From the IMG/VR virus record IMGVR_UViG_3300017989_000035, positions 1-43,189 of that record: a stretch of 43,189 bases of DNA. The stretch is one strand, 5' to 3'. The number at the start of each line of letters is the position of its first letter. The stretch's first letter is position 1. Source of the stretch: a virus. The position numbers and the translations under genes are program-made. Below are positions 1-43,189 of this stretch, piece after piece. The notes under the pieces were generated by a model. That model made no database searches and had not been told where the DNA came from. It was given only the letters and a program-made list of their open reading frames with translations.

Positions 1-1
1 C

Positions 2-2185
2 GCCGGCAACCTCAAGCGCATCCGCAACCTGCCCACGCAGTTCGGCAAGTTCCGCACGGAGATCGAGACGGTTACCGCGCAGAACCAGACGGCCAGCTCC
101 TACGAGGACCGCCACGACGAGAGCACCCAGACCGACCTCCATACCCAGGGCACTGCGCTGGGCAGCCCCACCGCCGGTGCCGGCGAAGTGCGCCGCAGCC
201 GCAACCTGCCCACGCAGTTCGGGAAGTTTCGCACAGAGGACGAGACGGTCACCGCCAAGAACCAGACGGTATGGTCAAGCTACGAGGATCGGGCGGACCA
301 GACCGCCAGCACGTACCTGCAAACGCAAGCCGCAGCCGCCCTGGGCGCACCCACACCCACAACGGGCTGGCTGCAGTACCGCCGGAGCTTGCCCACGCAG
401 TTCGGCAAGTATCGGATTGAGTCGGAAGTGATCGTAGCCATTGACCAGGACGCCACCAGCTACGAGCGATCGGCCGCCGAGGAGACCGACACGGCGCTAT
501 CCACCCAGGACTCTCACCAGAGCTTTGTGGCCGATGGGGGCAGCGTGCCCAACCGCGCCGCCGGCAACCTCAAGCGCATCCGCAACCTGCCCACGCAGTT
601 CGGCAAGTTCCGCACGGAGATCGAGACGGTTACCGCACAGGACCAGACGGCCAGCTCCTACGAGGACCGTCACGACGAGAGCACGCAGACCGACCTCCAT
701 ACCCAGGGCACCGTGCTGGGCAGCCCGACCGCCGGTACCGGGGAGGTTTTGCGCCACCGCAACCTGCCCACGCAGTTCGGCAAGTTCCGCACCGAGGAGG
801 AGACCGTCACGGCCAAGAACCAGACGGCCACCAGCTACGAGGACCGCCACGACGAGAGCACCGAGACGGACCTGAACACCCAGGGCACTGTGCTGGGCAG
901 CCCCACCGCCGGGGCCGGGGAGGTGCGCCGCAGCCGCAACCTGCCCACGCAGTTCGGCAAGTTTCGCACGGAGGACGAGACGGTCACCGCCAAGAACCAG
1001 TTGGCCACCAGTTACGAGGACCGCGCGGACCAGTCGGGCAGCACATACCTCAACACCCAGAGCAGCGCCCTGGGCGCCCCCACGCCTACAACGGGCTGGC
1101 TGCAGTACATGCGCAACCTCCCCACCCAGTTCGGCAAGTACCGCACCGAGTCGGAGGTGATAATTGCCAAGAACCAGACGGCCACCAGCTACGAGGACCG
1201 CCACGACGAGAGCACCCAGACCGACCTCAACACCCAGGGCACCGTGCTGGGCAGCCCCACCGCCGGGGCCGGGGAGGTGCGCCGCAGCCGCAACCTGCCC
1301 ACGCAGTTCGGCAAGTTCCGTACGGAGGACGAGACGGTTACCGCCAAGGACCAGGACGCCACCAGCTACGAGCGATCGGCCGCCGAGGAGACCGATACAG
1401 CCCTTTCCACCCAGGACTCTCACCAGAGCTTTGTGGCCGACGGCGGCAGTGTGGCCGACCGCGCCGCCGGCAACCTCAAGCGCATCCGCAACCTGCCCAC
1501 GCAGTTCGGCAAGTTTCGCACGGAGATCGAGACGGTTACCGCCACCAACCAGGCAGGGAGCTATTACGAGGAGACCGCCGGAGCCAGCACCATTCGCGGC
1601 CTGGCTACGCAGGCCGTCAGCGCCTGGCCGGCTCCCTCCCAGGTGGACGGGCAAATCAACCGCCGCACGAACCTGCCCACGCAGTTCGGCCGGTACCGGA
1701 CAATTTCAGAACGGATAACCCTGAACAAGCTGGAAGCGGAGGTAAGCTACAACACGCGCTACGGACAGGCCTACGCCAAGGCCGCGCAGAACGTAACGCT
1801 TGCCGAGCTCAACGCCGCGGCCTCCGCGCTCACCGAGGACACTGTAAACTCCATGAGCCCGCGCCGTAACGACGGCGGCAAGTATGACTACACCGTGAGT
1901 AAGCGTCCCTTTAACCCGGCCTATGCGATCGGAGCGCTGGACCCCGGCTACTGGCGCGACTGGAGCTTTGATGCCGAAGCGCCCATGTGGGGCAAGTGGT
2001 TCCCGGTGAAGGTTTTCGTGGACTACTTCGGGACGGTCTCGGCGGCTGAGAGCTTTCTGGCGGCAACACCGACCAGCGGCTACAGCACCGTGGTGGGCGC
2101 CGCCGGCTACATCACGGGAATTACCAAGCTGCAGGGCGGCCGCATCCACAGGGCCGTGCGCGTGGAAATGGACAAGACCCCATGA
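2..2185 (+). CDS. Tail fibre / adhesin with modular repeats, C-terminal part
   Basis: The reading frame is open from base 2 and continues the gene that starts at 42482, since the 61-base end overlap keeps the frame; the joined protein would be about 943 residues. This part has ten copies of a module beginning NLPTQFGK/R, 59-66 residues long, rich in T, S, E, D and Q and with a conserved SYE near residue 25. The last 150 or so residues are unique and aromatic-rich (motif GYWRDWSF). The composition and the position before a C1q-like gene suggest a fibrous virion protein that reaches for the host surface. I do not recognise a family, and tail fibre is inferred from repeats and context. It overlaps the next gene by 4 bases (ATGA). 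Confidence 0.6.
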   Translation, partial: AGNLKRIRNLPTQFGKFRTEIETVTAQNQTASSYEDRHDESTQTDLHTQGTALGSPTAGAGEVRRSRNLPTQFGKFRTEDETVTAKNQTVWSSYEDRADQTASTYLQTQAAAALGAPTPTTGWLQYRRSLPTQFGKYRIESEVIVAIDQDATSYERSAAEETDTALSTQDSHQSFVADGGSVPNRAAGNLKRIRNLPTQFGKFRTEIETVTAQDQTASSYEDRHDESTQTDLHTQGTVLGSPTAGTGEVLRHRNLPTQFGKFRTEEETVTAKNQTATSYEDRHDESTETDLNTQGTVLGSPTAGAGEVRRSRNLPTQFGKFRTEDETVTAKNQLATSYEDRADQSGSTYLNTQSSALGAPTPTTGWLQYMRNLPTQFGKYRTESEVIIAKNQTATSYEDRHDESTQTDLNTQGTVLGSPTAGAGEVRRSRNLPTQFGKFRTEDETVTAKDQDATSYERSAAEETDTALSTQDSHQSFVADGGSVADRAAGNLKRIRNLPTQFGKFRTEIETVTATNQAGSYYEETAGASTIRGLATQAVSAWPAPSQVDGQINRRTNLPTQFGRYRTISERITLNKLEAEVSYNTRYGQAYAKAAQNVTLAELNAAASALTEDTVNSMSPRRNDGGKYDYTVSKRPFNPAYAIGALDPGYWRDWSFDAEAPMWGKWFPVKVFVDYFGTVSAAESFLAATPTSGYSTVVGAAGYITGITKLQGGRIHRAVRVEMDKTP
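26..1725 (+). repeat. Ten tandem, shuffled 59-66 codon modules in the fibre gene
   Basis: Each module starts with the codons for NLPTQFG (near 26, 206, 389, 581, 758, 938, 1115, 1289, 1487 and 1670). The stretch after the shared start comes in flavours: A (ERSAAEETDTALSTQDSHQ), B (EDRHDEST.TDL.TQGT), C (EDRADQ..STYL.TQ) and two unique ends, D and E. With the right-end copy the order is A B C A B B C B A D E. Copies of one flavour are nearly identical in DNA although not adjacent, which points to recombination or gene conversion. Confidence 0.85.
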
Positions 2186-2931
2186 CCGATTTTGAGATGC
2201 AGATGCTGATCGCCGAGCTGACCGCGGAGGTTACCGCCGGGCGCGAAGCCCGCAGAAACCTGGAGGAGCGCATGCTGGCCATGCAGGCTACGCTTGCGGC
2301 CATGGAAGGCGGACTTTCGGCAGTGCAGGACGAGCAGGAAATGGTGGACGATCCGGCCATGGTCAGCGGAGCGGCCCAGCGCTACTTCGGCCCGCCGCCG
2401 GAGCCGCCGATTGCCGTGGTGCAGCTTGAGGATAACGGCTGGGATCCCGGCACCGACACCGCCGGGACGCTGCCGCCGGTGCAGAACCCCTGGGATGCAA
2501 TCGGCGACGGGGCAAGCTGGAGCGGAGTATCCAGCCCGGACTTTGACGAGATCATCGCCACCGATACCGACGTGTTGGCCCGCAACGCCACCCACTCGCG
2601 CATTGACGTGGGCGTGGAGGGCTATTTCCTGATCGGCTACAGCTTTGTGATCGATTATCCCGACGGCGACCCCAGCAACAAGCAGCAGATCAAGAGCCGC
2701 GTCGTGCGTAATGCCGGCGCCGGCGACGTGGAGCTGGCCGCCAGCACCGCCTGGATAACCGACACCCGCCGCGATGCCTGGCAGGTGGGTACCACCTTCA
2801 TGGCGCACCTTTACGCGGGCGATTACATCGAGCTGCAGATCGGGCGCTACGAGTACACCAGCGACTGGGCTTGCCTTACCGGCTCGCCCCAGATCTGCGC
2901 GGCGCTTTTGAGGAGAATCGGCACTTACTGA
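2182..2931 (+). CDS. Trimeric C1q-like tail-fibre tip protein
   Basis: This 249-residue protein starts with a heptad-like helical stretch (residues 1-55) typical of a trimeric coiled coil. A Pro/Gly-rich linker follows, then about 120 residues reading like a C1q/TNF jelly roll: an early run near VGVEGYFLIGYSF, alternating hydrophobic strands, and the late signature YAGDYIELQIG, comparable to the AGDyV-l- strand of C1q domains. Such domains cap phage fibres and bind receptors, so a receptor-binding tip is the likely role. The ATG overlaps the stop of the long fibre gene, so the two are probably made together. The fold is assigned by eye and not by search. Confidence 0.5.
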   Translation: MTDFEMQMLIAELTAEVTAGREARRNLEERMLAMQATLAAMEGGLSAVQDEQEMVDDPAMVSGAAQRYFGPPPEPPIAVVQLEDNGWDPGTDTAGTLPPVQNPWDAIGDGASWSGVSSPDFDEIIATDTDVLARNATHSRIDVGVEGYFLIGYSFVIDYPDGDPSNKQQIKSRVVRNAGAGDVELAASTAWITDTRRDAWQVGTTFMAHLYAGDYIELQIGRYEYTSDWACLTGSPQICAALLRRIGTY

Positions 2932-2946
2932 CAGAGGAGCACAATC

Positions 2947-3318
2947 ATGGCCTTCAGCGACGACATCACCGCATACTTCACCAACTACATTCTTGTGCCC
3001 AGCAGCTTTGCCGACGCCGGCGATACGGGGCTGACGACCGGCAAGGCATACGTCTGCCTGCGCGTGGAGGACATCACGCACATTACCGAGGCCCAGGCCG
3101 CCGAGAGCGGCGGCAGCTCGAGCTTCCGGCAGCTTGCCTTTGCCCTGGCCAAGGCGCTCTACGACGCGGTCCTCGGGATTACCGCCGACGACCGCCCCAC
3201 GAAGCTCAACATCTATCTCAAGAACTATAACTCCGACGACGAGGACGCCGACGTGCGCATGGCCGTGGACCTGCGCGCCGACCTCACCAGTGATGACATG
3301 ACCGTGGTAAGCGAATAG
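2947..3318 (+). CDS. Small virion protein, paralogue of the gene at 33971
   Basis: A 123-residue protein with a good ribosome site (GAGGAGCACAATC before ATG). It opens with MAFSDDIT and contains a helical stretch followed by DDRPTKLNIYL. The protein at 33971 opens with MAFDDTPT and has the same helix-then-DDRPGKMRI arrangement followed by an acidic strand-rich end, so the two look like diverged copies. The other copy sits just after the capsid genes, so a small structural or decoration role is plausible. I recognise no named family. Confidence 0.5.
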   Translation: MAFSDDITAYFTNYILVPSSFADAGDTGLTTGKAYVCLRVEDITHITEAQAAESGGSSSFRQLAFALAKALYDAVLGITADDRPTKLNIYLKNYNSDDEDADVRMAVDLRADLTSDDMTVVSE

Positions 3319-3327
3319 GAGGACCTT

Positions 3328-4320
3328 ATGCCTGTAATGAGTAAGCGACAAGTCCCCCCCGGGGTGCTCCGCATGGGCGGGGCCAAACCGGGCGGCGGCA
3401 AGGAATGGATGGAGCAGGACGCCGAGGGCCGCCGGCGGCGCTTCTACGACCCGCGCAACGCCATGGCCGGAGAGGTAACATATCCCACCGTGGACCAGCC
3501 CGAGACGCGTTTCAACGTGAAGCCGGCCGAGGCAATGCGCCCCTTGAGCGCGATCCGCCCCGGCGAGTGGGACGTGGTTGTGCCGGAGGTGGCCGCCCCG
3601 CCCCAGACCGCGCGCCCCGCGCCGCCGTCCCCGCCCCAGGCCGGGGCCGAGGTCGACCTGGACGGCGACGGCATCCCCGACGGCGCCGAAGTTACCCGCG
3701 CCCAGACCGTGATGAACCCCGGCGGCGGCAAGACCACCACAACCGCCAAGTGGCTGCACAAGGCCGCCGAGGCCGTGCCGCCCATGGTGACCGAGGCCGG
3801 CGCGGGCCTGGCCGCCAAGCCCGAGCAGGCCAAGCCGTACACGCCTTTTGAGCGCCTGGCGATTATGCGCGGGACCGCCGGCAGCGCCCAGGGCACCGCC
3901 GCCAGCCGCACGGCCCAGGAGATCATGGGGCGCAAGGCAACCGAGCAGGCGCGCCTGGACCAGGTCGCCGCCGCCGATGCCGACCGCGCGCTCAAGGAAC
4001 GCGAGGCGCAGCTGGGGGCCGTGGGGCAGATCATGGCCGGCGCCGGGGCCGAGGCCGCCAAGCCGGCGCCGCAGGCCGAGCAGCCGCGCGTGATGCAGCT
4101 CAACGACGGGCGCCAGGTGGTTTACATGGGCAAGTCCATGTATGTGGTGGACCCCACCACCACCGACGAGCAGGGCGCCCAGGCCATCCGCGACGACGAC
4201 GGCAAGATCATCGGCTACATGGCGCCCAGGGACAAGCAGATCAAATTCTTGCCCGGCCAGCAGCAGGTTGCAGGCGGCGGGGACGCCCTGGCGCAATTCT
4301 TCGGCGGGCCGGGCTTGTAG
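3328..4320 (+). CDS. Probable internal virion protein, Ala/Pro-rich
   Basis: A 330-residue protein preceded by AGGAGGACCTT. It is rich in A, P, G and charged residues. It has one calcium-loop-like motif, DLDGDGIPDGAE (near residues 110-121, the thrombospondin type-3/dockerin-like D-x-D-G-D-G pattern), then a long Ala/Glu/Arg helical stretch (about 165-245) that may form a coiled coil. The last 80 residues look like short strands (MQLNDGRQVVYMGKSMYVVDP). Lying between fibre genes and the polyvalent protein, it is probably packaged or part of the tail. No known family recognised. Confidence 0.45.
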   Translation: MPVMSKRQVPPGVLRMGGAKPGGGKEWMEQDAEGRRRRFYDPRNAMAGEVTYPTVDQPETRFNVKPAEAMRPLSAIRPGEWDVVVPEVAAPPQTARPAPPSPPQAGAEVDLDGDGIPDGAEVTRAQTVMNPGGGKTTTTAKWLHKAAEAVPPMVTEAGAGLAAKPEQAKPYTPFERLAIMRGTAGSAQGTAASRTAQEIMGRKATEQARLDQVAAADADRALKEREAQLGAVGQIMAGAGAEAAKPAPQAEQPRVMQLNDGRQVVYMGKSMYVVDPTTTDEQGAQAIRDDDGKIIGYMAPRDKQIKFLPGQQQVAGGGDALAQFFGGPGL

Positions 4321-4332
4321 GAAGGGGGCCGC

Positions 4333-7300
4333 ATGGCTTTTGATCCGGCAATGGTGTATGCCGATCCGCGCTGGGAGGAGATGGCCCGGGACCCCGGCCG
4401 CCGCCGCGAGGCCAAGGGCAAGATGTTCGACTGGTACCTGGCCGAGAATCCCCAGCGCAAGGCCGTCTATGACCAGCAGCCCCACGCCACACGCCGCGCC
4501 ATCCGCGAGGAGTTCGACCGCCGCCTTCTCGAGCGCGATGCCGCCGCCTGGGGACCGGAGCCCAAGAGCGGCTTGGAGCGCGCCTGGGAGAGCGTGCGGG
4601 GCAGGATCGAGAGCTGGCGCAAACCCGAGACGGAGGAGCCCGCCGCCCTGGAGACCCCGCCGCCCGAAGGCGAGAAGCGCAGCCTGGTACCGGACTGGGT
4701 CAGCGAAGGCACTAAGGACCTTCTTTGGAGCTCTTTCAGTCAACCGGTTATGGCGTTAATGGGTGGTCTCAATTCCCGGTACGGGCAGACCCTGGCATTG
4801 CTGGCCACCGCATACGAGCACTATGCGGACCAGCTAGGTATTAGCGAGGAGAAGAAGAAAAGCGGTCTCCGGAAGCTGGCCGAGACACACCAGGCCATGG
4901 GTGCAGAGCTGCAGGAATATGGCAAAGGCGCCGGTCCGATCGGTGAAATGGGCGCGAAATTCTACACTGGTTTAGGGGAGGCCGGCTGGGGTGTAGCCGA
5001 AATCGTGGCCCTGAAAAACCTGGGCCCCTTCGCAATGGGCGCGGTGGGTGCCGTGGAGAGTGCCCCCGGTGGCCCGCAGGCGTCGACCCGGGCGTTTGCC
5101 GAGGGCGTGGCCATGCAGGGAATCCTGCGCGCCGCTTCCGCTATGCCCAAGGGTCTACACGCGGCTACCACCGGCACTGTGTTTGCTGGCATGGAGGCGG
5201 CCGGCGGCGGCGACCTGCAGGACGTGGCCGCTTCGGGCGCCATAGGCGCGGCCCTGGCTATGACCGGCCGCCGCGGGCCCACGATGAAGGAGTTTTTAGC
5301 CCCCTACGCCGGCCAGGTCGACTCCCTGCGGTTGAATACTTTTTACAAGGTCCGGGACACGCTGGCGCGCCAAGCGGTCAAATCCTCAAACGGCAAGCTG
5401 AACATGAACCGCGCCACCAGGTTCGCGGACCAGTACCTGGCTTTCAAGGTGCAGAAGATGGGCGGATTCAAGAACGTCAGTCTGCGCCAGATGCGCAAGT
5501 CGATGCGGGCATTGGAGGGCAGCAAGGGTAAAATTGTGCTGGATCCGGAGTTTTTCCGCCCCCTGGGGGCCCAGGCTACAGGGGAACCCACCGGGCACGG
5601 CGGACCGGATGCGCCGCCGGCGCGGCCGGGGACCCGGCCGCCGCCGGTTGCCGCGTTGCCCGCCGGCCGGGCACAAGATGTTGGGGCGCCGCCGGCGCGG
5701 CCGGGGACCCGGCCGCCGCCGGTTGCCGCGTTGCCCGCCGGCCGGGCACAAGATGTTGGGGGAGCTGCGCCGCGATCGGCGCCGATCCCGCCGCCGTTAC
5801 CACAAGATATGGGGGGCAAAGCCGATGATCGTCAAACGCAAGGACGGGTGGCACCTGTTGAGCCTCAAGAAGGACGCCCAGGGCAACCACAAGCACCTGG
5901 GGGGACCGTACCCGAGCCGGGCGGGGGCGGAGAAACGGGAGCGCCAGGTGCAGTACTTCAAGCACAAGAAGGGCAGCCGCCACTACATGGAGAAGGCGGG
6001 ACGGTAACTGCCGAAGAGAGCCAGCGCCAACAGCAGGAGGCCGCCGCCCAGGGGGCGCTTGAGGAAATGGCGCAGGCGCGCAACGTCTACGACCTGGCCA
6101 GCGAGAAGGCGGGCTTCCCCATCCGTAAGGGAGACAGTGTGTTTCTGGCGACTCAGGCCAACGGCAAGCCCTACACCAAGCCCCAGGCGGTGGAGGTTTT
6201 GCAGGCGGTGGACGCCGAGCACGTCATGATCCGCCGCCGCAAGGGCCGCAAGCTGGACAAGATCGAAACCGTGGAGATCAACCGCCTGCAGGAACCCAAA
6301 CGCGCCGAGGCATACCGCAAGCGCGCCCAGGCTTTCCAGCAGATGCCCCAGGAGGAGCGCGCACAGGTGCGCAAGGCCGACCGGGAGTTCAACCAGATAC
6401 TTTCGGAGGAGCTCTATTTCTACCCGCCCGACGCTCTGCAGGAAGTGGCCGCCGCCGAGGACATGGGCAACGCGCGCCAGGCCGGCCGCGTGAAGGCCGC
6501 CTGGATGGCCGCCGCGCGCGAGCTGGCTTTCCGCGAGCTGGGAATGGAAGAGGCCGACCCCGCCGACCCGCGCGCGCGGGCCGAGGCGCTGCCGAAGCTG
6601 AAGGCCTGGCTGCAGGGCGCGGGCAGGGACGTGATTGCCCACGACCAGGGCCTGATGACCATCCACGAGATCAAGCGCAACCAGCCCCGGGACGTCATGG
6701 ACCTGGACCTCGACCTGGCCGAGGGCGACATGATCTACCGCGACGGCGAGTGGTACCAGGTGCAGCCCCCCAGCGAGGAAGGCAACCTGGCCGACCTGGT
6801 GGACGGCGAACGCATTACGCTCAGCGGCTTCGACACCGTGGACGACGTACAGGGCGTGATCAAGCCCGGCGAACCGGGTTACCGGGAAGCCCTGGCCGAG
6901 TACTCCGCGCGGATCCGCGAGGAGAAGAGCGGGCAGTGGAGCCCCGAATCGATCAAGTTCCGCCACCCGGACCTGTGGGCCGGCGCCGAGGAGGTCCACC
7001 AGGAAGCAGGCCGCCAGCAGGCACAGCTTGACGCCATCATGGCCGCCGCGGTCGAGGGGCTGGAGGTGGCCGAGGTCCTGGGCACGCCCAAGAGCGTCAA
7101 GAGCCTGGTGGAGAAGGTTGTGCGCAAGCAGGTTGCCGGTAAGGAGTATGGCCTGGGAGACATCAAGGACCACACGCGCGGGGCGATTCTCCTGCGCGAC
7201 TGGTCCCAGGTTCCCGAGCTGGTCCAGCGCCTGCGCGCCCGGGCGGAGTTTGCCGGCGAGGAAACCGTCAGCGCCAAGGCCCACAACCAGTTCGGCTACC

Positions 7301-10300
7301 GTGGCATGATGCTTACCACGCGCCTGCCCGGCGGGCTCAACGGGGAGGTGCAGGTCCACACGCCGGACAGCTGGCAGCTCAAGAAGCAAACCGATAAATC
7401 GTACCGGCGCTGGCGCACCTACTCCGATGTGGAAATGGAAATGCTGCCCGCCGATGTGCAGGAAGGCGCCAAGGCCGATATCGCCGCGGGTCTCAAGGCC
7501 TGGACCGATTACTGGGACAATGTGCCGTCGCCCGTCAGGGAGGAGGCCTCGGCGGCGGTTAGCGGTGTGGAATCGATCACCGCGCCGAACTTGCCGGCAA
7601 ACCTCACCCAGCCGCCGACCCCGGCATCCCAGACGCGCACCCCGGCGCCCTTGGACATGGGCCGCAGGTCGATAACCCTGCCGTCTGAAAGTAAACCAAA
7701 GTCACCCATAAGTACACCTCACGCCACTACCATTGAGCCCGCCGCCGGCAAAGTCAAGCCCCAAACGCAAGAAAATCTCTCGGACCTGGAGGCCGCCCTG
7801 GACGCCCTGGAAGTGCCCGCTGTTGTGCGGGAGGTTCCGCCGGAGTACGGCACGAGCTTTCGGGCGATGCTGGAGCGCACGGCAGGGGCTCTGCAGGGCA
7901 AGGCCGGCGCCCGCCGGGAGGTGCTGGCCACGCGCGCCATGATGCAGAAGGCCAGGGCGCTTTTGACGGCCCTGGACGAGGGGCGCATCACCGAGACCGA
8001 GGCGCGCGAACGCTGGGAGAAGGCCGAGCGGCAGATCGGGGGGGTGCAGGACCGCGCCCAGGCCCGCAGCGCCGCGCGCGGCCGCGGCCAGCAGATCGAC
8101 CTTTTTGCCCCGCCACAAGGGGAACTGCGCCTGGTGAGGGAGGCGGCCGCCTGGCACGGCGCCGCAGCCGTTAAGCCGCGGCGCCTGGGGCTGGAGCCGG
8201 CGGCGCTGCGCGCGCGCTACGTGGCCGCCACCGGCAACGTCGGGCAGATCCGCAAGGAGAAGAACGAGCTGCAGGCGGCCGGCTACCCCCGCGCCATGGT
8301 GCGCAAGTTCGTCGAGCGCTACTATAAGCGTGAGCGCTTTGCGCCCGCTCTCGAGGGCCGCAACAACGTGTATCTGCCAACACCTTCCACCAGCGGCGAC
8401 AACGCCATCCCCCTTGTGCTGGCCTGGGCCCTGCAGCGGGACTTCGGCGGCCTGGTTGTGCCGGATACGGCCGTGGACGCCATGCACCAGACCAAGGCGG
8501 CCAAGCTCAGCGGACTCAAGAAACTGCAGAACCCGCGCCAGTATGTGGTGATTGACCGCCCCGCCATCCCGCCGGATGCCAACGTGGTGATCGTGGAGGA
8601 CGTGGTGACCACCGGCGACACCGTCGAGGCGCTGGAGGATGCCTGGGCGGCCGCCGGCGTGCAGGTGGACCAAATCGCCAGCTTGGGGCAAAGCGATCCG
8701 CGCGTGGCCAGCCGCCGGGACCTTGAGCGGCTCTCAGAAAAGTTGCAGACAGCGGTTGACCTCCCCCCTGGGGAGGTGTACCGTAGCGTAGAAGAGGCAT
8801 TTCAGGGGGCGCTCAAGCACCGCCTGAACCATATTGAAAGGGCCATAACCAATGCCGGCGAAGCAACAAAGCGTGAGGCCTGGGCACTTATCAGCCAGCG
8901 AGCTCAAGCGGTTCGACAAGCAGCAGAGGGACTACTGCCTGGGCAAAGCGCCGCGGCCCGAGCTGAGCCGGGCGCAGCTGCACCAGCTCCGGCAATACCA
9001 GGGCCGCAAGATGGCGGCCAAGTTCAGCCAGAACTGATCGACGTGGAAGCCCGCAAGCTGGCGGGCATACCCGATCGGCAGATTCGGGCATACCTGGAGG
9101 CGCGCAATGTCCAACCAGAGCAACTCGACGAAGCCACCCGCGAGCAGAGGCAGTGGCTCCAGCGCATATCCCGAGCCTCCGCAGTGCCGTATCGTCAACC
9201 CGAGCTCTTTGAAGAAGGACGACCCGCTCAACCGGTGGCTCCTGAGGCCGCCCCCGCCCCCGCCGTACAACGGGGCCCCGAAGAGCGCGGCGCCGCCGCC
9301 GCCCGCGCCCTGCGCCTGACGCCCGGCGCCGAACCTGCCCGAGTGGCCGAGGCGACCGGCGAATTATCCGAAGCCTACCGGCAGGCGTTCGAGCACGGCG
9401 ACACCGTCTCGGCTTTTATCCACGAACGCTACCAGAACCCCGGCACCGCCTGGCCAATCCGCGGTTTCATCATCAATAATCCGCGCGACCTCATGACCCT
9501 GGCCATGGAGCTGCGCAGCCCCTACCAGGAGACCATGAAAGCGGCCTACCTGGACAGCAAGAACCGGGTTATTACCGCCAAGATCATCACGGTGGGGCTA
9601 TTGGATGCCTCCCTGGTGCACCCGCGCGAAGTATTCGGCCCGGCCCCCGAGGGCACCAAGAGCGTGCTGCTAACCCACAACCATCCCAGCGGGCACCCGG
9701 ATCCCAGCGCCGAAGACTTTAAGATCAGCCGCCAGCTCGTGGAAGCGGGCCGAATCCTGGGTTACCAAGTCCTGGACCACGTGATCACCGACGACTGGCA
9801 ATACTACTCCCTGCGCGAGCACGGCGGCATGCAGTTTCCCGAGCACGCCGGCACGGTGCCGCCGCCCAGGGGAATGAAGAAGATTGAGCGCCGCGTCGAA
9901 GCCCCGCCGGCGGCCGAGCAGGGGGCGCCGGCGGGGCTTCGACGCGGCGAGCTGCCCACGATCAAACACCCCACGCACCTGGGCCCGCTGCTCAAGGGCT
10001 TGCGCCAGGCCAGCCCGGACCACGGCCACGCCATACTCCTCAACACGCAGAGCCGTATTGTGGCGGTCCACCGCTTCCGGATCACCACGGACGCCACACA
10101 GATGGGCAACGAGCTGGCGCGCATGGCTATCGGTGAGGGCACGGGCGCCGCCTTACTGCTTGATTTGCCGGTGCCCACGGATGAAGCCGTCAAGCTCACC
10201 TGGCGCATGATAACGGCTTTCAAGACGTTAGATATCAAGGTCGTGGACACCCTGGACGCCGGACAGGTTTCGCTCAGGGAACAGGGCCTGGTGCAGTTTG

Positions 10301-13239
10301 CGGCCGAAGCCGCAACGCCTTATGGTGCCGACGTGGCCCGCGAGGTTCCCGCCGTGGAGCTTGGCGCCCGGTACCTGAACGCGCGCTTGCCGGGCGAGGC
10401 TCTCACGCAGGAAGCCGCCGAGCGCGTGATGCAGGAACGCTTCGGCGATAAGTTCGATAAGGCCGCCGTCACCCGCATGGTGCAGGCCGCCCGGCCGCCG
10501 GCCACCGCGGAGGGCCGCCTGGAGGCCCTGGTGGAGCGTGAGAGCGCCGAGACCACCCGCAGGCTTAAGCAGCAGGGCCGCGGCGGCTACGTGGACGTGG
10601 AGGCCCCACAGGCGGCCCCCGGCGAGGGATCGCGCGCCGCCCAGGCCCTGAAGACCGGCCGCGTTAAGCCCGTGGGCGCCCTGGGAAGGCTCCGCACCCG
10701 GCTCAGGCGCACCTTCGAGGCCTTCGACCAGGGATTCGTGCGGTTCATGCCGGGGTTGAATGACCACCCGCAGCTGCGCAACGACTACCGCACGCAGTTC
10801 ATGCCGATGCGCCGGCGGGTATACGACGAGGTGGGCAAGATGCGCTATGCGGTGATGGGCGCCCTGGAGGCCGGCGAGGGCCGCCGCGGGGTGAATCACG
10901 CCGTGGATATCATCTGGACCCGCGACCTTCTCGAGCGCTCCCGCTCCGGCCAGACCGTGATGCAGGACCTGAGCGAGGAGGAACTGCAGGCCCACCTGGA
11001 GGCCCTCGAGAGCGCCGCCACCCCGGAGGTGCGCCGCGCCGCCCAGCTCATGCGCGACACACTGGACGAAGTCGGCCAGTCCCTGGTGGCGCGCGGCAAG
11101 CTCAGCTCACTGCAGAATGAGTATGCCCCGCACCACGTGATCGACTACGTTCCCGCTTTCATGCTGGCCAAGGGCGATACCTCCGCGGCCATACAGAAGA
11201 AGTTCGGCGAGCCTTACCGCAGCTACACGAAGAAGGCCGTGGGCAGCGCCCGCATCATCGAGACCAGCGAGGACACCCTCTGGAGCCACGTGGCCAAGGT
11301 GCTGCTGGATAACCGCCTGGAGGATTGGATGCTCGACCAGGCCCGGCGCTACGACGCCCGCGCCGCCTGGCACGAGGCCAACCCCGGCCGCCGCCTGCGC
11401 GCCGGCGATAAGGTGGAGGTCAACGGCAAGAAGCACGCCGCCATCCGCTGGCGGCGCAATGGATTCACCGCCACCGCCATCGACGAGGACATGCTGGCCG
11501 GGGCCCTGAAGGACGAGCTCAGGGTAGACGAGTGGCTACAGCTGCGCGGTCCGCGCGGCGGCCGCCCCCTCAGCCAGGTCCGCGCGATCGGCGCCGACAC
11601 ACTCTTCCTGGTCCCCGAGGACGTGGCCGGGGCGCTCAATAACCTCATGGAATACTCCGACCCGATGTGGGACGTGCTTTACGGGGTGGGGACCCTGACG
11701 CGCCATTGGAAGGCTCTCACCCTGACGGCCGCGGGGCTGCCCTACCAGATCGGCAACATCTTCGGCGACACCATTAATACCACCATGTTCGACCCCGGCG
11801 CTTTCCCGTACATGCTCGGCGCCATGCGCGTGGCCACCAGGCTTTTCTTCCCGCAATCCGCGGCCGGCCGCCGGATCCGGCTCACCGGCTTCGAGGAGAA
11901 CCTCCTGCGCGTGGCACAAGAGCAGGACGTGGCTTATGCCGGGCCCATGGCCGAGGTCCGCACCTACGGCGCCAAGGCAAACCTGCTGCGCCGCTACCAG
12001 GCCGCCAGCGACTGGCGCGAGGCCATTAATCGCCTGGCCATCCTGGCCCACCAACTCCACCGCATTGACGCCGGCAAACCCGTGCAGCGTGTGGCCGCCA
12101 TCAACATCGACGGCCTGGAGCCCGAAGCCCAGGCCGGTAAACTGGCCCGCGAGGCCCTCGTTGACTACGTATCCTCCCCCCGGCTGTATAAACGTATGCT
12201 TTCCAACTTGGCCGCGCCCTTTATCCGGTTTCACGAGCAGAACTTCCGCAACCACTTCCGCGCCGCCACCAAGACCCCGGGCCGCTACTGGTGGAAGGTC
12301 CTGGGCGCCTATGCCCTGGCCTGGGTGTTCAACAACAAGGATCCGGAGCGGCGCAAACGCGAGCTGCAGCTGCCCGATTACATCCGCAACCGCCTGCACT
12401 TCATCATGTGGGACGCCGCCGACCCCGGCATGACCTGGGTATGGGCCCCGCAGCAACCCATCGACATGGCCGCCGCCTGGCTGGGACTGGACACCGTCGG
12501 CAGGCACCTCTCCAACATCTACGCGGGGCGCAGCAGCGTGCGGGAAGCCGCGCGCGAGTTTGCCGGCGACGTGCTCAGCGCCCCCCCCGACCAATTCGAG
12601 AGCATCAGCAGCCCCTTGATTCAGTTCTTCAGCGGACTCAAGACCAACCGGGATCCCTTCACCCAGGGCCGCGTGATGCCCGAGTGGATTCATGAGGAAT
12701 GGCGCCGGGACGGGATTAACCGGCGCGCGGCCCGTTACATCGTCCCGTACTTTGCCGAGAAGATGATCACACCAATAGCCCAGTACACCAGGCGCAACCG
12801 GTCCCAGGAGCCCGAGGGCAATGCCATCTGGGACTGGCTCAAGAACGGCCCCCTGGCCGCGCGGCGCGCCCTGGGATTCTACAAGGTGGACCTCACCAGG
12901 GCCGTCCTGGCCGAGGAATACGAAGCCGCCGGCGACGAGAAGGCCACCTACGCCTGGCACAAGGACCGCATCTTCCGCATGTACGAGCGCGACGGACTCG
13001 CTGCCGAGAGCAAGGTCCAGGGCTACCTCAGCGACTTGAGGCTTGACGAAGACATCGACCTGCGCGATAACCTCCGCCAGTGGAAGGAGTCGCCGGCCTT
13101 GCGGCTCACCGTCGCACGCTCCGAGCTGCGCAAGACCGACGACCCCGCACAGCGCGCCCGCCTGCGTTCTCTCATCGCCATGGCCCGCTACCAGCAGGCC
13201 GAGGAAGTCCGCAAGCGGGTCCCCAAAGCCGTGAGGTAG
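4333..13239 (+). CDS. Giant polyvalent protein (RelA/SpoT-like, PRTase-like, RadC/JAB-like domains)
   Basis: One open frame of 2968 residues. From the N-terminus: an Ala-rich virion-like part; a Pro-rich linker with a 25-residue duplication (427-476); a RelA/SpoT-like nucleotidyltransferase segment (about 890-1065, with KDHTRGAILL and later GEVQVHTPDSW); a phosphoribosyltransferase segment (about 1290-1470) whose PRPP loop reads VVIVEDVVTTGDT; a RadC-type JAB domain (about 1700-1825) with HNHPSG.PDPSAED; and a second, motif-less JAB-like copy (about 1870-1995). The last 850 residues are helical with a hydrophobic patch near 2460. This mosaic matches the 'polyvalent protein' class of phages and conjugative elements, thought to be delivered with DNA and to act against host defences. 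The N-terminal enzymatic roles are inferred from motifs. Confidence 0.75.
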   Translation: MAFDPAMVYADPRWEEMARDPGRRREAKGKMFDWYLAENPQRKAVYDQQPHATRRAIREEFDRRLLERDAAAWGPEPKSGLERAWESVRGRIESWRKPETEEPAALETPPPEGEKRSLVPDWVSEGTKDLLWSSFSQPVMALMGGLNSRYGQTLALLATAYEHYADQLGISEEKKKSGLRKLAETHQAMGAELQEYGKGAGPIGEMGAKFYTGLGEAGWGVAEIVALKNLGPFAMGAVGAVESAPGGPQASTRAFAEGVAMQGILRAASAMPKGLHAATTGTVFAGMEAAGGGDLQDVAASGAIGAALAMTGRRGPTMKEFLAPYAGQVDSLRLNTFYKVRDTLARQAVKSSNGKLNMNRATRFADQYLAFKVQKMGGFKNVSLRQMRKSMRALEGSKGKIVLDPEFFRPLGAQATGEPTGHGGPDAPPARPGTRPPPVAALPAGRAQDVGAPPARPGTRPPPVAALPAGRAQDVGGAAPRSAPIPPPLPQDMGGKADDRQTQGRVAPVEPQEGRPGQPQAPGGTVPEPGGGGETGAPGAVLQAQEGQPPLHGEGGTVTAEESQRQQQEAAAQGALEEMAQARNVYDLASEKAGFPIRKGDSVFLATQANGKPYTKPQAVEVLQAVDAEHVMIRRRKGRKLDKIETVEINRLQEPKRAEAYRKRAQAFQQMPQEERAQVRKADREFNQILSEELYFYPPDALQEVAAAEDMGNARQAGRVKAAWMAAARELAFRELGMEEADPADPRARAEALPKLKAWLQGAGRDVIAHDQGLMTIHEIKRNQPRDVMDLDLDLAEGDMIYRDGEWYQVQPPSEEGNLADLVDGERITLSGFDTVDDVQGVIKPGEPGYREALAEYSARIREEKSGQWSPESIKFRHPDLWAGAEEVHQEAGRQQAQLDAIMAAAVEGLEVAEVLGTPKSVKSLVEKVVRKQVAGKEYGLGDIKDHTRGAILLRDWSQVPELVQRLRARAEFAGEETVSAKAHNQFGYRGMMLTTRLPGGLNGEVQVHTPDSWQLKKQTDKSYRRWRTYSDVEMEMLPADVQEGAKADIAAGLKAWTDYWDNVPSPVREEASAAVSGVESITAPNLPANLTQPPTPASQTRTPAPLDMGRRSITLPSESKPKSPISTPHATTIEPAAGKVKPQTQENLSDLEAALDALEVPAVVREVPPEYGTSFRAMLERTAGALQGKAGARREVLATRAMMQKARALLTALDEGRITETEARERWEKAERQIGGVQDRAQARSAARGRGQQIDLFAPPQGELRLVREAAAWHGAAAVKPRRLGLEPAALRARYVAATGNVGQIRKEKNELQAAGYPRAMVRKFVERYYKRERFAPALEGRNNVYLPTPSTSGDNAIPLVLAWALQRDFGGLVVPDTAVDAMHQTKAAKLSGLKKLQNPRQYVVIDRPAIPPDANVVIVEDVVTTGDTVEALEDAWAAAGVQVDQIASLGQSDPRVASRRDLERLSEKLQTAVDLPPGEVYRSVEEAFQGALKHRLNHIERAITNAGEATKREAWALISQRAQAVRQAAEGLLPGQSAAARAEPGAAAPAPAIPGPQDGGQVQPELIDVEARKLAGIPDRQIRAYLEARNVQPEQLDEATREQRQWLQRISRASAVPYRQPELFEEGRPAQPVAPEAAPAPAVQRGPEERGAAAARALRLTPGAEPARVAEATGELSEAYRQAFEHGDTVSAFIHERYQNPGTAWPIRGFIINNPRDLMTLAMELRSPYQETMKAAYLDSKNRVITAKIITVGLLDASLVHPREVFGPAPEGTKSVLLTHNHPSGHPDPSAEDFKISRQLVEAGRILGYQVLDHVITDDWQYYSLREHGGMQFPEHAGTVPPPRGMKKIERRVEAPPAAEQGAPAGLRRGELPTIKHPTHLGPLLKGLRQASPDHGHAILLNTQSRIVAVHRFRITTDATQMGNELARMAIGEGTGAALLLDLPVPTDEAVKLTWRMITAFKTLDIKVVDTLDAGQVSLREQGLVQFAAEAATPYGADVAREVPAVELGARYLNARLPGEALTQEAAERVMQERFGDKFDKAAVTRMVQAARPPATAEGRLEALVERESAETTRRLKQQGRGGYVDVEAPQAAPGEGSRAAQALKTGRVKPVGALGRLRTRLRRTFEAFDQGFVRFMPGLNDHPQLRNDYRTQFMPMRRRVYDEVGKMRYAVMGALEAGEGRRGVNHAVDIIWTRDLLERSRSGQTVMQDLSEEELQAHLEALESAATPEVRRAAQLMRDTLDEVGQSLVARGKLSSLQNEYAPHHVIDYVPAFMLAKGDTSAAIQKKFGEPYRSYTKKAVGSARIIETSEDTLWSHVAKVLLDNRLEDWMLDQARRYDARAAWHEANPGRRLRAGDKVEVNGKKHAAIRWRRNGFTATAIDEDMLAGALKDELRVDEWLQLRGPRGGRPLSQVRAIGADTLFLVPEDVAGALNNLMEYSDPMWDVLYGVGTLTRHWKALTLTAAGLPYQIGNIFGDTINTTMFDPGAFPYMLGAMRVATRLFFPQSAAGRRIRLTGFEENLLRVAQEQDVAYAGPMAEVRTYGAKANLLRRYQAASDWREAINRLAILAHQLHRIDAGKPVQRVAAINIDGLEPEAQAGKLAREALVDYVSSPRLYKRMLSNLAAPFIRFHEQNFRNHFRAATKTPGRYWWKVLGAYALAWVFNNKDPERRKRELQLPDYIRNRLHFIMWDAADPGMTWVWAPQQPIDMAAAWLGLDTVGRHLSNIYAGRSSVREAAREFAGDVLSAPPDQFESISSPLIQFFSGLKTNRDPFTQGRVMPEWIHEEWRRDGINRRAARYIVPYFAEKMITPIAQYTRRNRSQEPEGNAIWDWLKNGPLAARRALGFYKVDLTRAVLAEEYEAAGDEKATYAWHKDRIFRMYERDGLAAESKVQGYLSDLRLDEDIDLRDNLRQWKESPALRLTVARSELRKTDDPAQRARLRSLIAMARYQQAEEVRKRVPKAVR
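5611..5760 (+). repeat. 75-bp tandem duplication in the giant gene linker
   Basis: Two adjacent identical 75-base units (5611-5685 and 5686-5760), 25 codons each, encode a Pro/Ala/Arg-rich stretch ending AQDVG. The unit length keeps the giant frame open. It lies just upstream of the embedded ORF at 5825. Confidence 0.9.
5825..6007 (+). CDS. Embedded small phage protein in the +1 frame of the giant gene
   Basis: A 60-residue protein, MIVKRKDGWHLLS..., rich in Lys and aromatic residues, with a middle (LGGPYPSRAGAEKRERQVQYFKH) that reads like the short phage proteins of the 'KKDGW-vvS..tGK-LGgpY.sraeAekRLrQVeyFKH' type I know from tailed phages. In this frame nearly every codon ends in G or C, as in real genes of this genome. 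In the giant frame the same bases give a P/G/Q/E-rich linker with many A- and T-ending codons. A G-rich stretch lies about 8 bases upstream of the ATG. The function of the family is unknown to me. Confidence 0.6.
   Translation: MIVKRKDGWHLLSLKKDAQGNHKHLGGPYPSRAGAEKRERQVQYFKHKKGSRHYMEKAGR
8852..9037 (+). CDS. Second embedded ORF in the +1 frame of the giant gene
   Basis: A 61-residue basic, helical protein (MPAKQQSVRPGHLSASELKR...) containing LSRAQLHQLRQYQGRKMAAKF. Codon third positions are mostly G or C in this frame, while the giant frame over the same bases is an A/P/G/Q-rich linker with many A- and T-ending codons, between the PRTase-like and RadC-like parts. The ribosome site is weak (GAAAGG, about 9 bases before the ATG). 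I do not recognise the family. The codon pattern is the main support. Confidence 0.45.
   Translation: MPAKQQSVRPGHLSASELKRFDKQQRDYCLGKAPRPELSRAQLHQLRQYQGRKMAAKFSQN
9107..9319 (+). CDS. Possible third embedded ORF, Pro-rich
   Basis: A 70-residue ORF in the same +1 frame as the two other embedded ORFs, with GGAGG six bases before its ATG. It is Ser/Pro-rich and contains NPSSLKKDDPLNRWLL and then a run of six prolines. Its codons end mostly in G or C, but the giant frame here also looks protein-like (helical, EQRQWLQR), so both frames could be used in the first half. Weak candidate. Confidence 0.25.
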   Translation: MSNQSNSTKPPASRGSGSSAYPEPPQCRIVNPSSLKKDDPLNRWLLRPPPPPPYNGAPKSAAPPPPAPCA

Positions 13240-13261
13240 AACCCTGATTAGCGCCGCGCCG

Positions 13262-13594
13262 CTATGACCGTATCAAGGGGCTGGTGACATCCTTGAAGTG
13301 TTTGTAGTACCCCAAAGCAGCAACAGTCAAACCAACTCCAACACCTGCAAGAAATACTCGGCCAAGGCCTACTATTAACAAGAAAATAACAATCGCCCCA
13401 GCGCCCAATAGAAGCTCCCGCATGCGATTTTCCAGTAGCGCGAATCGCGCTTGCATCAGTTCAAACAATTCCTCCACAGAATCTTTCCCTCCGAGCGCTA
13501 TTTTTTCTTCGAGACAGTGCCGGCAGACCAACCCGCAGTAATTGGCGTTGTGTCGTGAGCAATGGTTGTCGTTTCGTAGTAAAGGCAGGAACAT
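13262..13594 (-). CDS. Minus-strand Cys-rich membrane protein
   Basis: Read from the complement, an ATG at 13594 with AAGGAG seven bases upstream opens a 110-residue protein. Its N-terminus has a possible zinc site (Cys and His spread over NDNHCSRHNANYCGLVCRHC), then a helical stretch, then two closely spaced hydrophobic segments (LLLGAGAIVIFLLIVGLG and a Gly/Val/Ala-rich one). The frame extends upstream to 13753, but the ribosome site favours this start. The base composition is clearly lower in GC than the neighbours. It faces the giant gene and opposes the rightward genes, as a gene expressed in lysogeny or acquired separately would. Function unknown; two membrane spans could fit a holin or an exclusion protein. 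Confidence 0.5.
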   Translation of the reverse strand: MFLPLLRNDNHCSRHNANYCGLVCRHCLEEKIALGGKDSVEELFELMQARFALLENRMRELLLGAGAIVIFLLIVGLGRVFLAGVGVGLTVAALGYYKHFKDVTSPLIRS

Positions 13595-13623
13595 TTCAGA
13601 ACTCCTTTTTTTCAAGATTATGC

Positions 13624-13652
13624 TTGACCCTGCAATACGACAAGCATATAAA
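13624..13652 (+). promoter_or_regulatory. Sigma70-type promoter TTGACC-17-TATAAA
   Basis: TTGACC (13624-13629), a 17-base spacer and TATAAA (13647-13652) on the + strand. It faces away from the minus-strand gene at 13262 and would drive the structured leader at 13709-13775 and the genes from 13795. Confidence 0.55.
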
Positions 13653-13708
13653 CCGCACCATGAAGGCACTTGTACGCCTGCAAAACACAAGAAACTCCAA
13701 TAGGTCTT

Positions 13709-13775
13709 GCCCCGTTGGCTACGTCGGGGAGGCTCCTTGTGTGCCTCGTACAAGCCCGGCGCCCAACGGGGCTTT
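13709..13775 (+). ncRNA. Structured leader or small RNA with nested stems
   Basis: A 10-bp outer stem (GCCCCGTTGG at 13709-13718 with CCAACGGGGC at 13763-13772) is followed by TTTT. Inside, GTCGGG can pair with CCCGGC and CTTGT with ACAAG, giving three nested helices. It begins about 55 bases after a promoter and ends shortly before the ribosome site of the gene at 13795. It could be a terminated small RNA, an attenuator, or a recombination site of the integrase. It has no T-arm signature, so it is not a tRNA. Confidence 0.4.
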
Positions 13776-13794
13776 TATATTGGAGGGCTGCGCC

Positions 13795-14031
13795 ATGCAA
13801 CCTGTGTCCATAACCATTAACCTCTCAGTCGGCGACCTGGAGGCCGCCGAAGCAGTCGCCAGGCATATTGGCGTGGAACTGCCGGAGCTCGCCCGCGACC
13901 GCCTGCTGGCCGCCGTCGAGGACATGACCAACCGTCCAGACGCCGACTATAACGCGATCGTGCTCGAGGACATTCGGCAGGACCGGCTCACGGGGCATCA
14001 CCCGCTCAGCCTTATCCCCGCCTTTGCCTGA
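13795..14031 (+). CDS. Small protein of unknown function
   Basis: A 78-residue protein with a good ribosome site (GGAGGGCTGCGCC before ATG). It begins with a strand-like ITINLSVGDLEAAEAVARHIGVELPELARDRLLAAVED, so a short beta strand then helices, reminiscent of small ribbon-helix-helix or antitoxin-like proteins, but no family is certain. It is the first gene after the structured leader and lies upstream of the integrase. Confidence 0.5.
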   Translation: MQPVSITINLSVGDLEAAEAVARHIGVELPELARDRLLAAVEDMTNRPDADYNAIVLEDIRQDRLTGHHPLSLIPAFA

Positions 14032-14043
14032 ACCCCACACCCA

Positions 14044-14071
14044 GGGCCGGCGGACTCATTCCCGCCGGCCC
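14044..14071 (+). promoter_or_regulatory. 10-bp GC hairpin next to a ribosome site
   Basis: GGGCCGGCGG (14044-14053) pairs perfectly with CCGCCGGCCC (14062-14071) across an 8-base loop. The GGGAGG ribosome site of the next gene follows at once, and no T run is present, so it may tune translation or protect RNA rather than terminate. Confidence 0.5.
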
Positions 14072-14084
14072 GGGAGGCAGCATC

Positions 14085-14339
14085 ATGGAAAGTTATGCGT
14101 CCCGAAACAGGAAGAAAATCGTCTCTGAATGCGTCAAGGAAGTGGTCGAACAGCTTACCGACGTTTACAGCCTGGGGGACATTCGCCGGCAAATTCAATA
14201 CACCTCCGATATCGAAGAGCTGGTTAAGCAGGCTTTTGAGCAGAACAGATTTCCGCCCGTCTACACCGCACAGGAGCTTGCCCCCAAGGTCAAGATACCA
14301 TCAAATGCCCGACCGCCTGCAAATGACGGGAAACGCTAG
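14085..14339 (+). CDS. Small protein of unknown function
   Basis: An 84-residue protein with GGGAGGCAGCATC before the ATG. It is mostly helical and charged (IVSECVKEVVEQLTDVYSLGDIRRQI), with a Pro-rich end. It sits directly upstream of the integrase promoter. I do not recognise it; a role in lysogeny control or excision is only a guess from location. Confidence 0.45.
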   Translation: MESYASRNRKKIVSECVKEVVEQLTDVYSLGDIRRQIQYTSDIEELVKQAFEQNRFPPVYTAQELAPKVKIPSNARPPANDGKR

Positions 14340-14425
14340 TGTTTTGCGTGCTTTTCTCGCATTTACTTAGTGTTTGCTCAATTGTCGGCCCGAAAATAAA
14401 GTGCATGGTTTTGCATGATTTGACA

Positions 14426-14455
14426 TTGACAAGAAACATTGGGACACATCATAAT
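14426..14455 (+). promoter_or_regulatory. Probable integrase promoter
   Basis: TTGACA (14426-14431), an 18-base spacer and CATAAT (14450-14455). A second TTGACA directly precedes it (14420-14425). The stretch is AT-rich compared with the genome and lies about 40 bases before the integrase start. Confidence 0.5.
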
Positions 14456-14496
14456 GACGTCAGACGATAGAGCTGAACCAATCATAGGTGGCGCCC

Positions 14497-15711
14497 ATGA
14501 ACGATACGTACAAGCTTGTCCCTGTCCTTGGGGCCAACAAGAAGCCGATCCGAAATCTCTTTACGCGGAACGGCGTCTATTATCTCCAGGCCCAGATTCA
14601 CGGCAAGAGGTATTTAAGGGCAATACCCTGGCAGACCAAGAGCCAGGCGGCAAAATGGGTGCGAGAGTTCATTATTACGGCCAAGGCCGGCCGCGCGGAT
14701 CTGCTGGAGGCCAGCAAAGCGCGGTCAAGTTACGCGACGATCGGCGCCCTCATCGACACGTACTTAATGGGTGCTCAAGAGCAGTATGCTATTCACGGGC
14801 ACCCGCAACCGATGACCGCCAAACATAACGCACATCGCTTGCGGTATATTCTTCGCCACGCCGGTTATTCTCAGGTCGATCGATTGAGCACTCAGGTTTT
14901 GACTCGAGAACTGGCCGAGCGGCACATCGCCGAAGCAGTGCGTCAAGCCGGCAACGACTTTCAGATGCAGACGCGTGCGCGTGTGAGCGCTTGTTCGTCG
15001 GTGAATCAGGCCAAGTCTATCTTCACTAAGTGGGCGGTGTCTTACTACGCAAACCGTATCAATTTGCCGCCGACTGTAGAAACGTTCCGCCAAGCAGGCA
15101 GAGGGGCAAAACGACCTAAGTATGTAATCCCGCCCCAGGCATTGCGCGAGAAGACTATGGCCGCTGCCGTCGAACTCAAGAACGCCGATCAAGTGGACTT
15201 ATTCGCGGTGTTTTTGCTCTGCCACGATCTGGGTATGCGCTCGGGCGAGGCGGTGGCCGCCCAGTGGAGCTGGTTTGAATCTTGTGAGGTCGACGGTCGG
15301 CTCTGCCGCGAGATTGTTATCAAGCGCCGCGCCGACTGGAAAGGGCCTAAGAACCAGGTGGAGCACAGGGTGCCTATTCACGATACGACATGGGCTGACC
15401 TAACGTTATGCAGAGAGCAGTTTGCGCAGACATCGGACTATCAGCAGGCCGGTTTTGTTTTGCCCGGCAGCACGAAGAACTTGCGCACCGAGCTCATCGA
15501 GCGCCGTTTCTCATGTTGGATGCGGACCCTGGGCTGGGACCGGCGGACGTATCCGAAGGCGGCGCATGAGTTGCGCAAGCTGGCCGGCTCCAAATGGTAT
15601 ACAGAAGCCGGCCTGGAGTGGGCCGCCGCCTGGCTGGGCGACAACCCGCAAACCGTCTACCACTATTACGCCGACACGATGCAGCAGCACGCCCCGATCC
15701 GGATGCGCTGA
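14497..15711 (+). CDS. int: Tyrosine site-specific integrase
   Basis: A phage integrase of 404 residues from the ATG at 14497 (AGGTGG five bases upstream; a GTG at 14488 is an alternative). The first part carries an arm-binding-like region and a helical core-binding region. The catalytic domain shows Arg248 in LGMRSGEA, His357 and Arg360 in HELRK, and the tyrosine at about 391 in TVYHYYA. The usual second histidine in the L-G-H motif is replaced by Asp (WLGDNPQ), seen in some family members. It would integrate and, with a partner, excise the phage. It lacks a recognisable IntI-specific insertion, so it is not an integron integrase. It converges with the minus-strand gene at 15714. Confidence 0.88.
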   Translation: MNDTYKLVPVLGANKKPIRNLFTRNGVYYLQAQIHGKRYLRAIPWQTKSQAAKWVREFIITAKAGRADLLEASKARSSYATIGALIDTYLMGAQEQYAIHGHPQPMTAKHNAHRLRYILRHAGYSQVDRLSTQVLTRELAERHIAEAVRQAGNDFQMQTRARVSACSSVNQAKSIFTKWAVSYYANRINLPPTVETFRQAGRGAKRPKYVIPPQALREKTMAAAVELKNADQVDLFAVFLLCHDLGMRSGEAVAAQWSWFESCEVDGRLCREIVIKRRADWKGPKNQVEHRVPIHDTTWADLTLCREQFAQTSDYQQAGFVLPGSTKNLRTELIERRFSCWMRTLGWDRRTYPKAAHELRKLAGSKWYTEAGLEWAAAWLGDNPQTVYHYYADTMQQHAPIRMR

Positions 15712-15713
15712 GC

Positions 15714-15920
15714 TCACTGGCGTTTTTGGCTTTTCAGGCAGGTTTGATACACCACCACAAGCTCACGGTCAACGGCGTCCACAACGACGTGCCGCATGTA
15801 GGCGTTAACCGAGAGCTCGCTGGCCGCGGCCAAGGCCGATAGCTTTGAGTCGATGCTTTTCGGCAACGTCAGGGTGTAGTTCTTCTTGCCTGCTCCAATG
15901 GAATGCGTTTTGCTCTTCAT
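15714..15920 (-). CDS. Ribbon-helix-helix DNA-binding protein
   Basis: Complement ORF of 68 residues with AAGGAGGG before the ATG. A short basic N-terminus leads to a strand (KNYTLTLPKSI) and two helices (DSKLSALAAASE, SVNAYMRHVVVDAV), the Arc/CopG ribbon-helix-helix layout that binds operators as a dimer. As the only regulator-like gene on the minus strand beside the integrase, with its own promoter, it is a candidate lysogeny repressor or integration regulator. Confidence 0.65.
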   Translation of the reverse strand: MKSKTHSIGAGKKNYTLTLPKSIDSKLSALAAASELSVNAYMRHVVVDAVDRELVVVYQTCLKSQKRQ

Positions 15921-15950
15921 GCGCCACCCTCCTTCTCTTACAAGCCCGGA

Positions 15951-15979
15951 ATGATATCAATACCCGTACAACAAAGCAA
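15951..15979 (-). promoter_or_regulatory. Possible promoter of the ribbon-helix-helix gene
   Basis: On the complement: TTGCTT (15974-15979), a 17-base spacer and TATCAT (15951-15956), ending about 30 bases before the start at 15920. Confidence 0.4.
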
Positions 15980-15994
15980 TGCCTTTGAACAACT

Positions 15995-16015
15995 TACGGG
16001 CGACCCGTATTTTTT
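15995..16015 (+). terminator. Intrinsic terminator after the integrase
   Basis: TACGGG (15995-16000), loop CGA, CCCGTA (16004-16009), then six T, and a second T run further on. It would stop rightward transcription from the integrase. Confidence 0.65.
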
Positions 16016-16211
16016 GTGATTTTTTTCCTTGTCTTCTTACTCATCGAGCAGTAAGACCATGTGTTCATGGGTGGCACATGTCTCATAAGGTCACTTGGCA
16101 GAGAGCCTGAACACATCGGCACGACAATCGCCGCCCTTACCGCCCGCGGCACACTACCCAAGCGGATCCGAGCGACTCTTCCCGGGTCAAGGAACACTCG
16201 ACTGATTTTGG

Positions 16212-16225
16212 TTTGGTCGACCAAA
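16212..16225. promoter_or_regulatory. Perfect 14-base palindrome, possible operator
   Basis: TTTGGTCGACCAAA lies about 105 bases upstream of the first early gene. A dimeric regulator site is plausible, but no second copy was seen. Confidence 0.35.
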
Positions 16226-16328
16226 GCCGGCGCATATTTCGCTGAGGATCCCAAGGTGGACGTTTGCGCCATGGCATTTCAAGTAAGAGCACACTGGGGC
16301 CGTCTTTTTTTCACCGCAGGAGACACTC

Positions 16329-16574
16329 ATGATCGCTGAAGCAGGCCATCGGCCACCACGGCCGGTACAACAACAGTACTACAGCGTTAACGATGTCGCC
16401 ACATATGCAGGTGTCTGCCCGCGGACAGTGTGGGCCCGGATTGCCCAGTTTCGACGATCCCGCGGCCGCCAAGGTTTGCGTGCTTTTCAACTCTCCCCAC
16501 GACAGGTCCGGATTCGGTTGACGGACCTGGAGCAATTCATTGCCGACCGGCAGACCGACAAGGTGTGTGCATGA
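16329..16574 (+). CDS. Helix-turn-helix protein, excisionase/MerR-like
   Basis: An 81-residue protein with AGGAGA six bases before the ATG. The middle reads YYSVNDVATYAGVCPRTVWARIAQF, the tyr-ser-x-x-e/d-v-A layout of short HTH_17/MerR-type helices used by excisionases and small phage regulators, and it ends with a basic wing-like segment (VRIRLTDLEQFIADR). It is the first gene of the rightward early block and overlaps the next gene by 4 bases (ATGA). Excisionase or early regulator are both possible. Confidence 0.6.
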   Translation: MIAEAGHRPPRPVQQQYYSVNDVATYAGVCPRTVWARIAQFRRSRGRQGLRAFQLSPRQVRIRLTDLEQFIADRQTDKVCA

Positions 16575-17362
16575 CGCATGAGAGCGAGTCGCTGATAGAG
16601 ACCGGTCAGATGGACCTGATCCCCAGCACGGAGATTCAGAACGACGCCTTGGTGGCCGCTGAATCCGGCAGCGAGTTTCGCAATCCCGAGTTTACCGCCG
16701 CGCGTTTTTACAAACACCAGCCACAGCTCTATCGAGAGATAGTGAGCCTGCGCGCAGAGCAGGTTCCGATTGCCGCGGTTGCCCGGCTCTACAACGTCTC
16801 ACGGCAGACAGTGGCAGCGATCGACAAACGGGAACTCAACACGCGAAGTGTAGAGCAGCTAAAAACAGGTGCAGCCAAGGGTTACCGCTATCTCGCCGCT
16901 CTAGGACGCGAGCGGCTGGAGGAGTTAATCCTGGCAGTCAGGGCAGAGAACCTGAAGCCCGCCGAGCTCGCAGCCGTGACCAGGGCGCTTGCCGTGGCCG
17001 TCGGCGTGGCAGAGGACAAGGCGCAACTGCTGTCCGGTGCCCCTACCCAGCGACTTGACTTAGGCACCAGCCGACCAGGCCACCAAGAGCTTGTGGAGGC
17101 GCTGAAGGATCTAAAGGACGACTACGACCGCCGGATGCGTTTGGAGGGGGAGAATCCGCCGCAAAAGGGGGACCCAAGGGACGTGACCGCGGACGTGCAG
17201 CTCGATCCGGGACCCGGAGACGGCCCGCCAGGTCCGGAGACGGCCGGAGACGAGCAGGTCGAAGCAGCTTGCGGCAGTGGCGCCGGCGGCCATACCCCTA
17301 CCCCTACAGATACGACCGACACCCCAAACAGCCCCGGCGCCGCTGCCCAGGAAGGAGGCTGA
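16571..17362 (+). CDS. HTH phage protein, small-terminase-like or regulatory
   Basis: A 263-residue protein whose ATG overlaps the previous stop. A helix-turn-helix (about 60-100; YREIVSLRAEQVPIAAVARLYNVSRQTVAAIDKRE) is followed by helices and a long disordered tail rich in Pro, Gly, Asp and Thr. HTH plus an acidic tail would fit a transcription regulator or a small terminase subunit, but the position among early genes favours the first. The open frame extends upstream to 16430; the overlap start is preferred. Confidence 0.5.
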   Translation: MTHESESLIETGQMDLIPSTEIQNDALVAAESGSEFRNPEFTAARFYKHQPQLYREIVSLRAEQVPIAAVARLYNVSRQTVAAIDKRELNTRSVEQLKTGAAKGYRYLAALGRERLEELILAVRAENLKPAELAAVTRALAVAVGVAEDKAQLLSGAPTQRLDLGTSRPGHQELVEALKDLKDDYDRRMRLEGENPPQKGDPRDVTADVQLDPGPGDGPPGPETAGDEQVEAACGSGAGGHTPTPTDTTDTPNSPGAAAQEGG

Positions 17363-17363
17363 G

Positions 17364-17630
17364 GTGATATGTAATCAACTGTTGCCGCTGAGAAACCACA
17401 GGATTGAGGCCGGTGGCGGAGGTTTGATGTGTCTTATGATGTCTGAGAAGGGCCGGATTGAGGACTGCGGGAGGCGTCGACGGAGGCGCGACGGAGAGCT
17501 GGCCAGGTGGCTGGCGATCGGCCGCAGCATCGACGTGGGGGCGCGCGGCGATAGGGGGCGGGGGGGGCCGCGGCGCGACCAGGGGGGGGTCTTCACCATA
17601 CTCCTGGGTGCCTCACAGAATTATCAGTAA
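17364..17630 (+). CDS. Possible small basic protein
   Basis: An 88-residue ORF from a GTG with GGAGG six bases upstream (an ATG at 17427 is an alternative). It is Arg/Gly-rich (GRRRRRRDGELARWLAIGR). It fills the gap between two HTH genes, but the composition is low in complexity and the G-runs may make it spurious. Confidence 0.35.
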   Translation: MICNQLLPLRNHRIEAGGGGLMCLMMSEKGRIEDCGRRRRRRDGELARWLAIGRSIDVGARGDRGRGGPRRDQGGVFTILLGASQNYQ

Positions 17631-17640
17631 AGGGGGCCTT

Positions 17641-18207
17641 ATGAGCGAGTTTGCCTACAGCGAGACCAGGGTGGCCGACAAGATGGGGATTGCCCGCGCT
17701 ACGGTGCGCACGGCGCGCTTGACGGCGCTGGTGGAGGGCGACGACTGGCGCATGGACCACCACGAGGTGATCTATTGCGCTGAGGGCGTGCAGGCGCTCC
17801 TGAAGGCGCTGGGGGTGCGTATACCGAAAAAACGGGCGCGCACCGCCGGCGGCATGACCCTCGAGAAGCTCCTGCGCAATTCCCTGGCTGAAATGCCGGC
17901 GGCGCCCGCCCCGACGACACAGGCGGTGCTCTGGCGGCCCCTGGACCAGGTCCTGGTGGTGAGGCGCCTTACGAAAAACCGGCGCATCCTGCTGGCGGAG
18001 GCAACGGACGCGGCGCTGGCCCCGAAGGGTGTGCGGTACCGGGGGGAAGGGATCGGGCTCCTGCGGGTGCAGGTGCGCGATAACCGCCGCTTCAGCGTGG
18101 GTATGGCGATTCCCTGCCGGCACGTGCAGGCGGATTTGTGGGAAATGACCGGGCCGCTGCCGCGCGGGCCGCGTGACAACCGGTTTATGCCGGGAGCGGT
18201 GAGCTGA
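17641..18207 (+). CDS. DNA-binding early protein with HTH
   Basis: A 188-residue protein with AAGGGGGCCTT before the ATG. The N-terminus reads as a short HTH (YSETRVADKMGIARATVRTARLTAL, with a conserved G-x-A-R), followed by a basic linker and a strand-rich C-terminal half with many Arg. Probably a phage regulator or DNA-binding accessory factor. No family recognised. Confidence 0.5.
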   Translation: MSEFAYSETRVADKMGIARATVRTARLTALVEGDDWRMDHHEVIYCAEGVQALLKALGVRIPKKRARTAGGMTLEKLLRNSLAEMPAAPAPTTQAVLWRPLDQVLVVRRLTKNRRILLAEATDAALAPKGVRYRGEGIGLLRVQVRDNRRFSVGMAIPCRHVQADLWEMTGPLPRGPRDNRFMPGAVS

Positions 18208-18209
18208 TT

Positions 18210-18530
18210 TACCCTGGAGACGGACGGAAAGGAGGCGAGGATGAGAGAGTACAATGCGCAGCTGAAGATCATGGAGGACGAAAAGACCGTCTGCGTCGTG
18301 GCCGAAGGCTATGACGAGAAGGGGGCGCGCAAGCACCAGGTTATGCTGGTGATGCGCACGAAGCCTCCCCAGGCGAGCCAAGCCGAAAGGGATCCGGGCC
18401 CGGGCGAGGACGCCGCGGGCGGGGGCGAGGACACGAAAGAGCCGGAAGCCGGCGAGGTCGTAGACCAGCCGACGGTACCGGCGTAAGGACCGAACCTGTT
18501 TGTCTCCAGGGTAGGAATTTAACAAACAGG
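18210..18530 (+). promoter_or_regulatory. Inverted repeat pair flanking a small gene
   Basis: TACCCTGGAGAC (18210-18221) is matched perfectly by GTCTCCAGGGTA (18502-18513) on the other side of the gene at 18241. A second helix, CCTGTTTGT (18495-18503) with ACAAACAGG (18522-18530), overlaps the right arm, so the two cannot form together. The second ends just before the ribosome site of the replication gene. Confidence 0.45.
18241..18486 (+). CDS. Small protein, unknown function
   Basis: An 81-residue protein with AAAGGAGGCGAGG before the ATG. The first 40 residues look like two or three beta strands (TVCVVAEGYDEKGARKHQVMLVMRT) and the rest is a disordered acidic Gly/Glu/Asp/Pro tail. It lies between two inverted-repeat arms. 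Not recognised. Confidence 0.45.
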   Translation: MREYNAQLKIMEDEKTVCVVAEGYDEKGARKHQVMLVMRTKPPQASQAERDPGPGEDAAGGGEDTKEPEAGEVVDQPTVPA

Positions 18531-18542
18531 GGAGGGGCGGCG

Positions 18543-19328
18543 ATGCCGATACGGACGATTAAGCCGGAGTTCTGGACCGATGAGAAGGTGGTGAAGCTCT
18601 CGCACACGGCCCGTCTGCTCTTCCTGGGACTGCTGAACCAGGTGGACAATTTTGGCCTTATGGAGTGGTCACCGCTGAGGGTCAAATTTCAGGTGTTTCC
18701 GGGGGACAACATAGACGAAAAGGACATTGAAGGACATTCCAAGGAATTGGAGGGACTTGGCCTTGTCCGCTTCTATGGTGAAAACGGAAATAAATACTTG
18801 GCTATCAACAACTTCCTGAAACACCAGCGCACGAACACAAATGTTGTCCCCCGATGTCCCTTCCCTGAACCCGGTTGGGCCTCGCTTGTCCCCGGTTGTC
18901 CCTCAAGGGCAAATGATTGTCCTTCAAAGGACTCCTCTGGAAAGGAAGGGAAAGGAAGGGAAAGGAAGGACATACCTGGCCAAGGCCAGGGTCAGGGGGG
19001 CAAGTCCCCTAAGATTGATCCGGAGGAGTTGGCGCTGGCTCAAACCTGCTTTATCCGCTTCTGGGATGAGTATCCCCGCAAGCAGAAGCGGAAACGCGCC
19101 TGGGAGAAGTTCTGGAAGCAGAAGTGCCACGAGAAGATGAAGCAGATTATGCGGGCACTGGCGCAGCAGAAGCAGACGGAGCAGTGGCGCAAGGAGGAGG
19201 GGCGCTTTGTCCCCCTGGCGGCGACGTGGATCTATAACGAGCAGTGGGAGGACGAGGTGGCGGTGGCAGTCGCCGAGGCGGGCAGCAGCCGGGAGACCTT
19301 CCGCGGCCTGGCCGAGGAGGAGGATTGA
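18543..19328 (+). CDS. Phage replication initiator-like protein
   Basis: A 261-residue protein. The N-terminus (RTIKPEFWTDEKVVKLSHTARLLFLGLL) is the winged-helix start of phage replication proteins that bind the origin and load helicase. A linker with 10-base tandem repeats (18941-18970) follows, then a C-terminal helical part (FIRFWDEYPRKQKRKRAWEKFWKQK) typical of helicase-loading DnaC/DnaD-like partners. It overlaps the DnaB helicase by one base, so the two probably work together in initiating replication. Confidence 0.65.
   Translation: MPIRTIKPEFWTDEKVVKLSHTARLLFLGLLNQVDNFGLMEWSPLRVKFQVFPGDNIDEKDIEGHSKELEGLGLVRFYGENGNKYLAINNFLKHQRTNTNVVPRCPFPEPGWASLVPGCPSRANDCPSKDSSGKEGKGRERKDIPGQGQGQGGKSPKIDPEELALAQTCFIRFWDEYPRKQKRKRAWEKFWKQKCHEKMKQIMRALAQQKQTEQWRKEEGRFVPLAATWIYNEQWEDEVAVAVAEAGSSRETFRGLAEEED
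18941..18970 (+). repeat. Three 10-base tandem repeats in the replication gene
   Basis: AAAGGAAGGG occurs twice, then AAAGGAAGGA, in the linker of the replication protein (18941-18950, 18951-18960, 18961-18970). The unit is not a multiple of three, so losing or gaining one would shift the frame. Confidence 0.85.
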
Positions 19329-20743
19329 TGGAGCGGGTGCCGGTACACAGCGAGGAGGCCGAGCAGGGAGCGCTGGGGGCGATACTGCTGGAGCCGGAGA
19401 GGTTGATCAGGGTGGCGGTGAGCGAGATGGGGGTGAAGCCTGAGGCGTTTTATGTGCCGGCCTGCCGCCTGGTGTATGAGGCGGTGCTGGAGATGGCCGA
19501 CGGGCGGGCCAGGGCGATCGATGTGTTGACGGTGAGCGAGCACCTGGGGCGCCAGGGGCGGCTGGAGAACGTGGGCGGGCAGCAGTTTCTGGAACGGCTG
19601 GTGGACGCCACGCCGACGGCGGCGCACGGGGAGTATTACCTGGACATCGTGCGGCAGAAGGCGATTTTGCGCGGCGGCATTGCGATCTGCCGCGAGCAGG
19701 AGCAGGCGGCTTACCGGGCCGAGCTGGGGGATGCGTTTGCGAAAGCCAGCGCGGAAAAGTTCCTGGCGCTGGTGGGGGATACGCGCCAGGCGCTGACGAA
19801 TGCGGCGCGCATGGACGCGGCGGTGGAGCGCTGGCGCAAGGCCAAGAGCGGGGAGAAAGCGATCGGGCTGCAGACGCCCTGGGGGCTTCTGGACGAGCTG
19901 ACCTGCGGGCTGGAGGTGGGGCTGACGCTTTTGGCGGCGAGGCCCTCGCAGGGAAAAACAACGATGGAGGACCAGCTTTGCTGCTACGCGGCCGGGCAGG
20001 GGATCCCGGTGGGCAGGATTACGCTGGACAGCACCGCCGACGAGTTGCTGCAGCGGGCGCTTTGCCGCCTGGCGGGGGTGAGCTTGCCGAAGCTGAAGTT
20101 CGGCTTTGCCGGCGAGCGCCAGCTGGGGCTGGTGGAGCAGGCCAGGGACACGCTGGGGGATTACCCGATGCTGATCAGCGACACGGACCGGGAGCTGAGG
20201 CAGATCTGCGCGACGGCCCGCGCCTGGAAGATGCGCCATGACATCCAGCTTTTGACACTGGACTTTATCCAGCTGGTGAACGTGGCCGAGATGGGCCGCA
20301 GCCAGTGGGACCGCAACACGCGCGTGACCTACGTGAGCGGTATGCTCAAAAGCCTGAGCCTGGAGCTGGGCATCCCCATACTGGCGCTTTCGCAGCTGCG
20401 GCGGTTTACCGACGGCAAGAGCAGGGAGCCGGAGCTGGAGGACCTGCGCGACAGCGGCAGCCTGGAGCAGGACGCGCACAAGGTCCTCTTCCTCTACCGG
20501 TATGACAAGAAGGCCAAGGCCATGGACCTGGCGCACCCCGGCGCCACCAAGAAGAAACGCCCGGCCTGGGCGGACGTGCAGAAGCACAAGGACGGGCAGA
20601 CGGGGCGGGTGGCGCTGTGGTTGAGGCCGCATTACTTCCGGTTCGACCAGGCCCAGGGGGAGTTTGAGGACGATGAGCTGCCCGGCCGGGAGAAGGAGCA
20701 CCAGGCGGCCGGCGAGCTGGAAGAGATGTTTGAGGGGATTTGA
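19328..20743 (+). CDS. dnaB: DnaB-like replicative helicase
   Basis: A 471-residue helicase whose ATG overlaps the previous stop. An N-terminal DnaB domain (MERVPVHSEEAEQGALGAIL, about 1-110) leads to the RecA-like core: Walker A at 203-211 (AARPSQGKT, with Gln where others have Met), Walker B at about 309-315 (TLDFIQL, Asp312), and LSQLRR near residue 353. It unwinds the phage fork. No DNA polymerase or primase is seen in the window, so host enzymes are needed. The length is close to bacterial DnaB. Confidence 0.88.
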   Translation: MERVPVHSEEAEQGALGAILLEPERLIRVAVSEMGVKPEAFYVPACRLVYEAVLEMADGRARAIDVLTVSEHLGRQGRLENVGGQQFLERLVDATPTAAHGEYYLDIVRQKAILRGGIAICREQEQAAYRAELGDAFAKASAEKFLALVGDTRQALTNAARMDAAVERWRKAKSGEKAIGLQTPWGLLDELTCGLEVGLTLLAARPSQGKTTMEDQLCCYAAGQGIPVGRITLDSTADELLQRALCRLAGVSLPKLKFGFAGERQLGLVEQARDTLGDYPMLISDTDRELRQICATARAWKMRHDIQLLTLDFIQLVNVAEMGRSQWDRNTRVTYVSGMLKSLSLELGIPILALSQLRRFTDGKSREPELEDLRDSGSLEQDAHKVLFLYRYDKKAKAMDLAHPGATKKKRPAWADVQKHKDGQTGRVALWLRPHYFRFDQAQGEFEDDELPGREKEHQAAGELEEMFEGI

Positions 20744-20745
20744 GC

Positions 20746-21024
20746 ATGGGCGAGCGCTTGAGAGACCTGTGGGTTGTGGCTTGGCACCCGAAGGACGCCT
20801 TCCACGTGCTGCAGCTTGGCAATGTGCTCAAGCTTAACCGGCAGGCTTGCATACGCAAAAACCAGGAGGCTTTGGCGGTGCTGACCCTGGCGCCCACGTT
20901 GGAGGATGCCAGGCTGAAGAAGCGGGAAATTGTGCGGGAGGTTTTGGCCGCACGGAGAGGAGAAGCCGATGAAACGGGTGGGAACGACGACGGACGGACG
21001 GCTGCTGGTGAGCTTGACGGTTGA
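20746..21024 (+). CDS. Small helical phage protein
   Basis: A 92-residue protein (MGERLRDLWVVAWHP...) directly after the helicase with GAGGGGATTTGAGC upstream. It is helical and basic in the middle, with a Gly/Asp-rich end that overlaps the next gene by 56 bases. Its neighbours suggest a replication or recombination accessory role. Not recognised. Confidence 0.45.
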   Translation: MGERLRDLWVVAWHPKDAFHVLQLGNVLKLNRQACIRKNQEALAVLTLAPTLEDARLKKREIVREVLAARRGEADETGGNDDGRTAAGELDG

Positions 21025-21649
21025 GGAGGCCCAGGAGCTTACCGCAACGCGGGAAGTTGTGGCCGATGCCATGAAAGCACTCGACCAACTCGTAGTACTT
21101 ACCGACGGGACCATGCCGGATTTGCCGGTGGGGGGCGCGCTGAGCCGGGCTGAGGCGGCTGTGCCGCCGGCGCCCAGGACGGATGCAAAGCCGCCGGAAA
21201 AGCCCTCCAGGAAGAAACGCGCGCCCAGACCAAAGGCCAGGCCCGCGCGAAAGCCCGAGGGCAAGAGCCTGGTGGGGCGGGTGGAGGAGCTTTTGAGCGC
21301 GCACCCCGAGGGCATGACGGCCGCGGCGATCGTCGAAACACTGACCGAGGCCGGGGTGGCGCTGAACGCCAAGAAGCCGCTCAAGCAGATGGGTATTTTA
21401 CTGGCGCAGGGCAAGCAGTTTCGGAAGGTGCGCACGGAGGGACCGACGCACCGTGGGGTGTATGTGTTGGAGCCAAAGGGAAAAGGGGGGAAGGGGAAAA
21501 CGGCGGCGGTGCCGGAGGAAGTGCGCAGGCACCTTACCGCACAGCAGCGCCTGGTGGTGGACGCCGACGAGAAGAAGTTGACCGCCGAGGGCAAACGCAG
21601 GCGCCTGGAGTTGATCCGGGAGCTGAACCAGAAACATCAGGCCCCTTGA
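20969..21649 (+). CDS. Unknown protein with winged-helix-like C-terminus
   Basis: A 226-residue protein starting at the ATG after GGAGAGGAGAAGCCG. A coiled N-terminus, a Lys/Pro/Ala-rich histone-tail-like linker (about 70-105), a helix-turn-helix-like middle (VEELLSAHPEGMTAAAIVETLTEAGV) and a highly basic helical end. The layout suggests a DNA- or protein-binding factor. It overlaps the previous gene. Confidence 0.45.
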   Translation: MKRVGTTTDGRLLVSLTVEEAQELTATREVVADAMKALDQLVVLTDGTMPDLPVGGALSRAEAAVPPAPRTDAKPPEKPSRKKRAPRPKARPARKPEGKSLVGRVEELLSAHPEGMTAAAIVETLTEAGVALNAKKPLKQMGILLAQGKQFRKVRTEGPTHRGVYVLEPKGKGGKGKTAAVPEEVRRHLTAQQRLVVDADEKKLTAEGKRRRLELIRELNQKHQAP

Positions 21650-21673
21650 GGGGCCGGGCTGAAGGAGAAGAGG

Positions 21674-22129
21674 ATGCCCACAATGACACAGACGGAGAAA
21701 CTGAGGCAAATGGCCAAGGCTGAGCAGGCGGAGGCTGAGAAGACGCGCGAGGGGATCGGCCCGCGGACCAGGGAACTGGGCCGCATGATAGCCGAGGAGC
21801 ACGAAAGCTCCGCGGCTGCCGATATCCACCGCGTGCTGAAAACGGGCAGGCTGGTGCCCGCCCGTGAAGCGGGCACGGAGCCTGAGGGTAAGAGCGGAGA
21901 GATTCTCGAGGCGCTGCGGGATCTGGAGGGGGCGTTGGAGGACCACATTACGTCCCTCGAGATGCTCGAAGGCCGCCTGGAGGTGGTGCTGCTGCCGCCG
22001 ATAGAGACCCCCGAGAGGAAGCGTGTCCAGCGCGATACGGTCCTGGGGCGGGTGATCGGCAACTTGACCCACCGGGTTGAAGATCTCAGCGCCGCCGTGC
22101 AAGCGCTGTGCTCAAGAATACAACTCTGA
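21674..22129 (+). CDS. Coiled-coil protein of unknown function
   Basis: A 151-residue protein with GAAGGAGAAGAGG before the ATG. The whole length is acidic and helical (heptads such as LRDLEGALEDHITSLEMLEGRLEVV). It follows a short hairpin, ggcccc-ttga-ggggcc, at about 21643. It overlaps the next start by one base. No domain recognised. Confidence 0.45.
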   Translation: MPTMTQTEKLRQMAKAEQAEAEKTREGIGPRTRELGRMIAEEHESSAAADIHRVLKTGRLVPAREAGTEPEGKSGEILEALRDLEGALEDHITSLEMLEGRLEVVLLPPIETPERKRVQRDTVLGRVIGNLTHRVEDLSAAVQALCSRIQL

Positions 22130-22602
22130 TGCCCAGAGAGAGACTACCAGCGGTGAGAGCGGGGAAGACGCACAGGGCTGTGATCTTCTCCGCTCCACCC
22201 TCCTGTCCCCATTGCGGCCAGGGTAATGGAGACGGGATGGTGGAGTTTTACATCACCGCCAACCGCTACCCGGACGGCCGGGTAGCCGAGGTGTTTTTGA
22301 CGATGGACCAGACCGGCAGCACCCTGGACGGGTTTGCGGACGCCTGGGCGACGGCGGTGAGCCTCTACCTGCAATGCGGCGGGGGGCTGGGGACGCTGGC
22401 AAGAAAGTTCTCTTTCCAGGAGTTTGCGCCCTCGGGGATGAGCAAGGAGCCCGACCTGGGCCGCGCCCGCAGCGTGGTGGACTACACGGTGAGATGGCTT
22501 GAGAGAGAGTTTAAACCGAAGCTGAGAGGAGATGAGGATGAAACCGAGAGAGTTCAAACAGGCCAACCGGCTGCTGACGAAGCCGGCGGGCATGACGGAT
22601 GA
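22129..22602 (+). CDS. Free-standing TSCPD-domain protein
   Basis: A 157-residue protein from the ATG that overlaps the previous stop (a GTG at 22108 is an alternative). The core has EFYITANRYPDGRVAEVFLTM, GSTLDGFADAWATAVSLYLQ, and SVVDYTVRWLEREF. This matches the TSCPD domain that normally ends B12-dependent ribonucleotide reductases, but here it stands alone behind a CPHC metal-site remnant. Phage-borne solitary TSCPD proteins are known but their function is not. Confidence 0.65.
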   Translation: MPRERLPAVRAGKTHRAVIFSAPPSCPHCGQGNGDGMVEFYITANRYPDGRVAEVFLTMDQTGSTLDGFADAWATAVSLYLQCGGGLGTLARKFSFQEFAPSGMSKEPDLGRARSVVDYTVRWLEREFKPKLRGDEDETERVQTGQPAADEAGGHDG

Positions 22603-22801
22603 GGAGTGCGGGCCGCTGCCGGTTTGTACAGACGGCGATGTGTGCATCAGCTGCTGGCAGATGAGCTGGCGGGAGCGCCTGGCGGCGCTCTTGTGCGGGC
22701 GGATATGGTTATGGGTCTATACAGGGGGAACACAGCCGCCGGTGGCGCTTTTGGCGGCCAGGGACATCTTCGGGGAAAAGCCCGCGGAAGATAAGGCTTG
22801 A
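22538..22801 (+). CDS. Conserved small phage protein
   Basis: An 87-residue protein starting at the second of two close ATGs (GAGAGGAG six bases upstream). It has a Cys-rich patch (CTDGDVCISCW) and the segment ERLAALLCGRIWLWVYTGGTQPPVAL, a pattern I know from short phage-encoded proteins of unknown role. The frame ends in the -35 box of the promoter that follows (22798). Confidence 0.5.
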   Translation: MKPREFKQANRLLTKPAGMTDEECGPLPVCTDGDVCISCWQMSWRERLAALLCGRIWLWVYTGGTQPPVALLAARDIFGEKPAEDKA

Positions 22802-22826
22802 CATAAATCCTTAGCGGTGATATACT
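22798..22826 (+). promoter_or_regulatory. Near-consensus sigma70 promoter
   Basis: TTGACA (22798-22803), a 17-base spacer and TATACT (22821-22826). The strongest promoter in the window by eye. It would transcribe the histone-like gene, the first cassette array and the terminase. Confidence 0.75.
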
Positions 22827-22863
22827 TATGATGGTTTGAAGCCGCAAGGAAGGGAAGTCAGCC

Positions 22864-23094
22864 ATGATTGAAGGTACGGTAGAGACCACCACCGAAGAAG
22901 CGCGCACGCGCAGCCCCACGGTGATCAATCGCGCGGCGGTGCGGCGGTTTATCCTGCAGTATGCCGGGCGCACGCGCCGCCACCGCTACACGCAGGTTGC
23001 CCCCGCGGTTTATGACGAGCTGGAGGCCCAGGTGCGCGAAGCGTGCCGGCGCCTGGTGCACCGCCAGCCGAGCAAGGGCAAGACGATAAGGTGA
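22864..23094 (+). CDS. Short histone-like protein (tentative)
   Basis: A 76-residue protein with AAGGAAGGGAAGTCAGCC before the ATG. It reads as a first helix (VINRAAVRRFILQYA), a loop with RRHRY, a long second helix (PAVYDELEAQVREACRRLV) and a GKTI motif. This resembles the first two helices of a histone fold, as in small bacterial and archaeal histone relatives (SKVKE..., then RAxANxRkTV), but the third helix is missing. It could bind DNA as a dimer. The call is by eye. Confidence 0.35.
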   Translation: MIEGTVETTTEEARTRSPTVINRAAVRRFILQYAGRTRRHRYTQVAPAVYDELEAQVREACRRLVHRQPSKGKTIR

Positions 23095-23102
23095 GGTACC
23101 CG

Positions 23103-23513
23103 ATGAAGTACATCATGTGCGCCAAGACCTACCCCGCATATCACCCCAAGGCGGGGCAGCCGACCGGTTTCCGCGAGTCTATCCTGTCGGGCCGCAAAGT
23201 GCACACGTTGCGCCAGTCCGCAGGCAACCGCAAGACCGGCGACACGGTATCGCTACGCGAGTGGGAGGGACGGCCATACGCGAGCAAGCAGGTGGAGTTT
23301 GCCCGGTGCCGGATAACGGTTGAGGTGCTGAGGATCAACGGCGTGCCTGCCTGGGACCCAGGTGTAGTCAACCTGGCGCACTGCGACGGATTCGACGACC
23401 CGCAGGACTTCGCCAACTGGTTTCGCGCACAGCCCGCGGGGCTGGTCTATTTTGACGGTGCGTGCATCTACTTCGAGGATGTTGAGGCCAACGTGAAAGG
23501 TGAGCGTTCGTGA
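23103..23513 (+). CDS. ASCH/PUA-like domain protein
   Basis: A 136-residue protein with GGTGAGG upstream. SGRKVHTLRQSAGN...KTGDTVSLREWEGRPYASKQVEFARC resembles the ASCH/PUA-like proteins encoded by many phages, small RNA- or nucleotide-binding domains. The last residues (EANVKGERS) lie in the attC-like site at 23486. It is the leftmost gene of the first cassette array, so it may be backbone or captured. Confidence 0.55.
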   Translation: MKYIMCAKTYPAYHPKAGQPTGFRESILSGRKVHTLRQSAGNRKTGDTVSLREWEGRPYASKQVEFARCRITVEVLRINGVPAWDPGVVNLAHCDGFDDPQDFANWFRAQPAGLVYFDGACIYFEDVEANVKGERS

Positions 23514-23622
23514 AGGGCACACAGAGAGTGCTTGTGATTGATGACGACCGTGGGCGGCCCCTGCACGAGTTGCTTCGTGAATACGCGGCCCTTCACGATA
23601 CGTCTCCACCTTCTGGTTGGCC
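23486..23622 (+). other. attC-like site, 137 bases
   Basis: Left core GGCCAAC (23486-23492), right core GTTGGCC (23616-23622), exact reverse complements. The inner arms TCGTGAAGGGC and GCCCTTCACGA pair perfectly, and the outer arms AAAGGTGAG and CTCCACCTT pair with unpaired extra bases on the right arm. Unpaired bases of this kind orient attC recombination. Confidence 0.75.
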
Positions 23623-23794
23623 TCATCCGCTGGTCTGCAATGCGGCGGCCGAGTGCCAGTCTACGACGTGCCATCACCGCAATCCGCATGAGCGCGCGTG
23701 GGATTGCGAGAACACGGACATCTGCTACTGCCTCTCTCCAGAACGTGAGACCACATGTGTAGAGGCCAACGTGAAAGCTGAGGGTTCGGAATGA
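23510..23794 (+). CDS. Cassette ORF, Cys/His-rich small protein
   Basis: A 94-residue ORF from a GTG overlapping the previous stop (GTGA). The C-terminal half has a dense Cys/His set (C43, C49, then CHHR, C, C.C), possibly a zinc site. Its N-terminal third is encoded by the attC-like site, so its natural start is uncertain. It ends EANVKAEGSE, nearly the same as the previous gene, because both stops lie in homologous attC-like ends. Confidence 0.4.
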   Translation: MKGTQRVLVIDDDRGRPLHELLREYAALHDTSPPSGWPHPLVCNAAAECQSTTCHHRNPHERAWDCENTDICYCLSPERETTCVEANVKAEGSE

Positions 23795-23841
23795 AGCGAG
23801 CAACGAGCGAAATGGAGATACCCTCCGGCGCTTTGTTGGCC
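23764..23841 (+). other. attC-like site, 78 bases
   Basis: GGCCAAC (23764-23770) and GTTGGCC (23835-23841) are perfect reverse complements. AAAGCTGAGGGT pairs with ACCCTCCGGCGCTTT with extra bases on the right. The 16 bases at the left end match the previous site. Confidence 0.75.
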
Positions 23842-24531
23842 TTTTCGGTCACGACCGATGATGCCGAAGCAAGCGTGCTGGTGTGGGAAACGACACCAGG
23901 GAAGGCCAAGGCGTCCGCGCTTTGTTCTCTCTGGCTGGACGGATGCGAATGGAACGACCTGCGGTGCAAGCGGGAGCCTCGCGCCGATGGATACCGCACG
24001 ACGCCGGGGACGCTGGGCGACGATTGCACGCCGGATGATTGCCGCCTGATGCGGAATCTCGGTTGGTGCGAAATCGACGGGTCAGAAGAGCAGTGCAGCG
24101 AGTGTGGTAAGTACGAGTGGCGTATGGTGCCGGAAAGCCGCCTGCCGGAAGATGGCGACGTGTGCGCGGAGTGTCAGGCCAACGCAGGAGTGAGGCGATT
24201 CATGATTCCAGACACACCATTCTACGACATGCTTTCACGGATGCCCGTTCGCCAGACTCAGTACGTTGCGATGCCCAAAACGCGGAATCATGAATCGCCT
24301 CGACTCGATTGTTCTGCGCTCACGGTCAACACAACGTATGCGGTCAGGTTCGGGAAGCCGCGACTGAAGGTGCGACTGTGGTTCTGGTGGATGAAGCACG
24401 TCCGCCGCAAGAAGTGGCGTTCGCTGCATGAAGAAGCGGCGCGGCAGATGCGGCAGAGAATCGAAGAAGGCGTCATGCGATGCTTGGCGCAGAACGTGAG
24501 CGTGAGCATTTCCGGGAAGGGGGCACGATGA
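23791..24531 (+). CDS. Cassette ORF(s), in-frame fusion across attC-like sites
   Basis: A 246-residue ORF from the ATG that overlaps the previous stop. The first two-thirds have many Cys (CSLWLDGCEWNDLRC, CSECGKYEW, CAECQANAG), a zinc-ribbon-like pattern; the rest (after about residue 175) is basic and helical (LRLKVRLWFWWMKHVRRKKW). An attC-like site at 24177-24317 lies inside the frame, so this is probably two cassettes fused by an open frame. A weaker site near 23862-23930 may mark another joint. No family recognised. Confidence 0.45.
   Translation: MKRATSEMEIPSGALLAFSVTTDDAEASVLVWETTPGKAKASALCSLWLDGCEWNDLRCKREPRADGYRTTPGTLGDDCTPDDCRLMRNLGWCEIDGSEEQCSECGKYEWRMVPESRLPEDGDVCAECQANAGVRRFMIPDTPFYDMLSRMPVRQTQYVAMPKTRNHESPRLDCSALTVNTTYAVRFGKPRLKVRLWFWWMKHVRRKKWRSLHEEAARQMRQRIEEGVMRCLAQNVSVSISGKGAR
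24177..24317 (+). other. attC-like site, 141 bases
   Basis: Left core GGCCAAC; the right core is GTTCTGC, a weaker match. An 18-bp perfect stem (GAGGCGATTCATGATTCC with its complement) extends as GAGT/ACTC after an extra G. The end CCTCGACTCGATTGTT matches the 24779 site's CCTCGACGTGATTGTT. Confidence 0.55.
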
Positions 24532-24636
24532 ACCGAACGCGAGGAAACATTGGCGACACCTCAAAATCAGCCGTAGGGCGTGAGCGAGCGGAGAAGCCGC
24601 CCCCTTCTCGAAATATGCTCCACGATTTTGTTGGGC
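24489..24636 (+). other. attC-like site, 148 bases
   Basis: Right core GTTGGGC (24630-24636) fits the consensus exactly; the left core GCAGAAC (24489-24495) is weaker. The arms GAGCATTTCCGGGAAGGGGG and CCCCCTTCTCGAAATATGCTC pair with small bulges. The start codon of the next ORF lies inside it. Confidence 0.5.
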
Positions 24637-24803
24637 GGGTCCTATGTCGCGTCCACTTGCACAAATGGCGCGAGACGGCCCGGACCGGTCTCGGGTTGCT
24701 CACGTACTACCGCTGCACCCGCTGCGGCGTTACCGGAGAAAGTCACGTCATGGACGAGGGCGACATCTACGAACATGCGCCCAACGCCTCACGTGAGGCT
24801 TGA
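24528..24803 (+). CDS. Cassette ORF, small zinc-ribbon-like protein (DUF1660-like)
   Basis: A 91-residue protein whose ATG overlaps the previous stop (ATGA) with GGGAAGGGGG upstream. The middle, VGRVLCRVHLHKWRETARTGLGLLTYYRCTRCG, looks like a short phage zinc-ribbon protein (DUF1660-type). The stop lies in the attC-like site at 24779. Confidence 0.5.
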   Translation: MNRTRGNIGDTSKSAVGRERAEKPPPSRNMLHDFVGRVLCRVHLHKWRETARTGLGLLTYYRCTRCGVTGESHVMDEGDIYEHAPNASREA

Positions 24804-24837
24804 GCGATAGCGAATAGCCTCGACGTGATTGTTGTGC
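24779..24837 (+). other. attC-like site, 59 bases
   Basis: GCCCAAC (24779-24785) fits RYYYAAC; GTTGTGC (24831-24837) differs from GTTRRRY at one base. Arms TCACGTGAGG and CCTCGACGTGA pair with one extra G. Length typical of attC. Confidence 0.75.
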
Positions 24838-24856
24838 GAGGCATGGAGGAAAGACG

Positions 24857-25051
24857 ATGGATCAATGCAAACATTGTACGGTGCGTGGCGACTACGACAA
24901 ATGCAGGCAGACACCTTGCAGCCTCCGCGAGAACTGGGGGTTCCGCGAGGCCGTGGAGCATGCACACATGGCCGGACAGATGGATGCCGGGTGCAAGCAT
25001 CCCGGCTACAGCAACGCGAGGGCGTATTTCGACAGTACGCACAACGATTAG
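24857..25051 (+). CDS. Cassette ORF, Cys-rich small protein
   Basis: A 64-residue protein with GGAGGAAAGACG before the ATG. Cys spacing (CKHC...CRQTPC...) could hold a metal. The stop TAG lies inside the next attC-like site (25039), the usual cassette layout. No family recognised. Confidence 0.5.
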   Translation: MDQCKHCTVRGDYDKCRQTPCSLRENWGFREAVEHAHMAGQMDAGCKHPGYSNARAYFDSTHND

Positions 25052-25098
25052 CGTCAGTGGCGCGGCTTGTCCGCGTACACTGCACGCTCTGGTTGGGG
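25039..25098 (+). other. attC-like site, 60 bases
   Basis: GCACAAC (25039-25045) and GTTGGGG (25092-25098) differ from the cores at one base each. Arms AGCGTCAGTG and CACTGCACGCT pair with one extra C. A stop codon of the previous ORF lies in the left spacer. Confidence 0.7.
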
Positions 25099-25150
25099 CT
25101 GCCCATCCCGACCGGAGCGACAACAAACACAGGGCAAGGAGGAGCAGATC

Positions 25151-25336
25151 ATGGAAGCGACAACACTGAAATACGAACTGAGCGGCGATGGGCTTGGACT
25201 GAAGAAGTGGTTTCGAGCAAAGGATAACAGCGAGAACTTCTTCCACGTCCACAGCGACGAAATGACCGAACTTGAACAGTGGATTCACGGTCTGCTTTCT
25301 TGCCCCAACAAGGCAATATCAAAACACGAGCACTAA
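25151..25336 (+). CDS. Last cassette ORF of array 1
   Basis: A 61-residue protein with AAGGAGGAGCAGATC before the ATG. It ends ISKHEH, and the last ORF of array 2 ends ISKHGH, because both terminate in the same shared sequence. Otherwise unrelated to it. Function unknown. Confidence 0.5.
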   Translation: MEATTLKYELSGDGLGLKKWFRAKDNSENFFHVHSDEMTELEQWIHGLLSCPNKAISKHEH

Positions 25337-25350
25337 CGGCTTATGCGGAA
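25312..25350 (+). repeat. 39-base shared array border, copy 1
   Basis: Differs from 29984-30022 at 4 of 39 positions. It contains the stop of the last cassette ORF, a CACTAACGG stretch resembling an attC left core, and the ATGCGGAA in which the next phage gene starts. Confidence 0.85.
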
Positions 25351-25627
25351 TTGGCGTAAATGGCGGGAGGGTAAGGAGCTGCGCAGCCGGCGGGCCAGCT
25401 ATGCGGCACAGTGCCGCTGGGCGCGGCATCACGCGGATGCGCCCAAAAGGGATACGCGTAAAATCGTGATTGAAATCCGCGACACCCACCGGCCAACACA
25501 GTTGATTCGCGCGGAGCAGTGCGAAACCACCGACGGCCGCTGGAGCAGGTGGAAAATTGCGGGTTGCGGTTGCCGTCCGGTGGCGACCAGCGGCCTGGGA
25601 CGGCTGATTGCGGAGGCGCTGAGGTAA
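25343..25627 (+). CDS. Small basic protein upstream of terminase
   Basis: A 94-residue protein, very basic at the start (MRNWRKWREGKELRSRRASY), with a strand-like second half. Its ATG lies in the shared array border. No clear ribosome site, so it may be translated by coupling. The stop overlaps the terminase ATG by one base. Not recognised; a small terminase subunit would be expected nearby, but this has no visible HTH. Confidence 0.45.
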   Translation: MRNWRKWREGKELRSRRASYAAQCRWARHHADAPKRDTRKIVIEIRDTHRPTQLIRAEQCETTDGRWSRWKIAGCGCRPVATSGLGRLIAEALR

Positions 25628-27801
25628 TGGGCAGGACGGTGGAATTGCATCCTTTCTTGCCGGCGCCGGGCTGGGAGGCGGTGGCCGAGGAGGCCCGGCG
25701 GCGGGGTTGCAGCCAGGCGGCGGCGTTCCACGCGCTGCTGGAAAACCGCCGCCAGGTGATCGAGGCGGAGACGGCCGATCCGCTGCGCTGCGGGTACGAG
25801 CCGCCGATCTGGCATGTGTGCGATGCCCTGCTGGGCTTTGAGTTCTGCAACGAGGATTTTTCCAGGCATATCCGCGGGCGCTTCGATATGGGATGGGAGG
25901 AGTGGGCGGCGGCAATGCGCCGCCGGCTGGGTTTTGCCCACCCGGTCCAGCAGCTTTTGATCATGGGGTGCAACCGCAGCTCCAAGAGCGAGTATGCCGC
26001 CAAGCGCGGACAGCTGGTGCTGACGACCAAGGCGGGGGCGCGGGTGTATCCCTTCCACATGAGTAACCCGCGCAGCGTGCGCGAGCAGCAGCCGCTTTTC
26101 TGGAAGTATATGCCGCCGGAGTGGCGCGTGCAGACGGCCAGTACCGAGGAGTATATCAAGTATAAGAAGAAGACGGGCTTTTCTGAGAATAGCTTTATCA
26201 ATCCGATCGGCGGGGAGTGCATGTTCCTCAATTACATGCAGGACCGCGATACCGCCCTGGAAGGGCTGGAGGCCGACCTGATGCTGCCCGATGAACTCGT
26301 GCCGCCGGACTGGGTGGAGACGATGGCTTACCGCCTGGCTACGCGCCACGGGCGCATGGTGGTGACGTTTACACCGATTAACGGCTACACCCCCACGGTC
26401 AAAATCTTCCAGGACAGCGCCGAGGCGGTGCGGGAGAGCGTGGGCTTTATGCTGCCCAGGGACGGCGGCGATCCGCTGCCGCATTGCGCCCTGGGGCTGG
26501 ACGAGCGGGAGTATGCGGAGGTGCAGACCGCCGAGGAGGATAAGCGCGCCGCGCAGGCGCCGCATTCGCGGCCGGAGGATTGCAGCGCCTGGCTGGAGGA
26601 GGAGGACGATGGCGCCGGGGCGCGGCCCGCCCACCGGCCCTTCGGCTACGGCAACGCGCAGCCGCCGGCGCCTGAGGGCCGGCGCTTCGAGATGATGCCG
26701 CGCGTCTTGCGCTGCGTGGACCCGCGTAAGGCGGTGGTGTTCTTCCACGCCTGCGATAATCCCTACGGGAACACCAAGGAGGTTATCGCCGAGGCCTTGC
26801 AGAAGGGCCGCGAGGAAATCCGCGTGCGCGTCTACGGCAAGGCCGAGCGCACCACCAGTTGCCGGTTTCCCAAGTTCAGCGTGCGGGTGCACCGCCTGAG
26901 CGCGGCGGCCGTTCCCGAGGAGGGTACAAACTGGATGCTGCTGGACCCGGCCAGCGACCGCAACTTCTTCCTGACGTGGATCCGCGGGACGCCGGAGGGC
27001 AGCTATGTGTACCGCGAGTGGCCCGGCACCGACGAAATCCCCGGCGTGGGGATCCCCGACCCCTGGGCGGTGCCCAGCGGCAAGAAGGAGGGGCGCAACG
27101 ACGGCGAGCGGGGCCGCGGGCAGGACAGCCTGGGCTGGGGACTGCTGCGCTACAAGTTCGAGATCGCCCGCCTGGAACGCTGGGAGGACTACAAGCAATG
27201 GCTGCTGAGGCAGCCCGGCGACGAGGAGGCCAAGTTGCGCGCCATCCTGGACCAGGCGCTTTATCCCAGCGACGAGGAACTGGCGGCCTGGGATGAGTTT
27301 CACGGCGCCGAGGAGGTGATGGAGGGGCGCGTGGTGGACTCGCGGGCGGCCAGCACCCCGCGCGTGGAGCACGACCGCCCCGTGACGCTTTTTGAGGATC
27401 TGCTGGATTTGGGTATGGATTTTGACCTTTCCCCCGGCATATCGGTGGACGACGGGGTGGCCAAGGTGAATACGGCGCTTGATTATGCGCAGGACGAGCA
27501 CCTGAGCTTTAGCAACCGCCCGCACCTGTATGTGAGCGAGCGCTGCCCCAACACCACCTATGCGCTGGAGAACTGGCTGGGGGTGGACGGGCAAAGCGGC
27601 GCATCCAAGGACCCCATCGATAACCTGCGCTATTACTACGGCAAGGAGTGCGGTTTTGTGGAGCCGGGCAGCTACGGGCCGCGCGGAGGGTTTTATTACG
27701 GGAGAGGATCGCAGCGCGCGCGGCGCACGCCGGGCTATGGCCGGCCCGCTCCGGCGCGGCGCAGCCGCATGAAACGCGCCAGGCTGAACCTGGGCAGATA
27801 G
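25627..27801 (+). CDS. terL: Terminase large subunit (T7-like)
   Basis: A 724-residue packaging ATPase/nuclease. Walker A lies at about 114-121 (GCNRSSKSE, with Ser for the usual Gly), and a strand ending VVTFTP (about 240) fits the coupling segment. The C-terminal part has a nuclease-like Asp in MLLDPASDRNFF (about 440). The overall spacing and length fit the podovirus-type terminases. The ATG overlaps the previous gene's stop. It cuts concatemers and drives DNA into the procapsid through the portal at 35672. The long acidic insert near 310-345 is lineage-specific. Confidence 0.8.
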   Translation: MGRTVELHPFLPAPGWEAVAEEARRRGCSQAAAFHALLENRRQVIEAETADPLRCGYEPPIWHVCDALLGFEFCNEDFSRHIRGRFDMGWEEWAAAMRRRLGFAHPVQQLLIMGCNRSSKSEYAAKRGQLVLTTKAGARVYPFHMSNPRSVREQQPLFWKYMPPEWRVQTASTEEYIKYKKKTGFSENSFINPIGGECMFLNYMQDRDTALEGLEADLMLPDELVPPDWVETMAYRLATRHGRMVVTFTPINGYTPTVKIFQDSAEAVRESVGFMLPRDGGDPLPHCALGLDEREYAEVQTAEEDKRAAQAPHSRPEDCSAWLEEEDDGAGARPAHRPFGYGNAQPPAPEGRRFEMMPRVLRCVDPRKAVVFFHACDNPYGNTKEVIAEALQKGREEIRVRVYGKAERTTSCRFPKFSVRVHRLSAAAVPEEGTNWMLLDPASDRNFFLTWIRGTPEGSYVYREWPGTDEIPGVGIPDPWAVPSGKKEGRNDGERGRGQDSLGWGLLRYKFEIARLERWEDYKQWLLRQPGDEEAKLRAILDQALYPSDEELAAWDEFHGAEEVMEGRVVDSRAASTPRVEHDRPVTLFEDLLDLGMDFDLSPGISVDDGVAKVNTALDYAQDEHLSFSNRPHLYVSERCPNTTYALENWLGVDGQSGASKDPIDNLRYYYGKECGFVEPGSYGPRGGFYYGRGSQRARRTPGYGRPAPARRSRMKRARLNLGR

Positions 27802-27809
27802 GAGGAGCG

Positions 27810-28058
27810 ATGAAGGAGAGGGTTGCCGAGCGGAGGGCACGGAAGATTATCGGCAAATTGCGGGAGCTGGGCTTGCACCCGACGCGCCTGGAGGACTCCC
27901 GGCTGCTTCTGATTGATAAGTGCGGGGCCGAGACCCTGCGCGAAATTCGCCGACTGAGCGGGCCAGCCCCGTACCCTGCGCATTGCCCGGAGTGCGGCCA
28001 GCTTTTGCCCCGCCGCCAGGGTAAGGGATGGCCGGCGCCGGGAAGGAGGCCTTTTTGA
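27810..28058 (+). CDS. Small phage protein with half zinc ribbon
   Basis: An 82-residue protein with GGAGGAGCG before the ATG. A helical basic N-terminus leads to a single CPECG knuckle near the end (HCPECGQLLPRRQG). It overlaps the next ATG by one base. No family recognised. Confidence 0.5.
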   Translation: MKERVAERRARKIIGKLRELGLHPTRLEDSRLLLIDKCGAETLREIRRLSGPAPYPAHCPECGQLLPRRQGKGWPAPGRRPF

Positions 28059-28261
28059 TGCAGTGCGACATCCCCGACCAGGTGTTTGTGAGCTGGGGAC
28101 AGATTGTGGATTCCAACGCCGGGATAAGCCGCTATGACCTGGCCAAGGCCGTGCGGGCCGGCGCGGTGACCCGCCACCGGTTTCCCGGCTGCCGGCGGGC
28201 GAAGTACCGGCGGGAGGAGATCGTGCGGGTGTTCGGGTTGGAGGGGAGAGAGGCAGATTGA
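28058..28261 (+). CDS. Small HTH protein, excisionase-like
   Basis: A 67-residue protein whose ATG overlaps the previous stop, with GGAAGGAGGCC upstream. It has an HTH-like block (SRYDLAKAVRAGAVTRHRFPGCRRAKYRREEIVRVFG) of the type that ends with a basic wing in excisionases. A role in phage excision or regulation is possible. Confidence 0.5.
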   Translation: MQCDIPDQVFVSWGQIVDSNAGISRYDLAKAVRAGAVTRHRFPGCRRAKYRREEIVRVFGLEGREAD

Positions 28262-28298
28262 TTGAACAGAAGGCAGCGAAGGGAGCAAAGGAGAAATA

Positions 28299-29474
28299 AT
28301 GCCGACGAAGATTGAATGGACACAGGAAACATGGAACCCCATCACGGGGTGCAGCCCCGTTTCTGAGGGGTGCCGCAACTGCTATGCGCGGCGCATGGCC
28401 ACGCGCCTGGCGGGACGCTGCGGTTACCCCCGGGATAATCCCTTTGCGGTGAACTGGCGCGGGGGCTGGCAGCCGCCGGGCCGCGACTGGCCGGTGATCG
28501 AGCAGCCCGCGCACTGGAAGAAGCCGCGCATGGTGTTTGTGGGTTCGATGGGAGACCTTTTCCATGAGGACGTGCCTGAGCACTGGATCGATCGAGTGTT
28601 TTGTATGATGACCAGTCCCCATTGCGGTGCTAACCACCACACCTACCTGCTTTTGACCAAGCGCCCACAGCGGATATATGCGGACGGGCAGGTGCAGCGC
28701 TTCCGGAAATGGCGCAATATCTGGCTGGGGGTGACCGCGGAGAACCACGTGGAGGCCTGCGAGCGTATACCCTGGCTTTTGCAGATCCCCGCGGCAGTGC
28801 GGTTTGTGAGCGTGGAGCCGATGCTGGGGCCGGTGAAGATGAGGCGCAGCGTGCTCACGTGCGGTGCGGGCGTGGGCAGTGTGCCAAGCGGCCCGCCCTA
28901 CTACCGCGACGAGAACTGGCTCACGGGCTATGTGGGTAATTCAGACCACAAGGGGAAAGGTGCGGGATTTTGTGATGGAGGGCGGCTTGACTGGGTGATT
29001 GCAGGTCCCGAGACCGGGCCCGGCGCCAGGCCGTGCGATCCGCGGTGGATCGAGGACCTGGCCCTGCAGTGCGACCAGGCCAAAGTGCCGTTCTTCGACA
29101 AGCGCAAATCCGGATGGATCAAGAGGCAGTGGCCGAAGGCGCATGAGCCGAACGCTGGCGGTGAGTTTCGGCGCGGTAGCGACGATATCGTCGATGTTCT
29201 GGTTGGGCTCGCCCCCTGCCAGAACGGAAAGGATAGCAAGATGGGAATGCGAGAACTCGAAGGCGCGATTGCAAACGAACTGCGCGAGATCGTCGGCAAG
29301 CGGTCGATCCGCGTGAAGGACATGATGGAGTGGAGCACGTCGGAGGACGTGGTCCGCAAGAACGCGACGGATGACGAGACCGTCATCCACTGCCCACGCA
29401 ACGGGGTATGGGTTGCCATCGCATCCTCCAAGGTGCCCAACGATCAAGCTGACGCTTCGGCGGAACGCCGATAG
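28299..29474 (+). CDS. Gp37/Gp68-family (DUF5131) protein, with a cassette ORF fused at its end
   Basis: A 391-residue frame with AAGGAGAAATA before the ATG. The first 280 or so residues match the phage Gp37/Gp68 family: WNPITGCSPVSEGCRNCYARRMATRL (three-Cys start), GSMGDLFHEDVP, LLTKRPQRI, CG.......GPETGPGARP and FDKRKSGW. Members are radical-SAM-like and of unclear function. The last 110 residues do not fit the family and include a second ribosome site and ATG at 29241, so a separate ORF has probably been joined in frame. Confidence 0.7.
   Translation: MPTKIEWTQETWNPITGCSPVSEGCRNCYARRMATRLAGRCGYPRDNPFAVNWRGGWQPPGRDWPVIEQPAHWKKPRMVFVGSMGDLFHEDVPEHWIDRVFCMMTSPHCGANHHTYLLLTKRPQRIYADGQVQRFRKWRNIWLGVTAENHVEACERIPWLLQIPAAVRFVSVEPMLGPVKMRRSVLTCGAGVGSVPSGPPYYRDENWLTGYVGNSDHKGKGAGFCDGGRLDWVIAGPETGPGARPCDPRWIEDLALQCDQAKVPFFDKRKSGWIKRQWPKAHEPNAGGEFRRGSDDIVDVLVGLAPCQNGKDSKMGMRELEGAIANELREIVGKRSIRVKDMMEWSTSEDVVRKNATDDETVIHCPRNGVWVAIASSKVPNDQADASAERR
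29241..29474 (+). CDS. Cassette ORF in frame with the Gp37/68 gene
   Basis: 77 residues from the internal ATG, which has GGAAAGGATAGCAAG upstream and begins 33 bases after the GTTGGGC core at 29202. It is helical then strand-rich (IANELREIVGKRSIRVKDMMEW). Its end is inside the attC-like site at 29435. It may be translated alone or as part of the longer frame. Confidence 0.4.
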   Translation: MGMRELEGAIANELREIVGKRSIRVKDMMEWSTSEDVVRKNATDDETVIHCPRNGVWVAIASSKVPNDQADASAERR

Positions 29475-29494
29475 CGTCCGGCGCTTGGTTGGGT
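29435..29494 (+). other. attC-like site, 60 bases
   Basis: GCCCAAC (29435-29441) and GTTGGGT (29488-29494) match RYYYAAC and GTTRRRY exactly. AAGCTGACGC pairs with GCGTCCGGCGCTT with extra bases, and CGGCG/CGCCG close the tip. By eye the best attC-like site in the window; similar in layout to the 60-base sites of mobile integrons. Confidence 0.85.
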
Positions 29495-29524
29495 GTTCCC
29501 CATCCAGCGCCAGAAGGGAGAGAC

Positions 29525-29767
29525 ATGGGATTGTGTGTTGACATTGATGAAACGCCGCACGGTATGTCGTTTGAGGTACGGCGCGAAAGCGTCATTTTCG
29601 ACTGCGTGGATGGGGGCGGGGCGACTGAACCCCTAGAGATTGGCAAGGCCGATCTGCTCAAGATCAAGGGATTGCTTTGTGATCCGGATTGGTCGCGTCG
29701 TCTTCTTCCACCCAACGACCGGGCTCACCGGACGGGAGCCCGCAACGATGGAGGTTCAAATGGGTGA
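29525..29767 (+). CDS. Cassette ORF, small protein
   Basis: An 80-residue protein with AAGGGAGAGAC before the ATG. The first 55 residues look like a strand-rich domain (GMSFEVRRESVIFDCVDGG), and the end is encoded by the next half site (ACCCAAC at 29710, hairpin GGGCTC/GAGCCC). Unrecognised. Confidence 0.45.
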   Translation: MGLCVDIDETPHGMSFEVRRESVIFDCVDGGGATEPLEIGKADLLKIKGLLCDPDWSRRLLPPNDRAHRTGARNDGGSNG

Positions 29768-30008
29768 TCAACTTTTGCGCGGGCTTCCGGTACGTGTGCA
29801 GCCCTTTGTTCGACTTGTGGCACGCCGCAACATCATCGGGCCGCAATGGGAGTTTCCAGTTGGGATGAAGCTGGAAGGCATGAAGTATCCTGACGGAACG
29901 TGGCGCGTATGGCCGCCCGAACAGGATCACGCATTCCTAGTTGGCGTCCCGCGCTGGTACGTGAAACGCGATAAGTCGAACACGGTAATATCAAAACACG
30001 GGCACTAA
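29760..30008 (+). CDS. Last cassette ORF of array 2
   Basis: An 82-residue protein with GGAGG five bases before the ATG. It has a strand-rich core (VRLVARRNIIGPQWEFPVGMKLEGM) and ends ISKHGH in the shared border. Unrecognised. Confidence 0.45.
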   Translation: MGDQLLRGLPVRVQPFVRLVARRNIIGPQWEFPVGMKLEGMKYPDGTWRVWPPEQDHAFLVGVPRWYVKRDKSNTVISKHGH

Positions 30009-30022
30009 CGGGCTATGCGGAA
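29984..30022 (+). repeat. 39-base shared array border, copy 2
   Basis: 35 of 39 bases match 25312-25350. Includes the stop of the last cassette ORF; the next phage gene has its own ribosome site 10 bases on. Confidence 0.85.
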
Positions 30023-30033
30023 AGGAGGGGCGG

Positions 30034-30354
30034 ATGAGGGCGATTGTTGAGTATTGCCGGTGGCGCCGCCGGCGCTCGGAGATTCTGAAGACTCTGCCGG
30101 CACTGACGAGAGACCGGCTACTGGAGAAACTGGCCGTGGAATATAGCAACCCGGTGCTGGAGGCGATCCTCACGGTGCTGCGCGGCCTGCAGGAGCTGGC
30201 CGCGGAGAATGCCGGTGTGGTCGACCAGCCCGATGCCCAGCTGCGCCACTACGCCGCGCAGATGGCCGCGCACGAGGAAGCACAGCAGCGTATCCTGGAC
30301 CTGGTGAAGCAGGCCCAGGAGGCCAGGGACCGGGCAGGGCGAGGGGGGAAGTAG
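30034..30354 (+). CDS. Small helical phage protein
   Basis: A 106-residue protein with GGAAAGGAGGGGCGG before the ATG. Nearly all helical: a basic N-terminus (YCRWRRRRSEILK), then long amphipathic stretches (LRGLQELAAENAG). It lies between array 2 and a dispersed ACAGGAT element, and may be a structural or assembly factor. Unrecognised. Confidence 0.45.
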   Translation: MRAIVEYCRWRRRRSEILKTLPALTRDRLLEKLAVEYSNPVLEAILTVLRGLQELAAENAGVVDQPDAQLRHYAAQMAAHEEAQQRILDLVKQAQEARDRAGRGGK

Positions 30355-30368
30355 GAGGGGAGTTTCTT

Positions 30369-30394
30369 GACAGGATTTACAGGATGGACAGGAT
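30369..30394 (+). repeat. Dispersed ACAGGAT-triplet element, copy 1
   Basis: Three ACAGGAT units spaced about 9 bases apart, 26 bases in all. The other copies are at 37907-37932 and 38279-38304; all sit shortly after a stop codon. Confidence 0.85.
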
Positions 30395-30419
30395 GGGGCG
30401 GAGGCGCGGGGTTGAGTGT

Positions 30420-30710
30420 TTAGAAGTGGTCCCGATCCCGTGTTATTATCTCCCTAAATAGGGCTACGACTTGCCTGACTGCCTGTTTCTTGTCGGCAGG
30501 AAGGGGCCGGACGGGGAGATCAACATGATTGATTTCGGCCAGTGCCTCAAGCAGAGCAAGGGCATTGAGATACTCATCATACTTACCAACACCCTGGTCT
30601 GCTAAGGCTTTATGCGGCACGCTGAATCGCTCGAAATCCGCGCAAAGCTTTTGCGCAGCCTCAAGCGGATCATCGGGGAGTTGTTCTGCTGTCTCTGGAT
30701 CGAATGGCAT
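30420..30710 (-). CDS. Small minus-strand protein
   Basis: A complement ORF of 96 residues with AGGAAGG before the ATG. It is acidic and helical (EAAQKLCADFERFSVPHKALADQGVGKYDEYLNALALLEALAEI), soluble and without membrane spans. One of only three genes opposite to the rest, just before the structural operon, so it may be a lysogenic or regulatory gene. Unrecognised. Confidence 0.5.
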   Translation of the reverse strand: MPFDPETAEQLPDDPLEAAQKLCADFERFSVPHKALADQGVGKYDEYLNALALLEALAEINHVDLPVRPLPADKKQAVRQVVALFREIITRDRDHF

Positions 30711-30796
30711 CTGTAGCCTTCCTGCTCAGTTTGGATGATATGACCTCTACCGCAAGACCCTAGCAGCCCGAAATATGCCCCGCAAGCGTTTAATGT

Positions 30797-30826
30797 AGGG
30801 TTATTAAGGGTTAATCAGGGTTACTT
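30797..30826 (+). promoter_or_regulatory. Three AGGGTTA repeats at exact 10-base spacing
   Basis: AGGGTTA occurs at 30797, 30807 and 30817, one helical turn apart, between the divergent minus-strand gene and the structural operon. A binding site for a regulator that oligomerises along one face is likely. Confidence 0.55.
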
Positions 30827-30870
30827 ACGAACCTAGCCGGTTGACGCACATAAGAATCCAGGTTTTGGAT

Positions 30871-30911
30871 GGGGCCGTAGCAGGAACACTTGGCCAGCTA
30901 CGGCCCCTTTT
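30871..30911 (+). terminator. Terminator or attenuator before the head genes
   Basis: GGGGCCGTAGC (30871-30881) pairs perfectly with GCTACGGCCCC (30897-30907) across 15 bases, then TTTT. It lies 30 bases after a TTGACG box (30840) and upstream of the scaffold gene, so it could end a short leader RNA. A -10 box for that TTGACG is not clear. Confidence 0.6.
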
Positions 30912-30988
30912 ACGTGGCGAGGGGCGCCCCGGCGCGAGGCCGGGGCCCGATAGTCCACGGGCAACTCCAGGTGATGGGAGAAAACATC

Positions 30989-31933
30989 ATGCCCGAAGGC
31001 AGAACGGACGCCGGCGCAGAGGAAGCCGAGGAGGCCCAGGCCGCCGAAGCCGCCGAAGCGCAAAGTAACGTGAGTCGAGAATCCCTGGCCGCAATGTATC
31101 CCGGCCAGGATGGCGAGGATGCCGAGGAGTCCGAAGAGTCCGCCGAAGCCGAAGAGGATGCCGAAGCCGCCGAGTCCGAGAAGGAGGAGGCCGAGCAGGA
31201 GGCTGAATCGGAGGAAGAGGCCGAAGCGGAGGAAGCCGAGGAGTCCGCAGACCAGGAGGATGCCGTCCGCGACGGGGAAATCGAGGGGCTTACGGCTGAC
31301 GCCCAGGCCCAGGTGAATAAGCGGATCGGCAAGGTTACGGCCAAGCGCAAGGAAGCCGAGGAGCGCGCAACCGCCGCGGAGGCGCAAGCCGCCGAGACGG
31401 CAGCGAAGCTGGAGGCCCAGGTGGCGGCGCACGCCATGCGCCTGGGGATCCACCCCGACTACCTCAGCGCCGAAGATGTCCAGCTTTTGAAGCAGGACCA
31501 GGAACTGGCCGAGTCAGAGGCTTGGTTGCTCGAAAACTTCGACGGCTACGAGGGCGACGATACACCCGAGAATCCCTCGTACACCGCGAAGGAGATTCGC
31601 CGGCGGTTTGCCGAAGTGCGCGACCAGCGCGCCGCCGTGGGCGGACGAGCCGCAACCCTGCGCGAGGAGCGCCGCAAGCTCATGTTCGAAGACATGAAGC
31701 GCGGGCGCCAGGCGCGCGAAAAGGGCACCACCACGCCGCCCTCCCAGCCGAAGCCTGCCCCGAAGGCCAAGGCCAAACCCCGGCCGCCGAAATTGCCGGG
31801 CGGGGCCACCGCCCCGAGAAAGCCGCCGGTGAGCGCAGGTAAGCGCACCAGCGCGCGCACCCCGCAGCAGATCATGGCTGCCGGGGATGTTTCCAGGGAA
31901 AGCCTGGCCAAGCTTTACGAAGGCAAAGTGTAG
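30989..31933 (+). CDS. Capsid scaffolding protein
   Basis: A 314-residue protein from the ATG after GGGAGA. Residues 1-105 are extremely acidic (long Glu/Ala/Ser runs), then a coiled middle (VNKRIGKVTAKRKEAEERA), then a basic, Pro/Lys-rich C-terminus. Acidic start, coiled middle, basic end and a place directly before the capsid gene are typical of phage scaffolds. A motif VSRESLA occurs both near residue 29 (VSRESLAAMYPG) and near the end (VSRESLAKLYEG). An ATG at 30974 is a possible alternative start. Confidence 0.7.
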   Translation: MPEGRTDAGAEEAEEAQAAEAAEAQSNVSRESLAAMYPGQDGEDAEESEESAEAEEDAEAAESEKEEAEQEAESEEEAEAEEAEESADQEDAVRDGEIEGLTADAQAQVNKRIGKVTAKRKEAEERATAAEAQAAETAAKLEAQVAAHAMRLGIHPDYLSAEDVQLLKQDQELAESEAWLLENFDGYEGDDTPENPSYTAKEIRRRFAEVRDQRAAVGGRAATLREERRKLMFEDMKRGRQAREKGTTTPPSQPKPAPKAKAKPRPPKLPGGATAPRKPPVSAGKRTSARTPQQIMAAGDVSRESLAKLYEGKV

Positions 31934-31953
31934 CCGGGCCCAGGAAGCCCGGC
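31933..31953 (+). terminator. GC hairpin between scaffold and capsid genes
   Basis: GCCGGGC (31933-31939) and GCCCGGC (31947-31953) around a 7-base loop, overlapping the scaffold stop. No T run, so it may only attenuate or protect RNA. Confidence 0.4.
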
Positions 31954-31978
31954 GCGGGATAGAGAAAGGACCAAGACC

Positions 31979-32995
31979 ATGCCGGGTATTTACGAACGCG
32001 ACCAGGCCGACATGCTCAAGCTGCAGGAGGTGGGGGATACCATCTACATTGCAGAGAGCACCAAGACGCCCTTCACGAGGCTTCTGCCCAGGGGGACCAA
32101 ACCCAAGCAGGGCCTCAGCGAGTGGCCCGTCCAGCTGTACGAGGATAAGGGGTTCGAGGGGACCATGGACGGCCACGACATCAGCACCTTCAGCCACTCG
32201 GAGCGCGAGAAACTCCGGGGCTACTGGATGTGGCTGATGACCGACGGCTGGATGGCCAGCCGCCTGGCAAACCTCACGCGCACGGCCGGGGTGAAGAACT
32301 CCGAGCGCGCCAAACAGGCCGCCGACGATGCAATCAAGCTGGCTTTCATGCACGAGAAGCAGCTGCTCTCGGCTGTGGACACGCAGGCCGAGGCCGCGCC
32401 GGCTACGCCGTACCGCAGCCGCGGAGTGTACTCGTGGATCCAGACGGCGGCGCAGTCGACGCTGCCGGTGCCGGCGAACTTCCGCCCGGCCAGCGGCTGC
32501 GCGTATACCAGCGCGCTGGGCAGCTTTATGCCGTCTAACATGGAGACGATGCTGGAGGCCGCCGCCGACGCCAAGAAAGGCCCGGTGAGCCTGGTGGCCT
32601 ATTGCGGCATCAAGCTCAAGCGCCAGATGAGCACCTGGGCGCAGCGCCAGAGCGACGATACGGGCGTGGAGATCGTGCGCACGATTCAGAGCGCCGCCGA
32701 CAAGAAGCTCCAGCAGGTGGTGGACTTCTTCGAGTTCGATGCCGGGGAGTACAAGGCAGTGCCCACCTGGCACCAGCTGTGCACGGAGGGAACCGGCGCA
32801 GCCAGTAACTACACCACGCGCTCCGGGGCGTGGCTGGACATGAGTATGTGGGAGCTGCGCTTCGCGGATGCTCCGGCGGCCTACGTGTGCCCGCCCAAGA
32901 GCGGCGGCCCCAGGGGATATCACGACACCGTGTTTATCCTGGTGTGCAAGAATCCGCTCGGGCAGTGCTACGTGTATACCAACACGGATAGCTGA
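31979..32995 (+). CDS. Major capsid protein (SU10/DUF5309-like)
   Basis: A 338-residue protein with GAAAGGACCAAGACC before the ATG. The start (ERDQADMLKLQEVGDTIYIAESTKTPFTRLLPRGTKPK), the centre (NMETMLEAAADAKKGPVSLVAYCG) and the Arg/Tyr-rich end fit the DUF5309/SU10-type capsid family. It forms the HK97-fold head shell around the scaffold. Framed by GC hairpins (31933-31953 and 33002-33023), as expected for a highly expressed gene. Confidence 0.7.
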   Translation: MPGIYERDQADMLKLQEVGDTIYIAESTKTPFTRLLPRGTKPKQGLSEWPVQLYEDKGFEGTMDGHDISTFSHSEREKLRGYWMWLMTDGWMASRLANLTRTAGVKNSERAKQAADDAIKLAFMHEKQLLSAVDTQAEAAPATPYRSRGVYSWIQTAAQSTLPVPANFRPASGCAYTSALGSFMPSNMETMLEAAADAKKGPVSLVAYCGIKLKRQMSTWAQRQSDDTGVEIVRTIQSAADKKLQQVVDFFEFDAGEYKAVPTWHQLCTEGTGAASNYTTRSGAWLDMSMWELRFADAPAAYVCPPKSGGPRGYHDTVFILVCKNPLGQCYVYTNTDS

Positions 32996-33001
32996 GGACG
33001 A

Positions 33002-33025
33002 GGGGCCCGGGCAACCGGGCCCCCT
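33002..33025 (+). terminator. Hairpin after the major capsid gene
   Basis: GGGGCCCGG (33002-33010), loop GCAA, CCGGGCCCC (33015-33023), then CTT and an AT stretch. The T run is short; it probably reduces read-through. Confidence 0.5.
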
Positions 33026-33071
33026 TAATTGCCAAACCGCAAGACGAACAACTAACGAGGAGGACAAGCAA

Positions 33072-33875
33072 ATGAGGCGGTTTCTTGAACGACTGTGGGT
33101 ATTGATGGCGGTGTTTCTGGTGGTGTGCGTGACGGGCCTGGCCGTGGAAGTGGACCTTCTGCCGGCCGAGACCAAGCTGGAGACAGGCGCCACGCACCTG
33201 GTGAGGGTGACGCACGCGGACCTCACCGAGACGGTCGACAACACCGCGCAGACGCTGGGCAGCAGCTTTGCGGTTGCGGCCAAGCAGGGGGTGGAGCTGG
33301 TGGCGATGGTTCTGGTGACGCCGTTTACCGACGATGCCACCAATGCCTTCAGCACCACCACGGTGACGGTGGGCGATGGTACCGATGCAGACCTGTACCT
33401 GGACTCGACGGAGCTGAACAGCTACGGCACGGAGGTGTTTCTGAAGTGGGGCCGATCCGGGTTTTCCCAGGCGGCCACCACGGCTTTTGCCACCAACGGC
33501 ACCGTGGCGCTGACGCCGGAGACGGGTAACTTTGCTTCGGCGATTACGCCGGAGACGGGTAACTTCGGCTACAGTATATCGTTCGAAACGGTCGGCAACG
33601 GCACCAACTATGTGACCAACGTGGTGCTGAACGTGAAGTCGGCCTGGACGAACGCGGCGCTGACGACCAGCGCGGTGTGGACGAATGCCACGGCGGCCTT
33701 TACGGCGCAGACGGCCAACGGGCTGAACGCCACGGGGGTGGGGCGCAAGCTCTACACCTCGGCCGATTACGTGGACTTCACGTTTACGCCGCACTCCAGC
33801 TACAACCTGGCCGAGCTCGATAACGGCGAGGTGTGGTTTTACCTGAAGCTGTGGGATTCCACCGACCTGGACTGA
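33072..33875 (+). CDS. Late virion protein with a Sec-type signal-like N-terminus
   Basis: A 267-residue protein with GAGGAGGACAAGCAA before the ATG. It begins with Arg residues and a hydrophobic stretch (MRRFLERLWVLMAVFLVVCVTGLA), like a signal peptide or anchor. The rest is Thr/Ala/Asn-rich and strand-like with an internal duplication (TPETGNFASAI and TPETGNFGYSI). Placed right after the capsid gene, it should be a head decoration or structural protein; why it has a signal-like start is unclear. Confidence 0.5.
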   Translation: MRRFLERLWVLMAVFLVVCVTGLAVEVDLLPAETKLETGATHLVRVTHADLTETVDNTAQTLGSSFAVAAKQGVELVAMVLVTPFTDDATNAFSTTTVTVGDGTDADLYLDSTELNSYGTEVFLKWGRSGFSQAATTAFATNGTVALTPETGNFASAITPETGNFGYSISFETVGNGTNYVTNVVLNVKSAWTNAALTTSAVWTNATAAFTAQTANGLNATGVGRKLYTSADYVDFTFTPHSSYNLAELDNGEVWFYLKLWDSTDLD

Positions 33876-33908
33876 ATTCAAAACGCAAGGCGCGTTTAGA
33901 TTACTGAG

Positions 33909-33944
33909 GCGGGCCGGCCCGCCAGCGACCAAGGGCCGGCCCGC
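33909..33944 (+). terminator. 12-bp GC hairpin
   Basis: GCGGGCCGGCCC (33909-33920) pairs perfectly with GGGCCGGCCCGC (33933-33944). No T run. It sits just before the ribosome site of the next gene. Confidence 0.4.
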
Positions 33945-33970
33945 ACCGGAGCGGGAAAGCGGGAGAGGCA

Positions 33971-34288
33971 ATGGCATTCGACGATACGCCCACCACCTGG
34001 ATCCCGAGCTGGAGCGAGGACGGCACCGACATCACCGTGCCCATCGCCAGCTTTCCCGAACTGACCGCCGCGGAGGCCGATGCGGCCACCGGCGATATCC
34101 GCAAGATCCTCTTTGCGGTGCTCACCAGGATTTATGCGGTGTGGGCGGCGCTCTCCCTGGACGACCGGCCGGGCAAGATGCGCATTACCCGCAGCGACGA
34201 TATGGACGATGCCAGCGGGCAGATGACCCGCACTTTTGCGGTGAGGTTCCACCTGAGCGGGACCTCGCAGGATGTAGCCGACGAGTAG
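33971..34288 (+). CDS. Small virion protein, paralogue of the gene at 2947
   Basis: A 105-residue protein that begins MAFDDTPTTWIPS and shares layout with the 2947 gene: an N-terminal strand part, a helix (LTAAEADAATGDIRKILFAVLTRIYAVW) and DDRPGKMRI. Acidic end. Probably a small head or head-tail protein. No family recognised. Confidence 0.5.
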   Translation: MAFDDTPTTWIPSWSEDGTDITVPIASFPELTAAEADAATGDIRKILFAVLTRIYAVWAALSLDDRPGKMRITRSDDMDDASGQMTRTFAVRFHLSGTSQDVADE

Positions 34289-34297
34289 GAGGCAAGT

Positions 34298-34702
34298 ATG
34301 CCGTTGATGGCCGAGAGACAAAACGCGATCCGCCTGGGGCCGCCGGGGCTGGGAGGCCTGGACGGCCGGCAAAGGATGCAGGGGGCCATGCGCCGCGACC
34401 AGCAGGCGGCGCGCGCCAGAGGCGAGCTCAAGCGCTTCGGCAGCGGGCGGCTGCACATGCAGTGCGACGTGGAGGCCTTTATCAATGCGGTGGACCAGGA
34501 GGGCCACGCGGTGCTTTCCCCGGAGGCGCGCGGCTACTGGGAGGACCAGAAGCGGCTGTATCCGTGGACCAACGCCATGCCGGATAAGTGCGTGCCGGGC
34601 CTGGGAGCGCGGCACAACCGGCTGGGCAGGGTGAGTTTTCGCAAGGTTTACACGAAACGCGGCGCGTTTGTGGCGATCGACGCGCCGCCCGCCGGGGGAT
34701 GA
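34298..34702 (+). CDS. Small basic virion protein
   Basis: A 134-residue protein, Arg/Gln-rich at the start (GGLDGRQRMQGAMRRDQQAARARG), then mixed. Preceded by GGAGGCAAGT. Its place between capsid-associated genes and the connector suggests a structural role such as a small head-tail joining protein. Confidence 0.45.
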   Translation: MPLMAERQNAIRLGPPGLGGLDGRQRMQGAMRRDQQAARARGELKRFGSGRLHMQCDVEAFINAVDQEGHAVLSPEARGYWEDQKRLYPWTNAMPDKCVPGLGARHNRLGRVSFRKVYTKRGAFVAIDAPPAGG

Positions 34703-34786
34703 CCTGGCCGGCCCGGCCCCTTCCGGGCGCCACCCTTTGGGTCAGGGCCCGCGCCAGGCCGTCCCCGGGCGGAACAGTGAGGAAGC

Positions 34787-35668
34787 GTGAGAACCTGCAC
34801 GATCAAGAGCGTATTTGAGGGCATCTGGCGGTTGCGCGGGATCGATCCGGACACCGCCAGTTTGACCGACGGGCAGAAGGCCAAGACCGCCGAGCTTGTC
34901 AACGAGGCCATGGAGGAAGCCTGGGAGGATGCCTGGTGGCCGGAGCTGATGCTGGTGGAGCGCCGCCAGTGGCGCGCCACCTGGAGCAACGCCACCACCT
35001 ACGCTGCCGACGCGGAGGTCTACCACGTGGACGCCGACGGCAACGAGAAGTACTGGATAAGCCTGCAGGCCGGCAACCTCAACAAGGACCCGGATACCGA
35101 GACGGCCTGGTGGAGCGAGGTGGAAGACGACGAGTTCATTGCTTCGATCGCCTACGACCAGAGCTGGGAAGCTTACCTGATCGGCGGCGTGGATACCGAG
35201 AACTGCCTGTATGACCGCGACCCGCGCGTGTATGAGGGCACCGAGCCGCTGCGCCCGGTGGAAATCCTGGGTGATGACATTATCTGCCGCGCCGACGAAG
35301 TCCCCGCGCGGCCTTACCTGCGATTCCGGCCGCTGCCCCCGCAGTTCTCCTGGACGGAGTGGGATAACACCGAGACCTACGCCGCCGGCGACCTGGTTTA
35401 CCTGGCCGCCACCGGCCAGAGCTACAAGAGCCTGCAGGCCGCCAACCTCAACAAGGACCCCAGCACCCAGACCGATTACTGGGAGCAGGCCGAGTGTCCC
35501 CAGTTTCTGAAGCGTTACCTCAAGCACGCGGTGGCCGCCGAGCTGACCCAGGAGGACGAGGGCCGCCACCAGGAGGCCGCGGTGGCGCGCAACATCCTGG
35601 AGAATCTGCAGGAGCGGTTGATCGACCAGCGCATTGTGCGCCGCGCAACTTTCCGCAGCGGGAGATAA
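34787..35668 (+). CDS. Head-tail connector/tail adaptor with two carbohydrate-binding-like repeats
   Basis: A 293-residue protein from a GTG with GAGGAAGC upstream. The first 60 and last 60 residues are helical like podovirus adaptor proteins. Two inserts match each other and the CBM5/12 (chitin-binding) pattern: residues 65-112 (W..ATTYAADAEVY...YWISLQAGNLNKDPDT...WWSEV) and 189-234 (W...ETYAAGDLVY...YKSLQAANLNKDPST...YWEQ). Adaptor role is from position just before the portal; sugar binding is inferred from the pattern. Confidence 0.55.
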   Translation: MRTCTIKSVFEGIWRLRGIDPDTASLTDGQKAKTAELVNEAMEEAWEDAWWPELMLVERRQWRATWSNATTYAADAEVYHVDADGNEKYWISLQAGNLNKDPDTETAWWSEVEDDEFIASIAYDQSWEAYLIGGVDTENCLYDRDPRVYEGTEPLRPVEILGDDIICRADEVPARPYLRFRPLPPQFSWTEWDNTETYAAGDLVYLAATGQSYKSLQAANLNKDPSTQTDYWEQAECPQFLKRYLKHAVAAELTQEDEGRHQEAAVARNILENLQERLIDQRIVRRATFRSGR

Positions 35669-35671
35669 GCC

Positions 35672-37894
35672 ATGCCGGACAAAGCCGATCTGGAGCGTAC
35701 CGGAGACGAGGGCGGCAGCGCCCCGGTGAGCGATCCGATTCTTGCGGAGCTGAAAAGCGAGGTGAGCGCGATTCTCGGCGATCTGGAGCGCGGCATCTAT
35801 ACCAGCGGGGTGGACGCGGAGAACACGCGCTTCTGCATCTGGGAAGGCCAGAGCTCCGACGGGCGCAAGCACGCCGAGGACAATAACGACGAGCCGCCCA
35901 CGCCCTTCGAAGGCGCGTGCGATCAGCGCGTGCGCCTGGCCGATATGCTCACCAACGAGGACGTGATGCTTTGCGTGGTCTCGGCGCTGCGCGCCCAGGT
36001 GATGGTGACGGGGGTGGGCGGGGAGGACACCGGCCGCGCGGGCAAGATGACGCAGCTTCTGAGGTGGATCAAGGCCAACGAGCTGGGCTTTGACTGGCTC
36101 AAGCACCTGATCATGCTGGCGCAGTATGTCTTCGGGGATTCGCCGGCGGTGGGCTTTATGGGTGTTTACTGGCGGCGCGAGACGGCGCTGGAATACCGGC
36201 GGCTGACGGCCGAGGAGCTGATGGGCCTGTATGTGCAGGGCGCCCTGGAGCTCTACGCCGGGGCCGAGGCCGAGTTGACCGAGGCGGAGTATGCCGAGCA
36301 GGTGCGCCGCGCCGCCGAGGATTTCCAGAACGCGCTGCTCGACGAGGAGTGGGGCGAGGCCCCCCTGGCGGAGATTTTACTCGAGTACTTCCCGCATCTT
36401 AAACGGCCAAGGGCGCGCAAGGCGATCAGAAGCCTCAGGCAGGACGGTTACACGGAGTTTCCCGTGCCTTACGAAACGCGCAACGGTCCGGAGGTGTGCG
36501 CCAAGCGGCTGTTTGAGGACTGGTTTGTGCCGGCCAACACGCTGGATTTCCAGAAGGCGCGCATGTACTTCGAGCCGGAGTGGTTATCGAAGGCCGATGT
36601 TCTGGAAAAGCAGATCAGCGAGGGCTGGAGCCGGGAGTTTGTGGAGGAGTTGATCGGCAAGGAAGGCGAGAACGACCGCGGCAAGGAAGGCGTGGCCGTG
36701 TTCCCCGCCTACAAGAAGCTCGAGGACGGCACCATCACCGAGCGCAACGAGGCCGACTACCGCGGGCTCTACCAGGTTGTGCGCGCATATTTCCGCGCGG
36801 CCAATACCGACGGGGTGCCCGGCCGCTACTACATAACCTTCCACAGCGATATCAACACCGCCGCCCACGAGCGCCGCCTGGTGGACTATGCCCACGGCAA
36901 GTATCCGGGACATGCCGTGCAGCGCGAGGTGCTCACCAAGTACCTGCTGGACTCGCGCGGGCTCCCCGAGCTGATGGGCCCCCACCAGGATATGCTGAAG
37001 CTCTTTGTGGACACCTACGGGGATAACGCGCAGCTCAACGGCGTGCCGCCGATTATCACACGCGGACGGCGCACCGAAGGCGAGCTTTACATTGCCCCCC
37101 TGGTGGAGCTGCAATCCAAGCGCGAGGGCGATTACAAGTGGCTGCAGCCGCCGCCCTATCCGGCCACCATCGACAAGATGCTTTCGGAGCTGTGGCGGCA
37201 GATCAACCAGTATGCGGGCCGCGAGGCCGACGACGTGCCCCCCGGCCTGGTGCAGCTGCACCGGCAGTTCAAGGTGCTGTGGTGGCTGGGCAACCTGCGC
37301 GAGGTGGACCGCCAGCTGCTGCAGCTTTGCCAGCAGTATATGCCCGAGGAGAAGCTGGCGCGCATCACCAACGCCGCCGGCGAGCCGATCATCCGCACCC
37401 GCGAGGAAATCCAGGGGCAGTTTGACCTCATGCTGACCTTCGACCCGCAGGACCTGGACCCGGAATATCTGAAGAACGTGGGGGAGATTGTGCGGGATAT
37501 CTTCCTGGCGATCGACACGCAGAAGACGATCGAGACCGCGCCGGTGGTGCAGTCGCTGATGTGGCGGCTTTCGCCGCACCTGGCCCAGAGCGCCATCGTC
37601 GACGTGGACCGCGCGCAGACCCGCGAGATGGACGACGAGCTGGAGAACTTCATCAAGATCGCCGCGGGGGTGGAGCCGCCCATGGCCGACGACGGCAGCC
37701 AGAATTACCGCCTGCGCCTGCAGATGTACCAGGACCTGCAGCAGCGTAACCCCATGATTTATGACAAACTCACCGAGGACTCGCGCGCGATCCTGGAAGC
37801 GCGCATCCAGCACCTGGACTCGATGGCCCAGCAGTATGGGGAGAACGTGCAGATCGGCCGGCAGGGGGCGAGGAAGGCCCTGGGGGAAGGATGA
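35672..37894 (+). CDS. Portal protein (podovirus-type)
   Basis: A 740-residue protein with GGGAGATAAGCC before the ATG. Its length, long helical C-terminus (YRLRLQMYQDLQQRNPMIYDKLTEDSR), internal wing-like segments and position before tail genes fit the large portals of T7/P22-type phages. It forms the dodecameric ring at the head vertex through which the terminase pumps DNA. The C-terminus is a Gln-rich barrel-like helix (about 680-740). Confidence 0.7.
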   Translation: MPDKADLERTGDEGGSAPVSDPILAELKSEVSAILGDLERGIYTSGVDAENTRFCIWEGQSSDGRKHAEDNNDEPPTPFEGACDQRVRLADMLTNEDVMLCVVSALRAQVMVTGVGGEDTGRAGKMTQLLRWIKANELGFDWLKHLIMLAQYVFGDSPAVGFMGVYWRRETALEYRRLTAEELMGLYVQGALELYAGAEAELTEAEYAEQVRRAAEDFQNALLDEEWGEAPLAEILLEYFPHLKRPRARKAIRSLRQDGYTEFPVPYETRNGPEVCAKRLFEDWFVPANTLDFQKARMYFEPEWLSKADVLEKQISEGWSREFVEELIGKEGENDRGKEGVAVFPAYKKLEDGTITERNEADYRGLYQVVRAYFRAANTDGVPGRYYITFHSDINTAAHERRLVDYAHGKYPGHAVQREVLTKYLLDSRGLPELMGPHQDMLKLFVDTYGDNAQLNGVPPIITRGRRTEGELYIAPLVELQSKREGDYKWLQPPPYPATIDKMLSELWRQINQYAGREADDVPPGLVQLHRQFKVLWWLGNLREVDRQLLQLCQQYMPEEKLARITNAAGEPIIRTREEIQGQFDLMLTFDPQDLDPEYLKNVGEIVRDIFLAIDTQKTIETAPVVQSLMWRLSPHLAQSAIVDVDRAQTREMDDELENFIKIAAGVEPPMADDGSQNYRLRLQMYQDLQQRNPMIYDKLTEDSRAILEARIQHLDSMAQQYGENVQIGRQGARKALGEG

Positions 37895-37906
37895 GGGGGA
37901 GTTTTT

Positions 37907-37932
37907 GACAGGATTAACAGGATAAACAGGAT
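37907..37932 (+). repeat. Dispersed ACAGGAT-triplet element, copy 2
   Basis: Three ACAGGAT units directly before the ribosome site of the gene at 37945, after the portal stop. Confidence 0.85.
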
Positions 37933-37944
37933 GGGAGAGAACAC

Positions 37945-38268
37945 ATGAATACGTTTGATGTCAGTGCGCCGAGCAACTGGGTTCCGGTGGTGGGGGTCGA
38001 GCACCCGGACCTCACCGTGAGCAATGCCGCCAAGACACTGGAGGACGACCAGGCCTTTAACGACAAGACCGAGAGGGTCTTTCTGACCGTGGAGGATAAC
38101 CCCGTGCGCATAACCTTCGACGGTTCGGCCCCGGTCGGCGGCAGCCACGGCCACCGCTACGTGGCCGGCAGCACCTTTACGCTGCGCAAGGCCATGGCGC
38201 GCGCGGCCAAAATCATCCGCGACGGCGCCAGCGACGCCAAGTGCACCATCACGGAGTGCAACTTCTGA
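37945..38268 (+). CDS. Small virion-like protein
   Basis: A 107-residue protein with GGGAGAGAACAC before the ATG. Strand-rich (WVPVVGVEHPDLTV, VFLTVEDNPVRITFDGSAP), ends with Lys and a short Cys pair (KCTITECNF). It sits between portal and tail genes; likely structural. Unrecognised. Confidence 0.45.
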   Translation: MNTFDVSAPSNWVPVVGVEHPDLTVSNAAKTLEDDQAFNDKTERVFLTVEDNPVRITFDGSAPVGGSHGHRYVAGSTFTLRKAMARAAKIIRDGASDAKCTITECNF

Positions 38269-38278
38269 GAAGGTTGCA

Positions 38279-38304
38279 GACAGGGTTAACAGGATGGACA
38301 GGAT
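38279..38304 (+). repeat. Dispersed ACAGGAT-triplet element, copy 3
   Basis: Same element with one changed base in the first unit, between the stop at 38268 and the start at 38323. Confidence 0.8.
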
Positions 38305-38322
38305 GACAGAGGAGATAGAGCC

Positions 38323-39204
38323 ATGAAACACTTTGCAGTATTGGCAGCAACCGCGGGGCTTCTCTTTGCCCTGGCGATCGGCCTTACCCAGGCGCAGCTC
38401 GGCGGCGGGATCGTGGAGCCCGGGCCCGCGCCGGAGACCGACCCGACACTCACCGCCGGCGATGAGGTTACCATCGGGGACGGCACAAGCCCGATAGACC
38501 TGATCTTCTACTCCCAGTTTACCGACGGGAAGATCAGGTTCAACGGCGTCAGCCAGGTGTATTCGTTTGTAAACGCCGCGGAGTTCCAGCCCGGCTGCCA
38601 GGTGAACGTTGGCGGCAACGAAGTCAAGAATATCGGTTACCTTCAGTTGGACACCAACGCCAATCATCTTAGCGGCACGGCCTCGCATGATGATATTTAC
38701 TCGCAGGGGGGGCACATCTACCGGCGGTTGGACGCAGGGGACACAAACCGGCTCGTCGTTGCCGACAAGGACGGGTATATCGTCAGCCCGATTTGGTGGG
38801 AGTTTTCGGTGGCGCACACGCCCACGATAGGTCAAGGAACGTGGGTAAATGCTGCCAACGCTTCCGCCCCATATGGTCGTCTATTCCAAAACACAACAAC
38901 ACACGCGGATGGAGACAACTGCAGTTTTGATTTTTCCTGTCCTGCGGGCACATATACGCTCAGCATAGTTACCCTGACGAGCAGTAGTCGGGGAATTTTG
39001 GATATCGACATCGACGGCGCGGAAGTGGCAACCACAAATCTATACACGGTTGCATTAAACTGGCGTCACGTTGCCGATTTTGAAGACATTGCAATTTCCG
39101 CTGGAAAACATACAATGCGCTATCGCGTCGACGGCAAGGATGGGTCGAGCTCCGATCATTTGCTTGGCCTGTTCTCAACAAGCCTAATCAGAACAGGAGA
39201 CTAA
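38323..39204 (+). CDS. Secreted-type tail protein with beta-sandwich end
   Basis: A 293-residue protein with GAGGAGATAGAGCC before the ATG. A signal-peptide-like start (MKHFAVLAATAGLLFALAIGLTQAQ) is followed by a strand-rich middle and a C-terminal domain (about 165-293: AGTYTLSIVTLTSSSRGILDIDIDGAEV, ISAGKHTMRYRVDGKDGSS) that reads like a CBM6/jelly-roll domain. GC content falls clearly in this end (about 38770-39200), suggesting a swapped receptor-binding tip. Confidence 0.5.
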   Translation: MKHFAVLAATAGLLFALAIGLTQAQLGGGIVEPGPAPETDPTLTAGDEVTIGDGTSPIDLIFYSQFTDGKIRFNGVSQVYSFVNAAEFQPGCQVNVGGNEVKNIGYLQLDTNANHLSGTASHDDIYSQGGHIYRRLDAGDTNRLVVADKDGYIVSPIWWEFSVAHTPTIGQGTWVNAANASAPYGRLFQNTTTHADGDNCSFDFSCPAGTYTLSIVTLTSSSRGILDIDIDGAEVATTNLYTVALNWRHVADFEDIAISAGKHTMRYRVDGKDGSSSDHLLGLFSTSLIRTGD

Positions 39205-39208
39205 GCCA

Positions 39209-39628
39209 ATGACAAACCTTGCACTGGTAGTTTTATCAGTCTACGCCGTGACGAATTACGGTGAGGTGTATAAACCGGAAGGCAAGTTCCGTGAGCCGGT
39301 AAGCATCACTCGCTATTACCGTATTGGCGCGGAAGGTACCGACCAGGTGCTGTTAACAGCCGAGGAAGCAACAGCGGGCGATCTGGCGCAAGTCGCCGTT
39401 GAGACTGCCGCGATTCAATCCGCCATAGCCGCAGAAGCCGAAGCTCAAACCTCACTTGCCGCCGAGCTTGATCTGACGCCGCAGCAGATAGATACGATCA
39501 AGCAGTATTTTAATGCTGATGTGGATGTGTTGTTTGCCAACCTGTCGGCAGGGCAACGCAAGTTTCTGAATGTGCAGCAGGGTTTGCTCAAGTATCTGAT
39601 GAAACGTGCCGTCAAGGAGGTGCGATGA
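39209..39628 (+). CDS. Helical late protein
   Basis: A 139-residue protein that begins MTNLALVVLSVYAVTNYGE, a short hydrophobic start, then acidic Ala/Glu-rich helices (AAEAEAQTSLAAELDLTPQQIDTIKQYF). Low GC like the end of its neighbour. It overlaps the following ATG. Its role is unknown; tail assembly is possible. Confidence 0.4.
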   Translation: MTNLALVVLSVYAVTNYGEVYKPEGKFREPVSITRYYRIGAEGTDQVLLTAEEATAGDLAQVAVETAAIQSAIAAEAEAQTSLAAELDLTPQQIDTIKQYFNADVDVLFANLSAGQRKFLNVQQGLLKYLMKRAVKEVR

Positions 39629-39951
39629 ACCGGATATTTTTGATTGGCGGGTGCCTGCTTGCCGCCGGCTGCATTGCCGGCACGGTCAGCTTTACCTGGG
39701 ACCCGCCGGCTACGTACCTCGACGGCACGCCGATCGACGGTCCGCTGACCTACACGATATACGAGGGCACAAACGCGGTGGTTAGCGGCGTGGCCACCAA
39801 TGCCGCCGAAGTGGAAATTCCCGCGAACGTCGACGAGCTGCGCTACACCGTGCGGGCCGTGAACCAGCTGGGCATGGAAAGCGCCGAGAGTAACCCCGTA
39901 ATCGGTAAACGCACCCGGCCCCCAGGGCAATTCAAACCGGAGAAGAAATGA
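39625..39951 (+). CDS. Lipoprotein with fibronectin type III-like domain
   Basis: A 108-residue protein whose ATG overlaps the previous stop. The signal (MNRIFLIGGCLLAAGC) has a lipobox ending at Cys16. The rest fits one FN3-like sandwich (VSFTWDPPATYLDGTPIDGPLTYTIYEG...LRYTVRAVNQLG). Probably exported and anchored in the host outer membrane. Overlaps the next gene by 4 bases. Confidence 0.6.
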   Translation: MNRIFLIGGCLLAAGCIAGTVSFTWDPPATYLDGTPIDGPLTYTIYEGTNAVVSGVATNAAEVEIPANVDELRYTVRAVNQLGMESAESNPVIGKRTRPPGQFKPEKK

Positions 39952-40535
39952 AGCAGTTTGCGGTAATTCTTCTGGCACTTCTTCTGGCCGGCTGCGCCTC
40001 GACCGGCGGCGGGTCCGGTGGTTCGAGCAGCGACGATGCAGTGATAGAGGCGGCGGTGAGGCCCGAGATTGCCAGGCAGTACCAGCGGGTGGGGCTGGAT
40101 CCGGCGCGGGCCGAGCAGATGGTGATCTATGGCTACCGCCTGGAGCCCACCGGCCGCAATGCCGACGGATACTTCGGGCTGCTCGATATGGCCACGGTGC
40201 ACGGGGCCTACGAGGGGACCCAGGGCGGCACGCACGTGAAGTTCTGGTTTGCCTTCCCGGAGGGCGGGGCGCCCGATGCCGATACGGTAAGCCACGAGTG
40301 CTGCCATGACCTCCTGATTTTTAACGAGGGGATCGGCGGGCACCCCGCACGGGTTGTCCTCAACGGCAAGACCTGGAACGTGCACAACATCATGATCGCG
40401 GGCGCCCGCTGGCCGATGCGGGTGTGGGATGCGACGGTGCGCGCGGCCACCTTCTGGAGGGATCGCGGGTTCAGTGACATGGTCAACGGGACCTATTACG
40501 GTCCGGAAGAAACGGGCTTCGAGGAGGGGGAGTAA
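39948..40535 (+). CDS. Lipoprotein with HEXXH metalloprotease motif
   Basis: A 195-residue protein. The signal MKQFAVILLALLLAGC has a lipobox (Cys16), then a Ser/Gly linker, a helical stretch and HECCH at residues 116-120 (TVSHECCHDLLIF), the HEXXH zinc-peptidase signature. A third ligand cannot be fixed; Glu or His candidates follow (NEGIGGHP). It could process cell-wall or surface proteins or be a defence factor. The family is not recognised. Confidence 0.55.
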   Translation: MKQFAVILLALLLAGCASTGGGSGGSSSDDAVIEAAVRPEIARQYQRVGLDPARAEQMVIYGYRLEPTGRNADGYFGLLDMATVHGAYEGTQGGTHVKFWFAFPEGGAPDADTVSHECCHDLLIFNEGIGGHPARVVLNGKTWNVHNIMIAGARWPMRVWDATVRAATFWRDRGFSDMVNGTYYGPEETGFEEGE

Positions 40536-41512
40536 TGGGCTTCGACTGGCGAGCTATCTGGGAGAAGATCAAACCGGCCCCGCCGCCGGAGCCTGTGCAG
40601 TGCCGCCACGAGCTGGTGTGGAGCGGCCCGACCGATACGTATAAGCTGGTGGGGCTGCTGGGTACGCCTTATGGACTGGTGGCGAGCACCTCCAACGTCT
40701 ATCGCGGCGGGCACCGTTCGCGCATCTGGCGCGACGGCGCCTGCGTGTATGAGGGCGGCGAGGAGACCATCGGCCAGCCTTTCCTGGCCGCCGACCTGGC
40801 GGTCTTCCCGGTGGAGCACGGCAGCCACAGCCTGATGCTGGCCGACCGCACGCCCATGCCGGGGCCGCGCGCGCGCGGACGCTGGAGCGTGGCCGGCGGG
40901 CGCTACCGCGGACAGGCGCTTCTGGCATATAATAACGAGTATAGCGCCCGCCGCTTTCTGGACCATCCGCAGATTATCGACGCGCTGAGCGGCCAGCCGC
41001 TTTATTCGCTGCAGGTCCAGGCCATGCCGCGCTGCCTGGTGGAGCTGGGCGGCCAGCTTTATGTGAGCTACAACTTCGGCGAGGCCGGGGTGCTGCGCTA
41101 TCCCGAGGGCAGGCAGTGGCCATGCAATATCGTGCAGATCGCCGCCTACCGCGACCAGCTCTATGGCGCGGAGAGCGCCGCCTGGGGCCCGAGCGGCCAT
41201 CCCTCCACCGCTGGGGGGCGCGTCTACCGCCTGGCGAAGGACAAGTGGAAGCAGATCGGGGACACCGGCTCCAGCTGCGTGACGCACATGGCGGCCTTCG
41301 GCGGGCGCCTCTGGATTGCCGGGGTGGATCCGGACCGGCTGTGGGTGATGGACCGCGCCGAGAAATTCTACCTGGCGGCCGAGGAAGAAGGCGAGAGCGC
41401 CGACGACCGCGCCCGCAGCTTCGGCGGGGCCGTGGCCGAGCACCAGGGCGCAATCTACTGGGGCCGCAGCGACAAGCGCCGCGCACATATTTACAGGGTA
41501 ATAACGGCATAG
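40535..41512 (+). CDS. Probable beta-propeller tail protein
   Basis: A 325-residue protein whose ATG overlaps the previous stop. It is rich in repeated short strands ending in Tyr/Trp/Arg (RIWRDGACVYEGG, LRYPEGRQWPCNIVQIAAYRDQLYGAES, RVYRLAKDKWKQIG), with about five or six blade-like units. Such propellers occur in phage tail and receptor proteins. Role inferred from position and strand pattern. Confidence 0.5.
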   Translation: MGFDWRAIWEKIKPAPPPEPVQCRHELVWSGPTDTYKLVGLLGTPYGLVASTSNVYRGGHRSRIWRDGACVYEGGEETIGQPFLAADLAVFPVEHGSHSLMLADRTPMPGPRARGRWSVAGGRYRGQALLAYNNEYSARRFLDHPQIIDALSGQPLYSLQVQAMPRCLVELGGQLYVSYNFGEAGVLRYPEGRQWPCNIVQIAAYRDQLYGAESAAWGPSGHPSTAGGRVYRLAKDKWKQIGDTGSSCVTHMAAFGGRLWIAGVDPDRLWVMDRAEKFYLAAEEEGESADDRARSFGGAVAEHQGAIYWGRSDKRRAHIYRVITA

Positions 41513-41522
41513 GGAGGCTGCA

Positions 41523-41786
41523 ATGAGTAACGGGCAAAGGATCAGCCTGGTCGCGGCTATCACGATATTTCTTACGCTCATCGTCTGGATATTTGCAGCC
41601 GGTGGAGCCTGGACCAAGGCCCAGCGGGCGTGCAGCACAGCCGACGAAGCGCACATGAAGTCGGTGGCCAACGAGCGCGAAATTGCCGTTATCCAAACCA
41701 GGATGGACAGCAACCACGCAGAGCAGGTGCGGCGTTTGAGCCGGATCGAGACAGTGCTGGACCGCGTAGCCGAAAAGGTCAAGTGA
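41523..41786 (+). CDS. Single-span membrane protein with coiled coil (holin or spanin-like)
   Basis: An 87-residue protein with GGGAGGCTGCA before the ATG. One hydrophobic helix near the start (ISLVAAITIFLTLIVWIFAAGGAW) is followed by a polar coiled region (NEREIAVIQTRMDSNHAEQVRRLSRIETVLDRVAEKV). This fits an inner-membrane spanin-like or accessory-holin protein beside the candidate endolysin. No paired outer lipoprotein is certain, though two lipoproteins lie nearby. Confidence 0.5.
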   Translation: MSNGQRISLVAAITIFLTLIVWIFAAGGAWTKAQRACSTADEAHMKSVANEREIAVIQTRMDSNHAEQVRRLSRIETVLDRVAEKVK

Positions 41787-41789
41787 ACG

Positions 41790-42485
41790 ATGCAACCACA
41801 TATTCAGGCGATCTTCACGGGCAACCTTCTGGACCCGGTTAACCTGGCGATCATGACGGCCACCGGCGGCTACGGCAAGGCGCACGCGGCGGTGGCGTTT
41901 ACGGCGCACAAGCACGAATTCCTTAACTGGCTGGAGGAGGAGCTGATCCAGCTTTATGCCGAAGGCCTCAACGAGGTTGCCGAGCGCGTTGAGCAGTTGA
42001 TTACCACGGCCCTGGACGACGTGGAGCCCTGGCCCGAGGGGCATTGCCGGGTGTACTTCGAGAGCATCGGCAAGCGCGACAAGCTCAGCGGCAAGACCGG
42101 CGTGCGCGGGCCTTATGATCTGCGCCGCGTGTGCGCCTGGCAGGCCAAACACCCCAAGGTCCGCCGCCTGGAGCTTGTGAACCTGCCCGATGTGCGCCCC
42201 GAGGAAGTGCCCAGGGCCTTCCGCCGCTGCTGCCGGGCGGTGCCCACGGTGAAGTATGCCTTCTTGCAGCTTGTGCAGAACTGGAAGGGCGTGCGCCTCA
42301 AACTGGGGATTGCCCCCCGGCGGCGCAGCCCCGAGCACTGGCATTGCGTGGAGACCTTTGTGCGGGTAATGCGCGAGTGGGCGCTGCGCAATGCCGGGCT
42401 GGGAGATGTGCTCTTCGACGAATACGTGCCGGCGGGCAAGCGGGGCTTCGGGCTCTATGACATGATCGGGGAGGCGGGCAAGTGA
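41790..42485 (+). CDS. Candidate lysin, permuted papain/NlpC-like hydrolase (tentative)
   Basis: A 231-residue protein. TATGGYGKAHAAVAF (early His) and later a Cys in HWHCVETFVRVMREW recall the order of permuted papain-fold hydrolases (YiiX/NlpC-P60 relatives), where the His comes before the Cys. A lysis role is suggested by the membrane protein directly upstream. The motif match is weak and a structural protein is an alternative. Confidence 0.35.
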   Translation: MQPHIQAIFTGNLLDPVNLAIMTATGGYGKAHAAVAFTAHKHEFLNWLEEELIQLYAEGLNEVAERVEQLITTALDDVEPWPEGHCRVYFESIGKRDKLSGKTGVRGPYDLRRVCAWQAKHPKVRRLELVNLPDVRPEEVPRAFRRCCRAVPTVKYAFLQLVQNWKGVRLKLGIAPRRRSPEHWHCVETFVRVMREWALRNAGLGDVLFDEYVPAGKRGFGLYDMIGEAGK

Positions 42486-43189
42486 CCACACGCATACTCA
42501 CCAACGCCGCGGCGCTGGAATACCTGAAGCAGCCTGATTTGTGGCGCGTGGAGGAAGGTGCGGATCAGGACGGCTTTGACGTTGATTTGATCACCCGCTA
42601 CATCGAGAAGGTCAACCGGGAAGACCTCGATTGCCTGGTGACGGTCCTGGCCGAATACACCGACGGCACAAACGCTTTGCCATCGCCCACCGTCACCACA
42701 CCCATGGCCGGCAGCCGCTGGGAGCGCTCCGGCACCTGGTACGGCGGGCGCATCTACATGCGCGAGGATGCCCGCACCCATCAGCTGAGGCTTTACCAGG
42801 AGCTCCACCGCGGGGGCCGCACGCTGGCTGGTGTGCAGCAGGCCAATAGCGCCGCCGAGGAAGTGGAAAGCACCTGGCACCTGGCCCGCCGCGAGGCCGC
42901 GCCACTGCCGCCCAACGACCCGACCCTGGGTGTCCGCTACGAGCGCAGCCCCATCGCTGTGAACCCGGAAACCGGGCGGCTGACCTACCATGTGGATAAG
43001 ATCACCGCCAAGGACCAGGACGCCACCAGCTACGAGCGATCCGCCGCCGAGGAGACCGACACGGCCCTATCCACCCAGGACTCTCACCAGAGCTTTGTGG
43101 CCGACGGCGGCAGCGTGCCCAACCGCGCCGCCGGCAACCTCAAGCGCATCCGCAACCTGCCCACGCAGTTCGGCAAGTTCCGCACGGAG
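42482..43189 (+). CDS. Tail fibre / adhesin, N-terminal part (runs off the end)
   Basis: 236 codons from a GTG that overlaps the previous stop, with GGGGAGG seven bases upstream. The first 160 residues form a separate domain with strands and helices (RYIEKVNREDLDCLVTVLAEYTDG, RWERSGTWYGGRIYMREDARTHQ). It then enters module A of the repeat region and is cut at NLPTQFGKFRTE. It continues in frame at base 62 on the left end, so the whole gene is about 2.83 kb. Confidence 0.65.
   Translation, partial: MTTRILTNAAALEYLKQPDLWRVEEGADQDGFDVDLITRYIEKVNREDLDCLVTVLAEYTDGTNALPSPTVTTPMAGSRWERSGTWYGGRIYMREDARTHQLRLYQELHRGGRTLAGVQQANSAAEEVESTWHLARREAAPLPPNDPTLGVRYERSPIAVNPETGRLTYHVDKITAKDQDATSYERSAAEETDTALSTQDSHQSFVADGGSVPNRAAGNLKRIRNLPTQFGKFRTE
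43129..43189 (+). repeat. 61-base end overlap with 1-61
   Basis: The last 61 bases equal the first 61. The same sequence also occurs inside the left part, near 565-625, because it belongs to the repeated module. Confidence 0.95.

Follow-up and report, generated by a model that had tools for sequence, protein, structure and literature searches.

Cassette arrays in related phages suggest integron-type swapping of accessory genes with attC sites facing against the genes

Integrons are regarded as devices of bacteria, and those found in phages have been interpreted as captures made now and then. Insertion of a cassette at a GTT outside an integron (attG) would be possible in principle. Clusters of attC sites without an integrase gene (CALINs) have been published in phages, with 17 cases in 10,705 phage genomes, and five of six tested phage attC sites were active with IntI1 (Qi et al. 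2023, PMC9892861). Phages that carry attC sites without IntI, which a first-pass annotation of the DNA studied here had taken to be hardly described, had thus already been published.

The stretch analysed here (43,189 nt, hereafter the window) belongs to a phage, as indicated by its terminase-like large gene, which also served as the query for finding relatives (Table 1). It falls under the CALIN definition, with two or more close attC sites and no intI. The window carries two integron-type arrays without IntI, with attI-like right ends, and we consider it probable that these are served by a host IntI in trans and supply changeable accessory genes.

Two arrays of attC sites in the window

Array A spans 23616-25309 with six cassettes in succession, divided by six attC hairpins, and all six inverted repeats (137, 78, 141, 148, 59 and 60 nt) were found where the first-pass annotation had placed them, at 23486-25350. 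The interval itself holds for array A but needs revision in extent, since a second array of two cassettes, array B, had been overlooked at 29435-29981 and the right boundary is a conserved sequence recurring at 25307-25351 and 29979-30023. R' and R'' boxes with the conserved AAC and GTT are present in all eight sites, and the hairpins are imperfect with extrahelical bases on one arm, as in attC. The units which they delimit have the properties of gene cassettes, namely one ORF with one attC, complementary ends and behaviour as an exchangeable unit.

The cassette ends (GTT.../...AAC) of array A are complementary over 8-9 bp in six of six cassettes. When the window was shuffled 100 times (Markov-1), by contrast, the longest chain of such cassettes was one (69 shuffles), two (30) or three (1). 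On average, 4.6 of five variable bases were complementary within a cassette compared with 2.6 of five across a site, a contrast that is somewhat inflated as some boundaries were picked by complementarity. Higher complementarity within the cassette than across the site would follow from each cassette having formed a closed circle at some time.

A covariance model was made that drew on bacterial attC sites alone, 15 in all (four from a class 1 integron and 11 from Acidobacteriota integrons found through IntI). Of the eight window sites it matched four (24779, 25039, 29435 and 29710), each at E 0.003 or lower. The model search proposed in the first-pass annotation, run here with our own covariance model, therefore came out positive for these four and below significance for the other four (23486, 23764, 24177 and 24489), which are longer or more degenerate and draw their support from end complementarity and the extrahelical-base pattern. 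Matches were also obtained in the related phages L001, G003, G005, G306 (L244, L277) and G312, with E values down to 4e-10, and the published phage TJE1, a positive control outside the training set, gave three; the best match in 33 array-free phage contigs (331 kb) reached only E=3. Single-strand folding gave z values of -2.1 to -4.9 for six of the eight window hairpins and of -1.5 and -1.6 for the remaining two. A strict hairpin detector returned four matches in the window array versus two in 586 kb of L008-L080, both in one coding stretch. An Rfam scan gave no match, and neither an attC pattern search nor a search with head proteins yielded further loci. Model matches, folding (a check proposed in that annotation, with z down to -4.9) and the cassette differences of relatives, cut at G/TT, all agree with the initial attC reading. 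We conclude that the attC sites of the window are genuine by sequence and structure, their recombination by an IntI being a prediction.

These data also bear on the view that the region is an ordinary accessory region shaped by homologous recombination at short repeats, with incidental hairpins. Phage genomes are mosaic and some sites do have arm sequences in common, but such a process leaves unexplained why bacterial attC model matches are strong here and none occur in array-free relatives, why ends are complementary within a cassette and not between neighbours (partly a selection effect, see above), and why breaks are located at the crossover triplet; we regard it as highly improbable.

Table 1. 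Positions of the cassette arrays, attI-like sites and selected genes in the window.
Feature	Position	Strand	Details
Divergent tyrosine recombinase, 407 aa, not IntI	14488..15711	+	phrog_1, E 4.9e-13 (second search E 1.2e-13)
attC-like site 1, left end of array A	23486..23622	-	R-boxes GGCCAAC / GTTGGCC; fold z -4.85; covariance model not significant
Cassette A1	23616..23770	+	ends GTTGGCCTC / GAGGCCAAC; crossed by ORF 23510-23794
attC-like site 2	23764..23841	-	8.2 bits, not significant; ORFs 23510-23794 and 23791-24531 share 4 nt in loop
Cassette A2	23835..24183	+	ends GTTGGCCT / AGGCCAAC
attC-like site 3	24177..24317	-	extrahelical base; perfect 18-bp stem; fold z -3.58; model not significant
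Cassette A3	24311..24495	+	ends GTTCTGCGC / GCGCAGAAC
attC-like site 4	24489..24636	-	fold z -2.08; model not significant
Cassette A4	24630..24785	+	ends GTTGGGCG / CGCCCAAC; crossed by ORF 24480-24803
attC site 5	24779..24837	-	32.2 bits, E 1e-6 (model of bacterial attC)
Cassette A5	24831..25045	+	ends GTTGTGCG / CGCACAAC; ORF 24857-25051 (64 aa, Cys-rich)
attC site 6	25039..25098	-	22.7 bits, E 4.4e-4 (model of bacterial attC)
Cassette A6, attI-proximal	25092..25309	+	ends GTTGGGGC / GCCCCAAC; ORF 25151-25336 stops within attI-like site
attI-like site A	25307..25351	-	crossover AAC (reverse complement G/TT) at 25307-25309
94-aa gene	25343..25627	+	begins inside attI-like site A; homologue equally placed in L244 (41%)
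Large terminase-like gene	25630..27801	+	query for finding relatives
attC site, array B	29435..29494	-	25.2 bits, E 8.9e-5 (model of bacterial attC)
Cassette B1	29488..29716	+	ends GTTGGGTG / CACCCAAC
attC site, array B	29710..29814	-	21.8 bits, E 0.003
Cassette B2	29808..29981	+	ends GTTCGACTT / AAGTCGAAC; frame stops within attI-like site
attI-like site B	29979..30023	-	second copy of 25307 sequence

Orientation of the attC sites and attI-like array ends

Throughout the clade, all model matches lie on the strand opposite the genes. Counting cassettes between adjacent model matches revealed 0 with the same and 18 with opposite orientation in the clade, versus 13:4 in bacteria and TJE1 (Fisher p 1.6e-6); as the codon table used for scoring came from training on the window phage and at least one bacterial call of 'opposite' (L083 4266-4735) disagrees with the gene as annotated, the bacterial 13:4 understates the agreement. 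By codon statistics, plus is the coding strand in 35 of 36 cassettes. Read along the gene strand, class 1 sites have their extrahelical bases on the 5' arm and the alignable sites of the window, L001 and L003 have theirs on the 3' arm. A single extrahelical nucleotide has been reported to determine which attC strand is used (PMC2727003). In canonical polarity the ORF lies on the attC top strand, which is not the case in the clade. Since the relation between gene and attC is fixed within the cassette, independently of how an array is inserted, the clade cassettes are built differently from typical bacterial ones.

At their right ends, both window arrays terminate at one conserved attI-like sequence; viewed on the minus strand, they begin there. 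Similar sequences were found in relatives, and G306 has two copies, identical in 98 of 99 bp and starting at AAC. A relaxed motif (AAC-N5-AATAWC) searched over ~991 kb recovered the four array ends then known and two other places, and the exact pattern was absent from other viral contigs and from genome contigs. In G003, G005, G306, G312 and at window site A, a small gene begins within or just after the sequence. The conserved sequence thus occupies the position of an attI and may be regarded as a candidate attI, partly conserved between phages, given that these sequences are short, only moderately conserved and were recognised after the fact. The idea put forward in the first-pass annotation, that the cassettes were captured from a host integron, fits poorly with the opposite polarity (0:18 versus 13:4) and with conserved phage positions adjoining attI-like sequence.

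Cassette exchange, cargo and expression

Relatives with a terminase 46-53% identical (G003, G005, G306 and G312) carry arrays at or near the equivalent place. In G003 (L003), eight cassettes end just before the terminase; G005 has its array in L127, G306 has ~14 cassettes before the terminase in L244 and a second array in L277, and the arrays of G312 lie in L249 and L281. No array was found with the bacterial-attC model in the other terminase relatives examined, and the terminase tree requires at least three changes in array presence, so arrays come and go. A DNA search of the array among annotated phages gave no match. The sole close terminase relative in the genome collection is a 42.7-kb contig, possibly misbinned, of an Acidobacteriota MAG, and it has no array.

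Comparison of closely matching phages revealed whole-cassette differences cut at G/TT, as the first-pass annotation had anticipated for relatives. L001 and the window do not differ for 4,006 bp from 25305 rightwards; to the left, L001 has a cassette of 0.6 kb that is unrelated to that of the window and ends in GTTGGCCGT/ACGGCCAAC. In the second pair, L245 and L244 are 96.5% identical over the adjoining segment, with a methyltransferase cassette end in L245 and an HNH cassette in L244 at the junction. Identity starts at CCAAC in both pairs, AAC being the complement of the G/TT crossover triplet. Furthermore, a Dam methylase cassette is 85% identical between G003 and G005, from exactly GTT to a few bases beyond AAC, while sitting at different places between differing phage genes. 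Judged from these alignments, the data suggest a natural exchange of cassettes between closely matching phages.

Exchange of this kind already strains the view that the arrays are passive remnants, taken from host integrons by ordinary recombination and now inactive. The lack of IntI in these phages and the published captures of host integron segments (PMC9892861) would suit such remnants; phages that match almost throughout yet differ by exact cassettes, a Dam cassette that two phages have in common at different positions and a polarity unlike that of bacterial arrays would not, and we consider this origin quite unlikely. Instead, the arrays look like a cassette system maintained among the phages of the clade.

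The cargo of relatives includes a Lar restriction alleviation protein (TIGR03655, 41.2 bits, cut-off 39.6), N6/N4 and Dam methyltransferases and an HNH endonuclease, and an L001 cassette matches phrog_12600 (function unknown). Searches yielded no functional assignment for the cassettes of the window itself; the proposed store of anti-host genes draws support from relatives. A scan of 23000-25700 for sigma70 promoters gave one weak minus-strand match, no more than in shuffles, in agreement with the earlier view that the cassettes lack promoters. That stops fall within the sites is broadly right, although frames often cross the sites and adjacent ORFs overlap inside them: successive ORFs overlap by four bases in attC loops of the window (23510-23794/23791-24531), L003 (2687-2914/2911-3231) and L244 (6748-7041/7038-7505). 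Crossing frames and these overlaps lead us to infer that translation runs through the attC sites.

Among the genes around the arrays, ORF 23103-23513, with weak ASCH/DUF3850 similarity, has its 3' end inside the first attC site of array A and a 31-nt near-repeat (90%) in common with 23758-23788. A TSCPD-domain protein (PF12637, 28.9 bits) is encoded at 22108-22602; ahead of the array slot, it is conserved in L002, L006 and L087 as well. The gene of a DUF5131 protein (28299-29474, 246 bits) reaches at its 3' end into array B's first attC site; its homologue in L002 lies upstream of the terminase and not downstream as in the window. An ORF of 2968 aa (4333-13239), unusually large for the window phage, has one stretch matching phrog_10276 (DNA repair protein).

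Candidate recombinases and comparison with known systems

IntI (TIGR02249) was absent from the window, G003, G005, G306 and G312, records which may be incomplete, so that the gene could sit in missing parts. A candidate in the window itself is the 407-aa protein, which lies below the Pfam cut-off in a PF00589 search and is detected by the PHROG scan; its family was not detected in the array-bearing G306 or G312. As an observation in its own right, this gene suggests a temperate phage. A tyrosine recombinase encoded by the phages, such as this one, could have adapted to attC-like hairpins and move the cassettes, and the uniform reversed polarity together with the attI-like sites does suggest a phage-specialised system. 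The protein nevertheless has no IntI signature (TIGR02249), its family goes undetected in phages with large arrays (G306, 41.8 kb; G312, 44.0 kb), the contig of L246 encodes one yet gives no array match, and a lysogeny integrase is the simpler reading, which makes this route rather unlikely.

The lack of IntI in the phages and the failure to detect the window recombinase in G306 and G312 point to a host IntI in trans as the most likely driver, under the assumption that the host has one. In agreement with such a driver, IntI with typical attC occurs frequently in some environmental bacteria, with 90 of 297 Acidobacteriota genomes having it. Separately, a Pedosphaera (Verrucomicrobiota) MAG has an IntI over the family cut-off (L089 413-1273) and a canonical attC-like site on another contig (L091 2251-2331), while the Acidobacteriota IntI regions L133 and L139 show several evenly sized 124-bp attC matches on one strand, a homogeneous chromosomal array.

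In the proposed mechanism, the substrate would be the plus strand of the phage in folded form. IntI made by the host would act on it in trans, so that cassettes enter or leave either at the attI-like site or between two attC sites. Cassette genes would be transcribed from the phage operon and not from an integron promoter, and cassettes with attC upstream of the gene, i.e. of reversed polarity, would therefore be the useful kind. ATGA overlaps in the hairpin loops and frames crossing hairpins may couple translation, and the arrays would serve as a changeable accessory gene set, anti-restriction genes included. The broader picture of a phage-clade cassette economy, in which phage-adapted cassettes of reversed polarity circulate and are swapped at dedicated duplicated attI-like sites by host IntI or another recombinase, thereby renewing anti-defence genes, has in our judgement an even chance of being right. 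If a host integrase drives exchange, a phage would gain by infection a site-specific means of swapping genes, and reversed polarity would separate phage cassettes from the ones that bacterial integrons express. The arrays are found repeatedly in related phages, border on conserved attI-like sequences and have different cassettes in phages that are otherwise almost identical. This suggests that a phage family exchanges accessory genes by a bacterial integron trick, but with the attC sites oriented against the genes.

Within the portion of the open-licence literature covered, reversed polarity, attI-like slots, clade-wide recurrence and natural exchange pairs appear to be new, the 'reverse integron' of Treponema having been weighed by its description only. 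Published phage CALINs such as that of Tetrasphaera phage TJE1 resemble the window in having runs of attC and cassettes without intI, matches to the same model and methyltransferase cargo. In contrast, three of three attC matches of TJE1 lie on the gene strand and all those of the window clade on the opposite one, and the clade arrays have attI-like ends and recur in five related phages, at least two of which carry two arrays each. As far as the attG accounts covered go, attG insertion uses scattered sites, whereas the clade inserts at a repeated conserved sequence. Sedentary chromosomal integrons (here of Acidobacteriota) and class 1 integrons share with the clade the cassette structure, R boxes, two extrahelical bases, the G/TT crossover, 6 to ~14 cassettes per array and many unknown genes, but the clade differs from them in having no intI, no demonstrated Pc, a reversed attC polarity and a location within a phage operon.
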